Source: a virus
Strand: one strand, 5' to 3'
Virus record (IMG/VR): IMGVR_UViG_3300010413_000005
Span: 1-64,000 of that record
Length of the DNA stretch: 64,000 bases
Part shown: positions 1-64,000 of the stretch, piece by piece
Position numbering within the stretch: the stretch's first letter is position 1
Layout of the letters: each line of letters opens with the position of its first letter
Notes under the pieces: model-generated
Seen by the model: the letters and a program-made list of their open reading frames with translations, nothing else
The model's database searches: none
What the model was told of the DNA's origin: nothing
Program-made: the position numbers and the translations under genes

Positions 1-5
1 TCCAT
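1..5 (-). CDS. 5' end of a gene running off the left edge
   Basis: Only the ATG and the next two bases are inside the window, so the product cannot be judged. The start is credible because it is preceded by AAAGGAGATTCGA, the ribosome-binding sequence seen before many other genes here, and by a sigma70-like promoter about 40-70 bp upstream. Confidence 0.6.
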
Positions 6-43
6 TCGAATCTCCTTTATACTGTATTTGTATCGTTAAGTAG

Positions 44-72
44 AATATATGAGAATCGACCAACGAAGTAAA
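44..72 (-). promoter_or_regulatory. Predicted sigma70-like promoter for the gene at the left edge
   Basis: On the minus strand there is a -35 TTTACT (67-72), 17 bp, then a -10 TATATT (44-49), with an A/T-rich run just upstream. It lies in the gap after the exonuclease gene and points at the gene that starts at base 5. Spacing is ideal; the -35 matches the consensus only partly. Confidence 0.5.
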
Positions 73-106
73 GCCAACGTGGCTATTTTTTTTCAAAATA
101 AATTGA

Positions 107-661
107 TTATTCGAAGAACGCGCTGCCTACCAGATCGCACATACCCCTGTAAAGCGCGATCGTCATATCTACGTCGCCGGCCGCGGAGTGCGCAGCGGAG
201 ATATCGATGCAGAAGTATTCGCACAGCTGAGTCAGCTTACAGCCGCATTCCGGTATTACTCCGATGTCTTGTAGGAAACGGCCTATCACGGATGTGTCAA
301 CGAAGCGTCTCGAGAACGGAAATTTCAGTCCGTTAGACTTGTAAATGCGACCCAAAAAATCCTTGTCGAACGGAAGATTGTGTCCGCCTAATACGGCGTA
401 ATTCAATTCTTCGTACTTCACAATCAGATTGCCGATATCGTACGCGACCGTACGCGCATCTTTCCAAGGCAAATCGGCGCGCAGATCGATTTGGTTGACG
501 GCCATAGCTTCCGGACTAATCGACATAGGATCCTCTTTCACGTACGCGTGATATCGGTCCGTGATCTCTCCTTCGTGCAATCGAGCTATGGCGACTTCGA
601 TTACAGAATAGACTTCGTGGTCCAACCCTCCGGTTTCCGTATCTACAAACCAAATTGACAT
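107..661 (-). CDS. DnaQ-like (DEDDh) 3'-5' exonuclease
   Basis: The 184-residue protein is an RNase H-fold exonuclease of the DEDDh class, which removes nucleotides from DNA or RNA 3' ends with two metal ions. All three motifs are visible: ExoI VDTETGGLD near the N-terminus, ExoII GGHNLPFDKDF around residue 93, and ExoIII HSAAGDVD around residue 158. It is a stand-alone exonuclease without a polymerase domain. Inference: it could act as a proofreading subunit for the phage DnaE polymerase at 40.7-45.3 kb, which lacks an obvious exonuclease of its own, or take part in host DNA turnover. A GGGGAAATTG site precedes the ATG. Confidence 0.85.
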   Translation of the reverse strand: MSIWFVDTETGGLDHEVYSVIEVAIARLHEGEITDRYHAYVKEDPMSISPEAMAVNQIDLRADLPWKDARTVAYDIGNLIVKYEELNYAVLGGHNLPFDKDFLGRIYKSNGLKFPFSRRFVDTSVIGRFLQDIGVIPECGCKLTQLCEYFCIDISAAHSAAGDVDMTIALYRGMCDLVGSAFFE

Positions 662-662
662 A

Positions 663-902
663 TTACAATTTCCCCAGTTCTTTTGAAGTTGGTATGGCTA
701 TTGAGATCGATACGCTCGGCGCCGGCCGAACGTGATGCGACTCGTGTATGGTTTTGATTCTTCTTGTTTCTTCGGCGAAACAAAGAACGAAGTCGTTAGG
801 TTTGGCATAGAATTCGTTCAACGATGCGATACGACGATACAACACTCCTTCGTATCGGAAGAAATCACCGTTCTCAATCTTGTCCAGTTCGACTTCATCC
901 AT
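663..902 (-). CDS. Small hypothetical protein (79 aa)
   Basis: Not recognised. It is short and acidic at the N-terminus, with no Cys pairs or membrane segment. Its stop is one base before the exonuclease start, and its own start overlaps the stop of the upstream membrane-protein gene, so it sits in the middle of a translationally coupled run. Confidence 0.6.
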   Translation of the reverse strand: MDEVELDKIENGDFFRYEGVLYRRIASLNEFYAKPNDFVLCFAEETRRIKTIHESHHVRPAPSVSISIAIPTSKELGKL

Positions 903-1212
903 TTTTCAACTCTGCCATTTTGTCCGTGTAGGCCTGCGAGATTTGCTTCATCTCATCTTCTGTCGCGTCGCCGGAGCGGATGAATAACAATCTTGTGACT
1001 GCGGAGTTGGCGTGTTCGGAGGCGACAACGTGGTCTATTCGATTATTCATCGCTTCCAAAGCGTTCGTAATCGGACTAATTGTCGATGAATACGCTTTTA
1101 GTTGTTGTTCTTGCAACTCGAGCAACCGCCGTAAACGATTCAATTTCTTGACGTTCCTCCGTAGAATCAACAATATAACCACTACAACAATTGCCATCAA
1201 ATATTCGTACAT
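895..1212 (-). CDS. Small single-span membrane protein with coiled coil (105 aa)
   Basis: The N-terminus (MYEYLMAIVVVVILLIL) is one transmembrane helix followed by a basic stretch and a long heptad-like helix rich in Leu, Gln and Lys. It would be inserted with a cytoplasmic coiled coil (inference). I chose the ATG at 1212, one base after the upstream stop and behind GGAGAATGAT, over an ATG seven codons upstream. A role as a lysis accessory is possible but not shown. Confidence 0.65.
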   Translation of the reverse strand: MYEYLMAIVVVVILLILRRNVKKLNRLRRLLELQEQQLKAYSSTISPITNALEAMNNRIDHVVASEHANSAVTRLLFIRSGDATEDEMKQISQAYTDKMAELKNG

Positions 1213-1213
1213 A

Positions 1214-1555
1214 TCATTCTCCTTCGAAATCACAGTAATCGGTTTCCAATCTACAGTTGTCCAACGGACTATAAGCGTCGATACCGTTGGTTGACGCTTT
1301 AACCGCCTTGAACACCAAACGTCTGAACGACCGGAACCAAGGGTGGCAGTTGTGTTCCACGTTCACCCTTCCTTCTACGAACGCGATCAAATTGGTTATC
1401 GGATCATGCTCTGGATGGTTGTCGTTCTCGAATCTGATTTTGTGACGACATCGAGGGCAAGTCAAATACGCTCCCTTGACCCATCCAGTAGACTTGTCCC
1501 TCACCAGATTGAGATGAGACATTAGCGTGCAATATGTGGTTCTGGATATTACCAT
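1214..1555 (-). CDS. Hypothetical protein with CxxC pair (113 aa)
   Basis: A CPRCRHKI motif sits near residue 33 and a second His/Cys group (HNCHP) near residue 69, which could together bind one zinc ion. No known family is recognised. The gene overlaps the deoxyribosyltransferase-like gene upstream by a few bases and ends two bases before the membrane-protein start, so it is part of the same transcript. Confidence 0.65.
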   Translation of the reverse strand: MVISRTTYCTLMSHLNLVRDKSTGWVKGAYLTCPRCRHKIRFENDNHPEHDPITNLIAFVEGRVNVEHNCHPWFRSFRRLVFKAVKASTNGIDAYSPLDNCRLETDYCDFEGE

Positions 1556-2058
1556 TTTTTCACCTGTGCTGGCATATTGAATCTAAACAGGGCCTTGTTC
1601 GGATCGGATATCTCTTCCAAAGTAGTGTAATAGTGATCTTGCCACTTGTCAGCTGGCATTCCGGAGAAAAGCATAATGTCCTCCGGATACTTCTTCGAAA
1701 CGGTTGGGCGCCGCGGAACATTGTTGCAAGCGTCGAATATGAAAGTTGGCATGCTTTTCGCTATCGCGATTCCCAACTCTACGAACACGCCGTGATTCGG
1801 AGGAGTTCCGTTTACCACTGCCATCAACACATCGGATTTCAAAATATCCGTTATGTTGTCGCGCGCGATATTGAAATCGTCACCCTCTCCGTAAAGAAAA
1901 TGCGATTGTCCGTTGCGATTGAACGGATTCCACACTTCATATCCGATTTCTTGCAATCGCCTGGCCAACTCTGCCAATAACCACTTGTTGCCGTTTCCCG
2001 GAAATCCTTCCGAGTTGGACAAATACAATACACGCCGTAGTCGCAACGGAGTGTTCAC
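1549..2058 (-). CDS. Nucleoside 2-deoxyribosyltransferase-like protein
   Basis: The 169-residue protein has the flavodoxin-like layout of the nucleoside 2-deoxyribosyltransferase family: an N-terminal strand VLYLSN, a central strand with an Asp, SDVLMAVVNG, and the loop GVFVELGIAIAKS, whose Glu corresponds to the family's catalytic Glu. Such enzymes move or hydrolyse the base of a 2'-deoxynucleoside (5'-phosphate). Inference: it salvages or removes nucleotides during infection. Neighbours include a MazG-like protein, which supports a role in the nucleotide pool. Substrate specificity cannot be read from the sequence. Confidence 0.7.
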   Translation of the reverse strand: MNTPLRLRRVLYLSNSEGFPGNGNKWLLAELARRLQEIGYEVWNPFNRNGQSHFLYGEGDDFNIARDNITDILKSDVLMAVVNGTPPNHGVFVELGIAIAKSMPTFIFDACNNVPRRPTVSKKYPEDIMLFSGMPADKWQDHYYTTLEEISDPNKALFRFNMPAQVKKW

Positions 2059-2062
2059 GATA

Positions 2063-2638
2063 CTATCCTATGGGCAGGCATTCGTCTTCTTCTGAAACCG
2101 AATCGGACGAATCGTTGGGGATGTCGATGAAGTCTTTGGCGTTGTCTGCGATCATCATCGCGTAGTTGGCCAAGTTGATACATTTTCGAATGAATCTTTG
2201 AATCGCTTCTGTGTCGCTCCCACCTCGATTGTGCATACGGTGAAGCAGCCTTATCGACGCTACACACTCTGAAGCGGAATCGATAAGCGATTTGATTGAT
2301 CGTTCTTTCCACCCGCCCTTGAAATCGTTCTGACGAAGTATCTCCTCCATGTTCATCGAGAACCAGTCCAGAACCGGTCGAATAACCAAGCCGTATCTCT
2401 TTGGTTTCTTTTCTTCCGGATCCGGCCGTACGTTGAACGCAATCACGTCCTTGTGTACGTATTCGATTTGGGCATACCCTTCGAACGGAGACGTTGCAGC
2501 GTTCAAGTTACGTTGCATCCAAACGGCATATCCGTTGTTGACCAATGCGTTGATTACTTGGTTGGATTGATTTTCCGAATAAACCGTGAGCGTTTTCAAG
2601 TACAACGCCGGATCAGACTTGCGTATCATCGTTTCCAT
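2063..2638 (-). CDS. MazG/dATP-dGTP pyrophosphohydrolase-like protein
   Basis: The second half (about residues 95-175) carries a pattern I associate with phage MazG-like dNTP pyrophosphohydrolases: FSMNMEEILRQNDFKGGW, a helix with acidic residues, and NLANYAMMIADN near the end. The usual EExxE helix is weak here (SASECVASIRLL), so activity is uncertain. I used the ATG at 2638, directly behind GGAGAGGAA; an ATG at 2650 inside the upstream gene is an alternative. It sits next to the deoxyribosyltransferase-like gene. Confidence 0.55.
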   Translation of the reverse strand: METMIRKSDPALYLKTLTVYSENQSNQVINALVNNGYAVWMQRNLNAATSPFEGYAQIEYVHKDVIAFNVRPDPEEKKPKRYGLVIRPVLDWFSMNMEEILRQNDFKGGWKERSIKSLIDSASECVASIRLLHRMHNRGGSDTEAIQRFIRKCINLANYAMMIADNAKDFIDIPNDSSDSVSEEDECLPIG

Positions 2639-3182
2639 TTCCTCTCCCATGTTGGTGCGCGTAGTGGTACATGTTCAAGAGCTGTACGCGTTTTTCGTCG
2701 CGTGGCAGTCTACTTCTTCTGTATATCCTATCTCCGGTCCCTGTCCGCCCTTCTGATCTAATCAGAACGAAGTGTGTGTCGTCGAAACAAATCATATATT
2801 GCAGATTCGAACAGTTGTAAACGCGACCGAGTTCGAAGTTGATATCCCGTAGCACTCCGCGACCGTCTGCCGCTTCTACCTCTATGCTCCTGTGGGTTTG
2901 GGTGTCAACGACCTTTTCTTGATTGTAATACCAACCTCTAATCGCTGACCACAACAGGCCGGCCGCGACCTCTTGGACTTCATTCAAGAGCAATGTGCGA
3001 CTCGGAGCGTGAATGGTAACGTTGGATACCACTTTGTCCGCGACCGCGATATGCGTTCTGGCTGAAGCAAGTTCGTCCGCCTCCGCGTATATCGACCACT
3101 TCACCGGATCGTTTCCCTCCGCGTAAAACGTATCTCCGTCCACCGACAAATGCACCGGTGGAAGTATCAATTCTCCGAACAT
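2613..3182 (-). CDS. Hypothetical protein (189 aa)
   Basis: Not recognised. A mixed alpha/beta protein without membrane segments or Cys clusters. The C-terminal 20 residues are rich in Gly, His and Asn. The 3' end overlaps the MazG-like gene, so translation is likely coupled. The ATG follows GGAGAGCGAA. Confidence 0.6.
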   Translation of the reverse strand: MFGELILPPVHLSVDGDTFYAEGNDPVKWSIYAEADELASARTHIAVADKVVSNVTIHAPSRTLLLNEVQEVAAGLLWSAIRGWYYNQEKVVDTQTHRSIEVEAADGRGVLRDINFELGRVYNCSNLQYMICFDDTHFVLIRSEGRTGTGDRIYRRSRLPRDEKRVQLLNMYHYAHQHGRGNGNDDTQV

Positions 3183-3212
3183 TTCGCTCTCCTTGTTATT
3201 GTTACGTGTGCG

Positions 3213-3299
3213 TCAATCCATGTAACGGTGTTTACCTACCAGATAACACGCCACAGCGATTGCGAACATAATGGCGTATGCGATTGATTGTTCATCCAT
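3213..3299 (-). CDS. Mini membrane protein (28 aa)
   Basis: The 28-codon frame begins behind a near-perfect AGGAGGTAGTA site. It encodes a short acidic N-terminus, one hydrophobic helix (IAYAIMFAIAVACYLV) and a basic tail, GKHRYMD. It fills an otherwise empty gap just downstream of a copy of the 28-bp intergenic repeat. The strong ribosome-binding site and membrane-like composition are the only support; function unknown. Confidence 0.55.
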   Translation of the reverse strand: MDEQSIAYAIMFAIAVACYLVGKHRYMD

Positions 3300-3327
3300 T
3301 ACTACCTCCTACCTAGGTGGGTACAAT

Positions 3328-3355
3328 ACCTACCTTTTCAAACCTTTACCTACCT
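3328..3355 (-). repeat. 28-bp intergenic repeat, copy 1
   Basis: The minus strand reads AGGTAGGTAAAGG then TTTGAAAAGGTAGGT. One of five copies in the window (others at 4729, 4770, 5751 and 21080). It contains the stop codon of the radical SAM gene and lies about 30 bases upstream of the mini membrane protein start. Confidence 0.85.
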
Positions 3356-4204
3356 GTGTTGCAAAACCACCTTTTGTAAAATGCAATTCCCGGTAGGGTT
3401 TTGAACGCATCTACGGAAGTTGAACCCGTATTCTTCGGTTGTCTTGTCTAGAGAAATATCCCACGGACAGATTATCCGGCGACCGTCCGGTAGAATGTTT
3501 AGATAGCGACATGTCCTATGTTCCGGTTGGCCAGTTGTGAGCACTCCGCGACGCGATATGTGGAAAGTCATAGGCTCGTGCCAACGTTCGATAAAACTCC
3601 GTACGATGTGCGCGTATTCGTACAGCGCAATTGTGTCCTGCGTATCTTCCCAATAGTTGCCGCTCGCTACGATATCCCGGATCGAAGTGATGTACATCGA
3701 ATCGCAACCCAAATCGTATTTCGCCGCCTGCGCTACATCGAACAAATCGTGCTTGTTGTATTGGTCTAGCGTAAAAACGAGCATGAACGGGAAATTGGAT
3801 TTGCTAAGCTTGGATAGCGATTTCCACTTTGTGTGCTTTCCGCACACGCTCAACCTGATGCTGGGTTCGTATTCCGCGCAACGTTCCAGCGCGTCCATGT
3901 TGGCCCCGTTGGTGTAGATAGTCGTTTTCAATCCGTAGACCGAATTCATCTGCACCATGGACAACAGGTCCGGATGTAGACTCGGTTCTCCTCCTATCAA
4001 TATGACGCGTTCGGCCGTATTCAGATAGCGACAAACGATTTTATCGTAATCTCGAATCGGCATATCGCGCTCTCCGAGGTGCTTCCGGAAGAAACACGTA
4101 CCACACACCGCGTTGCATCTGCCGGTAATGAATACCTGCAAAGTTGGGATCGGTTTGCGCGGAATCTCCGTCCATTTGCTCTTATCGTACTTCAATTCTA
4201 TCAC
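3350..4204 (-). CDS. Radical SAM protein
   Basis: The 284-residue protein has the CxxxCxxC iron-sulfur motif (CNAVCGTC, near residue 31) and the SAM-binding GGEP motif (IGGEPSLHPD, near residue 71) of radical SAM enzymes. More Cys residues near the C-terminus (TCRYLNILPDGRRIICPW and CVQNPTGNC) resemble an auxiliary cluster region (SPASM/twitch type). Such enzymes make a 5'-deoxyadenosyl radical for difficult C-H chemistry. Substrate unknown: a base, a nucleotide, a peptide or tRNA are all possible. It is of interest because the same genome has an unusual pyrimidine operon at 45.6-50.3 kb. The stop lies inside an intergenic repeat. Confidence 0.85.
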   Translation of the reverse strand: MIELKYDKSKWTEIPRKPIPTLQVFITGRCNAVCGTCFFRKHLGERDMPIRDYDKIVCRYLNTAERVILIGGEPSLHPDLLSMVQMNSVYGLKTTIYTNGANMDALERCAEYEPSIRLSVCGKHTKWKSLSKLSKSNFPFMLVFTLDQYNKHDLFDVAQAAKYDLGCDSMYITSIRDIVASGNYWEDTQDTIALYEYAHIVRSFIERWHEPMTFHISRRGVLTTGQPEHRTCRYLNILPDGRRIICPWDISLDKTTEEYGFNFRRCVQNPTGNCILQKVVLQHR

Positions 4205-4206
4205 AT

Positions 4207-4521
4207 CTATTCTCTTGTTCGGTCCGGATCAACGTTAACGAAGTTCTCTGCCTCTGCTACGATTTCTTTCCCCAATCGTACAATTCGAGCGTCCATAATC
4301 CGGATGGCGGCATTTGTGATTTTGCTCCAATCTCCGTCCAGAACTTCGTCTATGGAAGACTTGATCAACGACGCCATCTCCTTGTCCATGTGCTCTAAAT
4401 CAATTCCGTTTGTCATCTTCATAATGGACAATCTATTGCGGAGCTCTCGACATTTGGCCAATTCAGCTAACAGTTGTATCAGATCGCGGTGCGCTTGGTT
4501 TCTGTAAGCTTCGATCTCCAT
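4207..4521 (-). CDS. Helical hypothetical protein (104 aa)
   Basis: Predominantly helical and charged, with heptad-like Leu spacing in the first half; no Cys pairs or membrane segment. The stop is two bases from the radical SAM start, so the two are probably translated together. Family not recognised. Confidence 0.6.
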   Translation of the reverse strand: MEIEAYRNQAHRDLIQLLAELAKCRELRNRLSIMKMTNGIDLEHMDKEMASLIKSSIDEVLDGDWSKITNAAIRIMDARIVRLGKEIVAEAENFVNVDPDRTRE

Positions 4522-4522
4522 G

Positions 4523-4726
4523 TTATCGCTCCTTCGCTCGAGATTCGTACGGAGGCAGCACTTTGCGTCGCCGTCCGCCGAATACTAAATATGCTTTGTT
4601 GGTGAATCTAGGTTCTTGCGGAAGGCTGTCTAGGTGTTCCACGGAAAAGTAGGTTCGTGCCCAACCGTTCGCGAAGTCCTCCGCGGCGATCTTTTCTTCC
4701 TTCGTTACCCTACCTCTGTTGCCCAC
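4523..4726 (-). CDS. Small basic hypothetical protein (67 aa), GTG start
   Basis: Not recognised. Many Lys and Arg residues, especially at the C-terminus. The GTG at 4726 follows GAAAAGGTAAGTAC, which belongs to a copy of the 28-bp intergenic repeat, so the repeat itself seems to supply the ribosome-binding site. Confidence 0.55.
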   Translation of the reverse strand: MGNRGRVTKEEKIAAEDFANGWARTYFSVEHLDSLPQEPRFTNKAYLVFGGRRRKVLPPYESRAKER

Positions 4727-4728
4727 GT

Positions 4729-4756
4729 ACTTACCTTTTCAAACCTTTCCCTACCT
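4729..4756 (-). repeat. 28-bp intergenic repeat, copy 2a
   Basis: Minus-strand core GGTTTGAAAAGGTAAG, with one base changed from the other copies. It lies three bases upstream of a GTG start and is followed upstream by a second, closely spaced copy, separated by GTACCCACCGAGG. Confidence 0.85.
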
Positions 4757-4769
4757 CGGTGGGTACGTT

Positions 4770-4797
4770 ACCTACCTTTTCAAACCTTTCCCTACCT
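4770..4797 (-). repeat. 28-bp intergenic repeat, copy 2b
   Basis: Minus-strand core AAAGGTTTGAAAAGGTAGGT. Tandem with copy 2a, 41 bp apart start to start. The linker TACCCACC(T/G)AGGTAGG is also found next to copy 1, so the duplicated unit is longer than 28 bp. Confidence 0.85.
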
Positions 4798-4802
4798 CGG
4801 TG

Positions 4803-5267
4803 CTACAATTCTTCCCTGGCGTATTTGGTCGCACCAGCGCGCGCTTCGTCTCGAGTGTTGTACGGACCGTGCAAAGAGGTCCAAATCTCGTCGAAGAAGA
4901 ACCACAGTCCGCAATATTGTATAGTCGGATCGCTTTTATATTGACGATTCGATTGTGGCTCTCCCAACGTCATCATTTCTTCGTCCGAAAGCCAATGCGG
5001 ATTGACGTTCAATTGGACGACTTCCTGTTCTACCGGAGGCGGATTCTTCTCGAATTCTTCGTTGTGGAAGTTGGAGATGGCGTCCAATATCGCGTCCACG
5101 AATGCATCCGGATTGTTCCACGGAAGATTCTTTATCCTATTCGCCGCCTTTCTCGCAGCGACTCGAGCACCCGTATGCAGATTGTCCGGATTGAATACGT
5201 TGGCCATGTCTCTATGGTCCAGTTCAAATACCACGCGGCGCTTTTTCAGATCGACTTTCCTTATCAT
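4803..5267 (-). CDS. Hypothetical protein ending in an aromatic GPY/GPF module (154 aa)
   Basis: The ATG at 5267 follows CAAGGGGCAACCG. The N-terminal half is charged and unrecognised. The last ~35 residues (GLWFFFDEIWTSLHGPYNT then DEARAGATKYA) match the module that is repeated three times in the protein at 9707-10483: aromatic strands, GPF/GPY, then an Ala-rich helix. The frame stays open upstream to 5414, but that stretch reads better as a separate mini membrane protein in another frame. Confidence 0.6.
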   Translation of the reverse strand: MIRKVDLKKRRVVFELDHRDMANVFNPDNLHTGARVAARKAANRIKNLPWNNPDAFVDAILDAISNFHNEEFEKNPPPVEQEVVQLNVNPHWLSDEEMMTLGEPQSNRQYKSDPTIQYCGLWFFFDEIWTSLHGPYNTRDEARAGATKYAREEL

Positions 5268-5407
5268 CGGTTGCCCCTTGACAGCCGTTTGGCTTCTGCG
5301 ATCGTGTTGCGACGTGCTTCGTCCGCCCTTCCGACTGTGTATCCGAGATACGCGGTCAAGAAGTTCGCGAACAACAATAAAACAACTCCAATTTCGTATG
5401 CGTTCAT
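5264..5407 (-). CDS. Mini membrane protein (47 aa)
   Basis: MNAYEIGVVLLLFANFLTAY forms one membrane helix and is followed by a charged helical tail. The ATG sits behind GGAGTGAACG and overlaps the previous stop; its own TGA overlaps the next ATG (ATGA type). This double overlap and clean membrane composition support it as a real gene. Function unknown. Confidence 0.6.
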   Translation of the reverse strand: MNAYEIGVVLLLFANFLTAYLGYTVGRADEARRNTIAEAKRLSRGNR

Positions 5408-5410
5408 CGT

Positions 5411-5647
5411 TCACTCCATATCGAATATAGTCTTCGCGTATTCCGCTTTACGCTTGTACGCTATGAAATCTTTTACGTTGCCGCGATAGCACGCTTCTAA
5501 CGTCTCCGCGTCCAGCCGGTATCCCGGACAACTCGAGAGCAGTTCTCCTTCTCCGGCGCCGCACACCGTACAATAAGCCAACTCGCCTTCTCCGACGAAA
5601 GTCAACTTGTGCCGATGTACGGCTCCCGGTCCTCTGCGTACGGGCAA
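5411..5647 (-). CDS. Small zinc-binding-like protein (78 aa), TTG start
   Basis: Has HRHK, then YCTVCGAGEGELLSSCPG: a Cys2 pair plus another Cys and nearby His, typical of short zinc-binding phage proteins of unknown role. The TTG at 5647 is preceded by GAGAGGGTAAACG. The gene follows a 23-codon mini-ORF by three bases. Confidence 0.6.
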   Translation of the reverse strand: MPVRRGPGAVHRHKLTFVGEGELAYCTVCGAGEGELLSSCPGYRLDAETLEACYRGNVKDFIAYKRKAEYAKTIFDME

Positions 5648-5650
5648 CGT

Positions 5651-5722
5651 TTACCCTCTCGGTTTGCCGATAATGCACCCGAACAACTGATGCGTTATTA
5701 ATTTCGAAGCTGCGTTGTACAT
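5651..5722 (-). CDS. Mini-ORF (23 aa) after an intergenic repeat
   Basis: A 23-codon frame starting behind GTAGGAGACTAAG and ending in GGGTAA, part of the next gene's ribosome-binding region. No homologue recognised. It might be a translational leader for the zinc-binding-like gene rather than a functional peptide. Confidence 0.4.
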   Translation of the reverse strand: MYNAASKLITHQLFGCIIGKPRG

Positions 5723-5750
5723 CTTAGTCTCCTACTCCAGTGGTCGTGAT

Positions 5751-5778
5751 ACCTACCTTTTCAAACCTTTCCCTACCT
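5751..5778 (-). repeat. 28-bp intergenic repeat, copy 3
   Basis: Minus-strand core AAAGGTTTGAAAAGGTAGGT. It lies between the interrupted gene ending at 5788 and the 23-codon mini-ORF, about 30 bases upstream of that start. Confidence 0.85.
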
Positions 5779-5787
5779 TTACCGCGA

Positions 5788-6069
5788 TCAACCGGCGATG
5801 AACTCGTCGACTACGGTCCGGAGCTCTGTCGAGTTCCGAGTGATGCGTAGATCGACAATGAGAATGGCTTCTCAACCTACCTTCGTTCCGGGCAAGTTCT
5901 CGTCGAACCACGCGTTCGTTCTCGCGTCCACTCTCTCCTTCGCCACGTCATACGCGCTCCGGAACCCTTCCAGCCCACCGCTGTCGTCGAACTCCGCCTT
6001 CTCAACAATCCGCTCATGCAAGCTCTCATAGTTGATGTTTCGCGTGAATGTCAATATCTTCCCTGCCAT
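5788..6069 (-). pseudogene. Small gene interrupted by an in-frame TGA
   Basis: From the ATG at 6069 (behind GTAGGAGGATGGC) 65 codons run to a TGA at 5872-5874. Reading on in the same frame gives 27 further codons that look coding (AILIVDLRITRN, then TELRTVVDEFIAG) before a second TGA at 5788. The extension has a strand-like start and a regular helix, and it fills the gap up to the next repeat. Either the 92-codon gene was recently truncated, or some ribosomes read through. TGA is a normal stop elsewhere in this genome. Family not recognised. Confidence 0.55.
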
Positions 6070-6257
6070 GCCATCCTCCTACTGAATCCGTAGGTCGCTT
6101 TTCCGAATCCGGCGCCGGTAGTCCGGAGGAGCGAAGCGACGATAACAATCCGGCGTATCAACGTGATAGTAACCGGTCGGATAGTTCCGGAGCTGAAACT
6201 ATTTCGAGTTGTAGATGGGAGGCACGTTGGCTGGGAGCTCAACGGGATGCAATGCGA

Positions 6258-6280
6258 TGTTTTATAATATTGTAAGCGCT
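6258..6280 (+). repeat. Iteron-like 23-bp repeat, copy a
   Basis: Core TATAATATTGTAAGCGCT, preceded by TGTTT. It covers the -10 box of a predicted leftward promoter, so a protein bound here should affect that promoter. Confidence 0.85.
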
Positions 6281-6297
6281 TCGTCGTTTATTTACAA
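6269..6297 (-). promoter_or_regulatory. Predicted leftward promoter overlapping an iteron
   Basis: The minus strand has TTGTAA (6292-6297), 17 bp, TACAAT (6269-6274). It would drive the leftmost genes from 6069 down. The -10 box lies within repeat copy a, implying regulation by whatever binds the repeat (inference). Confidence 0.5.
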
Positions 6298-6313
6298 AGT
6301 AAGTTGTGCGCGA

Positions 6314-6336
6314 TGTTTTATAATAATGTAAGCGGT
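6314..6336 (+). repeat. Iteron-like 23-bp repeat, copy b
   Basis: Core TATAATAATGTAAGCGGT: two changes from copy a. Same orientation, 56 bp further on. Confidence 0.8.
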
Positions 6337-6406
6337 GTAGGGTTGTTTTGGGGGTGGCTGGGCGTCGATAGTTGTGAAGTTGGTGAGTTGTCCCGTTTGT
6401 TAGCTT

Positions 6407-6429
6407 TGTTTTATAATATTGTAAGCGCC
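6407..6429 (+). repeat. Iteron-like 23-bp repeat, copy c
   Basis: Core TATAATATTGTAAGCGCC, identical to copy a except for the last base; same orientation, 93 bp after copy b. Confidence 0.85.
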
Positions 6430-6462
6430 CACTTCGGTATAAACAATATATATTGATAGATT

Positions 6463-6485
6463 TGTTTTATAATATTGTAAGCGCT
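6463..6485 (+). repeat. Iteron-like 23-bp repeat, copy d
   Basis: Core TATAATATTGTAAGCGCT, identical to copy a over all 23 bp. It lies 56 bp after copy c, the same spacing as between copies a and b. Confidence 0.85.
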
Positions 6486-7011
6486 TCGTTGACCGATAAT
6501 AGATAAAATAAAAATAGTTGGGGCGAAAAATGGTCATCTGCTGCACTGGTCACACACCAGCCAGCGAGAGCCACACCCCATCGGTTTTTGCCACAGTGGG
6601 GGATACGCCAACATATATTGGATAGGCAGTAGTCCTACGTCCCTTTGTCTATTGTCTATTATCCAACTTACATTGGTTATTCTATATATCGTAGTAGTTT
6701 ATATACGCTATTAGATATTATATTATATATCCAATATACTTTGATCGTCTGGTCGATGTGTTGTGTGTGTCCAGGGGTGGAAGTGTGCGCACACATGGTG
6801 TGTGGGGTGGCAAGCCAGCTATCCACGTATAGTAGATATATACAATCGACAATCGTAGTTCGAACAATCCGCAACCTATTCGAGATTCGAATAGGGCCGG
6901 AGTAATCAGTACGTCTATTCGTTCGTCTAGAATCTCGAGTTGTAGAGTATCCGGAAACGAATAATGTTCATTCTATAGAGAGAGAGTAGCTAACAAATAA
7001 AATCGTAGAAG

Positions 7012-7034
7012 GGCGCTTACATTATTATAATGCA
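7012..7034 (-). repeat. Iteron-like 23-bp repeat, copy e (inverted)
   Basis: The plus strand reads GGCGCTTACATTATTATAAT. Opposite orientation to copies a-d, on the far side of the A/T-rich block. Confidence 0.8.
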
Positions 7035-7053
7035 TACGTATATATAGGGGCAG

Positions 7054-7076
7054 GGCGCTTACATTATTATAAAACA
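7054..7076 (-). repeat. Iteron-like 23-bp repeat, copy f (inverted)
   Basis: The plus strand reads GGCGCTTACATTATTATAAA, then ACA. Same orientation as copy e, 42 bp away (about four helical turns). Confidence 0.85.
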
Positions 7077-7455
7077 TTTCTCCCTTATATAGAGCGATTC
7101 TCGTATAGGGCGTTATAGAGAAGGGCGCGTACGTTCCGGAGAAGGAGCGTATAGGGAGATTTGTATAGGGGTAGTTATCTCTCTCTCGGGAGATTCGGAT
7201 ATTTGTTTGTTTGTTTCACAGGGGAATTTTGGTGCCTACTCTTCGAGCGGCACCAGTGCGATTTCTCGCACCGATCGGCTAGGTGGCTATTTAGGTGTGG
7301 TTTAGGCAGCCTATATTGGAAAATTGGGCGATCTGCAATAGGGCGAAGTGGTGAAAATGTGTGTTTTTAGGCTTGTGGATTCTCGACATCCTACGGGACA
7401 CGCAAACACATTTTTGTGCGCTACGGCCACGATTTATTGGACGTTTTTTCGCGTT

Positions 7456-7478
7456 TGTTATAAAATAATGTAAGCGTA
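7456..7478 (+). repeat. Iteron-like 23-bp repeat, copy g
   Basis: TGTTATAAAATAATGTAAGC, then GTA. A diverged copy resembling the third copy in the initiator gene. It lies just past the 3' end of the gene at 7530. Confidence 0.7.
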
Positions 7479-7529
7479 TTTTAGGATGGAAATTTGTGAG
7501 TTTAGAGATGGGTAACTTTTGTTCCTACC

Positions 7530-7889
7530 TCAAAAACGCACAAATCTGCCGTTCGCTCGAGACAATCCGACGGCGAAGTCAAACAAAGCTTGTGACGAAT
7601 TTGTGGCTGCGCGTTGTAACAAATCGGCGATCTTGCGATTTACACCTACGAACGGAACGACAGCCAGAATTTCCGGTCCTTCGATCGAAGCGTTCTCTAA
7701 AATGCGCCTCCGGAGGTCCGAAATCACGTGTTCCGGGAGAATGGCTGTTTTCGTGATACGGAGGCGCATCGCTTTGAGCATTTCGCGACTTGGAGCGGCG
7801 ACGGCTTGTGCTTTTCGGTCGCCTTCCTTCCAGAGCAACCAAACGATTTCGCCTTCGAACTCAAATTCTGCTTTTATCCAGTCTTTCAT
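7530..7889 (-). CDS. Hypothetical protein (119 aa)
   Basis: Last gene of the leftward run before the 1.4-kb noncoding region. A beta-rich start (aromatic strand VWLLW) followed by an Arg-rich helical half. No family recognised. It starts one base after the upstream stop. Confidence 0.6.
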   Translation of the reverse strand: MKDWIKAEFEFEGEIVWLLWKEGDRKAQAVAAPSREMLKAMRLRITKTAILPEHVISDLRRRILENASIEGPEILAVVPFVGVNRKIADLLQRAATNSSQALFDFAVGLSRANGRFVRF

Positions 7890-7890
7890 T

Positions 7891-8307
7891 TTATTCAGCC
7901 TTGGCCGGAGCTCCGTAAAACTCGAGTCTCATACGAATGATCCTTCCCAACTCGTGAACCACTTGCGAAGAGTGATAACAACCGTCTGTTTCTACGACGT
8001 AGTTGTGGCTGAAGTAGGCTCCTTGCCAGAATCGCTCGTCTACTTGCGCGATTCTCACTCCCTTGAGCTCGGGACCGAAGATATTGCGCCATTTGATCAA
8101 TCCGTTTTCGTAGTAATCATGAATTCTCGATATAACGGCGCGCCCTTCGGATAGTCTCTCCGTAGGACAGTAAAATGCTTCTCCGCGTCTCCTAAGAACC
8201 ATAGTGAATGGTATATTGGCGAATCCCTTGATCGTTATTTCTTCCGGAAGGATGTTAGCTGATCCTCCCTTCGGTTCTGTGAATTTTTCGTGTTTTTTCA
8301 GTCCCAT
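7891..8307 (-). CDS. Hypothetical protein (138 aa)
   Basis: The ATG at 8307 follows AAAGGAGATCGAAAA, the stereotyped ribosome-binding sequence, so I preferred it to a start 8 codons upstream inside that site. Mixed alpha/beta with many aromatic and charged residues; no recognised domain. Confidence 0.65.
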   Translation of the reverse strand: MGLKKHEKFTEPKGGSANILPEEITIKGFANIPFTMVLRRRGEAFYCPTERLSEGRAVISRIHDYYENGLIKWRNIFGPELKGVRIAQVDERFWQGAYFSHNYVVETDGCYHSSQVVHELGRIIRMRLEFYGAPAKAE

Positions 8308-8320
8308 TTTTCGATCTCCT

Positions 8321-8605
8321 TTACAAAACAACTTCCAAATCTTGGTTTACTCCGCGGCCGTCCGGATAGTAGGCGGAGACCAATCTCTTCACCACTAAGT
8401 CTCCTGCGTTAGGATGCCTTACTACGAATTTCTTCTTTCGCGGATAGAACACTTTCACCATTTTTACCACGTCTTTGATAGAGGCAGACGGATCTGTCAA
8501 TATCATGTGGCTGGTCTTTTTGAAATCGACTATCCAAGCGGCGCACGCTCGAGTATCGATTTTTTTGAACACGGAATCGTATTTTATCTTGCTTTTTATC
8601 AGCAT
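8321..8605 (-). CDS. Basic hypothetical protein (94 aa)
   Basis: Lys-rich, with a short beta-alpha-beta look and no known motif. It starts behind GTAGGAGATCGAAAA. Its last codons and the following spacer (GTTGTTTTGTAAAGGAGAT) are identical to the end of the gene at 12512, which suggests an old duplication of the gene junction. Confidence 0.6.
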   Translation of the reverse strand: MLIKSKIKYDSVFKKIDTRACAAWIVDFKKTSHMILTDPSASIKDVVKMVKVFYPRKKKFVVRHPNAGDLVVKRLVSAYYPDGRGVNQDLEVVL

Positions 8606-8622
8606 TTTTCGATCTCCTACGA

Positions 8623-9078
8623 TTATTCGAATTCCCTACATGCTTTCGTTTTCAACGTTACGCACAATAGCGGATTTCTCTCGCAATGAACGATTCCGTT
8701 TCCCTCTAATTTGTGCGAAGTGCAATATCCGCAGGTCGCTCCTTCCGGAACCGCAGGAACGTATCCCCAGTCTTCGAGCCATTGACGCCAAGGATGGAGG
8801 TATTCGCGCGGTATCCCGTAGTCGTCTACGTAGTCGTTCTCCACTGATTGTGCTTTTCGCTCGGAGCTCTCGATGAAGTGTATTTTGTCCTCCGGCTTCA
8901 TCGTATAGCACGTAGCGGCGATGTGACAAGCGTACGCCCTTATCACGTCGGCTGCGTCCGCTCGAGTAGAAGTGTGTTTTAGCCTTTTCAAATACCGTTG
9001 CGCTCTCGTTATGGCGTGATTAGGTAAAGCGATCGAGCACTTCTCTACCACCGACTTACGAAAATCCTTGTAACTCAT
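8623..9078 (-). CDS. Hypothetical protein with C-terminal Cys cluster (151 aa)
   Basis: The helical N-terminal two-thirds is followed by CGYC, then HC and two more Cys (residues ~118-147), which could form a zinc-binding knuckle. Starts behind AAAGGAGCTCAAAA and overlaps the end of the ribbon-helix-helix-like gene. Family not recognised. Confidence 0.65.
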   Translation of the reverse strand: MSYKDFRKSVVEKCSIALPNHAITRAQRYLKRLKHTSTRADAADVIRAYACHIAATCYTMKPEDKIHFIESSERKAQSVENDYVDDYGIPREYLHPWRQWLEDWGYVPAVPEGATCGYCTSHKLEGNGIVHCERNPLLCVTLKTKACREFE

Positions 9079-9250
9079 TTTTGAGCTCCTTTTCTCGTTC
9101 TCTCCGGATGTGTTCGTCTACGGACATCTCGATCAAATCCGTGAGATTCATGTCGTTCTTTTCAGCGAAATCCATCCAGCGTCTTTTCTTCTCTCCGGGA
9201 AGTGCCATTTGGATTCGCGCCCTTCGCGGCGTTCTCTTGTATCTGATCAT
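9056..9250 (-). CDS. Ribbon-helix-helix-like DNA-binding protein (64 aa)
   Basis: A basic N-terminal strand (RRARIQMALPGEKK) is followed by two helices (RWMDFAEKNDM and LTDLIEMSVDEHIRRE), the order found in Arc/CopG repressors, which bind operators as dimers through the strand. I used the ATG at 9250, just after the upstream stop. Inference: a small regulator of early genes. The fit is by pattern only. Confidence 0.55.
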   Translation of the reverse strand: MIRYKRTPRRARIQMALPGEKKRRWMDFAEKNDMNLTDLIEMSVDEHIRREREKELKNELQGFS

Positions 9251-9251
9251 T

Positions 9252-9686
9252 TTAGAACCTGAAGAATTCGGACGCTCCGCCGTCATCGAACATTTCGTCT
9301 TCTTTCATCCTCTTCAGGACCTCTCCGGCGACGCGATCGAATTCGTCCGGATCGATGCCCATCTCTTGTACTGCTTTCGAGTATTTGTGTTCCGGAGGAA
9401 TTGAACAGAATCCGCCTCTTGGGTCTTCGTAGACTGTGTAGCTTTCGGCCGGCAATATCTTCTTTCGCCTGAGATATCCCTGTACCATGAAAAACGTATC
9501 GCGGTCTTCTTCCACCTTATGGGTGAATTCCAAGTGAAGAGCAAGTTCGCGATCGATTTTTTGTTGATACTCGAGAATTTGGCTTCGCAATTCCACCAGG
9601 TATTCGTACGACGCTCTTACGAAGCTTCCGACTCTCATTTTTTGAACGCGTTCGAACGCGTCCTGTTTGGTTCTGTTTTCCGACAT
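9252..9686 (-). CDS. Hypothetical protein (144 aa)
   Basis: A helical N-terminus with heptad spacing, then a short loop-rich part and an acidic C-terminus. It starts behind AAGGAGATCGAAA. Not recognised. Confidence 0.6.
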   Translation of the reverse strand: MSENRTKQDAFERVQKMRVGSFVRASYEYLVELRSQILEYQQKIDRELALHLEFTHKVEEDRDTFFMVQGYLRRKKILPAESYTVYEDPRGGFCSIPPEHKYSKAVQEMGIDPDEFDRVAGEVLKRMKEDEMFDDGGASEFFRF

Positions 9687-9706
9687 TTTCGATCTCCTTG
9701 TTTGTG

Positions 9707-10483
9707 TTAGCTGTAAACGACCTTGAATCCTTCTGATTTGGCAACTTCAGTCGCCTCTTTTCTCGAGTTGAAAGGTCCCACGTATCCGGTCGCGTCCGGA
9801 TCCTTCTCGTCGTAGTACCAATATTGACGTCCTTTTTTGAACACGTACGCGGTTCTACCATCGTTCTCGATTCCGTATCCGCAACCTTTGGCTCGTTCTA
9901 CGGCGATCCTTTTGCTTTTGTACGGTCCGTAATCCGTTCCCGTGGGAGCTGTGTAAAACCATCCTTCTTTCCTACGAAAAAGCCAAACTGTGCTTCTCGG
10001 TTTGTCTTCTTTCTTCGGATAAAATCCAGCTTTTTTGATCTTTTCGATCGTTTCCGAAATCGAAGCGAACGGACCTTTATGTTTCAAAGTATCCGGATTG
10101 CGATACCACCAACCTTTCGGAGTGCGATATATGGTGGACAATACGCTCGGTTTCCTATCGACCAATTTGTATGGTATCGGAGTGTCTAAATTGCGATTTT
10201 TTGGGTCCAGAGGAACGCAATACACGTCTTCGTACCAATCTACGTTGGCGTGTACGCTCTCGCATACGTCCAACCACACGAATTTTGGTATTCGACGAAT
10301 CAACCAAGCGTCGTTCCCGGAAACCATATTGAATATCTCCGCGGATATCATTTTTCTGGCTGAAGCGTCTTCTTTCGACGCCTTTCTTTCGTCAATTAGA
10401 CGTTGTAATTTGGCGCACAATTCTGCCGCTTCTTTACAGACTTGGTTTTTGCCTATTTTTTTGAGCCAATTGGTTGATGGCAT
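9707..10483 (-). CDS. Protein with three tandem aromatic GPF modules (258 aa)
   Basis: The C-terminal half contains three copies of a ~40-residue unit: GWWYRNPDT then GPFASISETIEKIKKAGF; GWFYTAPTG then GPYKSKRIAVERAKGCGY; YWYYDEKDP then GPFNSRKEATEVAKSEGF. Each has aromatic strands, GP(F/Y), and an Ala/Lys helix ending in G(F/Y). A single copy also ends the protein at 4803-5267. The fold may resemble small beta-beta-alpha domains that bind ligands or nucleic acid (inference). The N-terminal ~100 residues are unrecognised. The start at 10483 follows AAGGGAGATCGAAG. Confidence 0.6.
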   Translation of the reverse strand: MPSTNWLKKIGKNQVCKEAAELCAKLQRLIDERKASKEDASARKMISAEIFNMVSGNDAWLIRRIPKFVWLDVCESVHANVDWYEDVYCVPLDPKNRNLDTPIPYKLVDRKPSVLSTIYRTPKGWWYRNPDTLKHKGPFASISETIEKIKKAGFYPKKEDKPRSTVWLFRRKEGWFYTAPTGTDYGPYKSKRIAVERAKGCGYGIENDGRTAYVFKKGRQYWYYDEKDPDATGYVGPFNSRKEATEVAKSEGFKVVYS

Positions 10484-10497
10484 CTTCGATCTCCCTT

Positions 10498-10635
10498 CTA
10501 ATCTTGAAACGGACAATCATCTTCGCGAGGACAACGTAAGCAATCGGCGAAATCCGATTCTTCGTCCCATCCTTCTTTCTCGCAAGCGTATTTTTCATTG
10601 TCCGGATTTTTTGACTCCAAATTCGTACAAGCCAT
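10498..10635 (-). CDS. Mini Cys-rich protein (45 aa)
   Basis: The ATG at 10635 sits behind AAAAAGGAGATCGAAAA. Five Cys residues, including CLRCPREDDC near the C-terminus, suggest one zinc site. Very acidic otherwise. Function unknown. Confidence 0.55.
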   Translation of the reverse strand: MACTNLESKNPDNEKYACEKEGWDEESDFADCLRCPREDDCPFQD

Positions 10636-10693
10636 TTTTCGATCTCCTTTTTCAAAACAAACGGACAGTAGGCGCCTACTGCCCGCGATAACA

Positions 10694-10957
10694 CTATCGA
10701 GCGCCGATCTCGCTCTCGAGACCACGGAGCGCTTCTTCGCGCGTCCATGCCTGTCGGATTATCTCCGGCAGACCGGTTTCCGGACAAAACGTTTCCGCGT
10801 CCTCCACCATCCACATTACGCGGTCGCCGATCCGAACGTGGACCGGGAAAATGGCGTAGCGCGAGAAGTCTCCGAAGAGCACCTTTTTACCGGCAAGCTG
10901 TCCGGCCTTCGAGTTGTCGTTAGAAGCGATTTTGAGAGTTGAACGAGAGCGTGCCAT
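10694..10957 (-). CDS. Hypothetical protein (87 aa)
   Basis: Starts behind GGAGGTTTTC at 10957. Basic N-terminus, then a beta strand with RIGDRVMWMV and a helical C-terminal end. Not recognised. It is more GC-rich than its neighbours, as seen in CGC and GCG codons. Confidence 0.55.
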   Translation of the reverse strand: MARSRSTLKIASNDNSKAGQLAGKKVLFGDFSRYAIFPVHVRIGDRVMWMVEDAETFCPETGLPEIIRQAWTREEALRGLESEIGAR

Positions 10958-10985
10958 GAAAACCTCCAAAAGGGTTAGGGTTGAA

Positions 10986-11201
10986 CTAATTCACTTTCAC
11001 GTAACGTACGATTTGATCTTTAGTGTCGAAAACGACATTGCGGTTGCGGTTATCTAAACGTTCGATATCTCTGCGAAGAACTTCTCTTTCTTTCACGGCC
11101 CAAAGGCCTAGCTCGTTCGCCATTTCCGCAAGTTGCTCTATTCTATCATCGGACATTCTTCCTCGATCGTCTTCGCTGATCTTCTCGTACCTTCTTGCCA
11201 T
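10986..11201 (-). CDS. Small charged hypothetical protein (71 aa)
   Basis: First gene after promoter P1, with a 33-base leader. The ATG at 11201 follows AAAGGGAGAGACGAAG. Mostly helical and charged (RYEKISEDDRGRMSDDR start). Family not recognised. Confidence 0.6.
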   Translation of the reverse strand: MARRYEKISEDDRGRMSDDRIEQLAEMANELGLWAVKEREVLRRDIERLDNRNRNVVFDTKDQIVRYVKVN

Positions 11202-11793
11202 CTTCGTCTCTCCCTTTTTCTCGTTGCTCTCCATACTTTAAACATAGCGCGTTTTTTGCTTCCAGGCAAGAACTTTTTTCAACTTTTTTTGATTTTTTTT
11301 TGCTACGTCGTTTTTTGAATCCCCAAAACGTGTTTACGTAGTCCGGAGGTCCGGCGATGCGAATCCATCCCGCCCTAACAGCGCGCGGAATGTCCATATT
11401 CCCTCCCCAATGCATAGCTTCGGGCAACGGATCGGCCGGAGGATTGTCTATGAACGCGTACGCCCATTCTCGAGCTTCCAGCCACCAACTCGCTTTGCCA
11501 TGTTTTGGGTTCTCGAACGTGCTGTTCCAGATGTTGTTGGCTCTATCGTTGGCGCGATCGAATACCGCGCAGTATGCTACGATTTGTCGATAGAAGGAAC
11601 GACCGGTCAAAGCAGCTTGCTTTTTCAACACCCAAGCTATCGCGTCTCTCTCTTTCGGTTTCCTACAAGTATCGCATTCGGCTCTAACGCATTTTGCCAA
11701 CGCCAAAGCTGTTTTCTGTTTAGACTCCGCTTGCGCGTAAACCGTAGAATACGCGCAAGCGACCAATACCGCGGAGATTACTAACACCCTCAT
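11146..11793 (-). CDS. Secreted SleB/transglycosylase-like cell-wall hydrolase candidate
   Basis: MRVLVISAVLVACAYSTVYA looks like a cleavable signal peptide. The mature part has ERDAIAWVLKKQAALTGRS, an Ala/Trp helix and PLPEAMHWGGN, an order that recalls SleB-type wall hydrolases (inference, by eye only). The frame runs on through promoter P1 and into the next gene as a basic tail. If the run of six A before CGACGTAG had seven, the protein would stop at 11303, before the promoter, after about 163 residues. A one-base loss or slippage is likely, so the true 3' end is uncertain. Start overlaps the previous stop (TAATG). Confidence 0.45.
   Translation of the reverse strand: MRVLVISAVLVACAYSTVYAQAESKQKTALALAKCVRAECDTCRKPKERDAIAWVLKKQAALTGRSFYRQIVAYCAVFDRANDRANNIWNSTFENPKHGKASWWLEAREWAYAFIDNPPADPLPEAMHWGGNMDIPRAVRAGWIRIAGPPDYVNTFWGFKKRRSKKKSKKVEKSSCLEAKNALCLKYGEQREKGRDEDGKKVREDQRRRSRKNVR
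11241..11269 (-). promoter_or_regulatory. Promoter P1
   Basis: Minus strand TTGCCT (11264-11269), 17 bp, TATGTT (11241-11246), with an A-rich upstream element (AAAAAAAGTTGAAAAAAGTT). Sequence and spacing match five other operon-start promoters in the window. It drives the gene starting at 11201. Confidence 0.75.
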
Positions 11794-12014
11794 TAATCAG
11801 AATCCTTGTCGGTTCCGGAATCGTCGTCTTCGTACAATCCGAAAGCGTTTTTGGCTTCTTTTACAATCGTATCGGTAGGATCCGGAACATCTCCGGTCAC
11901 GTTGATATCTCCTTCCACTTTGATGTCCGTATCGACGTCGGTGTCGATTACCAAACAACTTATCGCGATCAATATTGACACAACGAACAGAATCGTCATT
12001 TTCGATATACGCAT
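11793..12014 (-). CDS. Small exported, possibly lipidated, acidic protein (73 aa)
   Basis: N-terminal hydrophobic segment TILFVVSILIAISC with a Cys at its end, followed by a strongly acidic Asp/Thr-rich tail. The IAIS-C site is only a partial lipobox, so either a lipoprotein or a membrane-anchored peptide is possible. Next to the secreted hydrolase candidate, which fits a lysis or envelope role (inference). Confidence 0.5.
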   Translation of the reverse strand: MRISKMTILFVVSILIAISCLVIDTDVDTDIKVEGDINVTGDVPDPTDTIVKEAKNAFGLYEDDDSGTDKDSD

Positions 12015-12066
12015 AGCGGAACTCCTTTCGCTTTACCGTATGCGTATATCGTACCTTATTTACAGT

Positions 12067-12498
12067 TTATTCCGAAGTTACTGAATTGTGCTTTTCGAGA
12101 CTTCGTTTCGACGCCCTATAGATGTCTAGAGCCAATCTCCATCGATCGACGTCCATTTTCTTGTTTCTATCGATGTAGAAATCAATCATATCGTCCAGAG
12201 CTACCTGTAAGATGGCCGCATTTTGCGCTACTTCCAGATTTTGCGCTGCGGCGGCGACCGCGGTTAGTGGATCTTCATTCATCGACGACCACGACACCTT
12301 CACTTCGAATACTCCGAGATTCACTCCTACTGCGACCTCCGTCTCTACGCGGAAAGCGTGTTTTATCGAACACACATAGAAATCATCGCTCGGATCGCCG
12401 TATCTCGGAGGAAAGAATTCGTGCGCCTTGTTCAACGCTCTTTCCAGAGTCATAGCTACGGTGTGCGGTTCGAAGTCCATTATTGATCTTTTTGCCAT
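12067..12498 (-). CDS. Hypothetical protein (143 aa)
   Basis: Starts at 12498 behind TAAAGGAGATTCGAAA. Middle region has alternating strands (FRVETEVAVGVNLGVFEVKV), then a long Ala-rich helix and a basic C-terminal helix. Not recognised. Confidence 0.6.
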   Translation of the reverse strand: MAKRSIMDFEPHTVAMTLERALNKAHEFFPPRYGDPSDDFYVCSIKHAFRVETEVAVGVNLGVFEVKVSWSSMNEDPLTAVAAAAQNLEVAQNAAILQVALDDMIDFYIDRNKKMDVDRWRLALDIYRASKRSLEKHNSVTSE

Positions 12499-12511
12499 TT
12501 TCGAATCTCCT

Positions 12512-12832
12512 TTACAAAACAACGATACAATACTGTCTTTTTTTGGTGCGTAGTCGAGTTTTACAAGTTATCAGGCCGGCCTCTTCCAATTTATCGAGTC
12601 CGGAGGCGACTATCGCGTAGAAATTGCTCGATCCGCGGTATCGCGGCATCTCGTCCAGTGTCTTGTACACTTTCTTCTCGTCGATCCAAGCGTAGTTGTG
12701 GCTTTTCCCGTCTATCTTATCGAGAACGTCCAGAATGTCTCGACACAGATTCTCGAGAGATACGCCATATTTCCAACCACGATAATCAGACACGATTTGT
12801 TTGATTCTTGCGTCTTGTCTCGGATCGATCAT
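12512..12832 (-). CDS. Winged-helix-like hypothetical protein (106 aa)
   Basis: Helices followed by AGLITCKTRLRTKKRQYCIVV at the C-terminus, a helix-then-hairpin pattern reminiscent of a winged helix; weak evidence. Starts behind ATAGGAGAACGAG. Its 3' end shares the GTTGTTTTGTAAAGGAGAT junction with the gene at 8321. Confidence 0.5.
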   Translation of the reverse strand: MIDPRQDARIKQIVSDYRGWKYGVSLENLCRDILDVLDKIDGKSHNYAWIDEKKVYKTLDEMPRYRGSSNFYAIVASGLDKLEEAGLITCKTRLRTKKRQYCIVVL

Positions 12833-12841
12833 CTCGTTCTC

Positions 12842-13159
12842 CTATGCCTTACAAGTGAGGGTCGCGAGTTCTTCCATGATTTGTTCGTCAGCGTTTACCA
12901 TCGATAGCGCCCATACGAAAGAAGCTCTGATGTCGTCTTCTTCTCCGGTCCGAATCATTCCGGCGACGTCCAGAACGTCGGAAAGCAGAGGACTCGGAAC
13001 GATTCCCTCGAAAGCCAAACCAGCGTTTTCAGCCGACTCTACGATCGCGTCCCAATCAAGGTCGATTCTGCCTTCAGACTCGTTCGCGAGCGCCCAATCG
13101 TTTAGAAGCGATACGAAGTTGTAAGCTGCGGCGTAAGCGGTGCTGATCGTGGTCTCCAT
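12842..13159 (-). CDS. Acidic helical hypothetical protein (105 aa)
   Basis: First gene after promoter P2. Its leader (AACGAGAAAAAAGGAGATTC) closely matches that after P1. Ala- and Glu-rich, probably all-helical, no motif recognised. Confidence 0.6.
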   Translation of the reverse strand: METTISTAYAAAYNFVSLLNDWALANESEGRIDLDWDAIVESAENAGLAFEGIVPSPLLSDVLDVAGMIRTGEEDDIRASFVWALSMVNADEQIMEELATLTCKA

Positions 13160-13198
13160 TTTCGAATCTCCTTTTTTCTCGTTGCGTCCCATGTTTTA

Positions 13199-13227
13199 AA
13201 TATAGCGCGGATTCCACTTCCAGGCAA
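13199..13227 (-). promoter_or_regulatory. Promoter P2
   Basis: TTGCCT (13222-13227), 17 bp, TATATT (13199-13204) on the minus strand, with the same A-rich upstream sequence and the same CGCGCTATA around the -10 box as P1. Drives 13159 leftwards. Confidence 0.75.
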
Positions 13228-13259
13228 GAACTTTTTTCAACTTTTTTTGAATTATTTTA

Positions 13260-13589
13260 CTACTTGTCTAATTTCCAAATACGCGGTCTATCGGCGTGTA
13301 GATTCAGGCCTAGATCGTATTCGAGCGACGCTTCATACAAAACGAACGAGTTGCCGTTTATCGAAACCACGTTTTCTATACACTCCGGTTTTTGTAGAAA
13401 TCCGCCGTGACAACCCGATGGATCTCCGTTGTCCAAAACGTCTATCGGCCGGAGAACATCCAGATTGTAGCAGTACCACAAATGTTCTCCGGTTCCGCGG
13501 ACCTTGGTAGCGCTGGCGAAAGAGCAATCTTTGCAGAATCCCTTATCGCCAGTCGTTACCATAGCGGTTACGTATTCGTCGTAGCCCAC
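13260..13589 (-). CDS. Hypothetical zinc-binding-like protein (109 aa)
   Basis: FCKDCSFA near residue 18, WYCYN near 39 and GCHGG near 59 give four Cys that could form a zinc site. GTG start overlapping the upstream stop. Family not recognised. Confidence 0.6.
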   Translation of the reverse strand: MGYDEYVTAMVTTGDKGFCKDCSFASATKVRGTGEHLWYCYNLDVLRPIDVLDNGDPSGCHGGFLQKPECIENVVSINGNSFVLYEASLEYDLGLNLHADRPRIWKLDK

Positions 13590-14176
13590 TATTCGATGAA
13601 AGCCTTTTCGCCTTTTTGAGTCAAGACCAAAGAGAAACAGTCTCCGTCTACGTCGTCTACTACGACGTAACCTTCGTCGACCAGTTTTTGTAGTTCGAAA
13701 TGATTCAACTCAGATCGCTCGAATTCCACGAAATGCTCTACCGTAGCGCGCAACTCTTGTATGATCTCGAATCTGCCCAAGAATCTGCTTGACTTCGCCT
13801 CCGAAGCGACGTTTTGTTCTTGTTCTTTGTAAAAACCACAACCTTCAGGATCGTCGCATTCTTCGTTCGCGCCGTCTCCGGGTTTGAATCCGCAACCCGG
13901 ACAAGCGTCGTCATCTTCTTCGTAGTCGTCGTCTTCTTCGTGTTGTTCTTTTCTCATCTCCGAGATTGTGTTTTCCATCGTACACATACATCCGGCGCAG
14001 TAGCCATGTTCCTTATCGAGAGCCACCAACAACTCCGGAATCCAGTACGACTTCGCACGATTGTAAATGTTCCCTCCGGCGCCCTGTACGATTCCCTCCG
14101 CTTCTTCGACCAACTCTTTGATTTGTTCTTTGATCGCTTCGAGCCGTTCGATGTCTTCTACGTAGATATGTCCCAT
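13589..14176 (-). CDS. Hypothetical acidic protein with Cys clusters (195 aa)
   Basis: A coiled N-terminus, then CAGCMC, a very acidic linker (EEDDDYEEDDD), CPGCGFKPGD and two more Cys, compatible with one or two zinc sites. The last 60 residues look like a winged-helix reader (HFELQKLVDEGYVVVDD, LVLTQKGEKAF). Possible nucleic-acid-linked regulator, by inference. First gene after P3, behind CAAGGAGATTCGAA. Confidence 0.6.
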   Translation of the reverse strand: MGHIYVEDIERLEAIKEQIKELVEEAEGIVQGAGGNIYNRAKSYWIPELLVALDKEHGYCAGCMCTMENTISEMRKEQHEEDDDYEEDDDACPGCGFKPGDGANEECDDPEGCGFYKEQEQNVASEAKSSRFLGRFEIIQELRATVEHFVEFERSELNHFELQKLVDEGYVVVDDVDGDCFSLVLTQKGEKAFIE

Positions 14177-14205
14177 TTCGAATCTCCTTGCTTGTGTATA
14201 TTCTA

Positions 14206-14234
14206 AGCATAGCGCGTTTTGCGCTTCCAGGCAA
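14206..14234 (-). promoter_or_regulatory. Promoter P3
   Basis: TTGCCT (14229-14234), 17 bp, TATGCT (14206-14211) on the minus strand, with an AAAATAAACTGAAAAAAAGT upstream element. Drives the gene starting at 14176. Confidence 0.75.
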
Positions 14235-14260
14235 GGACTTTTTTTCAGTTTATTTTGATT

Positions 14261-14515
14261 TTATTTTTCGTACTCTTCGATCAAATCGGAAACCATCGAT
14301 TTGTATTTGTCACTTAAAGTGATAACGTAATTCGTGTCTGTCTCTTCGAGAACATTCACTTGGTTGTTGTTGATCATTTCTTCTACCACGCTTTGCATAT
14401 TTTCGGATTTCTTGAAAGTCGAAATACACCCGTCGGAAGCGCATAGAATTTCCAACACGTTGTCGCAAGACATTTCTATTTCTTCTGGCCAATTTTCCAT
14501 GTGCGTGTAATCCAT
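14261..14515 (-). CDS. Acidic hypothetical protein (84 aa)
   Basis: Starts at 14515 behind ATGGAGATTGTG. Helix-rich, with QSVVEEMINNNQVNVLEETD then YVITLSDKYKSMVSDLIEEYE, which may be a small winged-helix domain. The gap upstream (14516-14571) holds the A-rich upstream element of the other promoters but no matching -35/-10 pair. Confidence 0.55.
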   Translation of the reverse strand: MDYTHMENWPEEIEMSCDNVLEILCASDGCISTFKKSENMQSVVEEMINNNQVNVLEETDTNYVITLSDKYKSMVSDLIEEYEK

Positions 14516-14571
14516 CACAATCTCCATTGTTTCGTAGCTTCGTATATCAATTTATTCAGTTTATTTTTATT

Positions 14572-14949
14572 TTATGAGACTTGCGTATCTTCGTCTTCGT
14601 CGAAAGCGTTGATCGTGGATTGGTCGTCTTCGTCGAACGCCAATTTCATGATCATGTCTTCCCGGAGCTGGTCGATTTGTTCTGTCAACAAAGCGATAAC
14701 TCTTTGCGAAATGCGTCTTGCGCTTTCGGAATCGATAGTCGACATAACGGCGTTTACCATGACGTTATTCAACTCCAACTCCACGGCGAACGGACTTCCG
14801 GCCTTGGTTGAACAAACTCTTTTCCCTTCGTCCGGCTTGAGGTGTAGCAGCCAAGATATCCCGGATTTGACAGCGAGCGACCGCGTTCTTTGCAAAACGT
14901 TCAATCGATTGATCATCTCCTTGAATTCGTCCATGTTTACGTCTTTCAT
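14572..14949 (-). CDS. Hypothetical protein with acidic tail (125 aa)
   Basis: Two helical segments around a short beta region, then a C-terminal stretch rich in Asp and Glu. Starts behind AAGGAGAAGTGTA; its ATG overlaps the stop of the previous gene. Not recognised. Confidence 0.6.
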   Translation of the reverse strand: MKDVNMDEFKEMINRLNVLQRTRSLAVKSGISWLLHLKPDEGKRVCSTKAGSPFAVELELNNVMVNAVMSTIDSESARRISQRVIALLTEQIDQLREDMIMKLAFDEDDQSTINAFDEDEDTQVS

Positions 14950-15236
14950 TACACTTCTCCTTCGTTTTGTTTGCTTTTTTTGATCAATTCGTCGATTCCG
15001 GAAACTAACGAATTGGCCAATACGTTGGCATCCATTACCTTCAAGAACGACGCTGTTATATTCAGTTCGGCCGGTTCCAAACCGTTCCCTTCGAATTTCA
15101 TTATGGCTTCTTCGTCGTCCTCCGGATTCTCCGTCGTTTTGCAGCAGTTGTAATCGTGCCCGAGATCGTTCAATCCGGCGATTGCCGAATCAGCTATCTT
15201 GTGTATTTTATCCTTTGGAACGTCCTTGAATTTCAT
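14949..15236 (-). CDS. Hypothetical protein (95 aa)
   Basis: Lys/Asp-rich, predicted helical, with two adjacent Cys near residue 31. Start behind AAAAGGATGGGAATAA and overlapping the previous gene. Not recognised. Confidence 0.6.
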   Translation of the reverse strand: MKFKDVPKDKIHKIADSAIAGLNDLGHDYNCCKTTENPEDDEEAIMKFEGNGLEPAELNITASFLKVMDANVLANSLVSGIDELIKKSKQNEGEV

Positions 15237-15549
15237 TTATTCCCATCCTTTTCAAGAATTCTGTAAAATCGTTGGACCAAGCCCAACGGCGTATCATCTC
15301 GTCGTAAACCGCGGCCAGAGACTTGTCGTCGTTCAAGAATTCCTCCGGAGCCGAAGTCGTTATGTACGGTTTGTGTCCGAACCAAGCGATCTCTCTTATG
15401 CCTTCCACTTTGGATTTTCTGGTGGAAAATATGTGGCGCATCAATCCGGCCTTCTCCTTGACCAACTGTGCTTCTCTTTCTCTGTGGCGCTCTCCGGAAA
15501 TCCGGATAATCTCCGCCCAACCTGCCAGACTGTTTTTCGTTTCTCCCAT
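15208..15549 (-). CDS. Hypothetical protein (113 aa)
   Basis: The ATG at 15549 follows TAGGAGTTGCT. The product is helical and basic in its first half and has a Trp-rich C-terminal part (RRWAWSNDFTEFLKRMG). The frame stays open upstream, but that part is better explained by the mini membrane protein in another frame. Confidence 0.6.
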   Translation of the reverse strand: MGETKNSLAGWAEIIRISGERHREREAQLVKEKAGLMRHIFSTRKSKVEGIREIAWFGHKPYITTSAPEEFLNDDKSLAAVYDEMIRRWAWSNDFTEFLKRMGINEIQGRSKG

Positions 15550-15557
15550 AGCAACTC

Positions 15558-15686
15558 CTATCCGGCGCTCGATATGGCGCCGATCGCTAAAGCGAAGAAG
15601 AATACACACAAACCGATTACCGTGTATTCGGCGACGTCGTTTATGCAACTCCAAATCGCTGTTTCGTTGATTACGATAAATGGCAT
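15558..15686 (-). CDS. Mini membrane protein (42 aa)
   Basis: One hydrophobic helix (VIGLCVFFFALAIGAISSAG) ends the peptide after a short amphipathic start. The ATG follows AGGAGTAAA, and the stop lies nine bases from the next start. Function unknown. Confidence 0.6.
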   Translation of the reverse strand: MPFIVINETAIWSCINDVAEYTVIGLCVFFFALAIGAISSAG

Positions 15687-15687
15687 T

Positions 15688-15861
15688 TTACTCCTTCTCG
15701 TTTCGTCGCCTTCTACGAATATCTGCGACGCGTTTTCTTTCGCGTTTCTTCGCGATCGTTTTCTCGTACCAAATTTTCATACGTTTGCGCTTTTCGTCGT
15801 CCATAGGTTCGTCGTCCAGAATATCGTCGACGATTACAAACGTTCTTCCATCTCTGCTCAT
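15688..15861 (-). CDS. Small basic protein (57 aa)
   Basis: An acidic stretch (DDILDDEPMDDE) is followed by a Lys/Arg helix to the end. Start at 15861 behind AGAGGATTGGAA, overlapping the previous stop (ATGA type). A nucleic-acid-binding tail is possible; otherwise unknown. Confidence 0.6.
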   Translation of the reverse strand: MSRDGRTFVIVDDILDDEPMDDEKRKRMKIWYEKTIAKKRERKRVADIRRRRRNEKE

Positions 15862-16220
15862 TTCCAATCCTCTTCTTCGCATTCCCAACCCGGTTCCAAA
15901 AGCTTCTCCGGAGCTTCCTTCCAACCGAGTTGCTTCGCCACCCACTCCAATTTCTCTTTGTCTGAACCGAAACGACTGTATCCGCCTTTTCTGCGAATTC
16001 CAGAATGAAAAATGCGAGATAAGAATTGTCCGTGCCCCTTTACTTCCACCCAAACGAAATATACGTCTATGGGATTTCCGTCCGGTCCCTTTTTCGAGTG
16101 ATAATTGTATCCTTCTGTGACGCAATAACAGAAATGGAAATCTTGCGCCGCTTCTCCGGGAGATTCAGCACATACCACAGACCATACGCTCTGTGACAGC
16201 AATTTGACTTTATATTCCAC
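15858..16220 (-). CDS. Hypothetical protein (120 aa), GTG start
   Basis: GTG at 16220 behind AAAGGAGTAATTC. Beta-rich N-terminal half with aromatic residues (VYFVWVEVKGHGQF), basic loop, then an acidic C-terminal helix ending WECEEEDW. Not recognised. Confidence 0.6.
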   Translation of the reverse strand: MEYKVKLLSQSVWSVVCAESPGEAAQDFHFCYCVTEGYNYHSKKGPDGNPIDVYFVWVEVKGHGQFLSRIFHSGIRRKGGYSRFGSDKEKLEWVAKQLGWKEAPEKLLEPGWECEEEDWK

Positions 16221-16223
16221 GAA

Positions 16224-16808
16224 TTACTCCTTTTCGATCAACCTACAATGTACGTCTCCGAAATGATTGGCGCAATATATCGTTCCCTTGCCGTGCGCCA
16301 CCTCTATTTGTGCCGTAGCGAATCCTACGTACGGATAACTGCCTTCAGGCAATTGTGTGTGTATAATCAGCTTGTCCGGCGCCCCGTGAGAACGTAACAC
16401 GTCAACTCTAGTTATCTTGATGATGCCTAATCGAGGTCGCGATCTCAGCTCGCGATACATCTCTCCAATTTTGAAAGGACCGAGCGATCTTTCTTCGAAC
16501 GACAATCCCTCAATCTCGTAATGCGCTCGAGCCTTTTCCATTCCGGAGGAGAATCCCAAATCTGTGTAGAACACTCTTTTGTCCATAATCCTGGACATCG
16601 CCAAGCCGGCCTTGATCCCCAGTTCGCGCTCCTCCTTTTTGTCGTCGTCCAGCGCTGAAGTCAGCATTCTATGGCTCGCGTACGGAGTCTCTCCGCGGTG
16701 AATACAATCCAAAATACACATGTCTAGATAGGCGTTGTTTCTATCGATCTCTCCTGCGTACGGAGATTCTATGGTGACGGAAGTTGCTATTTTTATCGAT
16801 TCATACAT
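16224..16808 (-). CDS. DUF7768-like protein with C-terminal extension
   Basis: Residues ~14-105 carry the pattern SPYAGEIDRNNAYLD, ETPYASHRMLTSALDDD, KEERELGIKAG and FYTDLGFSSGM, which I recognise as a Rossmann-like phage family related to nucleoside 2-deoxyribosyltransferases (DUF7768). The last ~80 residues form a separate beta-rich part with THSHGAP-like loops. Likely a nucleotide-binding enzyme; activity unproven. It lies directly after the sigma-factor gene. Confidence 0.6.
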   Translation of the reverse strand: MYESIKIATSVTIESPYAGEIDRNNAYLDMCILDCIHRGETPYASHRMLTSALDDDKKEERELGIKAGLAMSRIMDKRVFYTDLGFSSGMEKARAHYEIEGLSFEERSLGPFKIGEMYRELRSRPRLGIIKITRVDVLRSHGAPDKLIIHTQLPEGSYPYVGFATAQIEVAHGKGTIYCANHFGDVHCRLIEKE

Positions 16809-16816
16809 GTGATCTC

Positions 16817-18109
16817 CTATTCGGTCCCGTACATTCCGCGCGGTCTACATGATTTCGGAGGAACCGGGATGCCTTCCAGTCTTTGTAGTTTACCTATCGC
16901 CTCCGCTTCGATTTGTCTGATTCTTTCTCGACTCACGCCTAGTGCTTCGCCTATCTCGCGCAAAGTGAGCTGTCCTTCTTTATCAAAACCGAAGCGTTTT
17001 CTGATAACGAATCTTTCCCTATCGGTCAGAAATTTCATTATGTGTTCTACTCGTTCCGCGTTTTCCAATCTCACCGCTCTGTCGTCTTGTCTCTCGGATT
17101 TTGAATCTTTGAGCAGGTTGATACGAGGAGACTCGCTATCCCCCACTCCGACGTCTAAAGAAGAGAACTCAGAAGGAATATCCAATATGGCCTGCATCCT
17201 TTTGTTGGTCAGATTCATTTTTTTGGCCAATTCTTTGGTCGTAGGCCGGCGATTCTTCAAAGCGTAAAATTCGCCTTTTGCTTTCTTCGCCTTATACATC
17301 AAAATGTACGCGTTCGAAGGAATCTTTATCTCCCTGTGTAATTGGCAAGACGCCCTGTGTACGGCTTGATTTATCCAATTCAAACCGTACGTAGAGAATT
17401 TGTACCCCTTCCTGTAATCGAATTTTTCGGCCGCTCGTATCAGACCGAGATTGCCCTCTTGTACGTTATCGTACACGTACGAAGTCCCTACGAATCGGCG
17501 TACCACGGATAAAAACGACAGCTTGACGTTGGCCTCTATCAACTCGTTTATGGCCGATCGACTTATCCGCGAAAGTCGTTCCATTTCGACGATCAATTCC
17601 GCCAATTTCTTGAAGCCAATTCCGGTAGCACTCCTGGATATTCTGTCAGCGTACTTAGAAGGGCGCCCTACGGAGCGAGACATTACGGAATAGCATTCTT
17701 CCAGATCTTTTATGGTTTTCTTCCAGAATCTATCGTTCACCCTAATTCCGGACATCAGTTTGATTTGTTCTTTCCTGATACGTCTAGCTTTAGTACGGTC
17801 GCGGCCGGAGGAAATGATCTCGATCCTTTCAGCTTCCATTTTGCTTACTTCGGACACCAATTTCAACAACAATCCTTCTTCTTCGTCTCTCGGCCAAGGC
17901 AGTGCGAAGTAAACGGACATTTCTTCATGATATCCCACTGACAAATCGGCTAACGCAGGTAATAGAAGTTGCGACTTCAGTATCGTATCCCTCAACTCGT
18001 TTTGGGCCGATTCTATCCGTTTGGCCACTTCCACTTCGCCCTCCCGAGTCAAACGAATATCTTTTACGTAGTATTCTGGCAGCGTTTGTTCGTCGCGTTC
18101 AGTTGCCAA
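16817..18109 (-). CDS. Full-length RpoD-like sigma70 family factor
   Basis: The 430-residue protein has sigma region 1.2-like sequence at 10-47, region 2 at 185-256 (LIEANVKLSFLSVVRRF, VQEGNLGLIRAAEKFDYRKG, KFSTYGLNWINQAV), region 3 at 258-335 and region 4 at 355-412 (LTDRERFVIRKRFG, then LTLREIGEALGVSRERIRQI, the -35-binding helix-turn-helix). It resembles primary or stationary-phase bacterial factors rather than the short phage factors. It should redirect host RNA polymerase to phage promoters (inference). The start is TTG at 18109 behind ACAGGAGACTTCGA. It follows promoter P5 with two small genes. Confidence 0.9.
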   Translation of the reverse strand: MATERDEQTLPEYYVKDIRLTREGEVEVAKRIESAQNELRDTILKSQLLLPALADLSVGYHEEMSVYFALPWPRDEEEGLLLKLVSEVSKMEAERIEIISSGRDRTKARRIRKEQIKLMSGIRVNDRFWKKTIKDLEECYSVMSRSVGRPSKYADRISRSATGIGFKKLAELIVEMERLSRISRSAINELIEANVKLSFLSVVRRFVGTSYVYDNVQEGNLGLIRAAEKFDYRKGYKFSTYGLNWINQAVHRASCQLHREIKIPSNAYILMYKAKKAKGEFYALKNRRPTTKELAKKMNLTNKRMQAILDIPSEFSSLDVGVGDSESPRINLLKDSKSERQDDRAVRLENAERVEHIMKFLTDRERFVIRKRFGFDKEGQLTLREIGEALGVSRERIRQIEAEAIGKLQRLEGIPVPPKSCRPRGMYGTE

Positions 18110-18303
18110 TCGAAGTCTCCTGTGTCCAATCCGATTTTCTTAGAAACGCGTTTCACCTCTTCAAGCAACGCGTTCGCCTCTTCTTCTGTACCGCTTACTA
18201 TCACCAATCTGCTTCCCTTGGGCAACCTTATCAATTCTTTGATCACCCTCAAGGCTAATTGGTGTCTTCTACCGATCCTGTCCGAATTCGACCACATATT
18301 CAT
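18064..18303 (-). CDS. Hypothetical protein overlapping the sigma gene (79 aa)
   Basis: A helix, a hydrophobic strand (SRLVIVSG) and a helix with Glu/Ala, like a small alpha/beta nucleotide-binding fold fragment; unrecognised. Its start overlaps the upstream stop (ATGA), and its 3' end overlaps the sigma start by 46 bases, so the two are likely translated together. Confidence 0.55.
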   Translation of the reverse strand: MNMWSNSDRIGRRHQLALRVIKELIRLPKGSRLVIVSGTEEEANALLEEVKRVSKKIGLDTGDFDWQLNATNKRCQNTT

Positions 18304-18557
18304 TTTGATTCTTGCTCGGCCGTCGCTTCTCGATACGCTTTCACGCACTTTTTACAAATGTTGTGTTCCATATGGAACTCGGTCATCGGAACTTCCAGAT
18401 CCCAACCTCCGGAGCGCTCGTTCGGCCAACCACACAATCCTGGAGTGTCTATCCCTCCACCGTACTTATGTCCTCTTTCGGACAACTTCCGGATGTGCCA
18501 AAGACTATGCGGAGTGGCCGCGTACGATTCGCAAATCGAGTATTTATCTTGAGCCAC
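18300..18557 (-). CDS. Hypothetical protein with HxxxxC..C motif (85 aa), GTG start
   Basis: GTG behind AGGAGGTATC, only about 12 bases from the predicted start of transcription at P5. EHNICKKCVKAY near the C-terminus and CGWPN before it could form a zinc site. First gene of the sigma-factor operon. Confidence 0.6.
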   Translation of the reverse strand: MAQDKYSICESYAATPHSLWHIRKLSERGHKYGGGIDTPGLCGWPNERSGGWDLEVPMTEFHMEHNICKKCVKAYREATAEQESK

Positions 18558-18575
18558 GATACCTCCTATTCATTA

Positions 18576-18604
18576 ATCGTAAACTACGCCTACCGAATAG
18601 GCAA
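18576..18604 (-). promoter_or_regulatory. Promoter P5 (sigma-factor operon)
   Basis: TTGCCT (18599-18604), 17 bp, TACGAT (18576-18581) on the minus strand, with ATACTGAAAAAACG upstream. It drives the three-gene run ending in the RpoD-like sigma factor. Confidence 0.75.
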
Positions 18605-18629
18605 GCGTTTTTTCAGTATAAGTTGATTT

Positions 18630-19148
18630 TTACCACTTGATGCGTCTACGATCGAGTTCGCTCGGAGTCGGAGGTCGCGTTTCGCCGCGTTCCGGTTCTG
18701 ATCTTACCCAATCGCATTGATACATTCGTCGTTGATACAACGGCGTCTCTAACATTTCCTGTCGAGTTATCCTCAGCGGCCAGTCTTCGTTGGCCATAGG
18801 AAATTGGTTGCGATTGTATTCCGGCCGAATAGGAGTCTTGAACACTTCGTCGCGATCCACTTCCACGTACAAATAAAACGGAACTCCGGTTCCGGCGATA
18901 CCGAATTCGTACAGCTTCAACAGAAGCAACTTTTGTTTGGGCTTCACCATCGGAGGCGGATTGTATTTTTCTGTCCAGGTGAGAATCGTAGAAATCAATC
19001 CGCGCGGAGGTAATACGTAGTTCGGAATTGATACCGGCATAGGAGACAATTCATGTACCACTATTTCTTCGTAATCAGCAGGATATTGGCGGTAATCGAA
19101 TTTCATATACCGGATTTCTCCGTTTCTCAATATCACCGGAATTTTCAT
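18630..19148 (-). CDS. Hypothetical protein (172 aa)
   Basis: Beta-rich with many prolines (LPPRG, NPPPMVKPKQK), Tyr and Arg; no signal peptide or Cys cluster. It ends just upstream of P5. Starts behind GAAGGATAGTGAC. Not recognised. Confidence 0.6.
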   Translation of the reverse strand: MKIPVILRNGEIRYMKFDYRQYPADYEEIVVHELSPMPVSIPNYVLPPRGLISTILTWTEKYNPPPMVKPKQKLLLLKLYEFGIAGTGVPFYLYVEVDRDEVFKTPIRPEYNRNQFPMANEDWPLRITRQEMLETPLYQRRMYQCDWVRSEPERGETRPPTPSELDRRRIKW

Positions 19149-19152
19149 GTCA

Positions 19153-19950
19153 CTATCCTTCGATCAATTTGTCTATCAACTCGCACAAATACGCAGATTC
19201 GACGCGATTGCCGTCCTTGACTTTATCTTTCATCGCCGCGATTACTTCGGCGAAATACGCGACGTCGACTCCGGCCAATTGATCTTCCAACGTATGGAAG
19301 TCGTCCAAGTCCAACTTCGATATCTGATGTGCTATTTTCAAAATTTGGCCGGCATGAACGGACCATCCTCTTTTGACGTATTTGCGCACTCTGATCAGAG
19401 AGCAAATAGGATACAGACTTCCGACGTACTTCAGTTCTCGTGCCAAGATACACTCGAGAGCTGCTGTATTCGTCACTACCTCTCGATCCCAACTGGTCCA
19501 GTAATTGGTAACGTGAACGAAATCGTAATTCTCGTGTATCTCCGATGGCTCTCCGTAGAAGCGAATCACCAACTGTATTTTGCCCGATAACGAGATCGCA
19601 TTTCCGGTGATCACCACCGGAAGGTATCGACCGCGTTTACTCAAGCGCTCGAGTGCCGTCTTGGTTTCTTCGGACGGTTCGACCTCTTCCGGATCCTTAT
19701 GGAAATCGATTGTTTCGTCTCCGGTCAGAGCCGATACTCCGGCGCTCTTCACTTTGATGGAAATCCGGTCGCCTATGGTCTCCAAGTACATATCCGGAAC
19801 GTGGCGCCTTGCCTCTCCCGGCTTGGCCTCGTTGTTCATCTCCGTTCTCAGTTCCTTGAACTTTTTGATGTAGTAATTGGCGACCGCTTTCACTGTATCC
19901 GCGTTTCGGAAGTACATATCGTAGTCGTTCACAGTCTCTTGGAGTAACAT
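19153..19950 (-). CDS. Conserved phage-type hypothetical protein (265 aa)
   Basis: Central part reads LSKRGRYLPVVITGNAISLSGKIQ, then IRFYGEPSEIHENYDFVHV, TNYWTSW and a later ARELKYVGSLYP. I have a sense of a widely spread phage protein with this pattern, but know no assigned function. The acidic His-containing block and the KYVGS loop may be catalytic. It is followed by the sigma-operon neighbours and preceded by a mini gene. Confidence 0.6.
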   Translation of the reverse strand: MLLQETVNDYDMYFRNADTVKAVANYYIKKFKELRTEMNNEAKPGEARRHVPDMYLETIGDRISIKVKSAGVSALTGDETIDFHKDPEEVEPSEETKTALERLSKRGRYLPVVITGNAISLSGKIQLVIRFYGEPSEIHENYDFVHVTNYWTSWDREVVTNTAALECILARELKYVGSLYPICSLIRVRKYVKRGWSVHAGQILKIAHQISKLDLDDFHTLEDQLAGVDVAYFAEVIAAMKDKVKDGNRVESAYLCELIDKLIEG

Positions 19951-19965
19951 CGACGTGATACATCC

Positions 19966-20079
19966 TCATGTTATTATTGTATTTTTGTCTACCAGCCTTC
20001 TGACTTTCTCGTCGTCGATGCTGTCGCACAAATTCTTATGTATGGAAGCTAGTGTTTTGTTTATAGTTCTTTTTTTCAT
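19966..20079 (-). CDS. Mini basic protein (37 aa)
   Basis: The ATG at 20079 stands behind TAGGAGATTACG, just after a terminator-like hairpin. Lys/Arg-rich helix (MKKRTINKTLASIHKN start). Function unknown. Strong ribosome-binding site is the main support. Confidence 0.5.
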   Translation of the reverse strand: MKKRTINKTLASIHKNLCDSIDDEKVRRLVDKNTIIT

Positions 20080-20095
20080 CGTAATCTCCTAAAAG

Positions 20096-20127
20096 AATTC
20101 CCGGCCGAATCTCTCCGACCGGGAATT
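20096..20127 (-). terminator. Terminator-like hairpin
   Basis: Minus strand: AATTCCCGG, 14-base loop, CCGGGAATT, then CTTTT. Nine perfect pairs followed by a short T run. It lies after the Dam gene and its small downstream ORF and before the 37-residue mini gene. The T run is short, so partial read-through is likely. Confidence 0.55.
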
Positions 20128-20136
20128 TCTCACAAT

Positions 20137-20244
20137 CTACTTGTCTCTTTTGTTGATAGTATGTGTATTAGTTAGAGAACAACCTCTTTTCTTTCCGTTT
20201 ATTGCCGAGCGGAACCATTCCGCGCGATCAAATCTTATAGGCAT
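20137..20244 (-). CDS. Mini basic protein (35 aa)
   Basis: Begins at ATG 20244 behind TTGAGATCGGC, a weak ribosome-binding site, eight bases after the Dam stop. Basic, one Cys, no membrane segment. Could be spurious; kept because it fills the gap exactly up to the terminator hairpin. Confidence 0.35.
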   Translation of the reverse strand: MPIRFDRAEWFRSAINGKKRGCSLTNTHTINKRDK

Positions 20245-20251
20245 GCCGATC

Positions 20252-21070
20252 TCAATAATTGGTGATCAACAATTCGAATATCTCGTTACGCTTATTGATA
20301 TCGCTGTTTACCGACCTACGCGCTGAAATCCTTCTCTTGTCGTATCCGCTATACAGACATTCGATAAAGTCGGTATCGCTATTGGACAACATCAATAAGC
20401 ACCCTCTTTTATCCAATTTATCGAACAACAACTTCAATCTTACCTGTTCTATTTTACCAAATTTGTATTTTGTGTAAGATGTGAAATTCGACGTCTCCGA
20501 AACCGGATGGTATGGAGGATCGAAATACAAAAAGTCTCCTGGCTTGGCCAATTTCAATACGTATTCGAATCCGCACCTTATCAACGCGACGTTGGATGAC
20601 AAAGCTTTGGATACCGATCTCAATGCTTCGGGAGTAGGAATGGAAAGTTTGGATTGCCGTCCCATCGGAGAATTGAATTCTCCCTTCGAATTCTCTCTGT
20701 ACAATCCGTTGAAACAAGTCTTATTCAAATAAACGAATAGCGCCGCTCGAGCGGCGCCGCTCATCATTTTCTCGAAGTTGTACAATTCTCGTCTTGAATA
20801 ATACGCTTCGGAGTTGTGAAGCGATTCCAGCAACTTAAGATATGACACGACCTCTTCGACGTCGTCTCTAATCGATTTATACATGTTTATCAGCGAGGCG
20901 TTGATGTCGCTCAATATCGCTATCGAAGGAGCTACTTTGAAAAACATAGAACCGGATCCTAAAAACGGCTCGAAGTATCTTCTATTCGAAACGTCTTCCG
21001 GCAACAGAGGTATTATCTGTTTCAACAATCTGCTTTTACCTCCAACCCACTTTATTACCGGAGAAGCCAC
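20252..21070 (-). CDS. dam: Dam-type N6-adenine DNA methyltransferase
   Basis: The 272-residue protein has the D12-class order: KWVGGKSRLLKQI at the N-terminus (SAM binding), YFEPFLGSGSMFF (motif I) and DPPYHP (motif IV, ~residue 198), with the Tyr-rich C-terminal target region. Family members usually methylate GATC. Expected roles: protecting phage DNA from restriction, or timing of replication and packaging. The start is GTG at 21070 behind TATAAAGGCA, directly downstream of an intergenic repeat copy. Confidence 0.9.
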   Translation of the reverse strand: MASPVIKWVGGKSRLLKQIIPLLPEDVSNRRYFEPFLGSGSMFFKVAPSIAILSDINASLINMYKSIRDDVEEVVSYLKLLESLHNSEAYYSRRELYNFEKMMSGAARAALFVYLNKTCFNGLYRENSKGEFNSPMGRQSKLSIPTPEALRSVSKALSSNVALIRCGFEYVLKLAKPGDFLYFDPPYHPVSETSNFTSYTKYKFGKIEQVRLKLLFDKLDKRGCLLMLSNSDTDFIECLYSGYDKRRISARRSVNSDINKRNEIFELLITNY

Positions 21071-21079
21071 TGCCTTTAT

Positions 21080-21107
21080 ACCTACCTTTTCAAACCTTTC
21101 CCTACCT
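21080..21107 (-). repeat. 28-bp intergenic repeat, copy 4
   Basis: Minus-strand core AAAGGTTTGAAAAGGTAGGT, ten bases upstream of the Dam start and just after a terminator-like hairpin. Far (over 15 kb) from the other copies, so the element can be dispersed. Confidence 0.85.
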
Positions 21108-21112
21108 CAAAG

Positions 21113-21137
21113 AAAAGGCGCCGTTTAGACGCCTTTT
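21113..21137 (-). terminator. Terminator-like hairpin upstream of dam
   Basis: AAAAGGCG, nine-base loop, CGCCTTTT, then CTTTG on the minus strand. Eight perfect pairs. The complement also ends in T, so it may work in both directions. It separates the lipoprotein gene from dam; the adjacent repeat may then restart or regulate expression. Confidence 0.55.
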
Positions 21138-21183
21138 CCAATTCCCACTTGTATTCACCGCTTTCCTTTATGGCTCAACGTAC

Positions 21184-21552
21184 TCAAGGATCGTCGCAGA
21201 CCGCGTTATGGATCTGCATCAATCGCTCCTTTTCGTTTTCGAGCACACTGAGAAGAATTTCCGCATCATTACAATATTTAGCCACGGTTTCGTCTTCGGT
21301 TTCTATCAAGTTGCAAGCAGCAACAAACCTCCTTTTCCAGACGTTATATGACTTTTCCACAACGACTGCTCGGTCTAGCGCTGCTTGCTTGTTCTCGTCT
21401 GTACATGCGTCGGTTATGAATCCGTCCACGACGTCGCCGGCCGAACTGATGATGTCGTCCGGATTACTCGATGGCGGACCGCTCCCTAGCAATGAACAAC
21501 CCAGCAGCGCGAATACAATGAAAAATGCGCACGCTATTGCTATTCGTTTCAC
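21184..21552 (-). CDS. Small lipoprotein (122 aa), GTG start
   Basis: Signal peptide with clear lipobox FALLGCSLLG; Cys19 would be lipidated. The mature protein is helical with four more Cys (disulfides possible outside the cytoplasm). GTG start behind AAAGGAGATAGAC. Could be an outer-membrane spanin-like subunit or a surface-exclusion protein; not decidable from sequence. Confidence 0.6.
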   Translation of the reverse strand: MKRIAIACAFFIVFALLGCSLLGSGPPSSNPDDIISSAGDVVDGFITDACTDENKQAALDRAVVVEKSYNVWKRRFVAACNLIETEDETVAKYCNDAEILLSVLENEKERLMQIHNAVCDDP

Positions 21553-21612
21553 GTCTATCTCCTTTACTCGAACCGGAGCGATCGAACTATCGAACGGAGC
21601 TCCGGAAACGCT

Positions 21613-22149
21613 TTATACGGGTTTGTTTCCGTGTCTATATTCCCTGGTCCAGTTGTATTTCATTTTGATGATAAGGTGAGCTGAAGCGAGCTTTTTGACC
21701 ATAGCCATAGCTTCCAGAATTCTGACTATCGCATCCGACATTTCGATCGGGAATCCCTCCGGCTTGCCCGTAGTCTCGTCATAATACACTTCCATATTTC
21801 CACTTCTCAATTCTTCTAAAGCCTCGCTCAATTCGGAATGCGCCAAAGCTATTTTGGCCGTCAACTCTAACGGAGTAGGATTTTCGATCCACCAACCCTT
21901 GGACTTCGACCACTCTTCTATCTCTTTCGTCAAACCGTCGAAAGTAAGCGATCCGGCATCGTGATTCTCGCACAAACCGGACTTGGCACAATCGCAACTC
22001 GGTCGCTGTAAGTTGGCTCGTTGCTCTCTTTCCCGTATTGCTTTTTCTCGTTCGTCCAATTCGAGCTTTACGTTGCGCAGATACAATACAGAAAATAAAC
22101 CGACGATAATGACGGATACGCCTACCAATAACATGATTATTTGATACAT
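21613..22149 (-). CDS. Membrane-anchored MazG-like pyrophosphohydrolase
   Basis: Residues 3-25 form a transmembrane helix, followed by a charged helix and CDCAKSGLC. From residue ~75 to the end the sequence fits MazG-like phage enzymes: EIEEWSKSKGWW, AKIALAHSELSEALEELRSG (metal-binding Glu residues), GKPEGFPIEMSDAIVRILE and a YNWTREYRHGNK end. Such enzymes cut (d)NTPs to monophosphates. An N-terminal membrane anchor is not usual for the family. Starts behind GAGGAGAGCGTAG. Confidence 0.75.
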   Translation of the reverse strand: MYQIIMLLVGVSVIIVGLFSVLYLRNVKLELDEREKAIREREQRANLQRPSCDCAKSGLCENHDAGSLTFDGLTKEIEEWSKSKGWWIENPTPLELTAKIALAHSELSEALEELRSGNMEVYYDETTGKPEGFPIEMSDAIVRILEAMAMVKKLASAHLIIKMKYNWTREYRHGNKPV

Positions 22150-22745
22150 CTACGCTCTCCTCTTCTGCCGCTCAATCCGCGCTCTCCGGGCAGATTGCAA
22201 TCGGCGACGAAACGAGGTTTGGCTTTCTCGTTTTCGTATTTCGCTCTCCACTTTTCTGATTTCTCTTCCGATTTGTAAATCTTATTTTCCAAGCTCCTGA
22301 TATTCCTTCTCAGTCGCGCTCGCTCTTTCGATAACTTCCCCACCTTGTTTTCTAATGAACTCACGGTCCGAGACACTCTGCCCAATTTTGTCTTCAGAAA
22401 TCCGCATTCACGTAAATGCGCTTTCGACTTATCGCGCAATCTTACCAATTCCAATGAATTGTATTGCGCTTTTGCTACATGTTCTTCGCGTCGTTCCAAT
22501 TCGGATAAAACGTGGGACATAGCTTCCATAACTGCTACGAAATCGTTGTGCGCGTTTACGAATCTAGATGCCAATTTGTCGCAATCGGCGCCTCCGTTTA
22601 TCCACGCTACCTTTTCGCCTGTTTGCGCGTCCACTATTTTGATGCCGGAATCATACGAAACGGATTCGTACGTTCCGATGTCGTCCTTCCAACGAGTCCG
22701 TATCTCTTCTATTCCGTCGACTCCGGACTTGCTTCTCAATACCAT
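22137..22745 (-). CDS. Coiled-coil hypothetical protein (202 aa)
   Basis: About residues 65-175 are a long heptad-patterned helix rich in Lys, Glu, Leu and Arg. The N-terminal 60 residues are mixed, and the end is basic with GERGLSGRRGERR. Overlaps the membrane-anchored MazG gene. Function unknown. Confidence 0.6.
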   Translation of the reverse strand: MVLRSKSGVDGIEEIRTRWKDDIGTYESVSYDSGIKIVDAQTGEKVAWINGGADCDKLASRFVNAHNDFVAVMEAMSHVLSELERREEHVAKAQYNSLELVRLRDKSKAHLRECGFLKTKLGRVSRTVSSLENKVGKLSKERARLRRNIRSLENKIYKSEEKSEKWRAKYENEKAKPRFVADCNLPGERGLSGRRGERRCIK

Positions 22746-22807
22746 ACTGTCTTGCGACCTTTCATACGTATTGTAATTACGACTGCTTTCTACCTCTTAT
22801 GAAATAA

Positions 22808-23305
22808 TCAATTGGAGCAAGCCCAAGTCTCTACATTGTTCAAATAATTGCCGTCTTCCCAGAGACGCGGATCGGCGTGGTCATGGTCCGCGTCTCCTAA
22901 AATCCGATAGGACAACGCGTGTATGTATTCGTGTTTCAGCGAATCCTCCATGAACAGCAGATTGCCTACGTCTAACACATATATTTGCTTGTTTTTAGCG
23001 AGGTGGCATCCGGCGACCATTTTCCCTTCCGGAAGGTTCTCTGGAATGCAATTTGAAGGCAATTCGTCTACGATAACGACCGGGATACTCTTGACATCTT
23101 GATACGCTTCGTACGGGATTTCTTTTCCCATTACTTGTTCCCAAGCATCCACAGTCCCTTTGAATGCGTCCATGAAATCCAAAGTCGGTTTTTCTTCGAC
23201 GACCGGATTGGTGCAACCGAAAGATAGCGCCAAAAAAATCAACGACGCAAAGACCGTTTTGTATCCTCTTCTTCGTCCAATTGTTTGATCAATTCGTCTG
23301 TCCAT
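22808..23305 (-). CDS. Lipoprotein with HEXXH zinc-protease-like motif (paralogue 1)
   Basis: Signal segment VFASLIFLALSFGC with likely lipidated Cys31. HEYIHAL at 125-131 is a zincin-type zinc site. Upstream AGCHLAKNKQIYVLD and downstream ADPRLWED, then NNVET, are shared with the lipoprotein at 62026-62559. Either a zinc peptidase acting in the periplasm or a protein that keeps only the fold. Roles in wall digestion, superinfection exclusion or maturation are all possible. The start at 23305 lies inside the upstream gene. Confidence 0.65.
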   Translation of the reverse strand: MDRRIDQTIGRRRGYKTVFASLIFLALSFGCTNPVVEEKPTLDFMDAFKGTVDAWEQVMGKEIPYEAYQDVKSIPVVIVDELPSNCIPENLPEGKMVAGCHLAKNKQIYVLDVGNLLFMEDSLKHEYIHALSYRILGDADHDHADPRLWEDGNYLNNVETWACSN

Positions 23306-23478
23306 CTCAACGCGTTCCTTACTGTGTCTAGAGTGTTTTGTGAAGACGGATTTTCCAAAATCAGAGCCGATAGTATCCTGGTGGCTATCAACTCTCTTCG
23401 ACTCGGGATGTGGAAATATCCTTCCAGTATTACTTCAGTAATAACTGTTTTGATCGTCTGTTTCAAATCTCCGAACAT
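23239..23478 (-). CDS. Helical hypothetical protein (79 aa)
   Basis: All-helical and charged, with RRELIATRILSALI and a C-terminal basic end. Its 3' end overlaps the lipoprotein start. Not recognised. Confidence 0.55.
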   Translation of the reverse strand: MFGDLKQTIKTVITEVILEGYFHIPSRRELIATRILSALILENPSSQNTLDTVRNALRWTDELIKQLDEEEDTKRSLRR

Positions 23479-23756
23479 TACACACCTATCTTCTTTCTGC
23501 GCGCCGGATCGTGGTGAGTAGAATACTCTACTTCTTCCGACTCGCGATAGTTACGAGTGCGCAGAGGCCGCGGTTTGCCGTCGACGGTGAATTGAACGCA
23601 AGAACCTTCGTCGTATCCGTGAAACAGATTTCTGTGCCCCTTCCCGGAGCATTCCGGATGCTTGCAACGTTCGCATATCGTGTATTTGTAAGCGAAAGAA
23701 TCTTTCTTTTCCTCTTCGTCCGGAGGAGGAGCCTTTTTGGATAAATCGCCTGCCAT
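23478..23756 (-). CDS. Hypothetical zinc-binding-like protein (92 aa)
   Basis: CERCKHPECSGKGHRNLFHG (residues ~28-47) has three Cys and two His in a compact group. The rest is charged and probably extended. Starts next to the upstream stop. Not recognised. Confidence 0.6.
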   Translation of the reverse strand: MAGDLSKKAPPPDEEEKKDSFAYKYTICERCKHPECSGKGHRNLFHGYDEGSCVQFTVDGKPRPLRTRNYRESEEVEYSTHHDPARRKKIGV

Positions 23757-23757
23757 A

Positions 23758-24537
23758 TCAAAGCGCTATCGGTTCGTCTGTGAATTTGATGTCGGCGTAT
23801 TCCTCTTGTTCAGAGATCTTGATCTTCTTCTTGTTTTTGGTCAGAAGATACATCGAAGACATCCTTGACCAAACGACCACATGCGATATGTAGAATCCGT
23901 ATTTGTCTCCGTAGTATTCTGACGCGATCGGGAAGTATTCTCTCCAATCTGTGATGTTCTTTCCGAACAATTCCGAGTAAACCGCAAGATTCTTCTCGAA
24001 TCTACGGATACCGTACAACGCGGAATCGGTTATGGTGACGTACTTTTTGGCGCAATCGAATATACCTGCCAACACAGATCGATACTTCGGATCCTTCTTC
24101 TCTCGAGCCAAAGTGAATTGATTGAAATCGGCGTGAACCCAATCGAATTGAAATCTCTTCGCGGCGCCGGATTCGTGTAACACCCTCATAGTCTCGTACG
24201 AATCCGCTTCTTTCACCACCACAGAAGGGTGCAACGATTCGCGAACGCTACGAACGCAATTCGGACAAGCGTCCCAAGCCAAGTGTTTTTTCTCTTCGAG
24301 AAAAAGCAAATCCTGTATGATCGCGGAATGCCATCCGCTTCCGGCGAATAACTCCAATACGGTCTTGGAATCGGTCACCAGCTTACAAAGACGCTTGAAG
24401 GCGGCGACGTCCTTGTAAACGTCCTTCCTGCCTATGCAATACGTGGAATGCGAATCGTCGCGACCGGGAGAACCGGAATTCCCGTCTGTGTACAGCACCA
24501 TATTTCTGCCCTCTACGTTCACAAAGTACTTGAACAC
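23758..24537 (-). CDS. Rossmann-fold SAM methyltransferase-like protein (259 aa)
   Basis: VLELFAGSGWHSAIIQDL is a typical motif I for SAM binding; LAWDACPNCVRSVRES gives the acidic residue after strand 2, and FDWVHADFNQF the post-motif strand 4. Not the DPPY type, so the target is probably not adenine N6; possibilities include cytosine C5, protein or small molecule. I chose the GTG at 24537 behind TAGGAGGAGAA rather than an upstream TTG, which also removes an overlap. Confidence 0.65.
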   Translation of the reverse strand: MFKYFVNVEGRNMVLYTDGNSGSPGRDDSHSTYCIGRKDVYKDVAAFKRLCKLVTDSKTVLELFAGSGWHSAIIQDLLFLEEKKHLAWDACPNCVRSVRESLHPSVVVKEADSYETMRVLHESGAAKRFQFDWVHADFNQFTLAREKKDPKYRSVLAGIFDCAKKYVTITDSALYGIRRFEKNLAVYSELFGKNITDWREYFPIASEYYGDKYGFYISHVVVWSRMSSMYLLTKNKKKIKISEQEEYADIKFTDEPIAL

Positions 24538-24545
24538 TTCTCCTC

Positions 24546-24851
24546 CTATTTTGTGTTTTTGTTCAAATCGAAGTCGCAAAGCAAAAGGAGGTGTTTATCC
24601 TCCGTCCATTCGTATTCACAGCTGTGCGGTATTTCTTTGAGTTCGCGTCCGGTCCTCTCTTTTACCAACTCGGATATCGTCTGTACTGTCTTCAGTACGA
24701 CCGGAGCTGTTTCGAAAGCGGTTTGCAGCGTAGCGCAAGCCACCCAAGTAAAAAACATTCCGAAGAAAGTCACGAACGCTACGATTTTCAAATCGGCCTT
24801 GTGTCCTAAATAATACAAACAATTGTCCACGAATTCTATAATTCTTTTCAT
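24546..24851 (-). CDS. Single-span membrane protein (101 aa)
   Basis: A membrane helix (IVAFVTFFGMFFTWVACATL, residues ~23-42) follows a short basic start. The remainder is helical, then an acidic, Cys-containing tail. Starts behind TTGGAGTTATC. Function unknown; holin-like or spanin-like roles are guesses only. Confidence 0.55.
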   Translation of the reverse strand: MKRIIEFVDNCLYYLGHKADLKIVAFVTFFGMFFTWVACATLQTAFETAPVVLKTVQTISELVKERTGRELKEIPHSCEYEWTEDKHLLLLCDFDLNKNTK

Positions 24852-25216
24852 GATAACTCCAATCCCGGAAGGTTGCCGATCGCCTTTTTACTTCGGCGCG
24901 TCTCCGCCCTTCTAATCTTGTGCATACCGGAATCATGTCTGAGATGGCACTGTTGGCAAAGAGCGGCCAAATTGCTGTCGTCGTTATGTAAAGTATCGTG
25001 ATCCAGATGGGCTATCTGAAGCGATATTTTCGTCTTCGGTTGTCCGGCCGCGCGGCGCCGTTCGTATTCGTCGATGTCTTCCACGAAAACGCCTTCTCGA
25101 TCTCTGTATCCCAATTTGCCGTCTTCGGCTCCGCATTGTTCACAGCGCCGGCCGGCCCTGTTCAAAATGAACTCTCTAATCGTTCCCCAACCCTTTATGT
25201 ACGCTCTCCTATTCAC
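24848..25216 (-). CDS. HNH endonuclease-like protein
   Basis: CEQCGAEDG near residue 24, LQIAHLDHDTLHNDDSNLAALCQQCHLRHD at 67-96: two CxxC knuckles around an H-(x)-N-(x)-H core, the layout of HNH nucleases. It could be a homing endonuclease, a packaging-linked nuclease or a host-DNA nuclease. GTG start at 25216 lacks a ribosome-binding site; a strong AGGAG lies just inside the frame, seven bases before an ATA codon. Confidence 0.75.
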   Translation of the reverse strand: MNRRAYIKGWGTIREFILNRAGRRCEQCGAEDGKLGYRDREGVFVEDIDEYERRRAAGQPKTKISLQIAHLDHDTLHNDDSNLAALCQQCHLRHDSGMHKIRRAETRRSKKAIGNLPGLELS

Positions 25217-25478
25217 CGTCGTCTTCTTCGTCCTCTTCTTGCGAATTGAGGCATTCTTCGCACATTTGAACCGTTTCGCCGTTCAACTTGCCCATGAACA
25301 AGTGATTTTGGCAAAAGTAGTATCCGCAGGTTTCTCCGTTCTCGTGCATACCTCCGCATACGTACGCCAACCCGTGATCGATTTTCTCTTCGCATCCGGG
25401 ATGGTGGCAAACGCCTTCGACCGCGTAACCCATCTCTTCTCCAGTATCGTTATTCACTCCGCAGCGCGACCAACCCAT
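25209..25478 (-). CDS. Cys/His-rich phage zinc protein (89 aa)
   Basis: Ordered motif: GVCHHPGCEEKIDHGLAYVC, GGMHENGETCGYYFCQNHL, MCEEC, acidic tail. About nine Cys and several His imply at least two zinc ions. I have seen similar small proteins in phages without known function. Start behind AAGGAGTGGTGAT. Confidence 0.65.
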   Translation of the reverse strand: MGWSRCGVNNDTGEEMGYAVEGVCHHPGCEEKIDHGLAYVCGGMHENGETCGYYFCQNHLFMGKLNGETVQMCEECLNSQEEDEEDDGE

Positions 25479-25479
25479 A

Positions 25480-26028
25480 TCACCACTCCTTCTTGTCAGT
25501 GCTGAGACTTTCGTATCCTAACCGATCTGCCACCTTCTTCACTACTCGAGAACCGGCGAACGGATCGACGATTGTTCCTCCCGGAGGACAGTGTGTTCGG
25601 ATGAGTTTCTCCACCAAGCTGTCAGGCTTTTGGTGTGGATGGATTATCGGACCGATGTGCGTATCGAAGAACAATCCGGTCTTGGAATGAAAATTCAAAC
25701 CAGGACCGAACCAATCACCGTGAAATACCGCGATCGCTTCTACGAATCTCGGATATCGTTTAGAGACGTTTTTCGGAGAAGGAGGTTTGATCCAATGAGC
25801 AACTCTATCCGGAACTATGCTCAGCGTCGATAACTGCTCCGGATACATGAAACAGATTATTGCTCCGCCTTCTTTCCTGAGCCACCAACCCAAATCGATG
25901 GCTTTATTCAACTCGACCGGATCGTATATGGGATCCAGAAATACGAAATCCGCGGAATGTTGTTCCAATTTGTCGTACAAAGAGTACGCGTCGCATTTGT
26001 AAAACGTTCCCGGATTGTCGTAATGCAC
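25480..26028 (-). CDS. N4/N6 DNA methyltransferase (permuted type)
   Basis: DPIYDP (motif IV, residues 32-37) comes before HPHQKPDSLVEKLIRTHCPPGGTIVDPFAGS (motifs X and I). This is the beta-like, permuted order of N4-cytosine/N6-adenine methyltransferases. The usual DPPY or SPPY is DPIY here, an unusual substitution next to the catalytic Tyr, and at 182 residues it lacks a clear target-recognition domain. May be weakly specific or inactive. GTG start. Confidence 0.7.
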   Translation of the reverse strand: MHYDNPGTFYKCDAYSLYDKLEQHSADFVFLDPIYDPVELNKAIDLGWWLRKEGGAIICFMYPEQLSTLSIVPDRVAHWIKPPSPKNVSKRYPRFVEAIAVFHGDWFGPGLNFHSKTGLFFDTHIGPIIHPHQKPDSLVEKLIRTHCPPGGTIVDPFAGSRVVKKVADRLGYESLSTDKKEW

Positions 26029-26654
26029 TATTGAAGCTTTCTTTCTATTTCTTGGCAGATTCTTTCTGTTACTTGAGATGGCATTTCGTTGCCGTCTAAT
26101 ACGACGATATGTTGATAGAATTTCTGCTTCATTCCTTTATACCAACCGTGAACTCTCTTCTGTATATCGTCTGCTTCGGTGTAATCTTTGCGCGTACGAG
26201 ATTCCAATCTCCTTTTTGCTTCTTCCAATTTGACGTCCAACACAAAAGTCAAATCCGGAGGAACGGCGCGACCGTTCACCGTTCTGACGAACATCTCCGA
26301 TTGCCAATTTTCCGACTGATAAGCCATAGATGAATAATAATATCGGTCGCACAGCACGATCATCCCCGTATTGAGCGCCGGCCGAACTTCTCTGTTCAAA
26401 TGGTCCATCCTATCGGCCGCGAACAACAAAGCCATCGTAGCGTCGCCGCGATCGGTTTCTATTTGCCCGGACAGTATCCGACGAATCAATCTGCCTATCG
26501 GTCCGTCGCTCGGTTCCCTCGTGCAATATACGGAGTAGTTCCTCCTACGCAGCTCGCTAGACACAGTTACGATTTGTGTAGTGGTGCCGGAACCGTCGAT
26601 TCCTTCCAGCACCACGAACAACCCTCGTTTCGGAGTAGAAGCGTTATTGGTCAT
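26028..26654 (-). CDS. tmk: Thymidylate kinase
   Basis: P-loop GIDGSGTTTQ near residue 18, REPSDGPIG (the DR/E-P loop), LFAADRMDH, and DRYYYSSMAYQ, with a lid region RLESRTRKDYTEADD. Converts dTMP to dTDP with ATP in the cytoplasm. The 208-residue length is normal. Together with the ThyX, cytidylate kinase and dNMP-kinase genes it feeds phage dNTP synthesis. Confidence 0.9.
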   Translation of the reverse strand: MTNNASTPKRGLFVVLEGIDGSGTTTQIVTVSSELRRRNYSVYCTREPSDGPIGRLIRRILSGQIETDRGDATMALLFAADRMDHLNREVRPALNTGMIVLCDRYYYSSMAYQSENWQSEMFVRTVNGRAVPPDLTFVLDVKLEEAKRRLESRTRKDYTEADDIQKRVHGWYKGMKQKFYQHIVVLDGNEMPSQVTERICQEIERKLQ

Positions 26655-27619
26655 TTCATTGCGTCTAACACGTCGTCAGCTGCAGCGGAAACCAGAGCAC
26701 TAGGATCCCACCTCTTGATTCCTCGAAATCTCTTTTCGTTTACTTCTATCGGCTCCAAGAACCTTATGAAACTGCCGTGTACGGTAGTCGAACCTGGCTT
26801 CAAGATTCCGGCCTCTACCAGTTGATTTATCTTCTCTTCGGCCGCAGGATTGGCGATCGATCTTGTAACCGCGTAATACCCTCCGGGAACCCTAGTGCCA
26901 CATCCGCGCGCCTCTTCTTCTCCGAGTTCTTCCGTAGTCACCAATTTGAAGTCTTTTTTGATCTTGGCAATCAGTTCTTCGGAGTCTCCCGGATTGAAGA
27001 TGTATTCGATTTCACAGGGAACGAACAATCCGAATATCTTGGCGTGTGGTAATTTGCCGGTTCCTCCGCAACATTCGCACATGTGTTTCTCTTTGACTTC
27101 CTTATCCGCGTCGAAAAGCTTGGGTTGGTGTAGCCAATAATTGTATTGGCGGTAATCCATGCGAGTGCTTTCTGAATTGTCGATTATGACGTACCCTCCG
27201 GTTCCTCCCTTGTAAGTTCCGGCGCCATGACACAGCTCACAATCGTCTCGAGATTCTATCAATTTGATCAGGCGTCGAACGCGATTACGTCTCACTTTAG
27301 ATTCGTTTTCGTCTTCAATGATCACTCGAAGTTGGGAAAGCGTGTATTTACCGCATATCTCGCACAACTCCTCCATGTCCAGGATTTGTTTGTTCTTCTT
27401 ACGGCACTCGGGACACTCCAAATCGCCTACACAGATCGGACAATCGTAGTAATCGCCTTCGTCGTGTGCCACGTATATGACCGAATCACCGTCCGTCAAC
27501 TTCTTGGCTACGGCCGGACCGCTGAGACGTTTGGATATTCCGCGCGCTATGGCTTCTCCGCACCAATCCTCTATGGTGGGATAATGTTCTTTTCCTATCC
27601 ACATCAAATAACTGTCCAT
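26651..27619 (-). CDS. DnaJ-like zinc-knuckle hypothetical protein (322 aa)
   Basis: Four CxxC groups: CPIC, CPEC with CEIC nearby, CELCHGAGTYKGG and CECCGGTGKLP; the last two have the CxxCxGxG style of the DnaJ zinc domain. The C-terminal half is an alpha/beta part with no known motif. No J domain is present. Possibly a chaperone-like or adaptor protein. First gene after P4, behind GGAGGTTCGA. Confidence 0.6.
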   Translation of the reverse strand: MDSYLMWIGKEHYPTIEDWCGEAIARGISKRLSGPAVAKKLTDGDSVIYVAHDEGDYYDCPICVGDLECPECRKKNKQILDMEELCEICGKYTLSQLRVIIEDENESKVRRNRVRRLIKLIESRDDCELCHGAGTYKGGTGGYVIIDNSESTRMDYRQYNYWLHQPKLFDADKEVKEKHMCECCGGTGKLPHAKIFGLFVPCEIEYIFNPGDSEELIAKIKKDFKLVTTEELGEEEARGCGTRVPGGYYAVTRSIANPAAEEKINQLVEAGILKPGSTTVHGSFIRFLEPIEVNEKRFRGIKRWDPSALVSAAADDVLDAMK

Positions 27620-27643
27620 TCGAACCTCCGTTTGTCTATACCC

Positions 27644-28276
27644 TTATCGTAGCGCGATATTGCCTTCCAGGCAAGTACTTTTTTTCAGTTTATTTTGATA
27701 TTTACCTATTTGATTTCCGCAAGGGAACCATCCCGGAAACGTTTCGGTCGCGAACAGTTCGGCGCGCGGCAACTCTCCGCACAACTCCACTATCCTGTCT
27801 CTAACTTCGTCCGGTTTCCTACTGTGTTCCCTTATCGGAGCGAACACCAACTGCGATTGCTTCAATGTATGAATTGGGAACGGCCGGCCGTATTTCACCG
27901 TAGTCGCCGCCAGAACTTGTTCGATATTCGGCTTGACCAAAGTAGGGACCGGACCTCTTCCTGTGATTATCTTGCCTCGCTTGGTGGTTTTGATCCAAAT
28001 GTACGGAACTCCTCTGTAATGCAATCCCCAAGCTTCGATAAGCTTGAATGGCAAATCCAGCTTTGGACACGTTCCCCACATGAATAACACCGATTTCTTG
28101 TGCATCCACTTCCTTACAGGCATCTTACACAAGTCTTCGAAGCTGATCATTTCGTAGTGTTTCCCGCAAGCGGCGTACTTATTTGGATCTCCGTAGTACA
28201 GCCAAGGCGGATCTATGTACAATATACGGAATCCGCCCACCAGAGCGCTGGCTATGTTCATCTCGGGAAACAGCAA
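27644..28276 (-). CDS. MT-A70 family N6-adenine methyltransferase
   Basis: ILYIDPPWLYYG gives the DPPW catalytic motif; the later PPTLVKPNIEQ-like loop, REHSRKPDEVRDRI and PGWFPCGNQ end are typical of MT-A70 enzymes in phages. Likely modifies adenine in phage DNA to evade restriction. The last ~17 codons overlap promoter P4, so the C-terminal tail may be an add-on. A TTG at 28276 and an ATG at 28261 are both possible starts; neither has a strong ribosome-binding site. Confidence 0.85.
   Translation of the reverse strand: MLFPEMNIASALVGGFRILYIDPPWLYYGDPNKYAACGKHYEMISFEDLCKMPVRKWMHKKSVLFMWGTCPKLDLPFKLIEAWGLHYRGVPYIWIKTTKRGKIITGRGPVPTLVKPNIEQVLAATTVKYGRPFPIHTLKQSQLVFAPIREHSRKPDEVRDRIVELCGELPRAELFATETFPGWFPCGNQIGKYQNKLKKSTCLEGNIALR
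27646..27674 (-). promoter_or_regulatory. Promoter P4
   Basis: TTGCCT (27669-27674), 17 bp, TACGAT (27646-27651) on the minus strand, preceded by AAAATAAACTGAAAAAAAGT. It lies inside the last codons of the MT-A70 gene and drives the run from 27619 (zinc protein, tmk, methyltransferase, HNH). Confidence 0.75.
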
Positions 28277-28280
28277 TTTA

Positions 28281-29060
28281 CTACTGTTTCTTTTCTAAAT
28301 TCGAAACCCTGCGATCGAGCGATTCCACCGAAGCAGACAACACTCTCAACGCCGCGGTATCCACGGATACCGGATTGCCCAAACTAATTTCGACCGGTTT
28401 CCCTCGTATCACGTCGATTACCGTAGATATCCAAGATACCACGAATTCCAACTGCATGAAAGTTGTATCGATGAATATAGCGTCCGGAGCGCGAACCAGA
28501 GGAGCCACCTTACGATTGGTATCCTGTTCATCCCTTTTCATTATCGAAGTTCGCACGTCTTCGTAATCTGATTCGACTCCGGATTCTTTCAATTGCCGGT
28601 AACGCATATTGGCTCGGAAATCCAAATCAGCGGTCATGTAGATTTTCAAATCGGCGTTGGGGAAAAGAACGGTGCAAGTGTCGCGACCTTCCGTTATGAT
28701 GCTCGATTCCGAATTGTTCGCCATACCTCTGGCTATGATATTCACTTCGTTTCGGACTTCCGGATCCTTGGACAGCGTAGAGGCGATTAGAGACATCTGG
28801 TTGTCTATCACTTCGTTCGTAATCGATCTGCCTTTATACAGCAAATCATTCCCTATCAATTCGAAGAATATACCGTGTATATTCGCCAATTTAGCTGCTT
28901 CTTTATCGTTGCTCTTGAACAACTTCAACAGATAAGCGACTCCTCTGTACAACAGTCCGGTGTTGAGCAAAGTGAACCCTAATCTCTTGGCTAACATTTT
29001 TGATGCGGTGCTTTTACCGGCGCCGCTCGGACCGTCGATGGCCACGATCATCTTTTTCAT
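28281..29060 (-). CDS. cmk: Cytidylate kinase with C-terminal helix
   Basis: GPSGAGKST (10-18) P-loop, ARGMANNSESSIITEGRDTC around 113-131 (the EGRD motif), DFRANMRYRQL and a lid KRDEQDTNR. It phosphorylates CMP/dCMP. After ~225 the typical fold is complete; the remaining ~35 residues form a coiled-coil-like tail (LRVLSASVESLDRRVSNLEKK) not common in the family. Start behind AAGGAGAAAACTG. Confidence 0.85.
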   Translation of the reverse strand: MKKMIVAIDGPSGAGKSTASKMLAKRLGFTLLNTGLLYRGVAYLLKLFKSNDKEAAKLANIHGIFFELIGNDLLYKGRSITNEVIDNQMSLIASTLSKDPEVRNEVNIIARGMANNSESSIITEGRDTCTVLFPNADLKIYMTADLDFRANMRYRQLKESGVESDYEDVRTSIMKRDEQDTNRKVAPLVRAPDAIFIDTTFMQLEFVVSWISTVIDVIRGKPVEISLGNPVSVDTAALRVLSASVESLDRRVSNLEKKQ

Positions 29061-29152
29061 CAGTTTTCTCCTTAGTTTAGCAGATCCGAGTTAGTATATA
29101 TCCATTACAGGCGATTGCTTATGAAATAGCAGCCTTTCATTAGGAGGTGACC
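29061..29152. promoter_or_regulatory. Divergent intergenic region with promoter-like boxes
   Basis: The only place where genes point away from each other. A leftward TATACT (29093-29098) lies 33 bases before the cytidylate kinase start, with only a weak -35 (TAAGCA). On the plus strand no good -35/-10 pair is seen, though the AGGAGG before the XhlA-like gene is excellent. Expression of the plus-strand gene may use a phage-specific factor. Confidence 0.35.
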
Positions 29153-29434
29153 ATGGCAACGTTATCCGAAGACGACATCAGGCAACTATTGGTAAGCAAC
29201 GCTGAAATAAAAAGAGATTTGAAATCGGTAAATGAAAAATTGGAAGAACTTCCTAAGATGAGAGATAGCATGGAAGCGATTTGCGTACGTACGAAAGAAA
29301 ACAAATTGAGAATCGATAACGTCGAAGACAGAATGAAAGAGAACAGAAAATTGGGATGGGGATCGTTTACCGCTATCGCGACCGCGTTCATAACCGGGAT
29401 ACTCGCCTTGATATCCCAAATGTTCAAAAATTGA
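29153..29434 (+). CDS. XhlA-like holin/haemolysin-family protein
   Basis: The only gene on the plus strand. A 93-residue product with a long heptad helix (residues ~5-68) then a C-terminal membrane helix (FTAIATAFITGILALISQMF), the same architecture as XhlA, which associates with the membrane and helps host lysis. ATG at 29153 behind TAGGAGGTGACC. Its 3' end overlaps the convergent gene on the other strand by 11 bases. Confidence 0.65.
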   Translation: MATLSEDDIRQLLVSNAEIKRDLKSVNEKLEELPKMRDSMEAICVRTKENKLRIDNVEDRMKENRKLGWGSFTAIATAFITGILALISQMFKN

Positions 29435-30227
29435 AACTGGTCTGTATGTGATCCAGTTTGTCCACTAGCGTACTGCGGATGTACGCTCCGTGCGCGTATA
29501 CTGCTATCGCTATCCTCCTATTTGATTTGCGCAAACACATCCTACACTCCACACACGTAACTCCTTCTATTTGGTGCCTACAAGGAACCAATTTCAAACC
29601 CATAGCGGAATCGGGCAAATCGTACGGAACATTTTTCATGAAATCCTTCACCACTATCATAGGCGTATAACCGAGAGAATATGCTCGATCTGCTTGTTCC
29701 GCGGTTTCTACGCTGGCCAGAGCATGGATGCTGTCTCTCCAACAAGAAAACTCTATCGATTCCCATCGATGCGTATACAACCAAACGTCTCCGCCTCCGG
29801 CGCCCCTCCATCGCTCCGCAGCCATAGATAATCTCACCGCTCCGCGATAACAAGAAACGTCTCCGCCTACGTGTATTCGTAGATCGCGCCCTCCCTTCGC
29901 TCCGTCTTGCGGAACTCCGTCCTTAAAAGCGTTTTCTATCGCTTTCGCTTCAGCTTCGATTACGTCGTACGGTTCTACGTTTCTCGAATTTTCATCCAGT
30001 TTCTGATTCGCCGGACCGGTTATCCCTGCCTGTACGTAGCAACCGTTGTCCTTGAATACGCACGTATCCGGGCATGTCTTCGATATCGAAACGTAGGAAG
30101 CGCAACAATACGGCTGTTGTGGAATCGGCCGCTTGAATCGAGTGTTGGTGTCCTCGTATTTTTGAGGACTAATCTTCCTGTTTCTGCTCTTCTTCGCGAA
30201 CAGCACTATTTTGTTTTTGGATGCCAT
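29424..30227 (-). CDS. Cys-rich phage protein of unknown function (267 aa)
   Basis: CCASYVSISKTCPDTC then NGCYVQAG near residue 41-68 and CVECRMC near 234 form conserved-looking Cys groups. In between are LRIHVGGDVSC and DVWLYTHRW, which look like strands of a barrel. It recalls phage proteins that carry metal or Fe-S sites but lacks a classical radical SAM CxxxCxxC. A Gp88-like relationship is a guess. Confidence 0.5.
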   Translation of the reverse strand: MASKNKIVLFAKKSRNRKISPQKYEDTNTRFKRPIPQQPYCCASYVSISKTCPDTCVFKDNGCYVQAGITGPANQKLDENSRNVEPYDVIEAEAKAIENAFKDGVPQDGAKGGRDLRIHVGGDVSCYRGAVRLSMAAERWRGAGGGDVWLYTHRWESIEFSCWRDSIHALASVETAEQADRAYSLGYTPMIVVKDFMKNVPYDLPDSAMGLKLVPCRHQIEGVTCVECRMCLRKSNRRIAIAVYAHGAYIRSTLVDKLDHIQTSFNF

Positions 30228-30603
30228 ACTTGGTTGTCAAATCGTATTCATCTATCAGCTTATTAGCGGTTTCCATGTCTCCGGTTTCTTGGCTCGCGAT
30301 GGCCAAGGTAATTCCTACTGACGCGACGTCGGCTCCTTCTTTGTTTCCGCGTGATTTGATCAATTCCATGGCGTCCGGTCGCGACGCTAACAGTTTGCGA
30401 ATTCTGTTTCTGGCTTTGACTATGGCCTCCGATTCGGATGGAGTCGACGGAAGTAGCGGATTGTTAAAAACCTCGCACTTTTCATTCCTACAAAAAGCGT
30501 ACGGATCGGACTTCTTCACCGGAGAACCCTTGATAGGCGATTTGTACAAAGCTTTGCCGCACTTCGGGCATTTAGGGTGTTTTTGGTGTATTTTGCTAGA
30601 CAT
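30169..30603 (-). CDS. Zinc-ribbon protein (144 aa)
   Basis: CPKCGKAL near residue 12 and CRNEKC near 38 make a four-Cys zinc ribbon; the rest is a charged helical region. Starts behind TAGGAGGTCGAT. Its 3' end overlaps the next gene by 59 bases, unusually long, so the downstream start could be later. Confidence 0.6.
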   Translation of the reverse strand: MSSKIHQKHPKCPKCGKALYKSPIKGSPVKKSDPYAFCRNEKCEVFNNPLLPSTPSESEAIVKARNRIRKLLASRPDAMELIKSRGNKEGADVASVGITLAIASQETGDMETANKLIDEYDLTTKYGIQKQNSAVREEEQKQED

Positions 30604-30671
30604 ATCGACCTCCTATTTGTATAATAACCGAATACGGGAAAGTAGTCGAGATATTTACAACTTATATTGCG

Positions 30672-30914
30672 TTATTGTATGGATATGGAGATAATCCTAT
30701 CCACCTCCAAACAATCAGTAGGATCGTTGTTCATCTCTAAATGCGTTATCAAATCGACTTCTTCTCCGTTCAATTTCACCGTTCGGTGTCTCGTTCCGGT
30801 CAATTTGCCGCTTCGATATCCGCTTTCTGTGGTTTCCAATTCCACGAATTCTCCTACCGCGTTGAATATTTGATCCCAAAACCAACCCGGCCTTCTGAAT
30901 TGTTTAGTCGTCAT
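30672..30914 (-). CDS. Hypothetical protein (80 aa)
   Basis: Beta-rich small protein (SGKLTGTRHRTVKLNGEEVD). ATG at 30914 behind AAAGGAAATTGGAA. Not recognised. Confidence 0.55.
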   Translation of the reverse strand: MTTKQFRRPGWFWDQIFNAVGEFVELETTESGYRSGKLTGTRHRTVKLNGEEVDLITHLEMNNDPTDCLEVDRIISISIQ

Positions 30915-31146
30915 TTCCAATTTCCTTTCCCAATCCCGCTATTTCTGTATCTTGGTAGCAGACTTTGGAACAATATCTCTTGTGTTTAGGTATGTATTCG
31001 TTACAACCCGCTGCCTCGCAAGTTTTGATCCTGAAGATCGATAAGTTGTTCTTTTTTCTTTGCAAATCGAATAGACTTTTCTCCGACTCCACCATATAAG
31101 GCAGATCAGGCCTCAGCTTGATTCCCGACAAGTTTAGTATTGCCAT
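30904..31146 (-). CDS. Small zinc-ribbon protein (80 aa)
   Basis: CEAAGCNEYIPKHKRYCSKVC (43-63 region) gives C-x4-C then CxxxC, a common phage mini zinc ribbon. N-terminal half helical. Behind GGAAGGATTCGCA. Function unknown. Confidence 0.6.
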   Translation of the reverse strand: MAILNLSGIKLRPDLPYMVESEKSLFDLQRKKNNLSIFRIKTCEAAGCNEYIPKHKRYCSKVCYQDTEIAGLGKEIGNDD

Positions 31147-31510
31147 TGCGAATCCTTCCTATCCCACGCTTCCAGAATTTAGAGGCCAATTCTTCTCCGA
31201 CGTATTTCGCCAATTGACTTTTGTGTATCAACGCTACTCCGTCGACTCCTACCGGTTCTCCGTTCTGATTGTGGATATCCCAAGAACCGTACCAATCTAT
31301 CAATCTCTGATTGGCTATGACTACGAAGTCCTTGTAGTGTCCGGAGGTTCCTTTCAACGACATGATCCTCTTAATCATGGCTCCGTTGGGAGTGATATCC
31401 ATCCTGTTTACTCTACGACCGGTTTTGCCATTAGTCACTGACTTTTTGGCCTTACACTTGCGCTTTTTTTCGGATCCTGATTTATTCGCCTTTCGATTAC
31501 CCTGTTTCAC
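31106..31510 (-). CDS. Basic hypothetical protein (134 aa), GTG start
   Basis: Lys/Arg-rich N-terminal 35 residues, then a mixed domain with RLIDWYGSWDIHNQNGEPVG. The GTG follows AAAGAGGTTGTCTC and overlaps the uracil-DNA glycosylase gene. Possibly DNA-binding; unrecognised. Confidence 0.55.
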   Translation of the reverse strand: MKQGNRKANKSGSEKKRKCKAKKSVTNGKTGRRVNRMDITPNGAMIKRIMSLKGTSGHYKDFVVIANQRLIDWYGSWDIHNQNGEPVGVDGVALIHKSQLAKYVGEELASKFWKRGIGRIRNGNTKLVGNQAEA

Positions 31511-32129
31511 GAGACAACCTCTTTGCCAGTTTCAAATCTTCGATCGCCATATCGGAGAACTTCTTTCTGTCTTCGGATGACAATCTGATTATGTAGGCCG
31601 GATGGTACGTACAAATCGCTTTCCACGAAAAGACTTCGGAGCGAGAATCCATCACGACCATTTCCAATTCTTCTCCTCTCCAATCTTTCAAAACGGAAAC
31701 GTTGACCATCTTCGCCGGAACTAATCCGAGAAGAACAACCACTTTCGGATTCACTATCTTCAAGAAAGAAACCAAACGAGGTTTGCATTTTGCCATTTCT
31801 TCCCGAGTAGGATTCCTATTCGAAGGAGGACGGCAAGCCACTGTGTTACAAATGAATACGTCTTCTGTTCTATCCAATTCGGATCGATCTAACCAAGAAT
31901 CCAATTCTCTGCCGGCCATACCAACAAACGGAGAACCGGTTTTATCTTCGTTGGCTCCCGGAGCTTCTCCAATCAATGCGATATCGGCCGTAGGAGAACC
32001 GCGCCAATGAACTATCTTGTTTCTGTTACGATGCAGCGGGCAACGTTCGCAACCTGAACACTTCTTTTCCACTCTGGACAGTAAATCCAATTCGTAGAAT
32101 CCTTCTGATCTGGACTTCGTCGATTCCAT
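31497..32129 (-). CDS. Family 4 uracil-DNA glycosylase
   Basis: [10 protein letters not shown] near 24-33, [20 protein letters not shown] (54-73, motif A), CNTVACRPP (94-102), a further Cys near 114, and YHPAY for motif B. These are the 4Fe-4S and catalytic signatures of UdgA. It removes uracil from DNA. A phage that encodes it is unlikely to use uracil as its normal base, a useful limit for any modified-pyrimidine idea. Sits beside the flap-exonuclease gene. Confidence 0.9.
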
Positions 32130-33031
32130 TACCTGGCCATCTCCATGATATCGTTCATTTGAAATTTTTCTAGAAACGAAGCAAATCGAAGTCTTTTGAA
32201 GTATTTCACCATTTTGTCCCTATTGGGTTCTGGAGGTATTACTTTCAATTCACAATCGACTTTGATCTTGGTCAACTTTTTATACAACGCGACGTCTCGA
32301 GCGTGCTTTAGAACCAATTCGCGATACCTTTGTGCTACCGGCCAATCATTGTTATTGACGGCTCCTTCGAACACTTTCTTCAGAGTGACGTAGTGCCCTA
32401 ACAAATTCGCCGCGGTCTTGGGTCCTATAGAAGGCACTCCGGGAATTCCGTCGCTCGAGTCTCCGGACAACGCTTTCAAATCGGCGATTTGCGAAGGAAA
32501 TACGCCGTGTTTTTGGAATACTTCGTCTATTCCATACACTTTTTCAGGATTTTTGCCAAACGCAGGAGATATCGTCCAAACCGAGTTGGGCATTATCAAT
32601 TGCCTCAAATCCGAATCTCCGGAGTAAATAGCTACGCGACCGGAAGATTTCACCGATAGATTTCCTATAACGTCATCAGCTTCACAATCCACGCCGTAAT
32701 ATTGCGGAACTCCGATCGCAGTAAGTATTCCCTTCAATATCGCCTCTTGTCGATTCAATTCTCGAGATATCTCAGCCCTTTGCGGATCGGGTTTATCTCG
32801 GTTCTTGTAACCGGCGTACAACTTGTATCTGAAGTTCAATCCTTCTCCTTCCCAAGCGACTGATATGGGAGTTCTCCATTTTTCAAATATCCTCAACGAT
32901 ATGTTGATGAATCCGTACACTCCGCCAATCGACATTTCTTCGTCGCCGATTTTGGTGCTGAGATTAGAGAAAGCGTCCGACGTCCTCCAAAGCAAATGAC
33001 GACCGTCCAAAATCATTGTGTCGAATTTCAT
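32129..33031 (-). CDS. 5'-3' exonuclease / flap endonuclease
   Basis: MILDGRHLLWR at the start, ECEADDVIGN-like acidic motif, YSGDSDLRQL, and LSGDSSDGIPGVPSIGPKTAANLL, the helix-3-turn-helix DNA-binding motif. This is the FEN family as in T5/T7-type phage exonucleases, removing RNA primers and flaps. I use the ATG at 33031 (TGATG overlap with upstream gene) instead of an upstream one inside that gene. Confidence 0.9.
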   Translation of the reverse strand: MKFDTMILDGRHLLWRTSDAFSNLSTKIGDEEMSIGGVYGFINISLRIFEKWRTPISVAWEGEGLNFRYKLYAGYKNRDKPDPQRAEISRELNRQEAILKGILTAIGVPQYYGVDCEADDVIGNLSVKSSGRVAIYSGDSDLRQLIMPNSVWTISPAFGKNPEKVYGIDEVFQKHGVFPSQIADLKALSGDSSDGIPGVPSIGPKTAANLLGHYVTLKKVFEGAVNNNDWPVAQRYRELVLKHARDVALYKKLTKIKVDCELKVIPPEPNRDKMVKYFKRLRFASFLEKFQMNDIMEMAR

Positions 33032-33285
33032 CAAAACGGAACCTCTTCTTCGTCCACCGGAATCTCCGGACATTCTTCGTCGATGTGTCTATTCCACATA
33101 TCCTTTTTGATTTCGTGCCACTTGCCCAATACAGTATTTCGACGTTTGTACTTCCAAGTCGAACTATCTCGATCCGGAGACCAATACATCAAATAGACTT
33201 CGTGGTATTTGAATCCGGTGGTGAATCGTTTGTAGGTTATCCCACAATGAGGACACCTCTCGTCGTTTTTGTAACAGCGACTCAT
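33031..33285 (-). CDS. Small zinc-binding-like protein (84 aa)
   Basis: YKNDERCPHCGITY at the N-terminus and a HIDEECPEI near the C-terminus could pair to bind zinc. Basic, aromatic middle part. Start and stop both overlap neighbours. Confidence 0.6.
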   Translation of the reverse strand: MSRCYKNDERCPHCGITYKRFTTGFKYHEVYLMYWSPDRDSSTWKYKRRNTVLGKWHEIKKDMWNRHIDEECPEIPVDEEEVPF

Positions 33286-33485
33286 TCATCGACGTACCGA
33301 AGATAGATCTCTCTGATTTTGCACTTTTGCGCTTCGGAGAGCGTCCATTTGTTTTCCAAACGTTCTTCCATCGATACGACGAAATTGGCTTCCCATTCGG
33401 TCAAATCGTGTTCGTCCTTTTGCAACTCTTGGACTTTGCCGTATAGGTCGTCGAATTCTTTCTTTCTGTTATCCCAATATGACAT
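33282..33485 (-). CDS. Helical hypothetical protein (67 aa)
   Basis: Charged, helical, with Trp residues (LTEWEANFVVSMEERLENKW). Behind ATGGAGATTTGA. I recall similar small proteins in replication clusters of phages, with unknown function. Confidence 0.6.
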   Translation of the reverse strand: MSYWDNRKKEFDDLYGKVQELQKDEHDLTEWEANFVVSMEERLENKWTLSEAQKCKIREIYLRYVDE

Positions 33486-34295
33486 TCAAATCTCCATAAG
33501 TGATAAAATGAATTTCGATAGCTTCGGACTTTTACTAGTGTTATCTCTACACCACTTATGAATTTTGTTGATCACCACCGTATCGTACCTTATATCTCCG
33601 GATATGTCGGCTGCTATCCATTCCCTGTCCAGGATGTTGTTGGGATACATTTTTGTAACGCGATTGAATACCCTGATTTCCTTCTCGTTGCCCAAATCGG
33701 ACACCCTCATCCGACCGGTCCTGATTAAGTATTCCGTCCAAACCAGATACGCGACTCCGTACGCGTCTGCCAAATCTTCGCTCGTTTGTCTATTCTGCTT
33801 CTTTCCCTTCTGCGGAAGATTGTATTGACTGAAATCGGCGCCCCAACGACTCAGAACGAACTCCTCCATCAAATCCTTCTTCGCGGTTCCGTCTCCGGTA
33901 ACGAACATCTTCACGGAACCGGGATCATGCAAACGGAACGGTATTCCGCTTCTCAAAAGACACATTCTGGCGACTCCTCCCAATTCGCCCTTGTGATGCG
34001 CTCCGTGAGAAGCGTCCAGCGCGTAATCTTCAACTCCGGCGAAATCTGGAGCATGGTCTCTGATTGTTTCTTCGAACCACAACAGGGCATTGTATAGACG
34101 CAACATATTGAACGTCTGATTGTCCTTCGATTTGTCCACGGTCAATCTATAGGCGTCTTTGTGTTTGGCAGCAGCTCCGGCCAAATCAGTGTAGTACGAG
34201 AACCAATTCAGTCCTCCGTCTTTCAGTTGAACGACCGCTCCGTGATTCAACCCCAAATCGTATCCGTTTACCAGTACGCTTTTTTCAATCTTCAT
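33486..34295 (-). CDS. RuvC-like Holliday junction resolvase
   Basis: RNase H-fold metal site: VNGYDLGLNHGAVVQL (Asp13), a VEDYALDASHGAHH Glu motif, and SEDLADAYGVAYLVW with the two C-terminal Asp. These match the four acidic residues of RuvC nucleases that cut four-way DNA junctions. At 269 residues it is longer than bacterial RuvC (~170), with a C-terminal basic extension. Fits with recombination genes next door (SbcCD-like, RecA). Confidence 0.75.
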   Translation of the reverse strand: MKIEKSVLVNGYDLGLNHGAVVQLKDGGLNWFSYYTDLAGAAAKHKDAYRLTVDKSKDNQTFNMLRLYNALLWFEETIRDHAPDFAGVEDYALDASHGAHHKGELGGVARMCLLRSGIPFRLHDPGSVKMFVTGDGTAKKDLMEEFVLSRWGADFSQYNLPQKGKKQNRQTSEDLADAYGVAYLVWTEYLIRTGRMRVSDLGNEKEIRVFNRVTKMYPNNILDREWIAADISGDIRYDTVVINKIHKWCRDNTSKSPKLSKFILSLMEI

Positions 34296-34464
34296 CTTCC
34301 GAAACGTATTCTTTCAGTTCCTTGACTACGATTTCCAATTCGACTACGCGCTGTTGAAGCTTTTCTATGTTGGCCATGGCCCTATATAGGAAATACAAAG
34401 CCACGACCAGAGCGAAAGCTCCTATATTCGTAATCAACGTAATTTTTTCTAAAGCTTGTTCCAT
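34285..34464 (-). CDS. Mini membrane protein with coiled coil (59 aa)
   Basis: A hydrophobic helix (IGAFALVVALYFLYRAM) then a heptad helix (KLQQRVVELEIVVKELKEYV) and an acidic tail. Sits between the SbcC-like and RuvC-like genes; its stop overlaps the RuvC start. Too small to be an enzyme. May be an Rz/holin-like or membrane tether. Confidence 0.6.
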   Translation of the reverse strand: MEQALEKITLITNIGAFALVVALYFLYRAMANIEKLQQRVVELEIVVKELKEYVSEDED

Positions 34465-34465
34465 A

Positions 34466-36370
34466 TCAAGCCGCTTCTTCTACCGTAGATGTGCTATCCT
34501 CTCTCACCACCTCCAGGTTCCTATCGAAGAAGTCACACACGTTAGGATCGTGCGATATCACGTAAATGGTTCCGCAGTCCTCTCTCATCTTCTGCAACAA
34601 TATTCCTACTCGAGAGGCGCCCTCTTTGTCCAACCCGTCGAATATCTCGTCCAACAACAGTATTCCCGGCCGGCCGTTCTCTCTCGAAGCTACCAAATCC
34701 ATCAACGCCAACTCCGCTGATATAGTGATCTTGCGTTGCTGTCCGGAGCTGGGTGGGTAGTTCGCCAATCCTTCGATTTCCCACTCCATAGATATCTCGT
34801 CTCTGGTAGCATTCTTTGAACTCTTCAACTGTCGCTGCGTATCGAACGTGACCCGGATATCTCCGTCCGAGAGCGTGTCTAGATAGTAATTGGTTCTCTC
34901 GGTTATGAACGGCATCACAGAATCCAATATGTAACTCGGGAGGCCTTGATCAGAGAATCCTCTCACCCAGAATTCTTGGTGTGCCAATTCATTTTCCCAT
35001 CCGCTCCGGCGAACCTTCAAGTTGGACAACGATTCTTCTGACGTCTTGTTGTCTTTGGCCAATTCGTTTATCTGCTCTTCGTACGGATTGACCTCGTTTT
35101 TGATTACGTCGATGCTTTCGCGTTTCCGTTTGATTGTGGCTTTCAGTTCGGCCGCTTTGGAATCGGTAGATTTCAAAGATCTCAATTCCTTTTCCAACTC
35201 TTCGATCTTTGTGTTTATGGCCAATCCGCGCTCTATAGAAGCTCTGCATTCTTTTATGTGATTCTCGTTATCTTCGTTGCTCTTTTCCAATTTGGAAAGC
35301 TCGACTCTCTGAGATTTCAACCCGTTTTCCAATTCTGATATCTCGAGATTCAACGAGTCCTTGTAATCCTTAGGAGCTCCGGAGTCCAACGGAGCAGTAC
35401 AAGTGGGACAGTTATCCTGTTCCAATTCGGATAACGATTCCTTCTTCAGTCTCAAACTGGCATTTGTAGAACCTATGCCCGAATTGCAAACGCCCAACTT
35501 TTCTCTAATCTTGGATCTATTGATTATCGCAGCTTCCATGTCGGCGCGTATGGATGTTACGTCTATCACCGTGAGCTTCAATTTGTCTATCTTTTCGATG
35601 AGCGCCGGAATGTTGGAACGCTTGGATTCCAATTCTCTCAGTTCGTCCAACATAGTTTTGCAATCTTCGGCGACCACCTTCGTCCGATCCTTCTGCGATT
35701 GTGCGTAAGTATCTTTCTTTTCTTTCAAACGTTTGATCGCCTCTTTATTCGAAGACATTTTGTTTTCAAGAGAATCGATATTGACGGCGACCGATAACAG
35801 AGAATCCTTCAATTCTTTCGCTTTATCTTTCACCACCTGTCGACACTTCTTGAATATATCGGTGCGCATGATGACGTGCAATATGTCTTTTCGATCGGAA
35901 TCTTTGGATAGAACGGAGGCGAACCTCTTCGTATCTCCTTCTGCGTACAACACCACGTTCCTGAAGGTGTGGTAATCCATACCCAACATCCTATCGATCT
36001 TGGTTTGGATGTCGTTCTTCTCTCCCTGCCATTCTGCTCCGGAAGGTTGTATCAAAGCCAACTTCGGTTGGTCCTTCCTTCGTTCCCTCTTTATTGTCCA
36101 GATTCCGTCATCCATCTCTATTCTGGACTCGAGTATGGAGTGCTTCTGCCCGTTTTTGATTACTTGATTCCCGATCTTATCGTCGATGTATTTTCCGAAC
36201 CAGCACCAACTTATCGCTTTGAAGAAATTGGATTTTCCGGATCCGTTGGAAGTCGCCGAAGCAGTATCCTTGTTCACTCCGGTTATCCCTATCAAACCCT
36301 GTTTGTGTAGTTGGATATTCAATTCTTCGTATCCGCAGAAATTCTTTCCTATAACATCCAAAGGTTTCAT
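34466..36370 (-). CDS. SbcC/gp46-like recombination exonuclease ATPase
   Basis: Walker A at 31-48 (TSNGSGKSN), a long coiled coil, zinc hook CPTC at 321-324, signature SSGQQRKI near 540 and Walker B GILLLDEIFDGLD with an H-loop ISHD. The 634-residue size matches T4 gp46. Forms the Mre11/Rad50-type complex with the protein encoded at 36367-37539, processing DNA ends for recombination-dependent replication. Confidence 0.9.
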   Translation of the reverse strand: MKPLDVIGKNFCGYEELNIQLHKQGLIGITGVNKDTASATSNGSGKSNFFKAISWCWFGKYIDDKIGNQVIKNGQKHSILESRIEMDDGIWTIKRERRKDQPKLALIQPSGAEWQGEKNDIQTKIDRMLGMDYHTFRNVVLYAEGDTKRFASVLSKDSDRKDILHVIMRTDIFKKCRQVVKDKAKELKDSLLSVAVNIDSLENKMSSNKEAIKRLKEKKDTYAQSQKDRTKVVAEDCKTMLDELRELESKRSNIPALIEKIDKLKLTVIDVTSIRADMEAAIINRSKIREKLGVCNSGIGSTNASLRLKKESLSELEQDNCPTCTAPLDSGAPKDYKDSLNLEISELENGLKSQRVELSKLEKSNEDNENHIKECRASIERGLAINTKIEELEKELRSLKSTDSKAAELKATIKRKRESIDVIKNEVNPYEEQINELAKDNKTSEESLSNLKVRRSGWENELAHQEFWVRGFSDQGLPSYILDSVMPFITERTNYYLDTLSDGDIRVTFDTQRQLKSSKNATRDEISMEWEIEGLANYPPSSGQQRKITISAELALMDLVASRENGRPGILLLDEIFDGLDKEGASRVGILLQKMREDCGTIYVISHDPNVCDFFDRNLEVVREDSTSTVEEAA

Positions 36371-37539
36371 GCAGCCTCACTATCGTCGGATAGCGCTCGA
36401 GTCTGTTCCAACGCTTTCAAACCTATCGATTTCAATTTGGACGTGTCCAGACCGTCTGTATTCACGCCCTTGGAATCTACGTAATCCATTATCGCGCGCT
36501 CCGGCGAAGAGGACGCTTCACCTGCCGTTTGTTCCAGACGCGATTCGTGGTGGTATACTGGATCGTGTTTGTATTCCGCTCTGATTCCCTTGGACTTTAG
36601 TTCCTTGACGTGCTCTATCACGCCGGATTTGATTTTAGCCCATTCTGCGTGGGTAGCTTTCACTACGAATCTGACGTAATCCTTCTCCGCGAATTCCATT
36701 TTACCGGAGTATGAATTCCAATGTATTAGATGAAATTCGGGCATACCGGTTTTGATCTTTTTCCTCTTCAAACGACCGTCTTCGTAGAATTTCAGAAACC
36801 AAACGCACGATTCCCTTCCGACGTCGTCGAATCTGTGGTGCATAGGAGAACCGAGATAGAAACCCTTTCTCTTACCTTCATTCAAGAACGTCTGATGTTT
36901 ATGGAAGTGTCCTCCTATCACGTGATTGAAAGAAGTGGATATCTCCTCTACAGACAATCCTATATCGCAATTCCATCCGTAATGCTGGCAACCCAATACA
37001 CTATTGTGGAACAGCAAAACGTTTACTTTATCCTTGTGATTAGCGGATATCGATTCGCGATAGGATTCCAATATCGATCTGCTTTTCTCCAGAGAAGAGT
37101 ATTCCAAGTGCCAGAAATTCAACCAATTGGTAGGAGAAAACGGAACCTGGCTGTGCTCGAAACACATCACCTTGTTGTTTCCGTATTTGTACATCTCGGT
37201 CACGAATCGGCCGCCTTGGAGATTGTTGGCGTCGTGATTTCCCGGAATGAGATATACGAACGCCTTGCATTCGCTCAAACATTTCGAAGTCTCGGCTGCG
37301 GTTACTGCGTCCAATCTCGATACGTTGAATAGATCTCCTATTATGTGAAAATCCATCCATTTTTGTTTCGTACCGTATTTTTTCAAAATCAAATTGAATT
37401 TCTTCCACAACTCTATTTGATCATCCAAACGATCGGTCCGGCCTTCGTCGGTAGGTTTGGCGTGAGGAAGAAAATTCCCCATATGCAAATCGGCCGCAAA
37501 CAATCCCGAGTAAACACATTCTTCGGATTCAGATGCCAT
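36367..37539 (-). CDS. SbcD/gp47-like recombination nuclease
   Basis: Calcineurin-like phosphoesterase motifs in order: DLHMGN, GDLFNV, GNHDAN, FHNS and GGHFHKHQ, the di-metal site of Mre11-type nucleases. 390 residues, slightly larger than T4 gp47. Its stop overlaps the SbcC-like start (4 bases), as expected for a stoichiometric complex. Confidence 0.9.
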   Translation of the reverse strand: MASESEECVYSGLFAADLHMGNFLPHAKPTDEGRTDRLDDQIELWKKFNLILKKYGTKQKWMDFHIIGDLFNVSRLDAVTAAETSKCLSECKAFVYLIPGNHDANNLQGGRFVTEMYKYGNNKVMCFEHSQVPFSPTNWLNFWHLEYSSLEKSRSILESYRESISANHKDKVNVLLFHNSVLGCQHYGWNCDIGLSVEEISTSFNHVIGGHFHKHQTFLNEGKRKGFYLGSPMHHRFDDVGRESCVWFLKFYEDGRLKRKKIKTGMPEFHLIHWNSYSGKMEFAEKDYVRFVVKATHAEWAKIKSGVIEHVKELKSKGIRAEYKHDPVYHHESRLEQTAGEASSSPERAIMDYVDSKGVNTDGLDTSKLKSIGLKALEQTRALSDDSEAA

Positions 37540-38599
37540 ATTCCCATCCGTGTTTAGTTCTCAATTCACTGAGCAATTCGGAACGAAGTTGATCGTTTTC
37601 GTTCAACAATGCCACAGTGCTATCTATTCCATTAGCTAATCGGTCGTCTCCGCGCGAATACCACGCTCCGGAGCGCGTCAATATACCGTCCCTTTCACAT
37701 TGGACTATCAACGACCTGCTTTTGTCGAATCCCTGCCCGTATCTCACAACTACCGGCGCTTTTCTGAAAGGAGGGAATATCTGATTCTTGCGGATGTCCA
37801 CGATGGCATTGTGGGCTGTTTTCACGCCGTCTTCATCCTTCTCGCTACCGGTCGCGCGGCGAACGTAAGCGACGATTGTAGCGTGGTGTTTGGTAGCCCA
37901 ACCTCCGGATATCTCTTCCTTGTCCCCGTAGGCTACGCCGATCTTGGTTCTCACCTGAGATATGAATAGCAACGCCACATCTTCTTTGAATACCTTGGGC
38001 ATCACTTTGGGAAGATATCTCGAGAACGCTCCGGCCGCGTCTCCGATCTTCTCCACTCCGTATCCGGCCTCTATTTGCGCTTTGGTTTTGCAAGGGTTGA
38101 TAGAATCCAACACTATCAATATCGGTATTCGGCGCCCCTTGATTTCTCTTATCTTGCTGGCCCTCAGAGTTATTCCATCGATGAAAGAGAATATTCTCTC
38201 TATATCGTCCGGCTGCGAAATGATCAAATGATCGGTATCGACTCCGACTTGTTTGGCATAATCCGGATCAAGTTTGCATTCTTTATCGATGTAAACCGCC
38301 ACTCCGCCTAACGATTGTGTTTCTGAAACTATGTGCAGAGCCAACGTAGTTTTTCCGCTGGATTCGGCTCCATGTAATACGGTCAACCTTCCCAGTGGAA
38401 TACCTCCGCGACCCATGGCCGCGTCTACGGTTGCCAATTGGGTTCCAATTACGCCTCTCACTTTCATCTTGGCGTAATTGGAACCCAACACGTAAGCGTT
38501 GGATTCGTCGCCGGCCGCGGCCAGAATTTCTTCCAGAACGTTTTTGCCCGGCGACGAATCGGGTTTGCTTTGTGACTTCTTTTTATTGGATTTGGACAC
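37529..38599 (-). CDS. recA: RecA-type recombinase
   Basis: Walker A GAESSGKTT at 77-85, ILIVLDSINPC (Walker B region), VALLFISQVRTKIGVAYG, then a GGWATKHHA motif near the usual L2/DNA-binding loop. The protein is bacterial RecA-like rather than T4 UvsX-like. It promotes strand exchange for repair and recombination-dependent replication. The N-terminal ~20 residues are a basic, Ser-rich tail. GTG start. Downstream of SSB-like gene, upstream of SbcCD-like pair. Confidence 0.95.
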   Translation of the reverse strand: MSKSNKKKSQSKPDSSPGKNVLEEILAAAGDESNAYVLGSNYAKMKVRGVIGTQLATVDAAMGRGGIPLGRLTVLHGAESSGKTTLALHIVSETQSLGGVAVYIDKECKLDPDYAKQVGVDTDHLIISQPDDIERIFSFIDGITLRASKIREIKGRRIPILIVLDSINPCKTKAQIEAGYGVEKIGDAAGAFSRYLPKVMPKVFKEDVALLFISQVRTKIGVAYGDKEEISGGWATKHHATIVAYVRRATGSEKDEDGVKTAHNAIVDIRKNQIFPPFRKAPVVVRYGQGFDKSRSLIVQCERDGILTRSGAWYSRGDDRLANGIDSTVALLNENDQLRSELLSELRTKHGWEYGI

Positions 38600-38602
38600 T
38601 TT

Positions 38603-39880
38603 TTATTTATTCTTTTTGTCCTTCTTGTCGCCCTTGTCCTTCTTGTCGCCCTTGTCCTTCTTGTCGCCCTTGTCCTTCTTGTCGCCCTTGTTTTTCTTAC
38701 TTTCCGATTCCTGTTTGACCCTGTCCAATTCCTTGTCTATTTCGTCGAAATCGAAATCGTCGTCGTCTTTAGATGATCCGCCTTTCTTCTCCTTCTTGTC
38801 TTCCTTCTTGTCTTCCTTCTCGTCGTCCTTCTCGTCGTCCTTCTCGTCGTCGTCCTCATCTTCGTCGTCGTCGTCTTCATCCTTCTCGTCGTCGTCTTCG
38901 TCTTCGTCGTCCTCATCTTCGTCGTCGTCTTCGTCGTCCCCATCTTTCTCGTCGTCTTCGTCGTCCCCATCTTTCTCGTCGTCTTCGGAGTCCAAGCCGT
39001 CTTCGTCTTCGTCCTTCTCGTCTTCGTCCTTCTCGTCGTCGTCATCATCTTTCTCGTCGTCGTCTTCGTCGTCCGATTCCAACCCGTCATCTTCGTCTTC
39101 GTCGTCGTCGAAATCTTCGGCGTCATCAGACACCTTGACTCCTGCGAGCATCGCCTCTACGTCCTTGGGAGATTTCACCATGTTTGCGAAAATGGCAAAA
39201 AGATCGCAGATTCCGCCTTCTTCCATGGCCTCTGCTATCTTCCTACGAAGACTCTTTTTGAGCGATTTGTGATCCTTCAAGGTATCGGCGTCCACCGTCA
39301 CCTTGTATTTAGTCTTGATTCCCTTGCCCTTTTTGTTGACTATGAGGAATATGGCAGCGGTTTCCTCTGTGATGTCTCCGTTGTCCAGAAACGCTTCTGA
39401 GATGCCGTCGAATATTGTTTTAGGCGCGAATATGACGCACGGTTCCGGATCTAACTTCTGCCATTTCCGAGTCTTGTCTTTGCGCCAAGCTATCGGAGTT
39501 ATTCCCCAAAGGAATCGACGCGTAGCAGACATTTCTGCTGCTTCGTCGGAGTCCACGTCTCCGGACTCTACGTGTTTTTTCACCGGACACTCTTCCGGAA
39601 TCTTCACACCCTTCTTCTTTAGCAGCCTTTGGACGTACGGATGTTCCAGGACCGGATTGGCCTTTACATCGAGAGACGGAACCATGGAATTGTCCTTGCC
39701 GATTCCGTAGTGAACCTCTGCGCGTATGTAGTTGATGCCGTCCGTCAACGGGAATTCTTCCTTGGTACGGCAGCAACCGTGTACGTATATCAGAGTGTCT
39801 CCGGGATCGAACGAGTAGAAGTCGCTACCCCTCTGCTCCTTTTTGTACCCTTCTTTCATGCGCTCAACGTTGACTGACAT
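38603..39880 (-). CDS. SSB-like protein with giant acidic and Lys tail
   Basis: Residues ~1-235 form a folded domain: YSFDPGDTLIYVHGCCRTKEEFP and a GINYIRAEVHYGIGKDNS strand pattern reminiscent of T4 gp32-like ssDNA-binding proteins. It sits between the HU-like/recombination genes and recA, where SSB is expected. Residues ~240-370 are almost all Asp, Glu and Lys, and the C-terminus has four copies of a KGDKKD unit. Acidic tails in SSBs recruit other proteins, but this one is exceptionally long. SSB identity is inferred, not certain. Confidence 0.6.
   Translation of the reverse strand: MSVNVERMKEGYKKEQRGSDFYSFDPGDTLIYVHGCCRTKEEFPLTDGINYIRAEVHYGIGKDNSMVPSLDVKANPVLEHPYVQRLLKKKGVKIPEECPVKKHVESGDVDSDEAAEMSATRRFLWGITPIAWRKDKTRKWQKLDPEPCVIFAPKTIFDGISEAFLDNGDITEETAAIFLIVNKKGKGIKTKYKVTVDADTLKDHKSLKKSLRRKIAEAMEEGGICDLFAIFANMVKSPKDVEAMLAGVKVSDDAEDFDDDEDEDDGLESDDEDDDEKDDDDDEKDEDEKDEDEDGLDSEDDEKDGDDEDDEKDGDDEDDDEDEDDEDEDDDEKDEDDDDEDEDDDEKDDEKDDEKEDKKEDKKEKKGGSSKDDDDFDFDEIDKELDRVKQESESKKNKGDKKDKGDKKDKGDKKDKGDKKDKKNK
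38618..38689 (-). repeat. Tandem 18-bp coding repeat (four units)
   Basis: Four perfect copies of an 18-bp unit (plus strand GTCCTTCTTGTCGCCCTT) encode the KGDKKD repeats at the end of the SSB-like protein. Exact identity suggests recent expansion by slippage; copy number may vary among isolates. Confidence 0.85.
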
Positions 39881-40395
39881 TATTTATCACCTTTCTTGAG
39901 GATTTTTTTCATTTGTTCGCGCCGTTCCTCTTCCAGCGGCGACTCTTCGTAGGACTCTTCCTTTGTGGATAGGTCCTGTTTGGCTATTTCCTTGCGGGTT
40001 TTCGCACCCAATGATTGGGATAGATTGCCGCGTTTATCTAAAGTCTTCCAGATGTGTTCTGCGGTGGTGACGTTATCGGAAGCGATCGCTATCGCTTCTT
40101 TCATTTTCAAAAACAGAGGATCTGATTCTATTTTCGCTTTCACCTTCCACTCGGACGCCTTGGGATCTTTTTTTAGAATCAGCTCCGTTGTTTGCGCCCT
40201 CCAAGCACGATAAATCGCATCAGCTTTGATTTGCTCTTCGACCGCGGCGCCCCAAACTGACGACCAGAACGCCATCTGTTTAGACACCTTGCGTTGTGTA
40301 TCGTCGATATCGTTTATGACGTATTCTTCCGGTTCGATTTTGATAGAAACGCCGTGTACTTTGATGACGCGCCTCTTGAAAGAAATGTCTGTCAT
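39880..40395 (-). CDS. Phage replication-cluster protein of unknown function (171 aa)
   Basis: Begins with a basic strand (RRVIKVHGVSIKIEPEEYV), then ISKQMAFWSSVWGAAVEEQI and several charged helices ending in a Lys-rich tail. Between HU-like and SSB-like genes. A recombination mediator or helicase-loader role is possible but unsupported by any motif. Confidence 0.6.
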   Translation of the reverse strand: MTDISFKRRVIKVHGVSIKIEPEEYVINDIDDTQRKVSKQMAFWSSVWGAAVEEQIKADAIYRAWRAQTTELILKKDPKASEWKVKAKIESDPLFLKMKEAIAIASDNVTTAEHIWKTLDKRGNLSQSLGAKTRKEIAKQDLSTKEESYEESPLEEERREQMKKILKKGDK

Positions 40396-40676
40396 TTCTT
40401 ATCCTTTTTCTTTTTGAGCGAATTCAATACGCGCTTGGCGATTTGGCTTTGATTGAATCTCAGAGCTCTAGTCTTGGCGGTATTGAAAGGCTCGCCGTCG
40501 TTTACCAGAGGCGTTTCCATCTTGCGAGATTTGTAAGTAACCGGCTTGAATACTCCGAATCTCGTAATTCGAACCACTTCTCCGGCGTTCACTTTCTCCA
40601 ATATGGATGCGAATATGTCCTTGATTATTTGAGGCTTTACTCGAGCGTCGCGAGCGATTTCCTTGATTCCTGCCAT
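40392..40676 (-). CDS. HU/IHF family DNA-binding protein
   Basis: Fits the family: an N-terminal helix pair, IFASILEKVNAGEVVRITRFGVFKPVTYKSRK with the FGVF turn, then the NTAKTRALRFNQS strand/helix. The 94-residue length is typical. It would bend and pack DNA, perhaps at the origin. Starts behind AGGAGACTCC next to the polymerase stop. Confidence 0.85.
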   Translation of the reverse strand: MAGIKEIARDARVKPQIIKDIFASILEKVNAGEVVRITRFGVFKPVTYKSRKMETPLVNDGEPFNTAKTRALRFNQSQIAKRVLNSLKKKKDKK

Positions 40677-40684
40677 GGAGTCTC

Positions 40685-43600
40685 CTATTTGTAGTTGTAA
40701 ATTTTCAAAGCTGTACCGCAGAAGTAACTCGTGCTTCTTCTTCGATCTGATTTCTTCTCTACTTCTACGGCTATCATCTTACCTATGGAAATGTGTTTGC
40801 TAATACTTCTCCAAGTGCTGGCAAAACTTATGATTTCTATGAGTTTTCCGTCCGCACTTATCAATCCTAAGAAGGCCATTTCATTGCCGTTCTTATCGTA
40901 TTTTTTTCGCACGTTAGTTACGATACCTGTATAAAATCCACCTTCTTTGGACTTATGAAATTTGTAATTGGTAGTTCTAATTTCCTTGATTTTGTCATTT
41001 TTCCATTTATAAGTAAGCGCCGGATGCTTTCCGGTGGCTATCAATTCCCAAACGTTCAATTGTTCCCAAGATTGTATTTTGGATCGAAGAGATTCCAAGT
41101 TTACAGCGAAATGCGCTTTCAGATTCTCGTATTTGGCGTTGGGAGTTACACAAGCGATTACCGGAGTGCCTATTCCCTTATCTATGATCGCTCTGTATTC
41201 ATCGAATACGTCGATATCGAACTTGGTCCGATACTGTTTTCCTCCCGGATCTTCCAAGTTGACGTTGGCGTAGCGCGCGCCCCAAAACATCTCTTTTCGT
41301 TCTCTTTCGGACGGCAAGTCTCCGGTGTGAAAGTCGCCTATTTGATTGTATTTGACTTCTACTATGACCGCGGCGACGATACATGCTTTATTCCCGTAAT
41401 CGGCGAAAAAGTCTTCATCACTCATAGAAACTATCGGCAATTTGATATTTTCTTCTATGAAGTCCTTGTACGCTTCTATGGGGTGCGTCCCGAGCGCTAG
41501 CGGATTCACTTCTGAAGAAATCAAACACAAATCTTCTTTTGAGTATTCTTCGGCGCCCTTCGCTTCTTCCAACATAGCGATGACGTCGGCATACTTCTTC
41601 TTAGCCACCAACGCCCAAATAGATTCCAGATTCTCTACCATCCATTTGACGCTGGGAACCATCCCCTCAAGAGCTCCGGCCTTGGACAGAGCCATAACGA
41701 CTCCTTTGTGGCATTTTCTCGCGTCGACTCTAGATATGAAATCCACGAAATCTTTGAATGGCTGATTGGCCATAATAGTATCTGCGGCCGCCGATCCGAC
41801 TCCTTTGATATCTATCAACGAACCTCTGATAGAACGATCGGCCGCGTCCATACTGAAATGCTTCTTGCTGACGTTGATATGCGGAGGTTTCAATTCTATT
41901 CCGTAATTTTTCTTGGCTGCTTTGGCCAATCTTTGTATCCGAACGCGCTCCGGTTCGTTCTTGAGCAACGCCCAATAGAACTCTAACGGATAATGTATCT
42001 TCAACCACATGGTCCAATAGCCTATCAACCCGTATTCGGTAGCGTGCGAATTGTGCGACACTACCGGAGGCGAATCCGGGCTGTGTCCCGCTACGAAATT
42101 GTGTCCTACGGAATCCATCTCCAAATCGTAACAATGCTCTTTACCGTTGGGCGTTATTTTGATTATTTTATCCGCGAAAGTAGGACGGCCCTTGCCCCAA
42201 CGCTTTGTCCTCTCTCCCTTTTCGTAATCCAATTTCTTGTGACAAGAATTGCACAACAAACGCAAATTGGCTTTGCTGTGAAAGGCGGCATGGTTGTAAT
42301 CGCATTCGGCTGGAGATTTGATGTGCGCCACTTCTCCGCCACCTCTGCCTTGGCGACAAATTGTACCGCAATTAGAACATCTGCTATCGGATTCTATCCA
42401 AACTTGCTCTACTTTCAATTTGTATTTGTCGTTGATACGATCCGCTTGGGCGAATCTGGTATCTTTGTTCATCCACCACGGACAATAATCCTTAGCGGTA
42501 TTTTCTCCCATAAACATCAATTCGTCGCCGACAGACAAGCCGGTAGCTATCGATTTGTACCCCCTAGAAGTCATCAACCTGTGCATTCGGCTGATGGCCG
42601 GAGTTTTGTTGCCGGATTCCGTTTCTATGACAAACGTTTCGCGAATGCCGTGATCATGTATTCCTATTAGACGTGCCGGCCGAACGCGCCCATCTTCGTC
42701 CATTTGCAAAAGATGTAATCGACCACCTCTTATCTTTTTCGCTATCGGAGTCAAACGTCCTTTTTCGTCTCTAGAATCTCTCAAACGAACCAACTCTCCG
42801 ATTTGTATTTGCGATTTAGAATGGCTATTAGCTCCTGGCTTCCAAACCCATGCGTTTTTACATATAGTCTTGTTAAATCCGTACGAGCCAAAAAATGTTA
42901 TCGCGTCCATTATCTTATTGGCAGTTTTCGCGTCGACTCCGGCGTGTTTAGCGGCGCCTTCAACGAACTTCGCGCGTTCTTTCCCCAAAGTCTCGTCGCC
43001 TATCTTCTTGGCTATCGTTTTGCGCAATGAATCCGCGGTTCCGGGAGCGAATCCGGCGATGTCTGTGAATATGCGTATAACGTGTTCTTGGTAAACTATG
43101 ATCCCCAACGTGTCCGATGTTATTTCCGATACCTTTGGGTGGAAGTCTACCTTTTTGGCCAACTTCGGATTCTTTTTGCGTTGTATGTACTTCGTAGCCA
43201 AGCCGGACCGAGCGGTCCCTGGTCTGTTCAACGCAGTCATGGCAGGTATGTCTTCGAAGTCGGTGAAGTTGATACCCATGCAAATCTTATCAGCGCTAGG
43301 CGTATCGTATTGGAAAATTCCGTCGTATTTGTGATCAGTGAATCCCTGTAGCGTTTCCGGATCGTTCAAATCGAAGTCGTCGGATTCCAAGTCCAATTTC
43401 TCTCCGGTATTCTCTTCGATCGCTTCCAAACATTCTTTGATGACGGTGAGAGTTCTCAAACCCAACACGTCTATTTTCACCAATCCCACCGCGGCGACGT
43501 TGTACATGTCGGTTGCTGTGACCACTACCGAATCGCCTCCGGATTCCGCTTTACGAACTTCCAACGGCAATAAATCGGTCAACGGGACCGGAGATGCTAC

Positions 43601-45322
43601 GACTCCGGCCGCGTGTATGCCCGGATTCTTAGCCAATCCTTCCAGGCTCTTGGCGTGATAGAGCACCTTTGGATATTTCTTATCGAATTTTCTACACACG
43701 TCGAAGTCTTTGAACGAATCGGCTATTGTCTGACTGGCGCGTTCGTCTCCGCTCGAACGCTCGATGATGCTTTTGGTTACTTGATTGACTTCCGACAACG
43801 GAACTTCCAAAACGCGAGAAACGTCCTTCAAACATTGTTTACCGGATAGTTTGCCCACGGTTGCGATCTGAGCCACTTTATCGCGCCCATACTTACTCAC
43901 CAAATATTCAAATATCTCTTGTCGTCTTCTGTCTTCGAAATCACAATCGATATCCGGCAAGTCGATACGATACGGATTCATGAATCTTTCGAATATCAAT
44001 CCGTGCTCCAGCGGATCGACAGAGGTTATTCCGAGCAAATATGCCACCAAACATCCTCCTACGGAACCGCGTCCTGGTCCGCACATGATTCCGGAGCTTC
44101 GAGCGAATTTGTACAAGTCTCTGATTATCAAGAAATACGGCACGAATTTCAATTTTACAATTGAACCCAATTCGTACTTCAACCTGTTTCCGTACGTCTG
44201 TATAGCGTCTTCGTAACTCACCCCGTTTTTGGCAGAGTATTTACGCGCTCGGGATTTGATATTCCTCCAAGCCCATCCTTCTAAACACAAATCTTTTAAA
44301 TAAGCTGTTTGATCTCCGCGATATTTATCAGGTACGGATAAGTCGGGCAACAAGGCTTGGTGGTAATCGACTTTGAATTCCACGTTACACATTTCTGATA
44401 ACTTCACAGTTGAATTCAAAGCTTCCTTGACGTCTGTTACGGAGAAAAACGGATGGTATTTGAAGAAAGCGGATTTCATTTCTTTCCGCTTTCTCATATG
44501 AAATTCGTTCCCGTCGAATTTGAATCTGTTCGGATCGCTCATGAAGTTATTCGTACCGATACACAACAAAACCTCGTGATGTTCGGAATCGCTCTGGTGT
44601 ACGTAGTGCGCGTCTTGTGTTGCCAACAGCCTATTGGACTTCCCGTATCTCTTGCGCAACTCGAGAGCGAATTTGTTGGCCGTCAATTGGTCCGGAATGT
44701 TGTGCGGTTGGACCTCAATCCACAGATTACTACCGAACTCATCTCTCAATCGATCGGCAAATTCGATCGCGAACCTTTTCTTACCCAGCACGCATGAATC
44801 GTATACCGGACTAGCCAGACATCCCGTGCCCAAACTGATTCCTTCTTTGTACTCGCACAAAGCTTCAAGATCGATTCTCGGTTTGTAATAAAATCCGTCG
44901 ATGTAAGCCGAACTGGACAGTCTGAATAGGTTCTTCAATCCCTCCGAGTTGTGCGCCCAAGCCGTTATGTGCCAGCGTTTTGATATGCCGTGTTTCTCTT
45001 CGTATTCCTTGATGACTTTCTTGGCTTCTGCTCCCTTCTTGCCTTCTGAAATCTCGTTCTTTTCCTCCGCGGTCAATCCCTTCCTGTGCATATTATTACA
45101 CACGTAAAATTCGATTCCGTATATCGGCTTCACGTCGGTTCCCTTGCACTCTTCGTATTGGTGCATATATCCGCGCATGGTTCCGTGATCGGTAAAAGCG
45201 ATCGCCGGATTGCCTCTTTGTTTGGCTTCTTCTACGTAGTCCTTGATTTTACTTCCACCATCCAAAGTAGAATTATCACTATGCGTGTGCAAGTGTACGA
45301 AGTCTTCTTTTTTATTTGGCAT
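40685..45322 (-). CDS. dnaE: DNA polymerase III alpha subunit (DnaE-type) with intein
   Basis: Extein of about 1274 residues. PHP domain starts VHLHTHSDNSTLDGG (His10, 12, 14); GPGRGSVGGCLVAYLLGIT precedes palm motif PDIDCDFEDRR (Asp457, 459, 461); fingers and thumb follow. The intein occupies 821-1091 between YGFNKTI and SHATEYG. A replicative polymerase of the bacterial C family for phage DNA synthesis; no intrinsic DnaQ exonuclease is seen. No sliding clamp or clamp loader is seen in this window, so host ones may be used or lie elsewhere. Upstream genes of the modification-like operon overlap it. Confidence 0.95.
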   Translation of the reverse strand: MPNKKEDFVHLHTHSDNSTLDGGSKIKDYVEEAKQRGNPAIAFTDHGTMRGYMHQYEECKGTDVKPIYGIEFYVCNNMHRKGLTAEEKNEISEGKKGAEAKKVIKEYEEKHGISKRWHITAWAHNSEGLKNLFRLSSSAYIDGFYYKPRIDLEALCEYKEGISLGTGCLASPVYDSCVLGKKRFAIEFADRLRDEFGSNLWIEVQPHNIPDQLTANKFALELRKRYGKSNRLLATQDAHYVHQSDSEHHEVLLCIGTNNFMSDPNRFKFDGNEFHMRKRKEMKSAFFKYHPFFSVTDVKEALNSTVKLSEMCNVEFKVDYHQALLPDLSVPDKYRGDQTAYLKDLCLEGWAWRNIKSRARKYSAKNGVSYEDAIQTYGNRLKYELGSIVKLKFVPYFLIIRDLYKFARSSGIMCGPGRGSVGGCLVAYLLGITSVDPLEHGLIFERFMNPYRIDLPDIDCDFEDRRRQEIFEYLVSKYGRDKVAQIATVGKLSGKQCLKDVSRVLEVPLSEVNQVTKSIIERSSGDERASQTIADSFKDFDVCRKFDKKYPKVLYHAKSLEGLAKNPGIHAAGVVASPVPLTDLLPLEVRKAESGGDSVVVTATDMYNVAAVGLVKIDVLGLRTLTVIKECLEAIEENTGEKLDLESDDFDLNDPETLQGFTDHKYDGIFQYDTPSADKICMGINFTDFEDIPAMTALNRPGTARSGLATKYIQRKKNPKLAKKVDFHPKVSEITSDTLGIIVYQEHVIRIFTDIAGFAPGTADSLRKTIAKKIGDETLGKERAKFVEGAAKHAGVDAKTANKIMDAITFFGSYGFNKTICKNAWVWKPGANSHSKSQIQIGELVRLRDSRDEKGRLTPIAKKIRGGRLHLLQMDEDGRVRPARLIGIHDHGIRETFVIETESGNKTPAISRMHRLMTSRGYKSIATGLSVGDELMFMGENTAKDYCPWWMNKDTRFAQADRINDKYKLKVEQVWIESDSRCSNCGTICRQGRGGGEVAHIKSPAECDYNHAAFHSKANLRLLCNSCHKKLDYEKGERTKRWGKGRPTFADKIIKITPNGKEHCYDLEMDSVGHNFVAGHSPDSPPVVSHNSHATEYGLIGYWTMWLKIHYPLEFYWALLKNEPERVRIQRLAKAAKKNYGIELKPPHINVSKKHFSMDAADRSIRGSLIDIKGVGSAAADTIMANQPFKDFVDFISRVDARKCHKGVVMALSKAGALEGMVPSVKWMVENLESIWALVAKKKYADVIAMLEEAKGAEEYSKEDLCLISSEVNPLALGTHPIEAYKDFIEENIKLPIVSMSDEDFFADYGNKACIVAAVIVEVKYNQIGDFHTGDLPSERERKEMFWGARYANVNLEDPGGKQYRTKFDIDVFDEYRAIIDKGIGTPVIACVTPNAKYENLKAHFAVNLESLRSKIQSWEQLNVWELIATGKHPALTYKWKNDKIKEIRTTNYKFHKSKEGGFYTGIVTNVRKKYDKNGNEMAFLGLISADGKLIEIISFASTWRSISKHISIGKMIAVEVEKKSDRRRSTSYFCGTALKIYNYK
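42050..42862 (-). other. HNH-containing intein in the DNA polymerase
   Basis: A 271-residue intein: Cys1 (CKNAWVWKPG, block A), block B with GNKTPAISRMHRLM (His), an HNH nuclease CSNCGTICRQG, HIKSPAECDYNHAA and NLRLLCNSCHKKLD, blocks F/G ending VVSHN before Ser+1. All splicing residues (Cys1, block-B His, His-Asn, Ser+1) are present, so it should splice. The nuclease may make it mobile. The N-extein ends GFNKTI where a plain GFNK would be expected next to SHATEYG; the extra TI may be part of the insertion site. Confidence 0.9.
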
Positions 45323-45584
45323 TTTCTTCTATCAAGTACAGAGCGACGTCTTTCAAATCTTCCGGATAATCTCCGAATACTATTTCGTCCAGCACCGACG
45401 GTTCTTCAGCTCCCATCTCGGCCAGACTTCTTTTTTTGCCGTTTATCGTCAATTTCGCGTCGTATCCCCTAACGTCGATATCATATTCCAATTTCTCTTT
45501 GGCGATATTGAATGACGAATTGGTAGGCAGTCCGGAGACTCGAGCTCCGGACGCCCATTGTCTTATCTTCTTCAAAGACGGCAT
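45312..45584 (-). CDS. Hypothetical protein (90 aa)
   Basis: Small alpha/beta protein with KLTINGKKRSLAEMG; no motif. Overlaps the polymerase start by 11 bases and follows ThyX by three. Likely co-translated with both. Confidence 0.6.
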   Translation of the reverse strand: MPSLKKIRQWASGARVSGLPTNSSFNIAKEKLEYDIDVRGYDAKLTINGKKRSLAEMGAEEPSVLDEIVFGDYPEDLKDVALYLIEENAK

Positions 45585-45587
45585 GCG

Positions 45588-46607
45588 CTATTCGTTCTCT
45601 AATCTTTCTCCGGTCCAAGGATTCCTTTGCCAGAACACTGCGTATTCCGCGGCGCGATCGATCATCTCGTAAGCCATAGGAACCTTGTATTTGTGCAACG
45701 TATCGATTTGATGAGCTTTCGATATATCTTCTTGTTTCCCCATCTGTTCAGGTATTCTGTGGTGACGGAAATGAAGAGGACAAGGAGGATGTTGATCCAA
45801 TCCTTCGTACCGACGTCGATTCTCTTCGTGATAGACGCATCCGGAAAAACAATCGTCCTTGATACACGGAGGGCAAACCAGTTCCGCGAACGCCGGATGG
45901 ACCTTGTTGACCAGTTCGCTTACTATTCCCATGATGACTGGACCCCACAACCCCAATTGCAAAATGAAACAACCTCGTTCTCCGACTATGTGTTGCAACG
46001 AACTGATGTTCATTTTCCAACTCATACGGTGTTGAGATGCGAGCGGCATCGTATCCCGAGCGTCTTCCATAGGTATGTTGCTAGCCACCAAGAAATTGTA
46101 AGTTAGCTGTATTCTCTCCATCAGATCGACGTACGCCCTCAACACGTTAGGATCTCCGTGTCTCAAGATGCTTTCCGGTATGCGATAGTCGCTATCGGTA
46201 AAGAATCGACCTTGATTCCGGATGCGCATTGACTGCGACCAGAACGACGATTTGGCCAGGTCTGGTACAATGTCCATGTAGATATCGGCTCCGATCGATT
46301 CCGGTCCTGGAAGAACTCCGATTCTGTGACGCACGGCTTGTTCCCTCCAAGATATCGAAATGTGTTCCAACATGAAAGTGAAGTCGATGTGTTCTCCTAC
46401 CGGTATGCGTTGTTTTATCACCGAGTGAAAAACGTCTTGCACTTCTTTCGCCGATACCTTCGAATACACTTGGTCCGGAGTCAATAACTCGTCGTCGTTT
46501 TTCGAAGCTTGCCAAACACTGTAAATCGTTTCCAACGGAAACGCTGTGAAAGTCAACAGCGTGACTTTCGGAGTCTTTACCAATCTTTTGTTCGCATTAT
46601 TTTCCAT
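45588..46607 (-). CDS. thyX: Long ThyX-like flavin-dependent thymidylate synthase with Cys-rich tail
   Basis: SISWREQAVRHRIGV (87-98) is the ThyX RHR motif, and ARDTMPLASQHRMSW and HIVGERGCFILQLGLWGPV match the later ThyX helices. After RHR the usual S-x-N/E-x-S-x-R is replaced by GVLPGPESIGADIY. The C-terminal ~90 residues add Cys245, 248, 253, 257 and 276 with several His, which ThyX normally lacks and which could bind zinc or an Fe-S cluster. It may make dTMP or a modified relative such as 5-hydroxymethyl-dUMP (inference). Starts behind GAAAGGAGATCGAA. Confidence 0.75.
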   Translation of the reverse strand: MENNANKRLVKTPKVTLLTFTAFPLETIYSVWQASKNDDELLTPDQVYSKVSAKEVQDVFHSVIKQRIPVGEHIDFTFMLEHISISWREQAVRHRIGVLPGPESIGADIYMDIVPDLAKSSFWSQSMRIRNQGRFFTDSDYRIPESILRHGDPNVLRAYVDLMERIQLTYNFLVASNIPMEDARDTMPLASQHRMSWKMNISSLQHIVGERGCFILQLGLWGPVIMGIVSELVNKVHPAFAELVCPPCIKDDCFSGCVYHEENRRRYEGLDQHPPCPLHFRHHRIPEQMGKQEDISKAHQIDTLHKYKVPMAYEMIDRAAEYAVFWQRNPWTGERLENE

Positions 46608-47181
46608 TTCGATCTCCTTTCGTCAATATGCTAACCGCCAAGTCCCAAAGTCCTTCCGGCGATGTGTGATCTGTGATCAATTTCCACACGCGTGGTACGT
46701 GTTTCCCGATTTGATCGGAGGCGTAATCCAACCGATTGTTTATTCGTTCGGCGTTCTCGGGCATCCTAATTCCCACCCTGCCAACCGAAGTTTTGATGTC
46801 GCACATCAAATGGATGTAAGTCAAATCGGTTCTGGATTTGATGATGTCTATCCACCATTGTAACGTTTCTTCGGCCATTTCTCGATTGAAAAAATCTCCG
46901 TCTTCCAACCCGTACGCGAACGCTGACGGCATCGAACGATCTAACACACATTCCAACGACGTGAATTTGGATAACAAATCCGCTACGAATAGATCTTCTA
47001 CGTACGAATTGAAAGGGATCCTGAATCTCCTCAGTTTCAATTCCAATTCCTTGGCGTGTTTGAAATGAATTGCTGTGTCGTCCTTGAATGCTCTTACGAT
47101 AGGGATATTGAAATATCCACTGACTTTTTTGGCTAGAGTCGTTTTACCGACTCCGTTCATCCCTTCGATTATCACTAACAT
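46597..47181 (-). CDS. Deoxynucleotide/nucleoside kinase-like protein
   Basis: EGMNGVGKTT (6-15) is a P-loop; DRSMPSAFAYG (~81-91) is the DR(S/Y) motif of thymidylate and deoxynucleoside kinases; the lid is Arg-rich (GRVGIRMPENAER). The genome also has a standard tmk at 26 kb, so this second kinase likely has another substrate, perhaps a modified deoxynucleotide made by its neighbours. Overlaps both adjacent genes. Confidence 0.7.
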   Translation of the reverse strand: MLVIIEGMNGVGKTTLAKKVSGYFNIPIVRAFKDDTAIHFKHAKELELKLRRFRIPFNSYVEDLFVADLLSKFTSLECVLDRSMPSAFAYGLEDGDFFNREMAEETLQWWIDIIKSRTDLTYIHLMCDIKTSVGRVGIRMPENAERINNRLDYASDQIGKHVPRVWKLITDHTSPEGLWDLAVSILTKGDRNGK

Positions 47182-48368
47182 CGTGATTTAGCTTCCATCG
47201 CCGAATGTGCTTGTTCCAGAATAGACAATCCGTAATCGAGATCGTCAAGTGTGATATTCAGCGGAGGAGTGATTTTCACCGGTCCTGGTCCCTTCCGGAA
47301 CGCTCCTATGAGCAGACCTCTCTTCAAACATTCCTGCCCCAATTCCAACACGTCGTGCGGACTATCGTACGCTATCAACAGGCCGGTTCCTCTAACGTTT
47401 TTCGGATATCCGATTTTGCCCAACACGCTTTTGACGTGAGACGATTTGCCGTTTATCGAATCCATGTTGGGCGAATACTCCAGATAGTCCAACATACCGT
47501 TCACGTGCGCCATACCGATCGGATTACCTCCGAACGTAGAGAAGTGAGTTCCGGAGGTGAATGTTTCGCTAAACGGTTTCAACGCCAAACAAGCTCCGAC
47601 CGGGCATCCCATAGCTACTCCCTTGGCCATCGTCATTACGTCCGGCTGTACGCCTATCTTTTTCGCGTAAGAGAAATCTCCGCAGCGTCCGGCGCCGGTT
47701 TGGACTTCGTCGAATATCAACGTTATGTTGTGTTCGTTACACTTGACTCTCAAGTCGATCAACCAGTTGTGATCGTATTCTCGGACGTCGTTGTTGCCGA
47801 ATACTGGAGCTATGAGGACCGCGGTGGCCAAATATGGATCTATCTCTTCCAGATGTTCGAATTTTCTGAATCCTCCAGTCAGCGGTCCGAATCCCTCTGT
47901 GTGGTGCGGAGGACCGTCGCCGGCCGATAGCGATCCCAGAGTTCGGCCATGAAATGATCCTTTCACTGTGTAAATGTATTTGCTACGTCCTGATTCGTAC
48001 GTAAAATCTGATTTGAATCTCTTGTATTGATACAAACGCGCCAACTTGATCGCCGCTTCGACCGCTTCGGTTCCGCTGTTACAAAAAAACACCTTATCCA
48101 TACCGGTCAAATAACACAGACGTTCCGCGGCGATGTTTCTCTCCTCGAAGCTGAACAGATTGGGAACGTGAACCGGAGTGTGATTCCCTTTCATATCGCT
48201 AATCACTCTTTCGTGACACACGGAACAATATCCCAACGACGAAGTTCCGACGTCGCAGAAGAAATCCAGGAATCTCTCTCCGCGTCTGGTAATCAAATAA
48301 GATCCGTTTCCCGATACGAACTCGGGAGCGTATTGATTCAAAGTATTCATCAACGATTTGTTACACAT
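47175..48368 (-). CDS. Class III PLP aminotransferase (ArgD/OAT-like)
   Basis: FCNSGTEAVEAAIKLAR (95-111), KGSFHGRTLGSLSAG (136-150), DEVQTGAGR (220-228) and the PLP lysine in TMAKGVAMG (Lys249) define the fold type I class III. The usual EP-(I/V)-x-GxxG segment is altered to APVFGNND, changing the residue that normally contacts the substrate, so the substrate probably differs from ornithine. Aminotransferases of this class are unusual in phages. In an operon with ThyX and a dN kinase it could install or remove an amine on a modified base precursor (inference). Starts behind GGAGGACAATAG. Confidence 0.8.
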   Translation of the reverse strand: MCNKSLMNTLNQYAPEFVSGNGSYLITRRGERFLDFFCDVGTSSLGYCSVCHERVISDMKGNHTPVHVPNLFSFEERNIAAERLCYLTGMDKVFFCNSGTEAVEAAIKLARLYQYKRFKSDFTYESGRSKYIYTVKGSFHGRTLGSLSAGDGPPHHTEGFGPLTGGFRKFEHLEEIDPYLATAVLIAPVFGNNDVREYDHNWLIDLRVKCNEHNITLIFDEVQTGAGRCGDFSYAKKIGVQPDVMTMAKGVAMGCPVGACLALKPFSETFTSGTHFSTFGGNPIGMAHVNGMLDYLEYSPNMDSINGKSSHVKSVLGKIGYPKNVRGTGLLIAYDSPHDVLELGQECLKRGLLIGAFRKGPGPVKITPPLNITLDDLDYGLSILEQAHSAMEAKSRC

Positions 48369-49273
48369 CTATTGTCCTCCGCTAATCTGGTTATGTCCTT
48401 CCAATTGTATACCCTTGTGATGCTTTCGTGTTCCACGGATTTGTTTTTAGGAGTGTCGTAAAGTAAAACCTTGATTCCGGCTTGCGCCAATGATAATGCG
48501 TTCCTATCCAAGTCTTCTACGAAAAAAATCGGCCATGCCGGAGAAATGTGTCTGTAAACCGCCTCTACTTTGTCTCTGTTGAAAAGCAATATGTCGTACG
48601 GTATTTTGTATTTGCGCAACCACCATAAGGTATCGTGATACATTCTCTTGAATTGCCATTGCGGTCGCGCCGTTATTATGGCTATCTTATACCCCATCGA
48701 TTTCAATTTTCTGATTCCGGTAATCGCTCCGCGGATCGGTTTCAATTCCCGGAGGAATCCCTTCGAATGCAATTCATCCTTGTATGCTTCGATTTCGTCG
48801 AATCCCTTGCCTCTGTATTCTCTTTCGCTTTTAGAACGCAGAGCGTTGAAATCGGTTATCACGTCGTCCATGTCCAAACAAATCAACTTGGTGAACTTGG
48901 ATAATTTGAATTTGGCCGCGGTCGCGCGCGTCGATATCACTTTGGTTTTGCTATCGAACACCTTGGCTATGTCTTCCGGTTCGATTCCGTACACCAAAGA
49001 CAAAGAAATCGTGATTTTCAGAATATCCACCAATTCCTCTACCACATTACGTTTATCGGGAGAGTGTGTGTCCAAAAGGTGTCGTTTGTAGGAAGGTGAC
49101 AAACGAGCCAATTCGCCCACTTCTTCGTACAACAACATCGTCAGATCTTGAATCGCTCGAGTCGCCTCTAAATTGCTCATGCAAGACGAATCCATTCCGA
49201 ATTCCTTCTGCTGTTCTTTTTGCAGCTTCCAGAATGCGTCCAAGGATCTATCGAGCGATTTCTTACTTTCCAT
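48350..49273 (-). CDS. MazG/dUTPase-like domain fused to HAD 5'-nucleotidase
   Basis: Residues ~10-110 form an all-alpha NTP pyrophosphohydrolase-like domain (LLYEEVGELARLS, Glu50/51/54; VVEELVDILKI, Glu79/80, Asp83). Residues ~125-307 are a HAD phosphatase: ICLDMDDVITDF (Asp134, Asp136), IITARPQW, a Lys in NRDKV and FFVEDLDRNA. Chained, they could convert a dNTP to dNMP and then to deoxynucleoside, wiping out a canonical nucleotide. Substrate is unknown; dCTP or dTTP/dUTP are plausible. The fusion supports a role in pool replacement. Behind AAAAGGGAGTAGGCG. Confidence 0.75.
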   Translation of the reverse strand: MESKKSLDRSLDAFWKLQKEQQKEFGMDSSCMSNLEATRAIQDLTMLLYEEVGELARLSPSYKRHLLDTHSPDKRNVVEELVDILKITISLSLVYGIEPEDIAKVFDSKTKVISTRATAAKFKLSKFTKLICLDMDDVITDFNALRSKSEREYRGKGFDEIEAYKDELHSKGFLRELKPIRGAITGIRKLKSMGYKIAIITARPQWQFKRMYHDTLWWLRKYKIPYDILLFNRDKVEAVYRHISPAWPIFFVEDLDRNALSLAQAGIKVLLYDTPKNKSVEHESITRVYNWKDITRLAEDNRCVTNR

Positions 49274-50258
49274 CGCCTACTCCCTTTTTCCTCCAACCCC
49301 AATGCTTAGCCAAATCGTACGCTTGCTCCATGACGACGTCGACGGTGGCGCGCGGATTCCAACTCGCGAACCGACCCAACGGCGCGACTCTTTCCGGCCA
49401 TTGAGGAGGTTCCGCCAATGGTAGCAAATGCCCTTTCATATTCCTTTTCCATTCCAGTATTTCGAATCCGTTGGGGAATAGAAAATTCAAATCAGAATAA
49501 ACTCCTGATTCGTTCATTTCTCCGGATACTTCACACGAATAGAATCCGTCTACGTATGACAACCTGTGTATGGAATTTCCCGGAGTGTACGGTGTGTAAA
49601 CGTAATCCCAACGAACGTACGGATTGCCTACCGGTTTCACGTTTATCAAATGCAAGGCCATCGCCGTAGAATCGGGAAAGTGTTCGAAATGTCCTATCTT
49701 TTTGATGATCCACAACGGTATGGTGAATACCAAATAATCGAAATCGAACGTAACGGCGTTGGTGTTTATCGCGATTCCGGCGTCAAGAGAGAACGTAGCT
49801 ATAGCGCTATTGTTTATATTGGCTCGTTTGCCCAATTCTTCTATCAACGCGTTCAAATCACATCTCATGCCCTTTTTCGTGTTACCGGAGAACGGATCGT
49901 TCATGCACTTGGTAGAGAATTCGCTGGGTTCCATCTTGCGCGTTTTTACGTAATGATCGTGCTGTATACGCTCAAACGCCTTCCGTCCTACTTTCTGCAT
50001 GTGTTTACGATAGTCCTTGACTTCTCCTTGTAAGTGTATCCCTCCCTTTATGGTGAAGTTGCTGTACGCCAAACCGAGTTCTCCGAGCATCGATCTGATC
50101 AGATTACTTTTGTGTAGATACTTCAATCCTCCAGAGGAGAACTCTCCTCCCAATTTGTTGGGTTCGAATACCGTCACTTCGATATCGTAAAATTGATTGA
50201 AAACGTAAGACGCGACCAACCCGGAGATTCCTCCTCCTACCACAATTACTTTTTTCAT
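49263..50258 (-). CDS. FAD-dependent oxidoreductase (amine oxidase/mutase-like)
   Basis: GGGISGLVASYVF (8-20) is the dinucleotide-binding fingerprint; FEPNKLGGEFSSGGLKY matches the second FAD contact. A C-terminal GRFASWNPRATVDVVMEQAY is the FAD-binding end seen in UDP-galactopyranose mutases and amine oxidases. 331 residues, shorter than typical amine oxidases. First enzyme of the operon; it could oxidise an amine or modified base. Its ATG overlaps the stop of an 18-codon leader ORF. Confidence 0.75.
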   Translation of the reverse strand: MKKVIVVGGGISGLVASYVFNQFYDIEVTVFEPNKLGGEFSSGGLKYLHKSNLIRSMLGELGLAYSNFTIKGGIHLQGEVKDYRKHMQKVGRKAFERIQHDHYVKTRKMEPSEFSTKCMNDPFSGNTKKGMRCDLNALIEELGKRANINNSAIATFSLDAGIAINTNAVTFDFDYLVFTIPLWIIKKIGHFEHFPDSTAMALHLINVKPVGNPYVRWDYVYTPYTPGNSIHRLSYVDGFYSCEVSGEMNESGVYSDLNFLFPNGFEILEWKRNMKGHLLPLAEPPQWPERVAPLGRFASWNPRATVDVVMEQAYDLAKHWGWRKKGVGDGK

Positions 50259-50311
50259 AAAACGTCCTTAAATACAAAACGCCCACCACGGCCGGAGATC
50301 GAAGCAGCCAT
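50255..50311 (-). CDS. 18-codon leader ORF coupled to the FAD oxidoreductase gene
   Basis: ATG 50311 lies behind TAGGAGGGCGCCTGCT; the TGA overlaps the oxidoreductase ATG (ATGA). The peptide (MAASISGRGGRFVFKDVL) has no known domain. A coupling leader is likelier than a working peptide. The oxidoreductase itself has only a weak site of its own (AAGGACGTTTT). Confidence 0.4.
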   Translation of the reverse strand: MAASISGRGGRFVFKDVL

Positions 50312-50324
50312 AGCAGGCGCCCTC

Positions 50325-51209
50325 CTAAACACGATTCGAAACCTCGTCCAAATCGGTTCCGGAAGGTGACCCTATGATACCTTCACCGATGAATCTACAT
50401 ATAATTTCTGCTACTATGGCTATCCCTTCTATATCCATTTTTCCAGTTTTGGTGATGAACTTGCCATCCGAAAATTCTATCAAAAACAGCTTTTCTATTT
50501 CTCCTTTTCGAAAACATTCCAGAGGAGCAGCTATCCTAATTTCAGCCTTTCTGATGCGTATGGATGGACAAATAGCGGCGACCGCTACGCGGCGATTCTT
50601 AGGCAACTCCAAATACACAGACATGTAACGGCTGTTCTTCATCCTATCGATTACCACCAAATCTCCGACCGAAGCGTTTTTGGATCGCGAAATTCTCTTG
50701 CCGGAAATATTGGACAACCTTTGGAAGAATCTCATACAGAAATCTCGCGCTCGATCCAATGCGTCGCTGGCAGCCGTTCTTTTGGATTCGGTGATTTTCT
50801 TTTTCGTGCTATCGTCCATCGGAGACGCTTTACGCAAAGACGTAACGTTTTTACGCCTTTTGGCTTTCACCGCGGAAACCTCCGGTTTTGATTTTGTAAT
50901 TCTGCCATTTACTATTCCCCAAGCTTCGATAGTCTTGTTCAACAACGCTATCAAATCTTCGTCTTCCAAATGTGTGAAACAATACGTTCGGCGATCTCCG
51001 TCTTCGTCGGTGATTCTTTCGCGTCGCATGTAATTGGATACTCTGAGACTATTCGATTTGCAATGTTTCCTCAACGCAACACATCGATTCCTCATCACGC
51101 AAGGCATCTTATCGATCGGAGAATCTCCTTTTCGTTCTCCGTCGCATTGCGTATCTTTACGGGAATAATACCCGAAACATCTAGGGTACTTTTTTTTGTT
51201 TTCGAGCAT
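50325..51209 (-). CDS. Hypothetical protein with N-terminal Cys cluster (294 aa)
   Basis: Cys residues in YPRCFGYYSRKDTQC and MPCVMRNRCVALRKHC form a likely zinc or Fe-S motif; the middle is Lys/Arg-rich and Ser-rich; the last third is beta-alpha mixed. Located between the sigma-like gene and the modification-like operon. Not recognised. Basic character suggests nucleic-acid contact. Confidence 0.6.
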   Translation of the reverse strand: MLENKKKYPRCFGYYSRKDTQCDGERKGDSPIDKMPCVMRNRCVALRKHCKSNSLRVSNYMRRERITDEDGDRRTYCFTHLEDEDLIALLNKTIEAWGIVNGRITKSKPEVSAVKAKRRKNVTSLRKASPMDDSTKKKITESKRTAASDALDRARDFCMRFFQRLSNISGKRISRSKNASVGDLVVIDRMKNSRYMSVYLELPKNRRVAVAAICPSIRIRKAEIRIAAPLECFRKGEIEKLFLIEFSDGKFITKTGKMDIEGIAIVAEIICRFIGEGIIGSPSGTDLDEVSNRV

Positions 51210-52209
51210 CTGAAAGCTTTTTTACCAGTTGTGAATACCAAGTCACGTAATCTGACACATATTTCCAAGTGTATTCAGCTCCTGAAACACCTCCTGTAAT
51301 CAAATTGTATTTACCCTCTAAAACCAAAGTCTTATGAATCTTTCCCTTCTTCAAGAACAGTACCGCTCCCCAATGGTAGTAATGAACCTCTCTCGCCCAT
51401 TCTCCGGCCGATTGGATATCCCTGGCCGGATCGTTAGGTCTGGGATCAAGATTGCGTTTCTTGATTATCTTTCTGACGAAATCGTAATCGAATTTGTTAT
51501 TCTTGCTTAGGTGTATCATGGGCCAAGTACCCTTGTCTATATATATCTGTGATATCTCGGGAAATTCTGATTCTGCCAGATACGTAAACGCCCTCCTGAT
51601 TCGTAGGCTGGAATAGTCGACCGCGTTCTTGCTCACACCGATATACTTGGCTATCAATCCGTTGGTCATCTCGGATTCGCCTTCGTTGTCCATGAAAATC
51701 ATGAACGCCTCCGGTGGATGACACATGATATCCAAAACGGTCCGATCTCGTTCGCACAACTTGTTTCTCAATTTCATTTTCAATTCCAGGCGACGCTGGT
51801 TGTCTTCGGATTGTTCGTAAACGGAATACGGATCCGGGATGTCTCCCTTGATAGTTTCTCCGGATTGCTCGGCCATCTCTTCTATCGAGACTAACTGCCA
51901 AGCCTGTTTGGAAACTATCATCCGTCCGTTTCTTTCTTGAACTACGTGCGGAACCTTGGAATTGGTCATAGAATTCTGTATTATTCTTATGGCTTCGTAT
52001 CTCAAAACCTTACTGACGAATCTGTGGAATTTACCTCTTCCGGCGTTGAAATCGTACGAATCGAAACACCTCTGAAACATGGCCACGCGCAATTCTTGCA
52101 TTGCGTCGTCGAACGGGATACCGGAAGCGATGTTGATTTTTCTAGCGTGCGTTTTCAGAATTGGCCATACGTGCTTTTCCAAATCCGCGTACAATTCTTG
52201 TAAAACCAT
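51181..52209 (-). CDS. Divergent sigma70-family factor
   Basis: IPFDDAMQELRVAMFQRCFDSYD and FHRFVSKVLRYEAIRIIQNSM resemble sigma region 2 (core binding, -10 recognition). ERDRTVLDIMCHPPEAF then GLIAKYIGVSKNAVDYSSLRIRRAF fits region 4 with a helix-turn-helix. No region 3 is obvious; a ~120-residue C-terminal extension is unique. It may program late transcription while the RpoD-like factor at 16.8 kb serves another stage (inference). Start at 52209 behind AAAAAGGGAGATCGAA. Confidence 0.7.
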   Translation of the reverse strand: MVLQELYADLEKHVWPILKTHARKINIASGIPFDDAMQELRVAMFQRCFDSYDFNAGRGKFHRFVSKVLRYEAIRIIQNSMTNSKVPHVVQERNGRMIVSKQAWQLVSIEEMAEQSGETIKGDIPDPYSVYEQSEDNQRRLELKMKLRNKLCERDRTVLDIMCHPPEAFMIFMDNEGESEMTNGLIAKYIGVSKNAVDYSSLRIRRAFTYLAESEFPEISQIYIDKGTWPMIHLSKNNKFDYDFVRKIIKKRNLDPRPNDPARDIQSAGEWAREVHYYHWGAVLFLKKGKIHKTLVLEGKYNLITGGVSGAEYTWKYVSDYVTWYSQLVKKLSDARKQKKVP

Positions 52210-53824
52210 TTCGATCTCCCTTTTTACCGAACAACTTCTTTCCCAGACCACTGTACAAAGCCAAGGGTAAATCATCCAATTTCATTATCGCGGAACAAAC
52301 GGCTCCGGTTTTCTGATTGTAAAATGCGGCCACATCTATAGTAAGCACGCCTATGGATATCACTTCTATTCCGGATTTCGTTATCGTTTCCACAGATTCA
52401 GCCAAATGGTTGGCTAAAATACCACTGTCGCATCCGTACGCCAAGGGCGCTCCGTCCGACAATACAATCAACACTTTGCGCTTTTCTTGTCGCACTATCA
52501 AACGTTTAGCAGCAGACAAAATCGCTTCTCCGTCCGCGTTATCCATGTATCCGTCGATGAAAGAGAATCTACTTCTGCACACATTTAGTCTTTCATCGAA
52601 TTCCTTGAATACTATGTAATCGAACGGCGCTCGAGCCTGATATATCTCGTCTTCGAAGTTGATTCCCTTCGGATATCTTTCCACATTGTTGTGAAATCCC
52701 AATACTTCAAACGGGATTCCCAATCTCTCTATGGTGTCGGATAATCCTACGGCGGATACTCTTACGTGCCAAGCCTTGGTCTTTTTCTTTTTCGCCTTGC
52801 CCATGGAACCGGACAAGTCAATCAAAATCAATATCGCTGTTGAAGTATCGACCGGAGCTCCGCGTTCATAATGCACGTTTCGATTACCGGTTATGACCGA
52901 ATGTAGAGAAGAAGAATCCAGAAATCCGCTATCTCGGTCGCCGATCGGAGCGCGTTCCTTTTCCGCTCTCATTGTTTCGATAATCGCCCTGCGCATCGCC
53001 GAAGCATTCTTCTTCGTTTCTGACAAGTCGGATACGAACGTGGACGCGTTTCCGGTAGTCGGTTTCACCCAACGGTCCATGGCCAAACAATCCGGATGCG
53101 GAATGTATCTGCCATTCTTCAACACGTCGTTCTTTGATTCCTGTTCGATTTTGTCTTTCAATCGCGATTTGAAATCGAAAGATTGCTCTCCGGCCGGAGG
53201 GATGAACGAAATCATAGGAGATATCTTCTTGGCCAATTCGTATGTACTTTCGGAATCGGCAAGCGATTTCACAGACAAAAACATCTCAGATATCGGTTCG
53301 TATTCGGATCTAACGTGATCCGGAATCCACCTCAAATCCAGATTCAACCCGTCGGATATCGCTGCGCACAAAAGCATTTTGAAGTCGGACAATTCTCCGG
53401 CCTTGGATTGCTTCTCTAACAACTTCGACGCCTCATTGTTGGAGAAATCCAGATTGTCTTTCATTCCCGGATAAATCGCGCCGTATTTCAATTCTATTCT
53501 GATGTCTTCCAAAGCGTTGAATGCCGACTTCACTTTCACGTCGGATTCGTTTTTGTACAGATCTACGGCGCCCCTCAAACCGCGATTCTTGGAATACACT
53601 TCTTCGGCCGCGTGACACAATTCGTGATCCAGTTCTCCGTTCAACGCGCGCATTGAGGACTTGCCCAGTTTGTCCGAATTGTAAGGCAATCTTATCACGG
53701 TTCCGTCGAAATCACAACGGCATCCGGTCATTTCCACTGATACGTGGTAATTGTTCGATATCGCGCGCGCTATGTTAGCGAACGGAGTCTCCAGCTTCCG
53801 GAGGTGTTGAACAGATTTTTTCAA
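52142..53824 (-). CDS. CobT-like VWA protein with HEXXH motif
   Basis: The C-terminal half has a von Willebrand A fold: ILILIDLSGSMGKA (MIDAS Asp336, Ser338, Ser340) and VLIVLSDGAPLAYG. The N-terminal half has DHELCH (His67-Glu68-His71), a zinc-protease-like motif, and acidic helices. It pairs with the MoxR-type ATPase directly upstream, as CobS/CobT or MoxR/VWA pairs do to remodel a target. TTG start behind GGAGGAACTAC. Function unknown in phage. Confidence 0.8.
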   Translation of the reverse strand: MKKSVQHLRKLETPFANIARAISNNYHVSVEMTGCRCDFDGTVIRLPYNSDKLGKSSMRALNGELDHELCHAAEEVYSKNRGLRGAVDLYKNESDVKVKSAFNALEDIRIELKYGAIYPGMKDNLDFSNNEASKLLEKQSKAGELSDFKMLLCAAISDGLNLDLRWIPDHVRSEYEPISEMFLSVKSLADSESTYELAKKISPMISFIPPAGEQSFDFKSRLKDKIEQESKNDVLKNGRYIPHPDCLAMDRWVKPTTGNASTFVSDLSETKKNASAMRRAIIETMRAEKERAPIGDRDSGFLDSSSLHSVITGNRNVHYERGAPVDTSTAILILIDLSGSMGKAKKKKTKAWHVRVSAVGLSDTIERLGIPFEVLGFHNNVERYPKGINFEDEIYQARAPFDYIVFKEFDERLNVCRSRFSFIDGYMDNADGEAILSAAKRLIVRQEKRKVLIVLSDGAPLAYGCDSGILANHLAESVETITKSGIEVISIGVLTIDVAAFYNQKTGAVCSAIMKLDDLPLALYSGLGKKLFGKKGDRNGFTRIVRGFGKARMANSENAR

Positions 53825-54936
53825 GTAGTTCCTCCGAAATGTCTCTGTACCAATCCGCCTACGAAAACGGAATCCGAAGCGTCCATCTTATTCAATATGG
53901 TGATTCGCGCCGCTCGAGTTACATCTTTCAGTTTCAAATTTTTGCGCGACCATTCGATCAACGACCGAGTTGAAATGGACGAATAGCAATCTCCTCTACT
54001 GCAAGACTCTCTAACCATGTTGGCCAATCTGACCATCTTGGTCGCCGTTCGGTCGTCTATTCCCTTACACCGCTTCATCAATATGGATTTTTCCACTTTC
54101 GGACTCGGGAACGTCATATATATCACGACTCCGAACCGATCGACGAATGACTCTTTTTGAGGCAAATCATTACATGTAGCGATGATTCTGAAATTGGGAT
54201 CGAATTCGATCGATCTGCCTCCGTCTCCGGTGATTACCAGCTGGCGAGGTTTGGTCATGGCGGTGTACAACGAAAACGATATGTGTCCGGGCATCGCTTC
54301 GACTTCTTCCAACAGTAGCCAATAACCGCGATCGGCCGATATCGGTAGCGAACCGTCAAACCATTCGGTTTTTGATTGCCCGGTCTTCTTGTCGATGGTC
54401 ACACCCTTTTCTCCGATGAATTCGGCTTTGCGCATATCCCCATCGTTTTGTACCCTCAATACCGGTTGATTGCAGATCGAAGCCAACTCCATAACCAGGG
54501 TGGATTTACCGACTCCGACCGGTCCGTGTATCAGAACATTGTCGTCATCTTCGATTCCCAAAGACAACTCCTCAAGATGACCCGCTTCTCGATCTGATAT
54601 GATCCATTCCGGATCATGTATCGGAACCATTTTGGAATCTCTCTCCGAGAGCTCTCTTTTGAAAGAAGGACTCGCAGCCCCTATTCTGAATACTGTAAAA
54701 GATGATCCGGTTCCCGGATCGACTCCGATTATGTTATGGCGACTTGCCTCTTTGCGCAATTGGTGCGCTGCGTCGCTGACCGTCGGAGCTCCGGGATACT
54801 TGTTCAGATACGCGATGACGTCCATATCGTGTTTCTTGTTCACGTGGACGTCTAATCGATGATACCATTGTCCGCATTCTTTACACTGTATTTTTTTGCG
54901 GCCTTTTCCGTCAATGCTGCTAGTAGGATCTCCCAT
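53821..54936 (-). CDS. MoxR/CobS-like AAA+ ATPase with N-terminal zinc-finger-like domain
   Basis: CKECGQWYHRLDVHVNKKH (18-36) is a C2H2-like knuckle, followed by a MucR-like DVIAYLNKYPGAP helix. The AAA+ core has GPVGVGKST (Walker A), YWLLLEEVEAM (Walker B), FRIIATCNDLPQ (sensor 1) and FVDRFGVVIYM (Arg finger region). Partner of the VWA gene. It directly follows promoter P6 with nearly no 5' leader. Confidence 0.85.
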   Translation of the reverse strand: MGDPTSSIDGKGRKKIQCKECGQWYHRLDVHVNKKHDMDVIAYLNKYPGAPTVSDAAHQLRKEASRHNIIGVDPGTGSSFTVFRIGAASPSFKRELSERDSKMVPIHDPEWIISDREAGHLEELSLGIEDDDNVLIHGPVGVGKSTLVMELASICNQPVLRVQNDGDMRKAEFIGEKGVTIDKKTGQSKTEWFDGSLPISADRGYWLLLEEVEAMPGHISFSLYTAMTKPRQLVITGDGGRSIEFDPNFRIIATCNDLPQKESFVDRFGVVIYMTFPSPKVEKSILMKRCKGIDDRTATKMVRLANMVRESCSRGDCYSSISTRSLIEWSRKNLKLKDVTRAARITILNKMDASDSVFVGGLVQRHFGGTT

Positions 54937-54945
54937 ATCTTTTTG

Positions 54946-54974
54946 AATATAATCCGCGTTTTTACGGAAGGCAA
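54946..54974 (-). promoter_or_regulatory. Promoter P6
   Basis: TTGCCT (54969-54974), 17 bp, TATATT (54946-54951) on the minus strand, with A/T-rich upstream sequence. The expected start of transcription (~54939) is about three bases before the MoxR-type ATG, so the mRNA would be almost leaderless. Confidence 0.7.
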
Positions 54975-54984
54975 GTGTATTTTA

Positions 54985-56007
54985 TCAGATTTTTATGTAT
55001 ATTTCTCCGAGAGCGTTTATCCTATCCCTCAGAGCTGATACATATTCCTTACGATCTCCTGTGAATTTCTTGGCCTTTTCTATGGTTTCCATAGCTTGAT
55101 CAAGATTGGATTTTCCCGGATCTATTCCGTCCGGTAATCTGCCGATGTACACGTTCCGGAAATGAGATGATAAGCGTTCCGCGACCTTGAACGGCGCCGT
55201 TTTCTCTTCCGGATCGAGCACTACGGTAACTCCGCACAATTCGTCCAGCCTGCACAGCAAATCAAACTGCTCGTCGTGAAGAACCTTGCCTCCCAGCCCT
55301 ATCGTTGGAATGCCGTGTTGATTGAATATAACAGCATCTATCGGTCCTTCAACCACACAGAAATCGGTAGCGCCCAATTTCGCGATGTCCCAACCTATCA
55401 AAAGTCGTTTGTGGTCTATTCCCTTTGGATTGAGATATTTTGGTTCCAGTTCTCCGGTCATATCCCGAGATGTGAACGATTGCCCGTTGGGACAAACTAT
55501 CGGAATGATCAGTCTGTTCCTATATCTTCCACGAGTGCAATATCCCATGTTCCATGCGCGCGCGGTGTATGATTTGATTCTTCTACTCTTCAAATACTTC
55601 GGAAGTCTCCATTTGCCTTTTCGATAAATCGGCTTCATCTCGCTGGGCAGCTCCGCCATTACGTCGCCGTCCGGTAATTCGTCGTCGTCTTCGGATATCC
55701 TCAGAGATGCTATCCTACTCTTCAACGTTTCCAGGTCATCTCTGCGTCGAAACTGAACAGCTTGGCGAAATACCAATCTGACCGCTTCTTCCCAAGATAT
55801 GCCCTCCGCGGTCGCTACCAACCCGAACACGCTGTTGCCTCTGAAATCGCACTTGAAACAAACATATTTTCCGGAACGCGTATTGAAGTAGAACGAACCG
55901 AACTTGCCGCAGGCCGGACAAACTGCGGTCATCTCGTCGCCGGTTGAAGGTTTACAACGATCTAATCGGGATTCACCCCAAGAGCGTATATCAAACCCCT
56001 TGCTCAT
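54985..56007 (-). CDS. DnaG-type DNA primase
   Basis: N-terminal zinc ribbon (CPACGKFG near 30, CFKCDFRG near 50), RNA-polymerase domain with FTSRDMTG, and a TOPRIM core with VVEGPIDAVIF (catalytic Glu) and VTVVLDPEEK. 340 residues: shorter than bacterial DnaG, lacking the helicase-interaction domain, like other phage primases. Makes RNA primers with the DnaB-like helicase encoded upstream. Confidence 0.9.
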   Translation of the reverse strand: MSKGFDIRSWGESRLDRCKPSTGDEMTAVCPACGKFGSFYFNTRSGKYVCFKCDFRGNSVFGLVATAEGISWEEAVRLVFRQAVQFRRRDDLETLKSRIASLRISEDDDELPDGDVMAELPSEMKPIYRKGKWRLPKYLKSRRIKSYTARAWNMGYCTRGRYRNRLIIPIVCPNGQSFTSRDMTGELEPKYLNPKGIDHKRLLIGWDIAKLGATDFCVVEGPIDAVIFNQHGIPTIGLGGKVLHDEQFDLLCRLDELCGVTVVLDPEEKTAPFKVAERLSSHFRNVYIGRLPDGIDPGKSNLDQAMETIEKAKKFTGDRKEYVSALRDRINALGEIYIKI

Positions 56008-56317
56008 GATCTCCGATTACTTTGTCCACCAATTTCTTGAACATATTTCGTCGCTTTTGGTATTCCGGTTTGGATGGATCGTTGTTCGGACCCATCCACT
56101 TTTTCGGATCTCTGTCCAGCGCTCGTTTGATTCGTCTAAACGATTCCGACCACTCGAACTTCGCCGATGTCACGTTGCCCGTAGTCGCCAATTTGCGTAG
56201 CGACATACGATCGAAAGAACCCAAGGAATCCAAAGCCAACATAGCCCAATAGCATTCGTCGTAAGTAGGCTTTTTTCCGCTTTTTGCCGCTTCTATGATT
56301 TCGAATAGCGTTCTCAT
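55991..56317 (-). CDS. Helical hypothetical protein (108 aa)
   Basis: Charged helices with RDPKKWMGPNNDPSKPEYQKR loop. Between helicase and primase genes with overlaps on both sides. Could be a small replication accessory protein; not recognised. Confidence 0.55.
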   Translation of the reverse strand: MRTLFEIIEAAKSGKKPTYDECYWAMLALDSLGSFDRMSLRKLATTGNVTSAKFEWSESFRRIKRALDRDPKKWMGPNNDPSKPEYQKRRNMFKKLVDKVIGDHEQGV

Positions 56318-56535
56318 TTCTTATCCCTGGCTATCCATGTGCGCAATTCTCTGCCGACCAATTCGGTGGCTTCCGTGTATCCGAATCCGCCTCTTTCCGC
56401 GATTCGTTCGGCGCTTTGTCCGCAATGATATTTCTTATCATAAGCCAACCAAATTTCCAAATGCTCTTCCCAAGAAATGGTTCCTCTCGGATGTCCGTTT
56501 TCAGCCTGTATCGGTGCACGTTTTTGTTCGCTCAT
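56314..56535 (-). CDS. Small HTH-like protein (73 aa)
   Basis: SAERIAERGGFGYTEATELVGRELRTWI looks like a helix-turn-helix, as in short DNA-binding or terminase-small-like proteins. Weak evidence. Overlaps the helicase and the 108-residue gene. Confidence 0.45.
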   Translation of the reverse strand: MSEQKRAPIQAENGHPRGTISWEEHLEIWLAYDKKYHCGQSAERIAERGGFGYTEATELVGRELRTWIARDKK

Positions 56536-57932
56536 CTTCTGTCCTCAACTTCCTTCTCCCGGATTCTCATCTTGTGATATTCAGCGAGCGCCGGAACGAT
56601 CTTGCCGGATTCTCCGTCGCGATGTTTCGCTATGAACAAATCGAGCGCTTTCTCCGGTCCTTCTTCCGGAGCTTCAAATTCCTCGTCAATCTCTTCGTCG
56701 TCTTCGGTGACCTTGACTTCTTTCTTCCTGTTCTGTTTGCCGTAATCCGGATCGTTCACGCTGATAATCAAGTCGGCAATTCGAGCCTTGTCGTAGCTTT
56801 CGGCCGTCCCTTCAGCCATAGCCGTTTTATCAGCCCACTGAGAACCAGCGTGAACGCTGGAATATATGGCGTATCCTTCGTCTTCTCCTAACCCCTTGGC
56901 TCTCCAATAAACCTCAGATTGCTGCAGCCGAAATTTCTCTCCTCTCATATTCGTGGCCAATATGTGATCCAACGAATCGAAACAAATCAACTTCGGCCGC
57001 CAACCGTCGAATTGTTCTTTCAAATCCTCCAAAAGCGTAATCACGTCTTCGAACGTTGCGGACCGGACCGGGAACGAGGCGATTTTCAATTTGTTATTGA
57101 ACTTCTTGGCCATCTTTTTGTAGCGCTTATCGATGGCTCGAGCGTCCTGCGGTGTGAGATTGTAACCCTTCAAATCCTTGTAGTTCATTCCCAACCACAA
57201 AGCATCAGCTCGAGTCGCGACCTGGCGCGCCGGCATTTCGAACGGTATCACAAGAGTCTCATATCCCTGCTTTATCGAGTGGTACGCCAGATTGTTGAGA
57301 GCGATCGATTTGCCTTTACCGGTCGTTCCCATTATCAGACCCAACTCTCCTATTCGCAACCCCTTTGTTATATTGTCTATCGTCTTCCATCCGGTCATTA
57401 TCGCTGTTACTTCGTCCGGATGTTCTCTTTCGTATTTTCTGGCGTCTTGACGATCGTAAAACTCCTCTACCCAATTGATCAGAGTGTACTTTCTCTCCTC
57501 AACTTTCTTTTTGCTGGCTTCTCCGAAAACCTTGTAAACGTCGTCCAAGTCTCCGTCTTCGAGATGTTTTGCCCCCTGTTCCAAAGCCAGCTGCGCGTTT
57601 ACATACAAAACGAATTTCTTCAATCGCTCGAGCGCCAATTTCGGATTATCCGCGCGTTTCTTGGCTATCCTCTTCACCGCTTGCAGATGGGATAGTCTCT
57701 CCTCTTGTTTCCTGCGGAAGTTCTCCTTGGCTATGGCCATGTACATTTTCGGAGTCGGAGTCTCTCCGAATTGCGTCAAAGAGTATCTCAACACGCTCCA
57801 AATCCAAGAGCGCTCCTTGCTTCCGAAATGATGAGCGTCGCAGATCCGGATGGCCTGTTTCGCGTACGCCTTGTCGCGCATCGCACAAGCTAAGATGGTT
57901 TCTTCAAACTCTTTATCGAACTTACGATCCAT
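56532..57932 (-). CDS. DnaB-like replicative helicase
   Basis: N-terminal helical domain (~1-150), linker helix, then a RecA-like motor: ELGLIMGTTGKGKSIALNNLAY (Walker A), LVIPFEMPARQVATRADAL, LICFDSLDHILA (Walker B), VHAGSQ and an Arg-containing ending. The C-terminal tail is rich in Glu (EDDEEIDEEFEAPEEG). Hexameric 5'-3' helicase of the replication fork, loaded by the DnaC-like protein encoded directly upstream. Confidence 0.9.
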   Translation of the reverse strand: MDRKFDKEFEETILACAMRDKAYAKQAIRICDAHHFGSKERSWIWSVLRYSLTQFGETPTPKMYMAIAKENFRRKQEERLSHLQAVKRIAKKRADNPKLALERLKKFVLYVNAQLALEQGAKHLEDGDLDDVYKVFGEASKKKVEERKYTLINWVEEFYDRQDARKYEREHPDEVTAIMTGWKTIDNITKGLRIGELGLIMGTTGKGKSIALNNLAYHSIKQGYETLVIPFEMPARQVATRADALWLGMNYKDLKGYNLTPQDARAIDKRYKKMAKKFNNKLKIASFPVRSATFEDVITLLEDLKEQFDGWRPKLICFDSLDHILATNMRGEKFRLQQSEVYWRAKGLGEDEGYAIYSSVHAGSQWADKTAMAEGTAESYDKARIADLIISVNDPDYGKQNRKKEVKVTEDDEEIDEEFEAPEEGPEKALDLFIAKHRDGESGKIVPALAEYHKMRIREKEVEDRR

Positions 57933-58596
57933 TATATCCCATAGATTTGGACATTTCTGTTGCTTCTTTGGTTCTGTAATCTCCTCCTAACATTTCCACT
58001 GTTTTATATTTCCCAGTAAGCATTGAGCTGATCGTCGGACCGTACGATTCACGCAGATCCTTTTCACTGAGATTGGAAGCCAACAACGTAGGGAAAGCGT
58101 TGTCGTATCTGTTCTTCAACAGAGCTTCCAAACGAGAAGCCAAGAACCCACTTTTCGAAGTGTGCTCTTTGCCCAGCTCGTCTATGAACAGAAAATCGGA
58201 GTTCAAACAATATCGCAACAGTTCGGCCGCGACCGGACTGTCGAATCCGATTTTGATATTGGTATCCAAATCGCTCAAAGTGGTGTAATAAATCCTGTAC
58301 CCTACTCGGACCGCTCTTCCCAAGATGTAACAGCCGAACATGGTTTTTCCGTTGCCGTTATCGCCCACGAATAGCAATCCGTATCCATTGTTGTACGCTC
58401 TGTGTAGTTTATTCTTGTATTTGAGCACTACCGACTGAAAGATATCCACGTTGTGTGTGACGTCCGACGATTTGACGTACCAATGAATCGATGGAACACA
58501 ACCCCTGTAAAGAGCCAAGTCGTATCTGTGTTTTGAGTTCTTCAGGTTGTATTTTCTGTCCATCGCGAACGATAGGACTTCGCTATCACTTCTCAT
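57922..58596 (-). CDS. DnaC/IstB-like helicase loader
   Basis: LLFVGDNGNGKTMFGCYIL (Walker A), SDFLFIDELGKEHTS (Walker B) and a short sensor TLLASNLSE. The 224-residue AAA+ core fits DnaC/lambda-P-like loaders. Gene order initiator, loader, helicase is like a lambdoid replication module. ATG at 58596 behind AGGTGATTCGA, slightly overlapping the initiator gene. Confidence 0.85.
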   Translation of the reverse strand: MRSDSEVLSFAMDRKYNLKNSKHRYDLALYRGCVPSIHWYVKSSDVTHNVDIFQSVVLKYKNKLHRAYNNGYGLLFVGDNGNGKTMFGCYILGRAVRVGYRIYYTTLSDLDTNIKIGFDSPVAAELLRYCLNSDFLFIDELGKEHTSKSGFLASRLEALLKNRYDNAFPTLLASNLSEKDLRESYGPTISSMLTGKYKTVEMLGGDYRTKEATEMSKSMGYNGS

Positions 58597-60184
58597 TCGA
58601 ATCACCTAGGTTTTTCACCGCCCAATTGACAATCGGACGCAATGTCGGAGACATAAATATCTTATTTCCGTTACGCACGCTGTCTGCCATACTCTGAATC
58701 GTCGCCAAAAAACGGTCGCTGTACAACGTCGAATCCAACCCCAATGATCTTATGCCTTCGCGCAATCGCTCGTCTAGCGAATTCGTATCTGCGAATGTAT
58801 TTTTGATTTTTTCCCTTGGTTTATCGCTCTTTTTGCGTTTATCCAGATTGGCGCAAGCCACCTGGTCTATCATCGCCGGAGACTTGAGTATGGACACCGG
58901 AGGTATGGTCAAGCCTTTTCTCGCGAAGGAGCCTATATGTTCGTGCCAATACTCGAGAACTTGCCGCGGAGTCACCCCCTTCTCGATGCACAACACTCCG
59001 GCCTCTTCCGCATATGACTTCTCCTTGTCTGGAAGCACAGAAGGAAACGAGATCGGCCGGCCCTGCGATACTTCGGCCGCGCGGCGATACCGGACGTAGA
59101 TTCTCGAGAACTCCACTCCCAGTTTGGCGATCAGTTTCTTGCGTGAGTTGTCACGTTTCGATTTGCTCAATATCCGGAGCATGCGCGGTCGCTCTTTGCT
59201 GTTCGGATCGAACGACACGCTCGGGTGTCCCCTCTGGTCCAGATTCTCGAAGCGAATTTCTTTACCTCGACGCAAGTCGAGTTCGGCAACTTGTTGCCGA
59301 AGGTTTCTCCTCCCAGAATCAGCACGTTTCTTCTCCGAAGAAACGAGTACTTTAAATTTGTTTAAATTTAATTTACTTAAATTACTTAAATTTAAATTAG
59401 TTAAATTAGGGGATCCAAGGGGAGCGACTTTAGTCCCTTCCGAGTTGTTTTCAGATTGTTTGTTTTCAACAACTCGATTCGTTTGTTGTAAGTATCCGTC
59501 TTCTTTGGTGAATTTCCTTCTTTTTATCAATTTTTCTTCAACTTTTATTGTATTCCGAATTGTTGATAAATCGCCAGATAGTAAATACAAATTATCTTGA
59601 TTATTAGTGGTTATATTTTCTATTAGCATTGAATTGTTGTCGTATGTTTTATAATGATGTAATCGATCGCGTAATACGCAAACATAAAATTGTCCCGCGT
59701 AATCATAATAAGTTGTATTTGCAGGTTGTGTATTTCCTTTATAATATTGTAAGCGCTTCGATTGTAAAATCAATTCGGATAACGTGACGGCGCTTACATT
59801 ATTTTCTAACATGAAATTTGACAATCTAGTGACCGCGTATCCGCTCTTGATCATCAATTTTCTCTCCACTACGACTTCAGTAGGTTTGCCAGATCCGTGT
59901 GGAATGAAACTGATGTAATTCTTGCGCTCGAGTTCTCTCAATATCTGATTGCTACGACGTTGTGAATACTCCAACTTGTGTGCCAACGCCGTACGTCCGG
60001 ACTTCAACGTCTTGGAGTCGTACGTCAAAAGTTTCATCCACACTGCTAGCGCCGGACACGATAACTCTTCACAAGCGGTTTCGATATCGGCCGGACCTTC
60101 CCAAGGAAACAATTCTTTCGTAGCTTTGAAACGCGTTCCGGAGGAATGTTTCGTAGTGGAAAGTATGGGAATGTGTTTTTTCAT
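58586..60184 (-). CDS. Lambda-O-like replication initiator with origin inside the gene
   Basis: Residues ~35-90 form a winged-helix-like domain (CPALAVWMKLLTYDS, TALAHKLEYSQRRSNQILRELERKNYISFI), typical of phage O/DnaD-type initiators. The region for residues ~124-180 holds three iterons; ~258-278 is an A/T-rich block coding for Asn/Leu. The C-terminal half has basic segments and REXXEYWHEH-like helices for loader contact (inference). ATG at 60184 lacks a ribosome-binding site and follows a strong hairpin; a GTG at 60226 is an alternative start. Confidence 0.7.
   Translation of the reverse strand: MKKHIPILSTTKHSSGTRFKATKELFPWEGPADIETACEELSCPALAVWMKLLTYDSKTLKSGRTALAHKLEYSQRRSNQILRELERKNYISFIPHGSGKPTEVVVERKLMIKSGYAVTRLSNFMLENNVSAVTLSELILQSKRLQYYKGNTQPANTTYYDYAGQFYVCVLRDRLHHYKTYDNNSMLIENITTNNQDNLYLLSGDLSTIRNTIKVEEKLIKRRKFTKEDGYLQQTNRVVENKQSENNSEGTKVAPLGSPNLTNLNLSNLSKLNLNKFKVLVSSEKKRADSGRRNLRQQVAELDLRRGKEIRFENLDQRGHPSVSFDPNSKERPRMLRILSKSKRDNSRKKLIAKLGVEFSRIYVRYRRAAEVSQGRPISFPSVLPDKEKSYAEEAGVLCIEKGVTPRQVLEYWHEHIGSFARKGLTIPPVSILKSPAMIDQVACANLDKRKKSDKPREKIKNTFADTNSLDERLREGIRSLGLDSTLYSDRFLATIQSMADSVRNGNKIFMSPTLRPIVNWAVKNLGDSNEK
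59351..59408. other. A/T-rich block inside the initiator gene (candidate unwinding element)
   Basis: Nearly all A and T over 58 bp, with repeated TTTAAATT and ACTTAAATT units (for example TTACTTAAATTACTTAAATT). It lies 236 bp from the nearest iteron copy. In lambda, an A/T-rich stretch beside the O-gene iterons is where the helix opens. It encodes a Leu/Asn-repeat linker. Confidence 0.55.
59645..59667 (+). repeat. Iteron-like repeat in initiator gene, copy h
   Basis: TGTTTTATAATGATGTAATC then GAT: three or so changes from the noncoding copies. Read in the antisense direction of the gene. Confidence 0.7.
59735..59757 (+). repeat. Iteron-like repeat in initiator gene, copy i
   Basis: TTTATAATATTGTAAGCGCT preceded by TCC; 21 of 23 positions equal copy a. 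It also continues with TCG as copies a and d do, which is hard to explain by coding need alone. Confidence 0.8.
59789..59811 (-). repeat. Iteron-like repeat in initiator gene, copy j (inverted)
   Basis: The plus strand reads GGCGCTTACATTATTTTCTA. Opposite orientation to copies h and i, and most similar to copy g of the noncoding region. Confidence 0.75.
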
Positions 60185-60200
60185 TCGAGAATTAAAAGAG

Positions 60201-60236
60201 AAACGGCTCCGTGCATAGAGGAACACGGAGCCGTTT
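60201..60236 (-). promoter_or_regulatory. Strong leader hairpin before the initiator gene
   Basis: AAACGGCTCCGTG, ten-base loop, CACGGAGCCGTTT: 13 perfect pairs, followed on the minus strand by CTCTTTTAATT and then the initiator ATG. It lies between promoter P8 and the start codon. It could be a terminator/attenuator or a translation switch, since no ribosome-binding site is seen. Confidence 0.65.
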
Positions 60237-60285
60237 CAATGGGAGATTCGAATATCTTGGTACAGTGCCTTTTGGCGATTAAGTT

Positions 60286-60314
60286 AGTATAGCGCTTTTC
60301 GCTCGGAGCTACTG
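60286..60314 (-). promoter_or_regulatory. Predicted promoter P8 for the initiator gene
   Basis: TATACT (60286-60291) with a poor -35 (CAGTAG, 60309-60314) 17 bp upstream and a run of A. The GCGCTATA around the -10 matches P1-P3. Weaker than the others. Confidence 0.45.
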
Positions 60315-60322
60315 ATTTTTTT

Positions 60323-61804
60323 TTAGTCATCGGAAGATTCTTTCACAGTCACGCTGAATTCGGACTCCGAGCGATAAACCTTCAATCGCTCTTTGGAATG
60401 CTTAGTGAAGTACGAATTGGTGTGGTCCATGAAATCTATCAAGGTCGCTTCCGTTTTGCCCTCTGCGATCGTCATGTTTCTCATGCGTTGGATGGTAGCC
60501 TTGGCGTCTCTTCCACCTTCAGCGTTGATGACGCATTCGATCTCGGGAATGTCTATCCCTTCTCCGAATACGGTTCCTATCAATATGTTGAAGTCGCCGC
60601 TCAAGTAATCGTCTATCACTTCTTGTCGTTTGTGTTTTTGATGTTTGCCAACTACCACACCGTATTGTGCCCCTCTTGATTCCAAGGCGTCTACTATCAT
60701 CTGTATCTGCTCAAGGCTGTTAGAGACCACAAGGACTTTCATCCTATGGGCAAATTGATGTGCCAACGCAGCGATTCTATCATTTCGATACTCGTTCGCT
60801 ACGATACCGCGGCGCCGGAGCGTTTGACTCCATTTCATGTGAGCTATGTTGTCCGGTTTCCTGATCGGATAGACCAACACGTTTTGTCGCATGAGAAATC
60901 CGTCTTTTATGAGCCTGGAAGACGGAACGTCGATTCTAATCGGTCCGCATGAAGCTTTGAGCCAAATGACTCCCATCGACTGTTCTCTTTTATTGTCCAA
61001 TAACGCGGTCGCCGAAAGTCCTATTTTGAATCGAGCGTCGAAGTCCTGTATGGTCTTGTGCCATTCTCCGGTCCCTTTGAAATGGTGAAATTCATCAGCT
61101 ATGATAACGTCGATTCTCTTTATCAAATCGGCGTATCGCGGATCTCTGGGAACTGTCTTCCATTTGCCATGCTTGTCTTTGTAGCGCCGGCCTCTCAATA
61201 AAGTGAGCGTTTGAGCAGTCGCGACCGTAATGAACTTGGGATCGAATTCGGAGTCTCCTATGATTCCGATTTCAGTACACAAAGCTTCTTCGAGAGAGCT
61301 TATCGTTTGATACAGAAGCATTTGCGACGGAACTATGAACAGAGTCGAATGGCCTAATATGGATATGATTCGAGCAGCGGTTTTCGTTTTACCGCTTCTT
61401 ATGGGCATCTTGATGATGCCGTTGCCGAATAATCGAGCCTTTCTTATGTCCCGAGTTACCGAAAGAACTGCCTCTAATTGGTAGTTTCTCAGTTGGATGT
61501 TTTCGTTCCAATTGATTTTTCGTCGTTCTGTATGTACTTTTCTCAAGTCGACTACGTCGTAATCCACTTTCCATTCTTTCAGCACCTCCGCGACGTCTTC
61601 GAGCATTCCGATCGGGACCGTGTATCCGCGTTTTTCGCTGAAAGTCAACAAATGAGTTCGTCCATCCCAGAATCCGCTTTTGAAGCTCGGAGCGAATCGA
61701 TGCCCGGCGACCAGATAACTGGTGACTTCCTTTATGGCCTTGATCACACTGATGTGTACGCCTTCCAACGTGATCAATCGATTATCCAATATCAATCTGG
61801 GCAT
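60323..61804 (-). CDS. SF2 DNA helicase (UvsW-like)
   Basis: After an N-terminal ~110-residue domain, RNYQLEAVLSVTRD (Q motif), GIIKMPIRSGKTKTA (motif I), VIIADEFHHFKG (motif II, DEFH), IGLSATALLDN (motif III), LIGTVFGEGIDIPEIE (V) and an RMRN motif VI. 493 residues. T4 UvsW has the same class and remodels branched DNA and R-loops, which fits the recombination genes nearby. The start is uncertain: ATG at 61804 or GTG at 61843; neither has a clear ribosome-binding site. Confidence 0.85.
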   Translation of the reverse strand: MPRLILDNRLITLEGVHISVIKAIKEVTSYLVAGHRFAPSFKSGFWDGRTHLLTFSEKRGYTVPIGMLEDVAEVLKEWKVDYDVVDLRKVHTERRKINWNENIQLRNYQLEAVLSVTRDIRKARLFGNGIIKMPIRSGKTKTAARIISILGHSTLFIVPSQMLLYQTISSLEEALCTEIGIIGDSEFDPKFITVATAQTLTLLRGRRYKDKHGKWKTVPRDPRYADLIKRIDVIIADEFHHFKGTGEWHKTIQDFDARFKIGLSATALLDNKREQSMGVIWLKASCGPIRIDVPSSRLIKDGFLMRQNVLVYPIRKPDNIAHMKWSQTLRRRGIVANEYRNDRIAALAHQFAHRMKVLVVSNSLEQIQMIVDALESRGAQYGVVVGKHQKHKRQEVIDDYLSGDFNILIGTVFGEGIDIPEIECVINAEGGRDAKATIQRMRNMTIAEGKTEATLIDFMDHTNSYFTKHSKERLKVYRSESEFSVTVKESSDD

Positions 61805-61886
61805 AGAAGTGCGACGAATTTGAAAAATAATTCGTAGTATCACGCGCGTCTAGCGCGATATGAAATTAATTAGCGCGAACGGAAAA

Positions 61887-62024
61887 TTATTCTGAAGTGA
61901 CTTGTTCTACTTTGTCTTTGGTTTTTTCTGCGTCGTCGGAGCTAAGATATCCTAATGAATACAGAATTGAGATGGCAGCGGTGATTACCGCGGCGATTAT
62001 CGCGCTAATTTGCTTCTTACTCAT
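61887..62024 (-). CDS. Mini membrane protein (45 aa)
   Basis: KKQISAIIAAVITAAISILY forms one membrane helix near the N-terminus; the tail is charged. ATG behind an excellent AGGAGGAGTGAC and overlapping nothing upstream. Together with the lipoprotein gene, likely part of the envelope/lysis group (inference). Confidence 0.65.
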   Translation of the reverse strand: MSKKQISAIIAAVITAAISILYSLGYLSSDDAEKTKDKVEQVTSE

Positions 62025-62025
62025 G

Positions 62026-62559
62026 TCACTCCTCCTGTTCGATTATGACCGGATGTTCTTTGTCTCGTTTGAGCATCCTTTCCGTTATTGTTTCCACGTT
62101 GTTCACATTTTCGTTATCTCTTTTCTTGTACGGATCTTCTTCGGTGCTGATTCGCGTCCACAATCTTTCGTCGTAGTGATACGGAACGGCTAGAGCTCCT
62201 TGTTCGCAATCAGCCAAGGCATGAATCGCTTCGTGCATCATGGTGTGCTTGAAAGCGGTTCCTTTCAAATCGCTGGCGATTGCTATTTCGTTTTTATCGT
62301 AAGTGGTGCAACCAGCTATCGAATCCTTGGTTCTACCGTTACAAGTTATAGGTCTGTCTTTGATTATCACATCGTAATTGAAAAGGTCCGCGTAGCACCG
62401 ATCGCTTACCCTCCATATCATCATGTCCCAAGCTGCGACCGAGATCAACATCTCGGGATATTCGACTTGTTCGCCTGGACGCAGTTCGTACGGATCCGTT
62501 TGGCAGGCGGACGATATCGCGAGCGCCAACCCGATTAGTAGTATGTTCAACTTTTTCAT
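62026..62559 (-). CDS. Lipoprotein with HEXXH zinc-protease-like motif (paralogue 2)
   Basis: Signal peptide LLIGLALAISSAC with likely lipidated Cys19. MMHEAIHAL (His109-Glu110-x2-His113) is a zincin motif. Shared with paralogue 1 (22808-23305): AGC-x2-3-KN-x-I before the helix, DxRLW and NNVET after it. Five more Cys may form disulfides. Possible periplasmic peptidase involved in wall access or exclusion; unproven. Behind AAAGGTTTGTAA. Confidence 0.65.
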   Translation of the reverse strand: MKKLNILLIGLALAISSACQTDPYELRPGEQVEYPEMLISVAAWDMMIWRVSDRCYADLFNYDVIIKDRPITCNGRTKDSIAGCTTYDKNEIAIASDLKGTAFKHTMMHEAIHALADCEQGALAVPYHYDERLWTRISTEEDPYKKRDNENVNNVETITERMLKRDKEHPVIIEQEE

Positions 62560-62586
62560 TTACAAACCTTTCTTTTATCGGCGTTA

Positions 62587-64000
62587 TCACGGAAGTGTAA
62601 CACTGGATTGTAGAACGTTATCGTTGATAACAGCTCCGGTTCCAGTATTTTGGATCGCAGGAGTCGTGGTGTATTCATTCAAACAGATATTTTCCGTTAC
62701 GATGTTATAATTTCCACTAGATAGATTGATCCAATCGTTATTGCCCATTCCGACCGAATTCGAGTTGGCAAAAAGGTGATTGGCGTGTACTCGTAATGAT
62801 TGGTGAAGCGTTCCAGCCTTGATGAATTCTCCTTCGTATTCCATGGTGAATTCGCAATTTTCTACTGATCCGCCATTGTGAAGAGAACTATCGGAGAACT
62901 CAACAAGGAATGTATTGAACGCTCCGTTCGATCCTTGGTTGTTCCTTACCTTTCTAATCTGACAATTGTGCGCGTTGCTGACCCTGATGAATGTACGTCC
63001 GTAGCTCGCGTAATTGGAAGTCGTACTTGTGAAGTACCATTGCCCTCCGTATCCGTACAAGAACAAGTCTTCTAAAACACAATGGTCGCCTGTCACCTCT
63101 ATATACGATTTACTAGTCGGTTCCGGAGGTCTTGCCGAATTGTAGAATTCGAATCTGGCGTGAATTATTTTGCAATAATCTCCTGCCATTTCTATGCAAG
63201 ATTCGACGTTGCCGCTTCCGAGAGAAGTATCGAAATCTGTCAACATCTTGAGATTCATTATCGTCGTTTCACCCTTCATGGAAAAGAACGCGAAACCAGG
63301 AGAAACGACATCCCAAGAAGTAGGAATGAAATTCAATTCGAAACCGTCTACGAAACAATCCGTAAAGCAGAAGATTGAATCATTTCCCGGTCCGGCGATA
63401 TCTCGATCCATATACACACTTTGTACGTCTATCACGAGATCTCTGATTTTGCAATCCTGGAATAAAATCCATTCGTAATTGTGAATTGTTCTTTCATCTG
63501 TGGTTCCGGTCGCCTTCCTGAATTTGCAATTGTATAGTGTTCCTTCCTTGATTTTGATCATATGATCGGTAGCGCCGCTGAATCTCATGAAAGTAGCGTT
63601 CATATTGAAGCTGCAATCAATGTAATCGACGCCTTCTGTGTCTATCATACAAGGTTGGGAGGAGTTGTCTCTGTCCGCTTCTGCGCCGGAGAAATGGCAA
63701 CCTCTGAAAGTTCTTTGAGACGTTTCGTGTGAAGTTCCAGCAGAAGAAAGAACGAGTTTTCCGCTATCCGAATACACATAACAATTCTCGAATGAAACCT
63801 TGCGATTGCCACTAGTGATGCTTATGGCCGGAGTGTAATTCGCCGTTCCTCCGGCGTCGATGACGATTACACAACCGATGAAATGCGAATCTTCTCCGTC
63901 GACTACGAGAGCATTTTGTCCTGATTCTTTTTGGATGAATGCGCAATTTACGAAAACCTTTTTTCTGGAAACTGCGTATCCGTTGTTGTACGGCGATCCT
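62587..64000 (-). CDS. Beta-helical tail-spike-like protein (5' end beyond the window)
   Basis: Repeating short strands with Cys/Asn and small turns (NCEFTMEYEGEFIKAG, DCSFNMNATFMRFSG) give the look of a right-handed parallel beta-helix, as in phage tail spikes and capsule depolymerases. The same frame stays open upstream of the first possible start at 63777 to the window end (for example VNCAFIQKESGQ, HFIGCVIVIDAGG), so at least 471 residues are present and the gene starts outside. It would be on the virion and bind or cut surface polysaccharide (inference). Confidence 0.7.
   Translation of the reverse strand, partial: GSPYNNGYAVSRKKVFVNCAFIQKESGQNALVVDGEDSHFIGCVIVIDAGGTANYTPAISITSGNRKVSFENCYVYSDSGKLVLSSAGTSHETSQRTFRGCHFSGAEADRDNSSQPCMIDTEGVDYIDCSFNMNATFMRFSGATDHMIKIKEGTLYNCKFRKATGTTDERTIHNYEWILFQDCKIRDLVIDVQSVYMDRDIAGPGNDSIFCFTDCFVDGFELNFIPTSWDVVSPGFAFFSMKGETTIMNLKMLTDFDTSLGSGNVESCIEMAGDYCKIIHARFEFYNSARPPEPTSKSYIEVTGDHCVLEDLFLYGYGGQWYFTSTTSNYASYGRTFIRVSNAHNCQIRKVRNNQGSNGAFNTFLVEFSDSSLHNGGSVENCEFTMEYEGEFIKAGTLHQSLRVHANHLFANSNSVGMGNNDWINLSSGNYNIVTENICLNEYTTTPAIQNTGTGAVINDNVLQSSVTLP

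Follow-up and report, generated by a model that had tools for sequence, protein, structure and literature searches.

The satellite phage P4 uses one initiator, the alpha protein, at two separate regions, ori1 and crr, which lie a few kb apart; alpha is a primase-helicase and not a winged-helix initiator. In phage lambda, ori is contained in gene O: the initiator has an N-terminal DNA-binding domain, the iterons are in the part of the gene that encodes its linker, and AT-rich DNA follows them. We know of no second O-binding cluster in lambda. In phage SPP1, gp38 (G38P) binds the direct repeats of oriL, which is located inside its own gene, as well as those of oriR, which lies at a distance of 12-13 kb in a long stretch of intergenic DNA. 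Forks that stall at oriR have been proposed to start concatemer synthesis (PMC6316719, PMC3485210). The role of oriR is known largely from this one phage, and how circle replication gives way to concatemers is known for few phage systems. In ICP1, the pac site falls within 1.3 kb of gene-free DNA that is separate from the early origin, and a late rolling-circle origin has been proposed there as well (PMC7145576).

Here we analysed a locus in an uncultured phage that resembles SPP1 in several respects. Direct repeats together with AT-rich DNA occur twice, inside the initiator gene and in a long intergenic region far from it; the initiator, the helicase loader and a DnaB-type helicase are encoded together; and a recombinase, an exonuclease and a Holliday-junction resolvase are present. 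In contrast to SPP1, the two sets of sites are ~53 kb apart instead of 12-13 kb, and a third cluster is found at an early operon. The repeats within the initiator linker, followed by AT-rich DNA, are as in lambda. The proposed action of one initiator at two separate regions would be a likeness to P4. A large gene-free region away from the early origin is shared with ICP1, whereas shared initiator iterons are not described for ICP1 in the part of that account on which we draw (PMC7145576).

The distal repeat cluster and its surroundings

The phage contig (G000) is 113,818 bp long, and a terminal repeat of ~144 bp gives a circular map of ~113.7 kb. The window, that is the whole stretch analysed, comprises its bases 1-64000; positions below are those of the window unless the contig or another genome is named. 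The minus strand carries 146 of the 149 genes called, and the gene set is that of a tailed phage, with a DnaE-type polymerase, a DnaB-like helicase, a loader and a sigma factor. Genes for a UvsX-like recombinase, a RuvC-like resolvase, an exonuclease, an SbcC-like protein and a UvsW-like helicase provide a recombination-dependent replication set. We found no close DNA relative of the contig in the phage collection, and a search by capsid alignment for a prophage or host match found none. The repeat TGTTTTATAATAWTGTAAGCGC is present in seven copies at 6258-7477, in ~1.4 kb of noncoding DNA. The features of this region and two of the recombination genes are:

6070-7529, no strand: large noncoding region between leftward genes; codon-usage gene calling finds no coding-like frame
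6258-6279, plus strand: distal iteron copy 1, exact core match
6314-6335, plus strand: distal iteron copy 2, 56 bp past copy 1
6407-6428, plus strand: distal iteron copy 3
6463-6484, plus strand: distal iteron copy 4, 56 bp past copy 3
6643-6743, no strand: AT-rich segment, 77% AT, among the top three AT-rich 100-bp windows of the contig
7013-7034, minus strand: distal iteron copy 5, inverted
7055-7076, minus strand: distal iteron copy 6, inverted, 42 bp past copy 5
7456-7477, plus strand: distal iteron copy 7, diverged, two core mismatches
33486-34295, minus strand: RuvC-like Holliday junction resolvase (phrog_159, 2e-17)
37529-38599, minus strand: UvsX-like recombinase (phrog_97, 1.6e-55)

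When up to three mismatches to the core TTATAATAWTGTAAGCG were allowed, the window contained 10 sites compared to 0.26 expected, and 0 of 100 shuffles reached 10. All seven distal copies listed by the sequence-only reading are present where it had placed them, far above chance, and their distance from the copies in the origin-like gene, which it had put at 50 kb, is ~53 kb. The same reading had counted four direct and two inverted copies; the 56-bp pairs and the 42-bp inverted pair are as it described, but the set consists of five direct and two inverted copies. It had also seen an A/T-rich segment with long inverted repeats. The AT-rich segment (6643-6743) is real and is a possible unwinding element, but the inverted repeats in the region are modest (16 nt at 88% and 20 nt at 80%). 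Finally, one copy had been said to cover the -10 box of a leftward promoter (6297-6269). The copy does overlap a promoter-like -10, but this detail is weak because the promoter exists solely as a consensus match (9/12; 7 such sites compared to 3.3 ± 1.6 expected). Rfam returned nothing useful for the noncoding region. A large noncoding region is also present in relatives, within a variable early interval.

The repeat is shared with the initiator gene and a third cluster

We trained a position matrix on the seven distal copies alone and ran it across the whole 113.8-kb contig. Outside the distal cluster the matrix found seven matches (16.7-30.8 bits), three in the linker of the initiator gene and four in a third cluster, while the next match scored 10.5 bits and the maximum in 30 simulated genomes was 17.1. 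The two weakest of these matches (17.0 and 16.7) are individually near noise, as judged from the simulated maximum; the other five are clear. The sites in the linker are:

59645-59666, plus strand: linker iteron 1, diverged
59735-59756, plus strand: linker iteron 2, exact core
59790-59811, minus strand: linker iteron 3, matrix match

The third cluster is located outside the window, at contig 109235-109433, and three of its four copies are in a 21-bp tandem. Most outside matches were intergenic, though the genomes are ~90% coding. In a joint 8/9-mer test, the contig scored above all random window pairs, and for two relatives, G001 and G016, 1 of 58 random pairs was higher. The proposal that an origin-like gene has a site in common with a distant regulatory region is strongly supported, as five related genomes show this with four distinct repeat types.

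The layout recurs in relatives that have other repeats

Relatives were found via the initiator, helicase and capsid proteins and make up an uncultured phage family with genomes of ~105 kb. An exact iteron search of viral contigs for close relatives returned single-copy contigs only. G001, G016, G030 and G031 each have a repeat of their own, present in 10-15 copies in one large noncoding region, and in all four the layout also takes in the DNA between the DNA-binding and C-terminal domains of the initiator. In five genomes, then, repeats of the initiator gene recur in a distant noncoding region, and four distinct repeat types are found among them. In G001, 10 sites of the repeat TAACCCWATTACCCTA are spread over a 1.6-kb noncoding region; two weaker ones (37851 and 37864) fall in the gap between the reading frames of the two initiator domains, and a third set is at 102.4-102.9 kb (102452 and 102868). 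A matrix trained on the distal sites of G001 gave the initiator gap and the third set as its four best outside matches, all intergenic, with scores (13.5-18.6) that overlap the simulated maximum of 17.9. The initiator and the distal cluster are separated by 54 kb in G001 and by 53 kb in G000, and in both the third set is ~10-11 kb from the distal cluster. In G016, where the repeat TTCACAYAGTTACCCG provided 15 training sites in a 1.8-kb noncoding region, the distal-trained matrix placed the initiator gap (5916, 5937 and 5958) among the best matches, together with 48517, 33337 and 67102. The repeat of G031 is close to that of G016; 10 copies are in the noncoding gap and 3 just outside it, the linker copies are at 1214, 1234 and 1255, and one further copy is at 44792. 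In G030, 12 copies of the repeat GTCACACACTTGC are found in a 3.1-kb noncoding region. The linker has three more, all exact and spaced by 21 bp (71883, 71904 and 71925), and outside the noncoding region these three were the only matches to the seed word with at most one mismatch.

What we observed, then, is that a motif is shared, that the sharing is specific and that the same layout recurs with other repeats. Since the layout is kept as the repeat changes, inherited old DNA does not account for the arrangement and a shared binder does. Chance or simple DNA inheritance seems, from these comparisons, an unlikely source of the two-place layout.

When seven proteins (fewer in fragments) were concatenated and the tree was rooted at its midpoint, the shared-iteron genomes fell into one group with G007, G009 and G029. 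Two of these, G007 and G029, are only fragments; G029 carries a linker array and a single site in the noncoding stretch at the end of its contig. G009 has five iterons in the linker and none elsewhere. In the sister clade, G002 has private linker repeats, shared repeats were absent from G002 and G006, and those in G008 and G012 were marginal. The sequence-only reading had stated that its interpretation would be refuted if relatives lacked the repeats while their replication was unchanged, and half of this is what we found: in G009 and the sister clade the initiator and the replication module are similar, and there are no clear distal copies. The distal copies are therefore a feature of the clade and not a replication requirement of the family.

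A second element in the noncoding region

The noncoding region also contains a different recurring element:

6510-6602, minus strand: element starting CCCCCACTG, then a possible stem-loop; the 9-mer recurs in relatives

In gene direction, this element was present in the large noncoding region of the contig and of G001 (92998), G002 (41629), G006 (83339), G009 (7610), G012 (45456) and G016 (~47398), with a version in G001 and G016 that begins CCCCACTG. In G008 it is located just past an 883-bp gap, inside a predicted gene (84512), and it was not seen in G030 or G031. The sequence after the element is stem-loop-capable, and the stems differ among genomes. Folding z-scores ranged overall from -0.4 to -5.4; the fold of the window copy is not significant alone (z about -1.4). 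On sequence grounds the element is unproven as a conserved RNA, and it may be a packaging or replication signal.

The initiator and the origin-like features of its linker

The genes and the AT-rich DNA at the other end of the shared arrangement are:

56532-57932, minus strand: DnaB-like replicative helicase (phrog_19, 3e-52)
57922-58605, minus strand: DnaC-like helicase loader (phrog_50, 1.1e-29)
58586-60184, minus strand: replication initiator (O-like), with an AlphaFold2 model and orthologues in relatives
59348-59407, no strand: AT-rich run in the initiator gene, 92% AT over 60 bp, the contig maximum, downstream of the linker iterons

The AlphaFold2 model of the initiator consists of a winged helix (residues 30-112, pLDDT ~74-89), a disordered linker (113-274) and a helical C-terminal domain (275-530); the placement of the domains relative to one another is not meaningful because the overall pTM is 0.33. 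The iterons encode residues ~124-180, within the linker, so that the predicted protein has the lambda O-type order of N-terminal winged helix, iteron-encoded disordered linker and C-terminal domain. Foldseek matches of the model to MarR and RepA-type winged helices had E values no better than 0.15, the DNA-binding domains of the relatives' initiators match HTH_Crp_2 and HTH_36, and tblastn with the initiator against 50,697 phage records gave no match. Initiator, loader and helicase genes are adjacent in the contig, and this order, which is also that of SPP1, is conserved in relatives. Unlike in lambda, the DNA-binding and C-terminal domains are separate reading frames in G001, G007, G008, G012 and G030. 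In such split-initiator genomes, origin-like DNA either separates the two frames or is located at the end of the first.

Each of the three repeat clusters adjoins one of the contig's three most AT-rich 100-bp windows (chance for three random AT peaks ~3e-5, an estimate uncorrected for the choice of the test afterwards). AT-rich DNA is thus present beside both the linker and the distal set in G000, and it is found beside the distal cluster in G001 as well. In G016 and G031, AT-rich DNA is beside the linker only, and the distal cluster is less origin-like there because it is not notably AT-rich. GC skew in gene direction rises at the linker, and the largest rise is within 1.5 kb of the linker in G000, G002 and G008 and farther away in other genomes; structural and early genes differ in composition, which limits what GC skew alone says about replication polarity. 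Taken together, the lambda/SPP1-like gene order, the predicted winged helix with its disordered linker, the AT-rich DNA and the skew rise in several genomes support the origin-like character that had been ascribed to this gene. By analogy, the linker array beside AT-rich DNA looks like that of lambda or SPP1 oriL.

Candidate binding proteins and possible functions of the distal locus

The initiator is the likely binder of the iterons, and a single phage protein, which is most likely this one, probably acts at both loci in a way similar to SPP1. Another candidate is a double-HTH protein of 170-185 aa, encoded in G000 at contig 105845-106402 (minus strand), upstream of the terminase module; it is a possible late regulator or alternative binder. 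The repeats would then be operators of a phage regulator, most plausibly this one, with further sites in the initiator gene and the noncoding region. The protein is clade-specific: six genomes of the shared-iteron clade have it (G000, G001, G016, G030, G031 and G009), and none of the sister-clade genomes tested yielded it. Iteron-like sites are located directly upstream of its gene in G016 (67102) and G031 (44792) and head its operon in G000 (the third cluster) and G001 (102452 and 102868). However, G009 has the protein and yet has sites in the initiator linker only, G030 has the protein and no site at its promoter, and G002 has linker repeats although the protein was not found there. Moreover, 21-bp phased arrays between the two domains of an initiator are typical of initiator iterons. 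The operator explanation is the main rival, which we consider unlikely.

The initiator as the binder and every functional step that follows we infer. The phage's own initiator (58586-60184) would bind the repeats as iterons. The linker copies in its gene and the adjoining AT-rich DNA would form the primary origin, like lambda ori or SPP1 oriL, and the distal cluster, in noncoding DNA little under half a genome away, would be a second initiator-binding locus. This locus could be a second (late) origin, or the nucleoprotein complex on it could block and stall forks and so lead to recombination-dependent concatemer replication. Through further sites that head an early operon, the same protein may also control transcription. 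On balance, the comparisons with relatives and with SPP1 lead us to favour, by a modest degree of belief, a second initiator-binding locus that works like oriR, with initiator-bound iterons and a primary origin in the linker; given the initiator as binder, an oriR-like role gets most weight.

The initiator could also bind the distal and third clusters mainly for control of early transcription, by repression or activation, and not for replication. In G000 and G001, sites of the third set precede gene starts by ~60-125 bp, most outside matches are intergenic, and one distal copy overlaps the promoter-like -10. But an operator would not need 10 or more sites in both orientations, and the region has few promoter-like matches, whose number exceeds chance by only about two standard deviations. 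We judge a mainly transcriptional role rather improbable. A promoter-only reading was set aside because of the mixed orientation, the copy number and the weak promoter matches. Still less probable, in our judgement, is that the distal cluster titrates or handcuffs the initiator and limits initiation, like plasmid inc iterons: distal sites do outnumber linker sites in every shared-iteron genome examined, and looping would join the clusters, but copy control is of little use in the one-way amplification of a phage, and titration does not require the AT-rich DNA found beside the distal cluster in G000 and G001. It is equally hard to see the noncoding region as primarily a packaging site or rolling-circle start, as in the gene-free space of ICP1, with the iterons secondary. 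The CCCCCACTG element is present in this region in both clades, including genomes without shared iterons, which would suit such a function; yet it was not found in the iteron-rich G030 or G031, and the terminase genes are ~20 kb away on the circle.

An extension of the oriR-like explanation, which we offer as a speculation with little weight, is that initiator and iterons evolve in step at two or three distant loci and that the phage encodes a fork trap of its own in the distal locus, which is ~37-47% of the circle away from the origin. The initiator would then double as the replication terminator that switches theta replication to concatemer synthesis, and the site heading the pre-late-gene operon would tie late expression to replication. 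With natural initiator-iteron pairs, four repeat types, a conserved two-place layout and genomes without distal copies, this lineage allows direct tests of what a second initiator-binding locus does.

Other features of the genomes

The DnaE-type polymerase (40685-45322) contains an insertion of ~260 residues with an HNH match that ends HN before Ser. The insertion is absent from G001, and G002 has one at a nearby but different point; the two look like inteins at adjacent sites. Within the replication module, a CobT-like VWA protein (52142-53824) is paired with a CobS-like ATPase (53821-54936), and this pair was found in 3 of 3 relatives compared. In G016 (IMGVR_UViG_3300043353_000042), CGTTGAAGCGA is present in ~17 copies at ~32-44 kb and 57-61 kb, in places roughly every 400-800 bp. 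In the window, TACCTTTTCAAACC occurs five times on one strand (3331, 4732, 4773, 5754 and 21083, plus strand) and is a possible leader or promoter element.

Follow-up and report, generated by a model that had tools for sequence, protein, structure and literature searches.

A divergent ThyX paralogue in a recurrent five-gene phage cassette, and its possible part in making a modified uracil for DNA

To our knowledge, the thymine replacements known from phage DNA all begin with a hydroxymethylase of the ThyA type. The hydroxymethyl-dUMP pathway of SPO1 and phiW-14 relies on such an enzyme, and in M6, PaMx11, and ViI amino-modified thymidines arise by post-replicative hypermodification, in which flavin and PLP enzymes act on 5-hmdU in the DNA after a DNA kinase. 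The DNA of Bacillus phage SP-15 carries 5-(4,5-dihydroxypentyl)uracil, which is produced as a dNTP (PMC5977210); one paper in the SP-15 literature reportedly describes the entry of ribose label into the side chain. Hypermodification based on ThyX was not found in a literature search that covered few subscription papers.

The window analyzed here, the first 64,000 nucleotides of IMG/VR virus record IMGVR_UViG_3300010413_000005, contains an operon of five minus-strand genes. These encode an FAD enzyme with a flavin amine-oxidase/UDP-galactopyranose-mutase (UGM) fold (49263..50258; 331 aa); a MazG-HAD fusion (48350..49273; 307 aa), predicted from domain matches and catalytic residues to join a dNTP pyrophosphohydrolase to an NT5C-like 5'-deoxynucleotidase; a class III PLP aminotransferase resembling acetylornithine transaminase (47175..48368; 397 aa); a P-loop nucleotide kinase, predicted to be a second dNMP kinase (46597..47181; 194 aa); and a long ThyX paralogue, here called ThyX' (45588..46607; 339 aa). 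The original prediction had the five enzyme genes overlapping or nearly touching, and the open reading frames do overlap at every junction, by 7-19 bp (11, 19, 7, and 11 bp in the order given). The predicted lower end of the operon at 45588 holds; the upper end at 50311 does not, as the first ATG of the FAD gene is at 50258, 53 bp downstream. The kinase was correctly seen as a second one: an ordinary thymidylate kinase gene (tmk), distinct from that of the cassette, lies at 26028..26654 on the minus strand (Thymidylate_kin, 137 bits).

The window ThyX' scored 64 bits against Pfam Thy1, above the curated cut-off of 24.8, and 48.2 bits against the NCBIfam thyX equivalog, below the cut-off of 87.9. 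Its structural model has the fold of T. maritima ThyX (TM0449; Foldseek TM 0.6-0.7, target-normalised), and equivalents of the RHR arginines, Ser88, Arg90, Arg147, Asn163, and Arg174 of that enzyme are present. Throughout ThyX', the dUMP/FAD-binding arginines (equivalents of R78, R90, R147, and R174) are retained. In contrast, the active-site loop, 4-5 residues long in canonical ThyX, carries an insertion of 22-41 residues in 52 of 54 ThyX' sequences. In the window it occupies codons 98-121 (46245..46316, minus strand), between RHR (R93-R95) and a block, S126/R128/I129, that aligns with S88/R90/Y91 of T. maritima ThyX; model residues 94-121 have pLDDT < 50. The RHR-x7-S motif is broken in the window protein and in 52/54 of the family, with RHR intact and the Ser88 equivalent placed after the insertion (R95 to S126). 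Tyr91, present in 11/11 canonical ThyX, is missing in 54/54 ThyX' (Ile129 in the window). A C-terminal extension with cysteines and different operon partners further separate the window protein from TM0449, and four conserved cysteines are a feature of ThyX'. Canonical ThyX sequences form their own group (100/94), apart from ThyX'. Judged by sequence, ThyX' is a distinct family without Tyr91 and with an inserted loop. In T. maritima ThyX, Ser88 and Tyr91 have been proposed as helpers for departure of the carbinolamine hydroxyl (PMC8316439), and a hydroxymethyl-dUMP product was obtained from FDTS intermediates upon acid quench (PMC4913046); the chemistry proposed below for ThyX' would therefore lie near that of known ThyX.

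The five genes were found together in 21 distinct ThyX' viral contexts (on at least 21 contigs), in three gene orders and with catalytic residues retained, a recurrence that makes the cassette more than chance. Relatives in IMG/VR were recovered by a ThyX query and then by profile queries; the aminotransferase and the FAD protein of the window, each used alone as a query against IMG/VR, gave no matches. A limited, pattern-based scan of cellular genomes yielded no relative apart from one 23% match in Criibacterium. At the sequence level the FAD protein is recognized only through its Rossmann motif, of which GxGxxG is retained in 21/21 cassettes; the amine-oxidase/UGM fold comes from an AlphaFold2 model (pLDDT 79) with Foldseek matches to UGM, L-amino acid oxidase, nicotine oxidoreductase, and MAO. 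An MnmC-like assignment, suggested by a weak NCBIfam match alone, was set aside. Domain searches resolved the fusion protein into an NT5C/HAD half, in which D134, D136, and K235 are retained in 21/21, and a dUTPase_2/MazG-type half, in which D83 is retained in 21/21, E51 in 20/21, and E54 in 19/21. The aminotransferase (Aminotran_3, 225 bits) had been thought to have an altered active-site segment, a claim refuted by the presence of the PLP lysine (Lys249) and Asp220 in 21/21 cassettes and of HGRT in at least 20/21 (Arg in 20/21); the sole deviation is a C-terminal Arg position occupied by Lys in the window and seven others. The cassette kinase gave weak TMK/dNK-type matches and a phrog_761 thymidylate kinase match at 1.6e-9, with Walker A GK and Asp-Arg intact in 20/20. 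An optional sixth member, a SAM-methyltransferase-like protein, is encoded at 23758..24579 in the window (minus strand; 217.7 bits to the family profile) and has homologues that lie inside the cassette in other phages; family members were found in G001, G007, G014, and G024 and in the L007/L035 cassette.

We consider it probable that the cassette makes a C5-substituted, perhaps aminated, dUMP, which is phosphorylated, replaces part or all of the dTTP, and is built into phage DNA. The supply of dUMP would fall to a dCMP deaminase, also encoded by the window phage. ThyX', as a flavin- and folate-dependent paralogue, would add a one-carbon unit to C5 of dUMP and, with Tyr91 gone and the loop remodelled, may release not dTMP but an oxidized or substituted compound, for instance 5-hydroxymethyl-dUMP. 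Alcohol, aldehyde, and amine on this substituent could be interconverted by the aminotransferase together with the FAD enzyme of amine-oxidase fold, with 5-aminomethyl-dUMP as the simplest end product; we hold both of these points with low confidence. In some phages the product might be alkylated by the SAM-methyltransferase-like protein. Phosphorylation to the diphosphate would fall to the cassette kinase and the last step, to the triphosphate, to host NDK, and the MazG-HAD protein would remove the competing canonical nucleotide, most likely by taking dTTP to dTMP and on to thymidine. Such a change would serve to shield the phage DNA against nucleases, and the altered letter would most likely be a modified uracil instead of thymine. 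As in SPO1 and phiW-14, dTTP would be replaced at the level of the pool by a modified dNTP and canonical dTTP destroyed; unlike those phages, with their ThyA-type dUMP hydroxymethylase, no cassette phage searched has a ThyA homologue, and PF00303 (ThyA) is absent from the window genome and its relatives. Whereas M6, PaMx11, and ViI modify within DNA, the dNMP-type kinase and ThyX' point here to synthesis on the mononucleotide. The family scans, which took in part of the genome, brought up no 5-hmdU DNA kinase and no aGPT-Pplase.

A second ThyX' architecture (type II) combines ThyX' with a deoxyribosyltransferase, an HD nucleotidase, and an SDR or radical SAM protein. The two partner sets are unrelated, and each includes enzymes predicted to remove canonical nucleotides. 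Type II loci and SP-15 have in common the deoxyribosyltransferase, the HD nucleotidase, and a uracil-DNA glycosylase (UDG); like the window phage, SP-15 has both a UDG and a dCMP deaminase, and it encodes a second Thy1-family protein, gp130, besides the normal gp9. SP-15 differs in that an SDR adjoins gp130 in place of the FAD enzyme, aminotransferase, and MazG-HAD protein, and in that gp130 is distant from ThyX', which it matches weakly. Listeria phage LIS04 carries ThyX' alongside a ThyA-like gene. Direct alignment of gp130 with LIS04_124 showed no similarity beyond chance, which leaves gene context and Thy1 membership as the basis of the SP-15 link. The window contains ThyX', a UDG, and a distant nucleoside 2-deoxyribosyltransferase-like protein (1549..2058, minus strand; PF05014, 50.8 bits) of a family typical of type II loci that is unmatched by the type II profile; an SDR matching the type II/III profiles is absent from it, although type II relatives have one. 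The UDG (31497..32129, minus strand; UDG, 102 bits), which is of the SP-15/type II kind and occurs also in SP-15 and eight type II loci, had been offered as an argument against plain dU. It says nothing either way about the kind of base, because SP-15, with its hypermodified uracil, encodes one too.

These loci bear on an alternative that we regard as unlikely, namely that ThyX' is a C5-alkylating enzyme that joins a larger aldehyde, not a one-carbon unit, to dUMP through a flavin N5 adduct, giving a longer side chain in DNA. ThyX can use free formaldehyde via a flavin carbinolamine (PMC8316439). In the cassette the aldehyde would be made from an amine by the aminotransferase and FAD amine oxidase, as the likeness to acetylornithine transaminase and the enlarged substrate loop might suggest; in SP-15-like phages it would derive from a pentose through the deoxyribosyltransferase and SDR, with a result like dihydroxypentyluracil, in keeping with the ribose label, the closeness of SDR and ThyX' in type II loci, and the adjacency of gp129 and gp130. 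We know of no ThyX that uses a larger aldehyde, and gp130 is very divergent, with gp129 scoring just 18 bits against the SDR profile.

Less probable still is an ordinary nucleotide-supply operon, in which ThyX' makes dTMP, the kinase makes dTDP, the MazG-HAD protein clears the pool of, for example, dUTP or nucleotides from the host, and the two other enzymes serve an unrelated end. Most cassette-phage contigs, which may be incomplete, have no other thymidylate synthase, so ThyX' may yet make dTMP, and its Thy1 fold and dUMP/FAD-binding arginines are intact; however, the genes stay together across the 21 contexts, Tyr91, critical in ThyX, is missing in 54/54, a normal tmk is already encoded, and a canonical synthase accompanies ThyX' in LIS04 and in one cassette phage (G001, with a canonical ThyX). 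That ThyX' acts on dCMP (cytosine or another nucleotide), or makes a small-molecule nucleotide that serves as decoy or signal and never enters DNA, is very improbable: remodelling of the substrate loop leaves base specificity open and the phage also encodes a cytidylate kinase, but the R147 and R174 equivalents are retained, R174 activating dUMP by N3 deprotonation (PMC8316439), dUMP can come from the dCMP deaminase, and a nucleotide-destroying fusion with a kinase better fits incorporation. Pyrimidine hypermodification or pool replacement, as originally predicted, appears the best explanation, in view of the distinct ThyX', the coexisting canonical synthase, the two unrelated partner sets, the SP-15-like gene kit of the second set, and the restriction resistance of Pbunavirus.

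Distant relatives of the FAD enzyme occur in 359 phage records and a ThyX without Tyr91 in 348 (co-occurrence in about 350), mainly in Pbunavirus, including PB1, JG024, and LMA2. In JG024 the FAD gene is gp66 and the thyX gene gp60, and MazG and HAD are present too, as separate genes rather than a fusion. The Pbunavirus FAD protein is matched through profiles (53-55 bits), and Pbunavirus differs from the cassette phages in an insertion-free ThyX, in an aminotransferase and cassette kinase that could not be detected, and in having no known hypermodified status. JG024 DNA has been reported resistant to ScaI, NdeI, and BsaI, and that of AC20 and AA20 to 7-10 of 16 restriction enzymes; Pbunavirus DNA is nevertheless cut by XbaI and HindIII, both with T in the site. 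Methylation was put forward by the authors of the JG024 study, and the reports offer no settled explanation.

More tentatively, and with some doubt, we suggest that ThyX' may be a large, unrecognized phage family of C5-functionalizing enzymes that work with interchangeable partners (FAD enzyme, aminotransferase, and kinase; deoxyribosyltransferase and SDR; radical SAM; FAD enzyme and MazG-HAD) to make various hypermodified pyrimidine dNTPs, which would account for both the SP-15 route and Pbunavirus resistance. If true, a ThyX-based route assisted by pyridoxal and flavin would be new enzymology for DNA letters made before replication. It would single out genes that may make the SP-15 base and would give a testable account of restriction resistance in widely used Pseudomonas phages (the PB1/JG024 group). 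It also counsels caution over the several hundred phage records with a gene annotated as thymidylate synthase, as these genes may have another function.

The five genes of the minus-strand cassette (45588-50258) run in the order FAD enzyme, MazG-HAD fusion, class III aminotransferase, P-loop kinase and ThyX', the Tyr91-less ThyX paralogue; ORF calling showed every neighbouring pair to overlap by 7-19 bp. The families originally predicted for these genes were borne out by profile searches at the level claimed. For the FAD protein, a Rossmann motif was the sole informative family match; its AlphaFold2 model (pLDDT 79) was matched by structure to the flavin amine oxidase/UDP-galactopyranose mutase (UGM) superfamily, with UGM, L-amino acid oxidase, nicotine oxidoreductase, monoamine oxidase and putrescine oxidase among its matches. 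The genome (parent IMG/VR record, 113,818 bases) also encodes an ordinary thymidylate kinase, a uracil-DNA glycosylase (UDG), a cytidylate kinase, a deoxyribosyltransferase-like protein and, on locus L017, a dCMP deaminase; neither ThyA nor a second ThyX was found across the 113.8-kb record. The operon is adjoined by genes for a CobT-like VWA protein and a CobS-like AAA ATPase (52142-54936, minus strand), kept in most cassette phages, and the interval from CobT to the FAD gene (50325-52275, minus strand) holds two more genes that are conserved next to the cassette, one of them sigma-factor-like by eye. An intein or similar insertion appears to interrupt the gene for C-family DNA polymerase III alpha (40685-45322, minus strand), since relatives align on either side of residues about 813-1063 but not across them.

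A search of IMG/VR with ThyX profiles yielded 63 loci and 55 distinct ThyX' proteins, window counted. Aminotransferase, MazG-HAD and FAD genes accompany ThyX' in 21 of the 55, again counting the window, and the kinase is present in 20 of these, the remaining contig ending. FAD-MazG-HAD is the invariant front pair, followed by ThyX'-aminotransferase-kinase, aminotransferase-ThyX'-kinase or, as in the window, aminotransferase-kinase-ThyX'. Among cassette phages, identity to the window ThyX' falls to 38-46%; the common gene order is therefore not the result of recent copying. Catalytic residues are retained: the PLP lysine and aspartate of the aminotransferase, the HAD Asp/Asp/Lys of MazG-HAD and the glycines of the FAD enzyme are kept in 21/21, and the GK and Asp-Arg of the kinase in 20/20. 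Several phages carry a SAM-methyltransferase-like gene inside the cassette; the window homologue lies away from it (23758-24579). One cassette relative (L040:9922-13831) has two class III aminotransferase genes, and a gene beside another cassette (L002:12518-13291) is sulfotransferase-like by sequence resemblance only, a possible source of extra tailoring.

An alignment of 54 ThyX' and 11 canonical phage ThyX proteins located the changes. Equivalents of T. maritima Arg78, Arg90, Arg147 and Arg174 are kept in all 54 ThyX' and that of Arg80 in 51, whereas Tyr91, present in 11/11 canonical proteins, is absent from 54/54 (replaced by Ile, Val or Leu and in rare cases by Met or Ala). The active-site loop spans 22-41 residues in 52/54, as compared to 4-5 in canonical proteins, and cysteines occur at window positions 213 (52/54), 248, 257 and 276 (each 54/54). 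In a tree with long branches and a bootstrap that the program flagged as unsettled, a branch with support 100/94 sets canonical ThyX apart; all but one cassette ThyX' form a single group (100/99), nested among other ThyX', together with that of L103, a kinase-bearing contig whose start lies shortly ahead of ThyX'. Ser88 and Tyr91 of T. maritima ThyX are conserved and critical, and were proposed to aid departure of the flavin carbinolamine hydroxyl (PMC8316439); a hydroxymethyl-dUMP species was obtained on acid quench of FDTS turnover (PMC4913046). It is therefore plausible that a ThyX with a rebuilt loop and no Tyr91 would release a product other than dTMP. Contig G001 encodes the complete cassette plus a canonical 219-aa ThyX with Tyr91, and Listeria phage LIS04 encodes both a ThyX' relative (LIS04_124; 127-156 bits against ThyX' profiles) and a ThyA-like protein recognised from sequence (LIS04_09). 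Such coexistence supports a non-dTMP role but falls short of proof, since no second thymidylate synthase was found in most other cassette contigs searched.

The 34 distinct ThyX' loci without the four cassette partners (type II, among which the cut cassette of L103 is counted) have other neighbours: A-family DNA polymerase (27), HD 5'-deoxynucleotidase (21), nucleoside 2-deoxyribosyltransferase (20) and, less often, radical SAM protein (10), UDG (8) and SDR (7). This architecture points to phage SP-15, in which dihydroxypentyluracil replaces over half of thymine and which has two Thy1 proteins, gp9 and gp130, the latter guessed by its authors to be a hydroxymethyl-uridylate synthase (PMC5977210). 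Profiles built from type II loci gave strong matches in SP-15 to its deoxyribosyltransferase (102 bits), its HD nucleotidase (94 bits) and its UDG (82 bits); the SDR gp129, adjoining gp130, matched weakly (18 bits), as did gp130 to ThyX' (66% probability, single-sequence query). In the phages of L010, L011 and L013, a single cluster encodes a pair of Thy1 paralogues that have the cysteines, along with a NADAR protein and a protein of the radical SAM/SPASM type; ThyX' chemistry may proceed there in two steps.

The FAD gene ranges more widely. About 40 further viral contigs have a MazG-HAD relative, in most directly preceded by an FAD gene, with SDRs, epimerases, dUTPase or kinases as companions; many have Tyr91-less Thy1 proteins, with the cysteines mostly present. 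A third repeated architecture, found on many contigs (L064-L091), follows the FAD-MazG-HAD pair with dUTPase-like, kinase and RmlD-type epimerase genes. In Vibrio phage VA-RY-3 an FAD gene immediately precedes a Tyr91-less ThyX; a Pfam sulfotransferase-like gene lies nearby (L025:8369-9124), possibly for extra tailoring. In Pbunavirus a few genes separate the two, and tblastn found the FAD gene in 359 phage records and the ThyX variant in 348, with very similar host lists; JG024 also has MazG and HAD as separate genes. JG024 DNA is cut by XbaI and uncut by ScaI, NdeI and BsaI, for which we counted 2, 10 and 5 sites; Pbunavirus AA20 resisted 10 of 16 enzymes and AC20 7 of 16, GC-only CCGG sites being cut. 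This pattern is compatible with modification of A or T without establishing it, because 2 of the 16 enzymes have zero sites in JG024, HindIII cuts Pbunavirus DNA, and the JG024 authors suggested methylation. The window itself has Dam-type and MT-A70-type N6-adenine methyltransferase-like genes (20252-21070 and 27644-28276, minus strand), and LC-MS of nucleosides will need to distinguish adenine methylation from a pyrimidine modification of any kind.

In the pathway we propose, ThyX' would act on dUMP to give a product carrying a non-methyl group at C5, oxidation and transamination would fall to the FAD enzyme and the aminotransferase, the cassette kinase would phosphorylate the modified nucleotide, and MazG-HAD would remove dTTP. 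Precedent for this pool-level logic is phiW-14, during whose infection dTTP is lost via a dTTPase and hydroxymethyl-dUTP occurs in cells (PMC5977210). Aminomethyl-dU is a tentative first guess for the base, because 5-aminomethyluracil is already known in phages and dNTPs with basic substituents, such as 5-aminomethyl, are usable by polymerases; that they are moderate to poor substrates also speaks against it (PMC11550810). No description of a ThyX-based hypermodification route was found in the open-access literature searched. The system belongs to the known phage practice of pyrimidine replacement; what is new is a different first enzyme and its set of partners.

Follow-up and report, generated by a model that had tools for sequence, protein, structure and literature searches.

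The window examined here, a 64,000-base stretch of phage DNA, contains within the coding sequence of a replication initiator what is, judging from the sequence, probably an initiator-binding and DNA-melting locus, and most likely a theta-type origin, accompanied by additional noncoding loci elsewhere in the same genome. This reading is built upon the computed repeats, their sharing among three loci, the low-stability DNA found with them, the gene order of the replication cluster, and the domain layout of the initiator; furthermore, a relative keeps the same architecture with other repeats. The window corresponds to bases 1-64000 of a 113,818-base virus record, the remaining bases of which were analyzed as well. 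Both record ends have a 144-bp direct repeat in common, and the record is therefore probably a complete, circular-mapping genome of ~113.7 kb. It represents a large, undescribed, contractile-tailed phage, which carries almost all of its genes on the minus strand and encodes its own PolIII-type DNA polymerase, a portal protein, and a sigma factor.

Several other features of this genome deserve mention in their own right. The PolIII-alpha-like polymerase (window 40685-45322, minus strand, 1545 aa) contains a ~350-aa insertion between its finger domain (ending at 793) and its HHH motif (starting at 1141), which matches HNH endonucleases and is possibly an intein; the homologous polymerases are ~270 aa shorter in two of the relatives introduced below (G001 and G002), not in the third (G003). 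A minus-strand gene cluster at 45588-50258 encodes a ThyX-like protein, a class-III aminotransferase, a dUTPase/nucleotidase-like protein, and an FAD/NAD-binding protein, and might make a modified thymine. At 52142-54936 (minus strand), a MoxR/CobS-type AAA+ ATPase adjoins a CobT-like VWA protein, a pair present in all relatives. A second repeated motif, approximately AAAGGTTTGAAAAGGTAGGTA, occurs on the minus strand at window positions 3327-3340, 4732-4790, 5750-5770, and 21079-21095, within or close to short noncoding stretches of the early region, and is perhaps a phage-specific promoter or regulator site.

The initiator gene heads a replication cluster:

58586..60184, minus strand: initiator gene, an ORF of 532 codons from an ATG at 60184
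Residues about 30-118 of the initiator: winged-helix N-domain (AF2 model)
Residues about 111-290 of the initiator: linker, disordered, with very low model confidence (AF2 model)
Residues about 320-527 of the initiator: helical C-domain (AF2 model)
57922..58605, minus strand: AAA+ DnaC/IstB-like helicase loader (PF01695, E 1e-10; phrog_50, E 1e-29)
56532..57932, minus strand: DnaB-like replicative helicase (PF03796, E 3e-12; phrog_19, E 3e-52)
54985..56007, minus strand: DnaG-like primase (phrog_47, E 2e-42)

A longer GTG start of the initiator gene is possible at 60226. Directly upstream of the ATG, a perfect hairpin with 14-bp arms and a T-rich tail (60200-60237, minus strand) probably terminates transcription of the UvsW-like helicase gene that precedes the initiator. 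The loader and helicase matches bear out the earlier note, which had placed these two genes next to the initiator; the primase follows two small genes further on, and the order initiator, loader, helicase, primase is kept in all relatives. The N-domain is modeled well as a winged helix (AF2, pLDDT about 88), whereas the full-length model is poor (mean pLDDT 54), and for this reason no fold is claimed for the C-domain. By sequence, the N-domain weakly matches a DnaD-like family in four of four members (best E 0.0046) and replication-initiation families in three of the four. Its structure matches include the RepA N-domains 4pql, 4pt7, and 5kbj, the last of which is bound to iteron DNA, and these tie with MarR regulators at Z about 8-9. 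Sequence searches of the PDB with the initiator returned nothing useful, an Rfam search gave no match, and no relatives of the initiator were found in cultured phages or in bacterial and archaeal species genomes.

The gene itself encodes the winged-helix domain, followed by iterons, an A/T block, and the C-terminal domain, in that order, which places an iteron-plus-A/T locus inside the initiator gene as previously proposed. We refer to this as locus B:

59644..59667, plus strand: in-gene iteron 1, ATGTTTTATAATGATGTAATCGAT, 25.5 bits, the weakest of the three
59734..59757, plus strand: in-gene iteron 2, TTCCTTTATAATATTGTAAGCGCT, 30.4 bits
59789..59812, minus strand (inverted): in-gene iteron 3, ATGTTAGAAAATAATGTAAGCGCC, 29.1 bits
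59351..59408: 58-bp A/T block, 93% A+T, encoding PNLTNLNLSNLSKLNLNKFK, a candidate melting element
59521..59670: second low-stability stretch beside the iterons, G+C 0.24, an alternative candidate melting element

All three iterons lie within codons 125-181, in the part of the gene encoding the linker, and conform to the consensus ATGTTTTATAATAWTGTAAGCGC. The earlier note had listed them as 23-bp repeats at essentially these places; they are recovered here as 24-bp matches, with iterons 2 and 3 making an inverted pair, an orientation which that note did not state. Their bit scores derive from a matrix for which the seven copies at 6.2-7.5 kb were the sole training set, so that the claimed agreement between in-gene and noncoding copies is confirmed without any in-gene copy in the training, and all three exceed the maximum of 19.2 bits reached in 20 first-order Markov-shuffled genomes. 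Likewise, the window contains 10 matches to a 17-base consensus with at most 3 mismatches, compared to 1.07 +/- 1.07 (largest 4) in 100 dinucleotide shuffles, while a 16-base pattern finds 13 matches in the whole record versus 0 for the backward-read control. Among other IMG/VR contigs, the iteron core turned up in 40 stretches, never more than once in any of them and nowhere as a cluster, and these matches were taken as chance. The further suggestion that the in-gene copies keep bases not required by coding is only partly right: at the encoded peptides KRLQYYKGN and DRLHHYKTY, much of the DNA motif follows from the amino-acid sequence itself. When the linker protein and codon set are held fixed, 0.14% of synonymous shuffles give three sites this good, yet 36% give at least one. 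Since so much of the motif is carried by the peptide sequence, a DNA-level function is argued mainly from the identity with the noncoding copies.

The A/T block likewise proved to be as described; nowhere else in the window do 58 bp reach an A+T content of 93%. It occupies codons 259-278, also in the linker, and its A/T-richness exceeds that of 99.65% of synonymous shuffles; the least stable 60-bp stretch of the entire record starts at 59348. It is separated by 235 bp from the nearest in-gene iteron. The second stretch, 59521..59670, is the lowest-G+C 150 bp of the initiator gene, a value reached by only 0.01% of genome windows, and the record's third least stable 100 bp starts at 59525.

When the whole record is considered, it is evident that locus B has two counterparts. 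The record holds 14 iteron copies in total, confined to exactly three places (seven in locus A, three in locus B, and four in locus C), and all 11 copies outside the initiator gene are noncoding:

6257..6485, plus strand: locus A left array, four iterons at 6257, 6313, 6406, and 6462 (35.1-36.6 bits)
6645..6744: locus A candidate melting element between the arrays, without an iteron, the least stable 100 bp of the record
7012..7077, minus strand (inverted): locus A right array, iterons 7012-7035 and 7054-7077 (33.0 and 37.1 bits)
7455..7478, plus strand: locus A outlying iteron (29.1 bits)
Record 109234-109434, outside the window: locus C, four iterons, three in tandem at 21 bp and the fourth at 109411

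Locus A (6257-7478) occupies a 1.46-kb noncoding gap (6070-7529), and six of its seven iterons point at the 6645-6744 element. Locus C occupies a 259-bp noncoding gap with a G+C of 0.28, and its three tandem iterons are arranged head to tail. Locus A lies ~53 kb and locus C ~64 kb from the initiator, downstream in the direction of transcription. The earlier note had called the in-gene site the origin; it stands as a candidate locus, but the genome has two others of the kind, one of which (C) is beyond the window and was out of that note's view, so that the role is not assignable to it alone.

The three loci also coincide with the least stable DNA of the record. In a nearest-neighbor stability profile of the whole 113.8-kb record, a calculation in which the iterons play no part, the three non-overlapping 100-bp stretches of lowest stability start at 6645, 109173, and 59525, those of 60 bp start at 59348, 6678, and 109192, and at both sizes these are the three iteron loci. 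With the iterons masked, loci A and B are still the top two at 60, 80, 100, and 150 bp; locus C is third at 60 bp, whereas in larger windows a stretch ~300 bp to its right ranks third, and its low-stability rank is thus partly dependent on the iterons themselves. Under random placement of three clusters, the masked coincidence has a P of about 5e-6, an indicative figure only, as it uses a 300-bp margin and ignores the A/T-richness of noncoding DNA. The DnaA box TTATCCACA is absent from the record, and the box TTATNCACA occurs just twice, at 66194 and 16358, neither of which is near any of the three loci. In same-strand genes, the GC skew at four-fold sites has change points at 60.2 and 105.1 kb of the record (signal 30.2 versus at most 22.0 in 60 gene-order permutations), with the former point beside the initiator. 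However, these change points fall on the boundary between the replication and structural modules and are not seen in G002 or G003, and they are therefore not used as proof of an origin.

Relatives of the initiator were found in IMG/VR on three large contigs (G001, 53.5 kb; G002, 116.5 kb; and G003, 105.5 kb, the ends of which share a 123-bp repeat) and on a 4-kb fragment holding the C-terminal part of the protein. The three large contigs are collinear with this phage, their proteins having roughly 25-70% identity to its own, and among the relatives the N- and C-domains of the initiator are conserved, while the linker is variable. A marked G+C minimum falls in the linker of this phage (0.24), G003 (0.41), and G002 (0.43), with a mild one in G001 (0.44); third-position G+C also falls there in this phage, G003, and G002, and the G003 linker ties for the least stable 100-bp stretch of its record.

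It is the comparison to G002 that carries the most weight. Its iteron family, AACYCWATTACCCTA, is unrelated to the repeat of this phage and is present as nine copies in a 2.2-kb noncoding gap (90964-93171), with more at 96.0 and 102.4-102.9 kb. One 21.0-bit copy, first spotted by eye and scored afterwards, lies together with two weak ones (9.2-9.5 bits) at 37802-37882, between the two halves of the initiator, which in G002 is split into N-domain and C-domain frames (L054 7971-8321 and 8428-9555) exactly at the iteron copy. On a reading of the sequence, the frames do not overlap, and the split is therefore not accounted for by a single sequencing indel. The loci downstream of the initiator are at about 55 and 65 kb in G002, compared to about 53 and 64 kb here. 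The two phages have a common layout with a different repeat, as would be expected if an initiator and its sites change together. A separate dispersed motif of G002, CAAAAAAGTTCTCGACTTGTGGAAGCA, recurs at up to nine sites (85.2-89.9 kb and 70.6-98.3 kb) and probably marks promoters. For G001, no repeats common to the linker and elsewhere were found, and for G003 none that are clear: its noncoding gap at 39751-42637 has GYGTGGGG repeats and its linker two copies of GGCGTGGG, a weak link. The G003 linker also contains a 15-bp tandem repeat, CCTAGATCCTTAACC (L055 8862-8954), just where the present phage has its A/T block.

The earlier note regarded the locus as lambda-like. In lambda, iterons lie in the middle of gene O, followed by an A/T-rich tract, with the helicase-loading gene P next (PMC7466680), and the order here is the same. 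The likeness holds for this layout, whereas it fails for protein family, loader type, repeat spacing, and A/T distance. In the lambda ori, 85 bp accommodate four regular 18-bp iterons, all on one strand and flanked by the A/T tract; here, there are three, their starts 90 and 55 bp apart and one inverted, with the A/T block 235 bp away. Unlike lambda, the next gene encodes an AAA+ IstB/DnaC-like protein rather than one of the lambda P type, and this phage has two more loci and its own DnaB. Neither the initiator nor its relatives match Phage_rep_O (PF04492) in Pfam, which lambda O itself matches with an E of 6e-36, and a profile comparison of the initiator with lambda O yields a probability of 1.9%. 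With no Phage_rep_O match, a DnaC-like loader, and spaced repeats of which one is inverted, membership of the locus in the lambda type is not supported.

Likened by gene order and extra distant loci, the closest published analogue is instead the Bacillus phage SPP1. SPP1 encodes its gp38 initiator, gp39 loader, and gp40 DnaB-type helicase together, carries origin repeats plus an A/T-rich melting element inside gene 38 (oriL), and has a second such locus, oriR, in a long intergenic region (PMC6316719; PMC3485210), for which a role as a later origin or a fork barrier has been proposed (PMC3485210; PMC6316719). Here too, the repeats lie within the initiator coding sequence, the genes for initiator, loader, and DnaB-type helicase are adjacent and in the same order, and distant loci (A and C) combine the same repeats with an A/T-rich element. 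The systems differ in that there are three loci ~53-64 kb apart here versus two separated by 12-13 kb in SPP1, and in the AAA+ DnaC-like loader and the repeat sequence of the present phage.

Plasmids and a vibriophage offer more distant parallels. The origin of RepA plasmids of the RepA_N type often lies inside the rep gene, and in R6K several dispersed origins (alpha, beta, and gamma) are served by one initiator, with seven 22-bp iterons at the main origin and one origin in or near the initiator gene. R6K differs in being a plasmid with another initiator family and loci within a few kb. Secondary and tertiary origins are also mentioned for IncX plasmids (PMC3402527). The RepA_N initiators (RepA of pTZ2162/pSK41 and of the V. 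cholerae PLE) pair a winged-helix N-domain with iteron binding (PMC7145576), as is predicted for the present initiator. The likeness is at fold level only and no better than that to MarR regulators; Pfam gives no RepA_N match for the initiator, and its C-domain shows no relation to RepA_N initiators by any test run. The Vibrio phage ICP1, which is similar in genome size, has an early, bidirectional coverage peak near 60 kb and a late one near one genome end, suggesting that such a phage can use two origins in turn (PMC7145576). In the passages of that source consulted here, in-gene iterons are not described for ICP1 (PMC7145576).

Based upon these features, a sequence of events can be proposed. 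The winged-helix initiator would bind the 22-24-bp iterons within the stretch of its own gene coding for its flexible linker, and the bound complex would melt nearby A/T-rich DNA, where the AAA+ loader and DnaB helicase encoded immediately downstream would be loaded. The initiator would presumably also bind the noncoding loci A and C, each beside its own low-stability DNA, which could serve as further origins, or as control or fork-stalling sites as proposed for SPP1 oriR. By analogy to SPP1, the in-gene locus may be an early origin like oriL, with A or C as a later origin or fork barrier, or the reverse may be true. The in-gene copies are weaker than those of locus A (25.5-30.4 versus 29-37 bits), and hence locus A could be the main origin. 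The distance between the A/T block and the nearest iteron, greater than that in lambda, also speaks against an in-gene origin.

In an alternative that we consider unlikely, the true origin is noncoding locus A (or C) and the in-gene iterons are bound by the initiator for control, by autorepression as a roadblock in the way of the gene's transcription, through titration or handcuffing with the origin, or as a fork barrier. Locus A does have more and better copies, six of the seven facing the record's least stable 100 bp; the main array of G002 is likewise noncoding, with one clear copy at the initiator gene; and the wide spacing and partial inversion of the in-gene copies would suit looping as well as an origin. 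Against this, the in-gene locus has a candidate melting element of its own, which neither a plain roadblock nor a site for titration would need, and the A/T-rich dip in the linker recurs in relatives even without visible common repeats.

A phage transcription regulator or sigma factor might instead use the repeats as its operators or promoters, the copies in the initiator gene being regulatory. This would fit a consensus containing TATAAT, a phage-encoded sigma factor, and the intergenic position of loci A and C, but it is quite improbable given that 11 of the 14 copies are on the plus strand while nearly all genes are on the minus strand, that three sit in a gene and three others run head to tail at 21 bp, and that low-stability DNA is found at every cluster. 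A circular-mapping genome in which a single repeat forms several scattered clusters would also be in keeping with sites for partition (centromere-like) or recombination, yet neither a ParB N-domain, an AAA_31-type ParA, nor a tyrosine integrase scored above the cut-off in this genome and the three relatives, and such sites would leave both the placement in the initiator gene and the pairing with low-stability DNA without explanation; we regard this as very improbable. As for a chance or low-complexity resemblance, an A+T content of 68% in the linker and the apparent disorder of the segment encoded there would favor it, but the match counts far exceed those of the shuffles and refute it, and within the linker the three iterons reach 21.9-28.1 bits versus 2.8 bits for the next best site, which leaves this explanation a negligible probability.

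If the preferred reading of locus B as an initiator-binding and melting site is extended to the whole lineage, a broader and decidedly tentative picture emerges, in which these 105-116-kb phages might run their genomes from three loci acting in coordination, each pairing iterons with a melting element, the first lying in the initiator gene and the other two roughly half a genome distant. Between relatives, the positions would be kept as initiator specificity and iteron sequence are replaced together, and the loci might take turns, with theta replication early and concatemer replication late. Should this be true, the in-gene and noncoding loci must co-evolve. In-gene origins are already known from lambda and SPP1; what is new here is probably a multi-site version of that start-site layout, the in-gene locus being one of three dispersed loci in a large phage, as well as a relative that retains the layout with an unrelated iteron sequence. 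Together, these phages offer a comparative system for how an initiator, its coding sequence, and its distant binding sites change specificity together, and one for testing the theta-to-concatemer switch proposed for SPP1 oriR. They also suggest a simple means of origin prediction in uncultured phages, namely to look for repeats common to the initiator linker and the least stable noncoding DNA.
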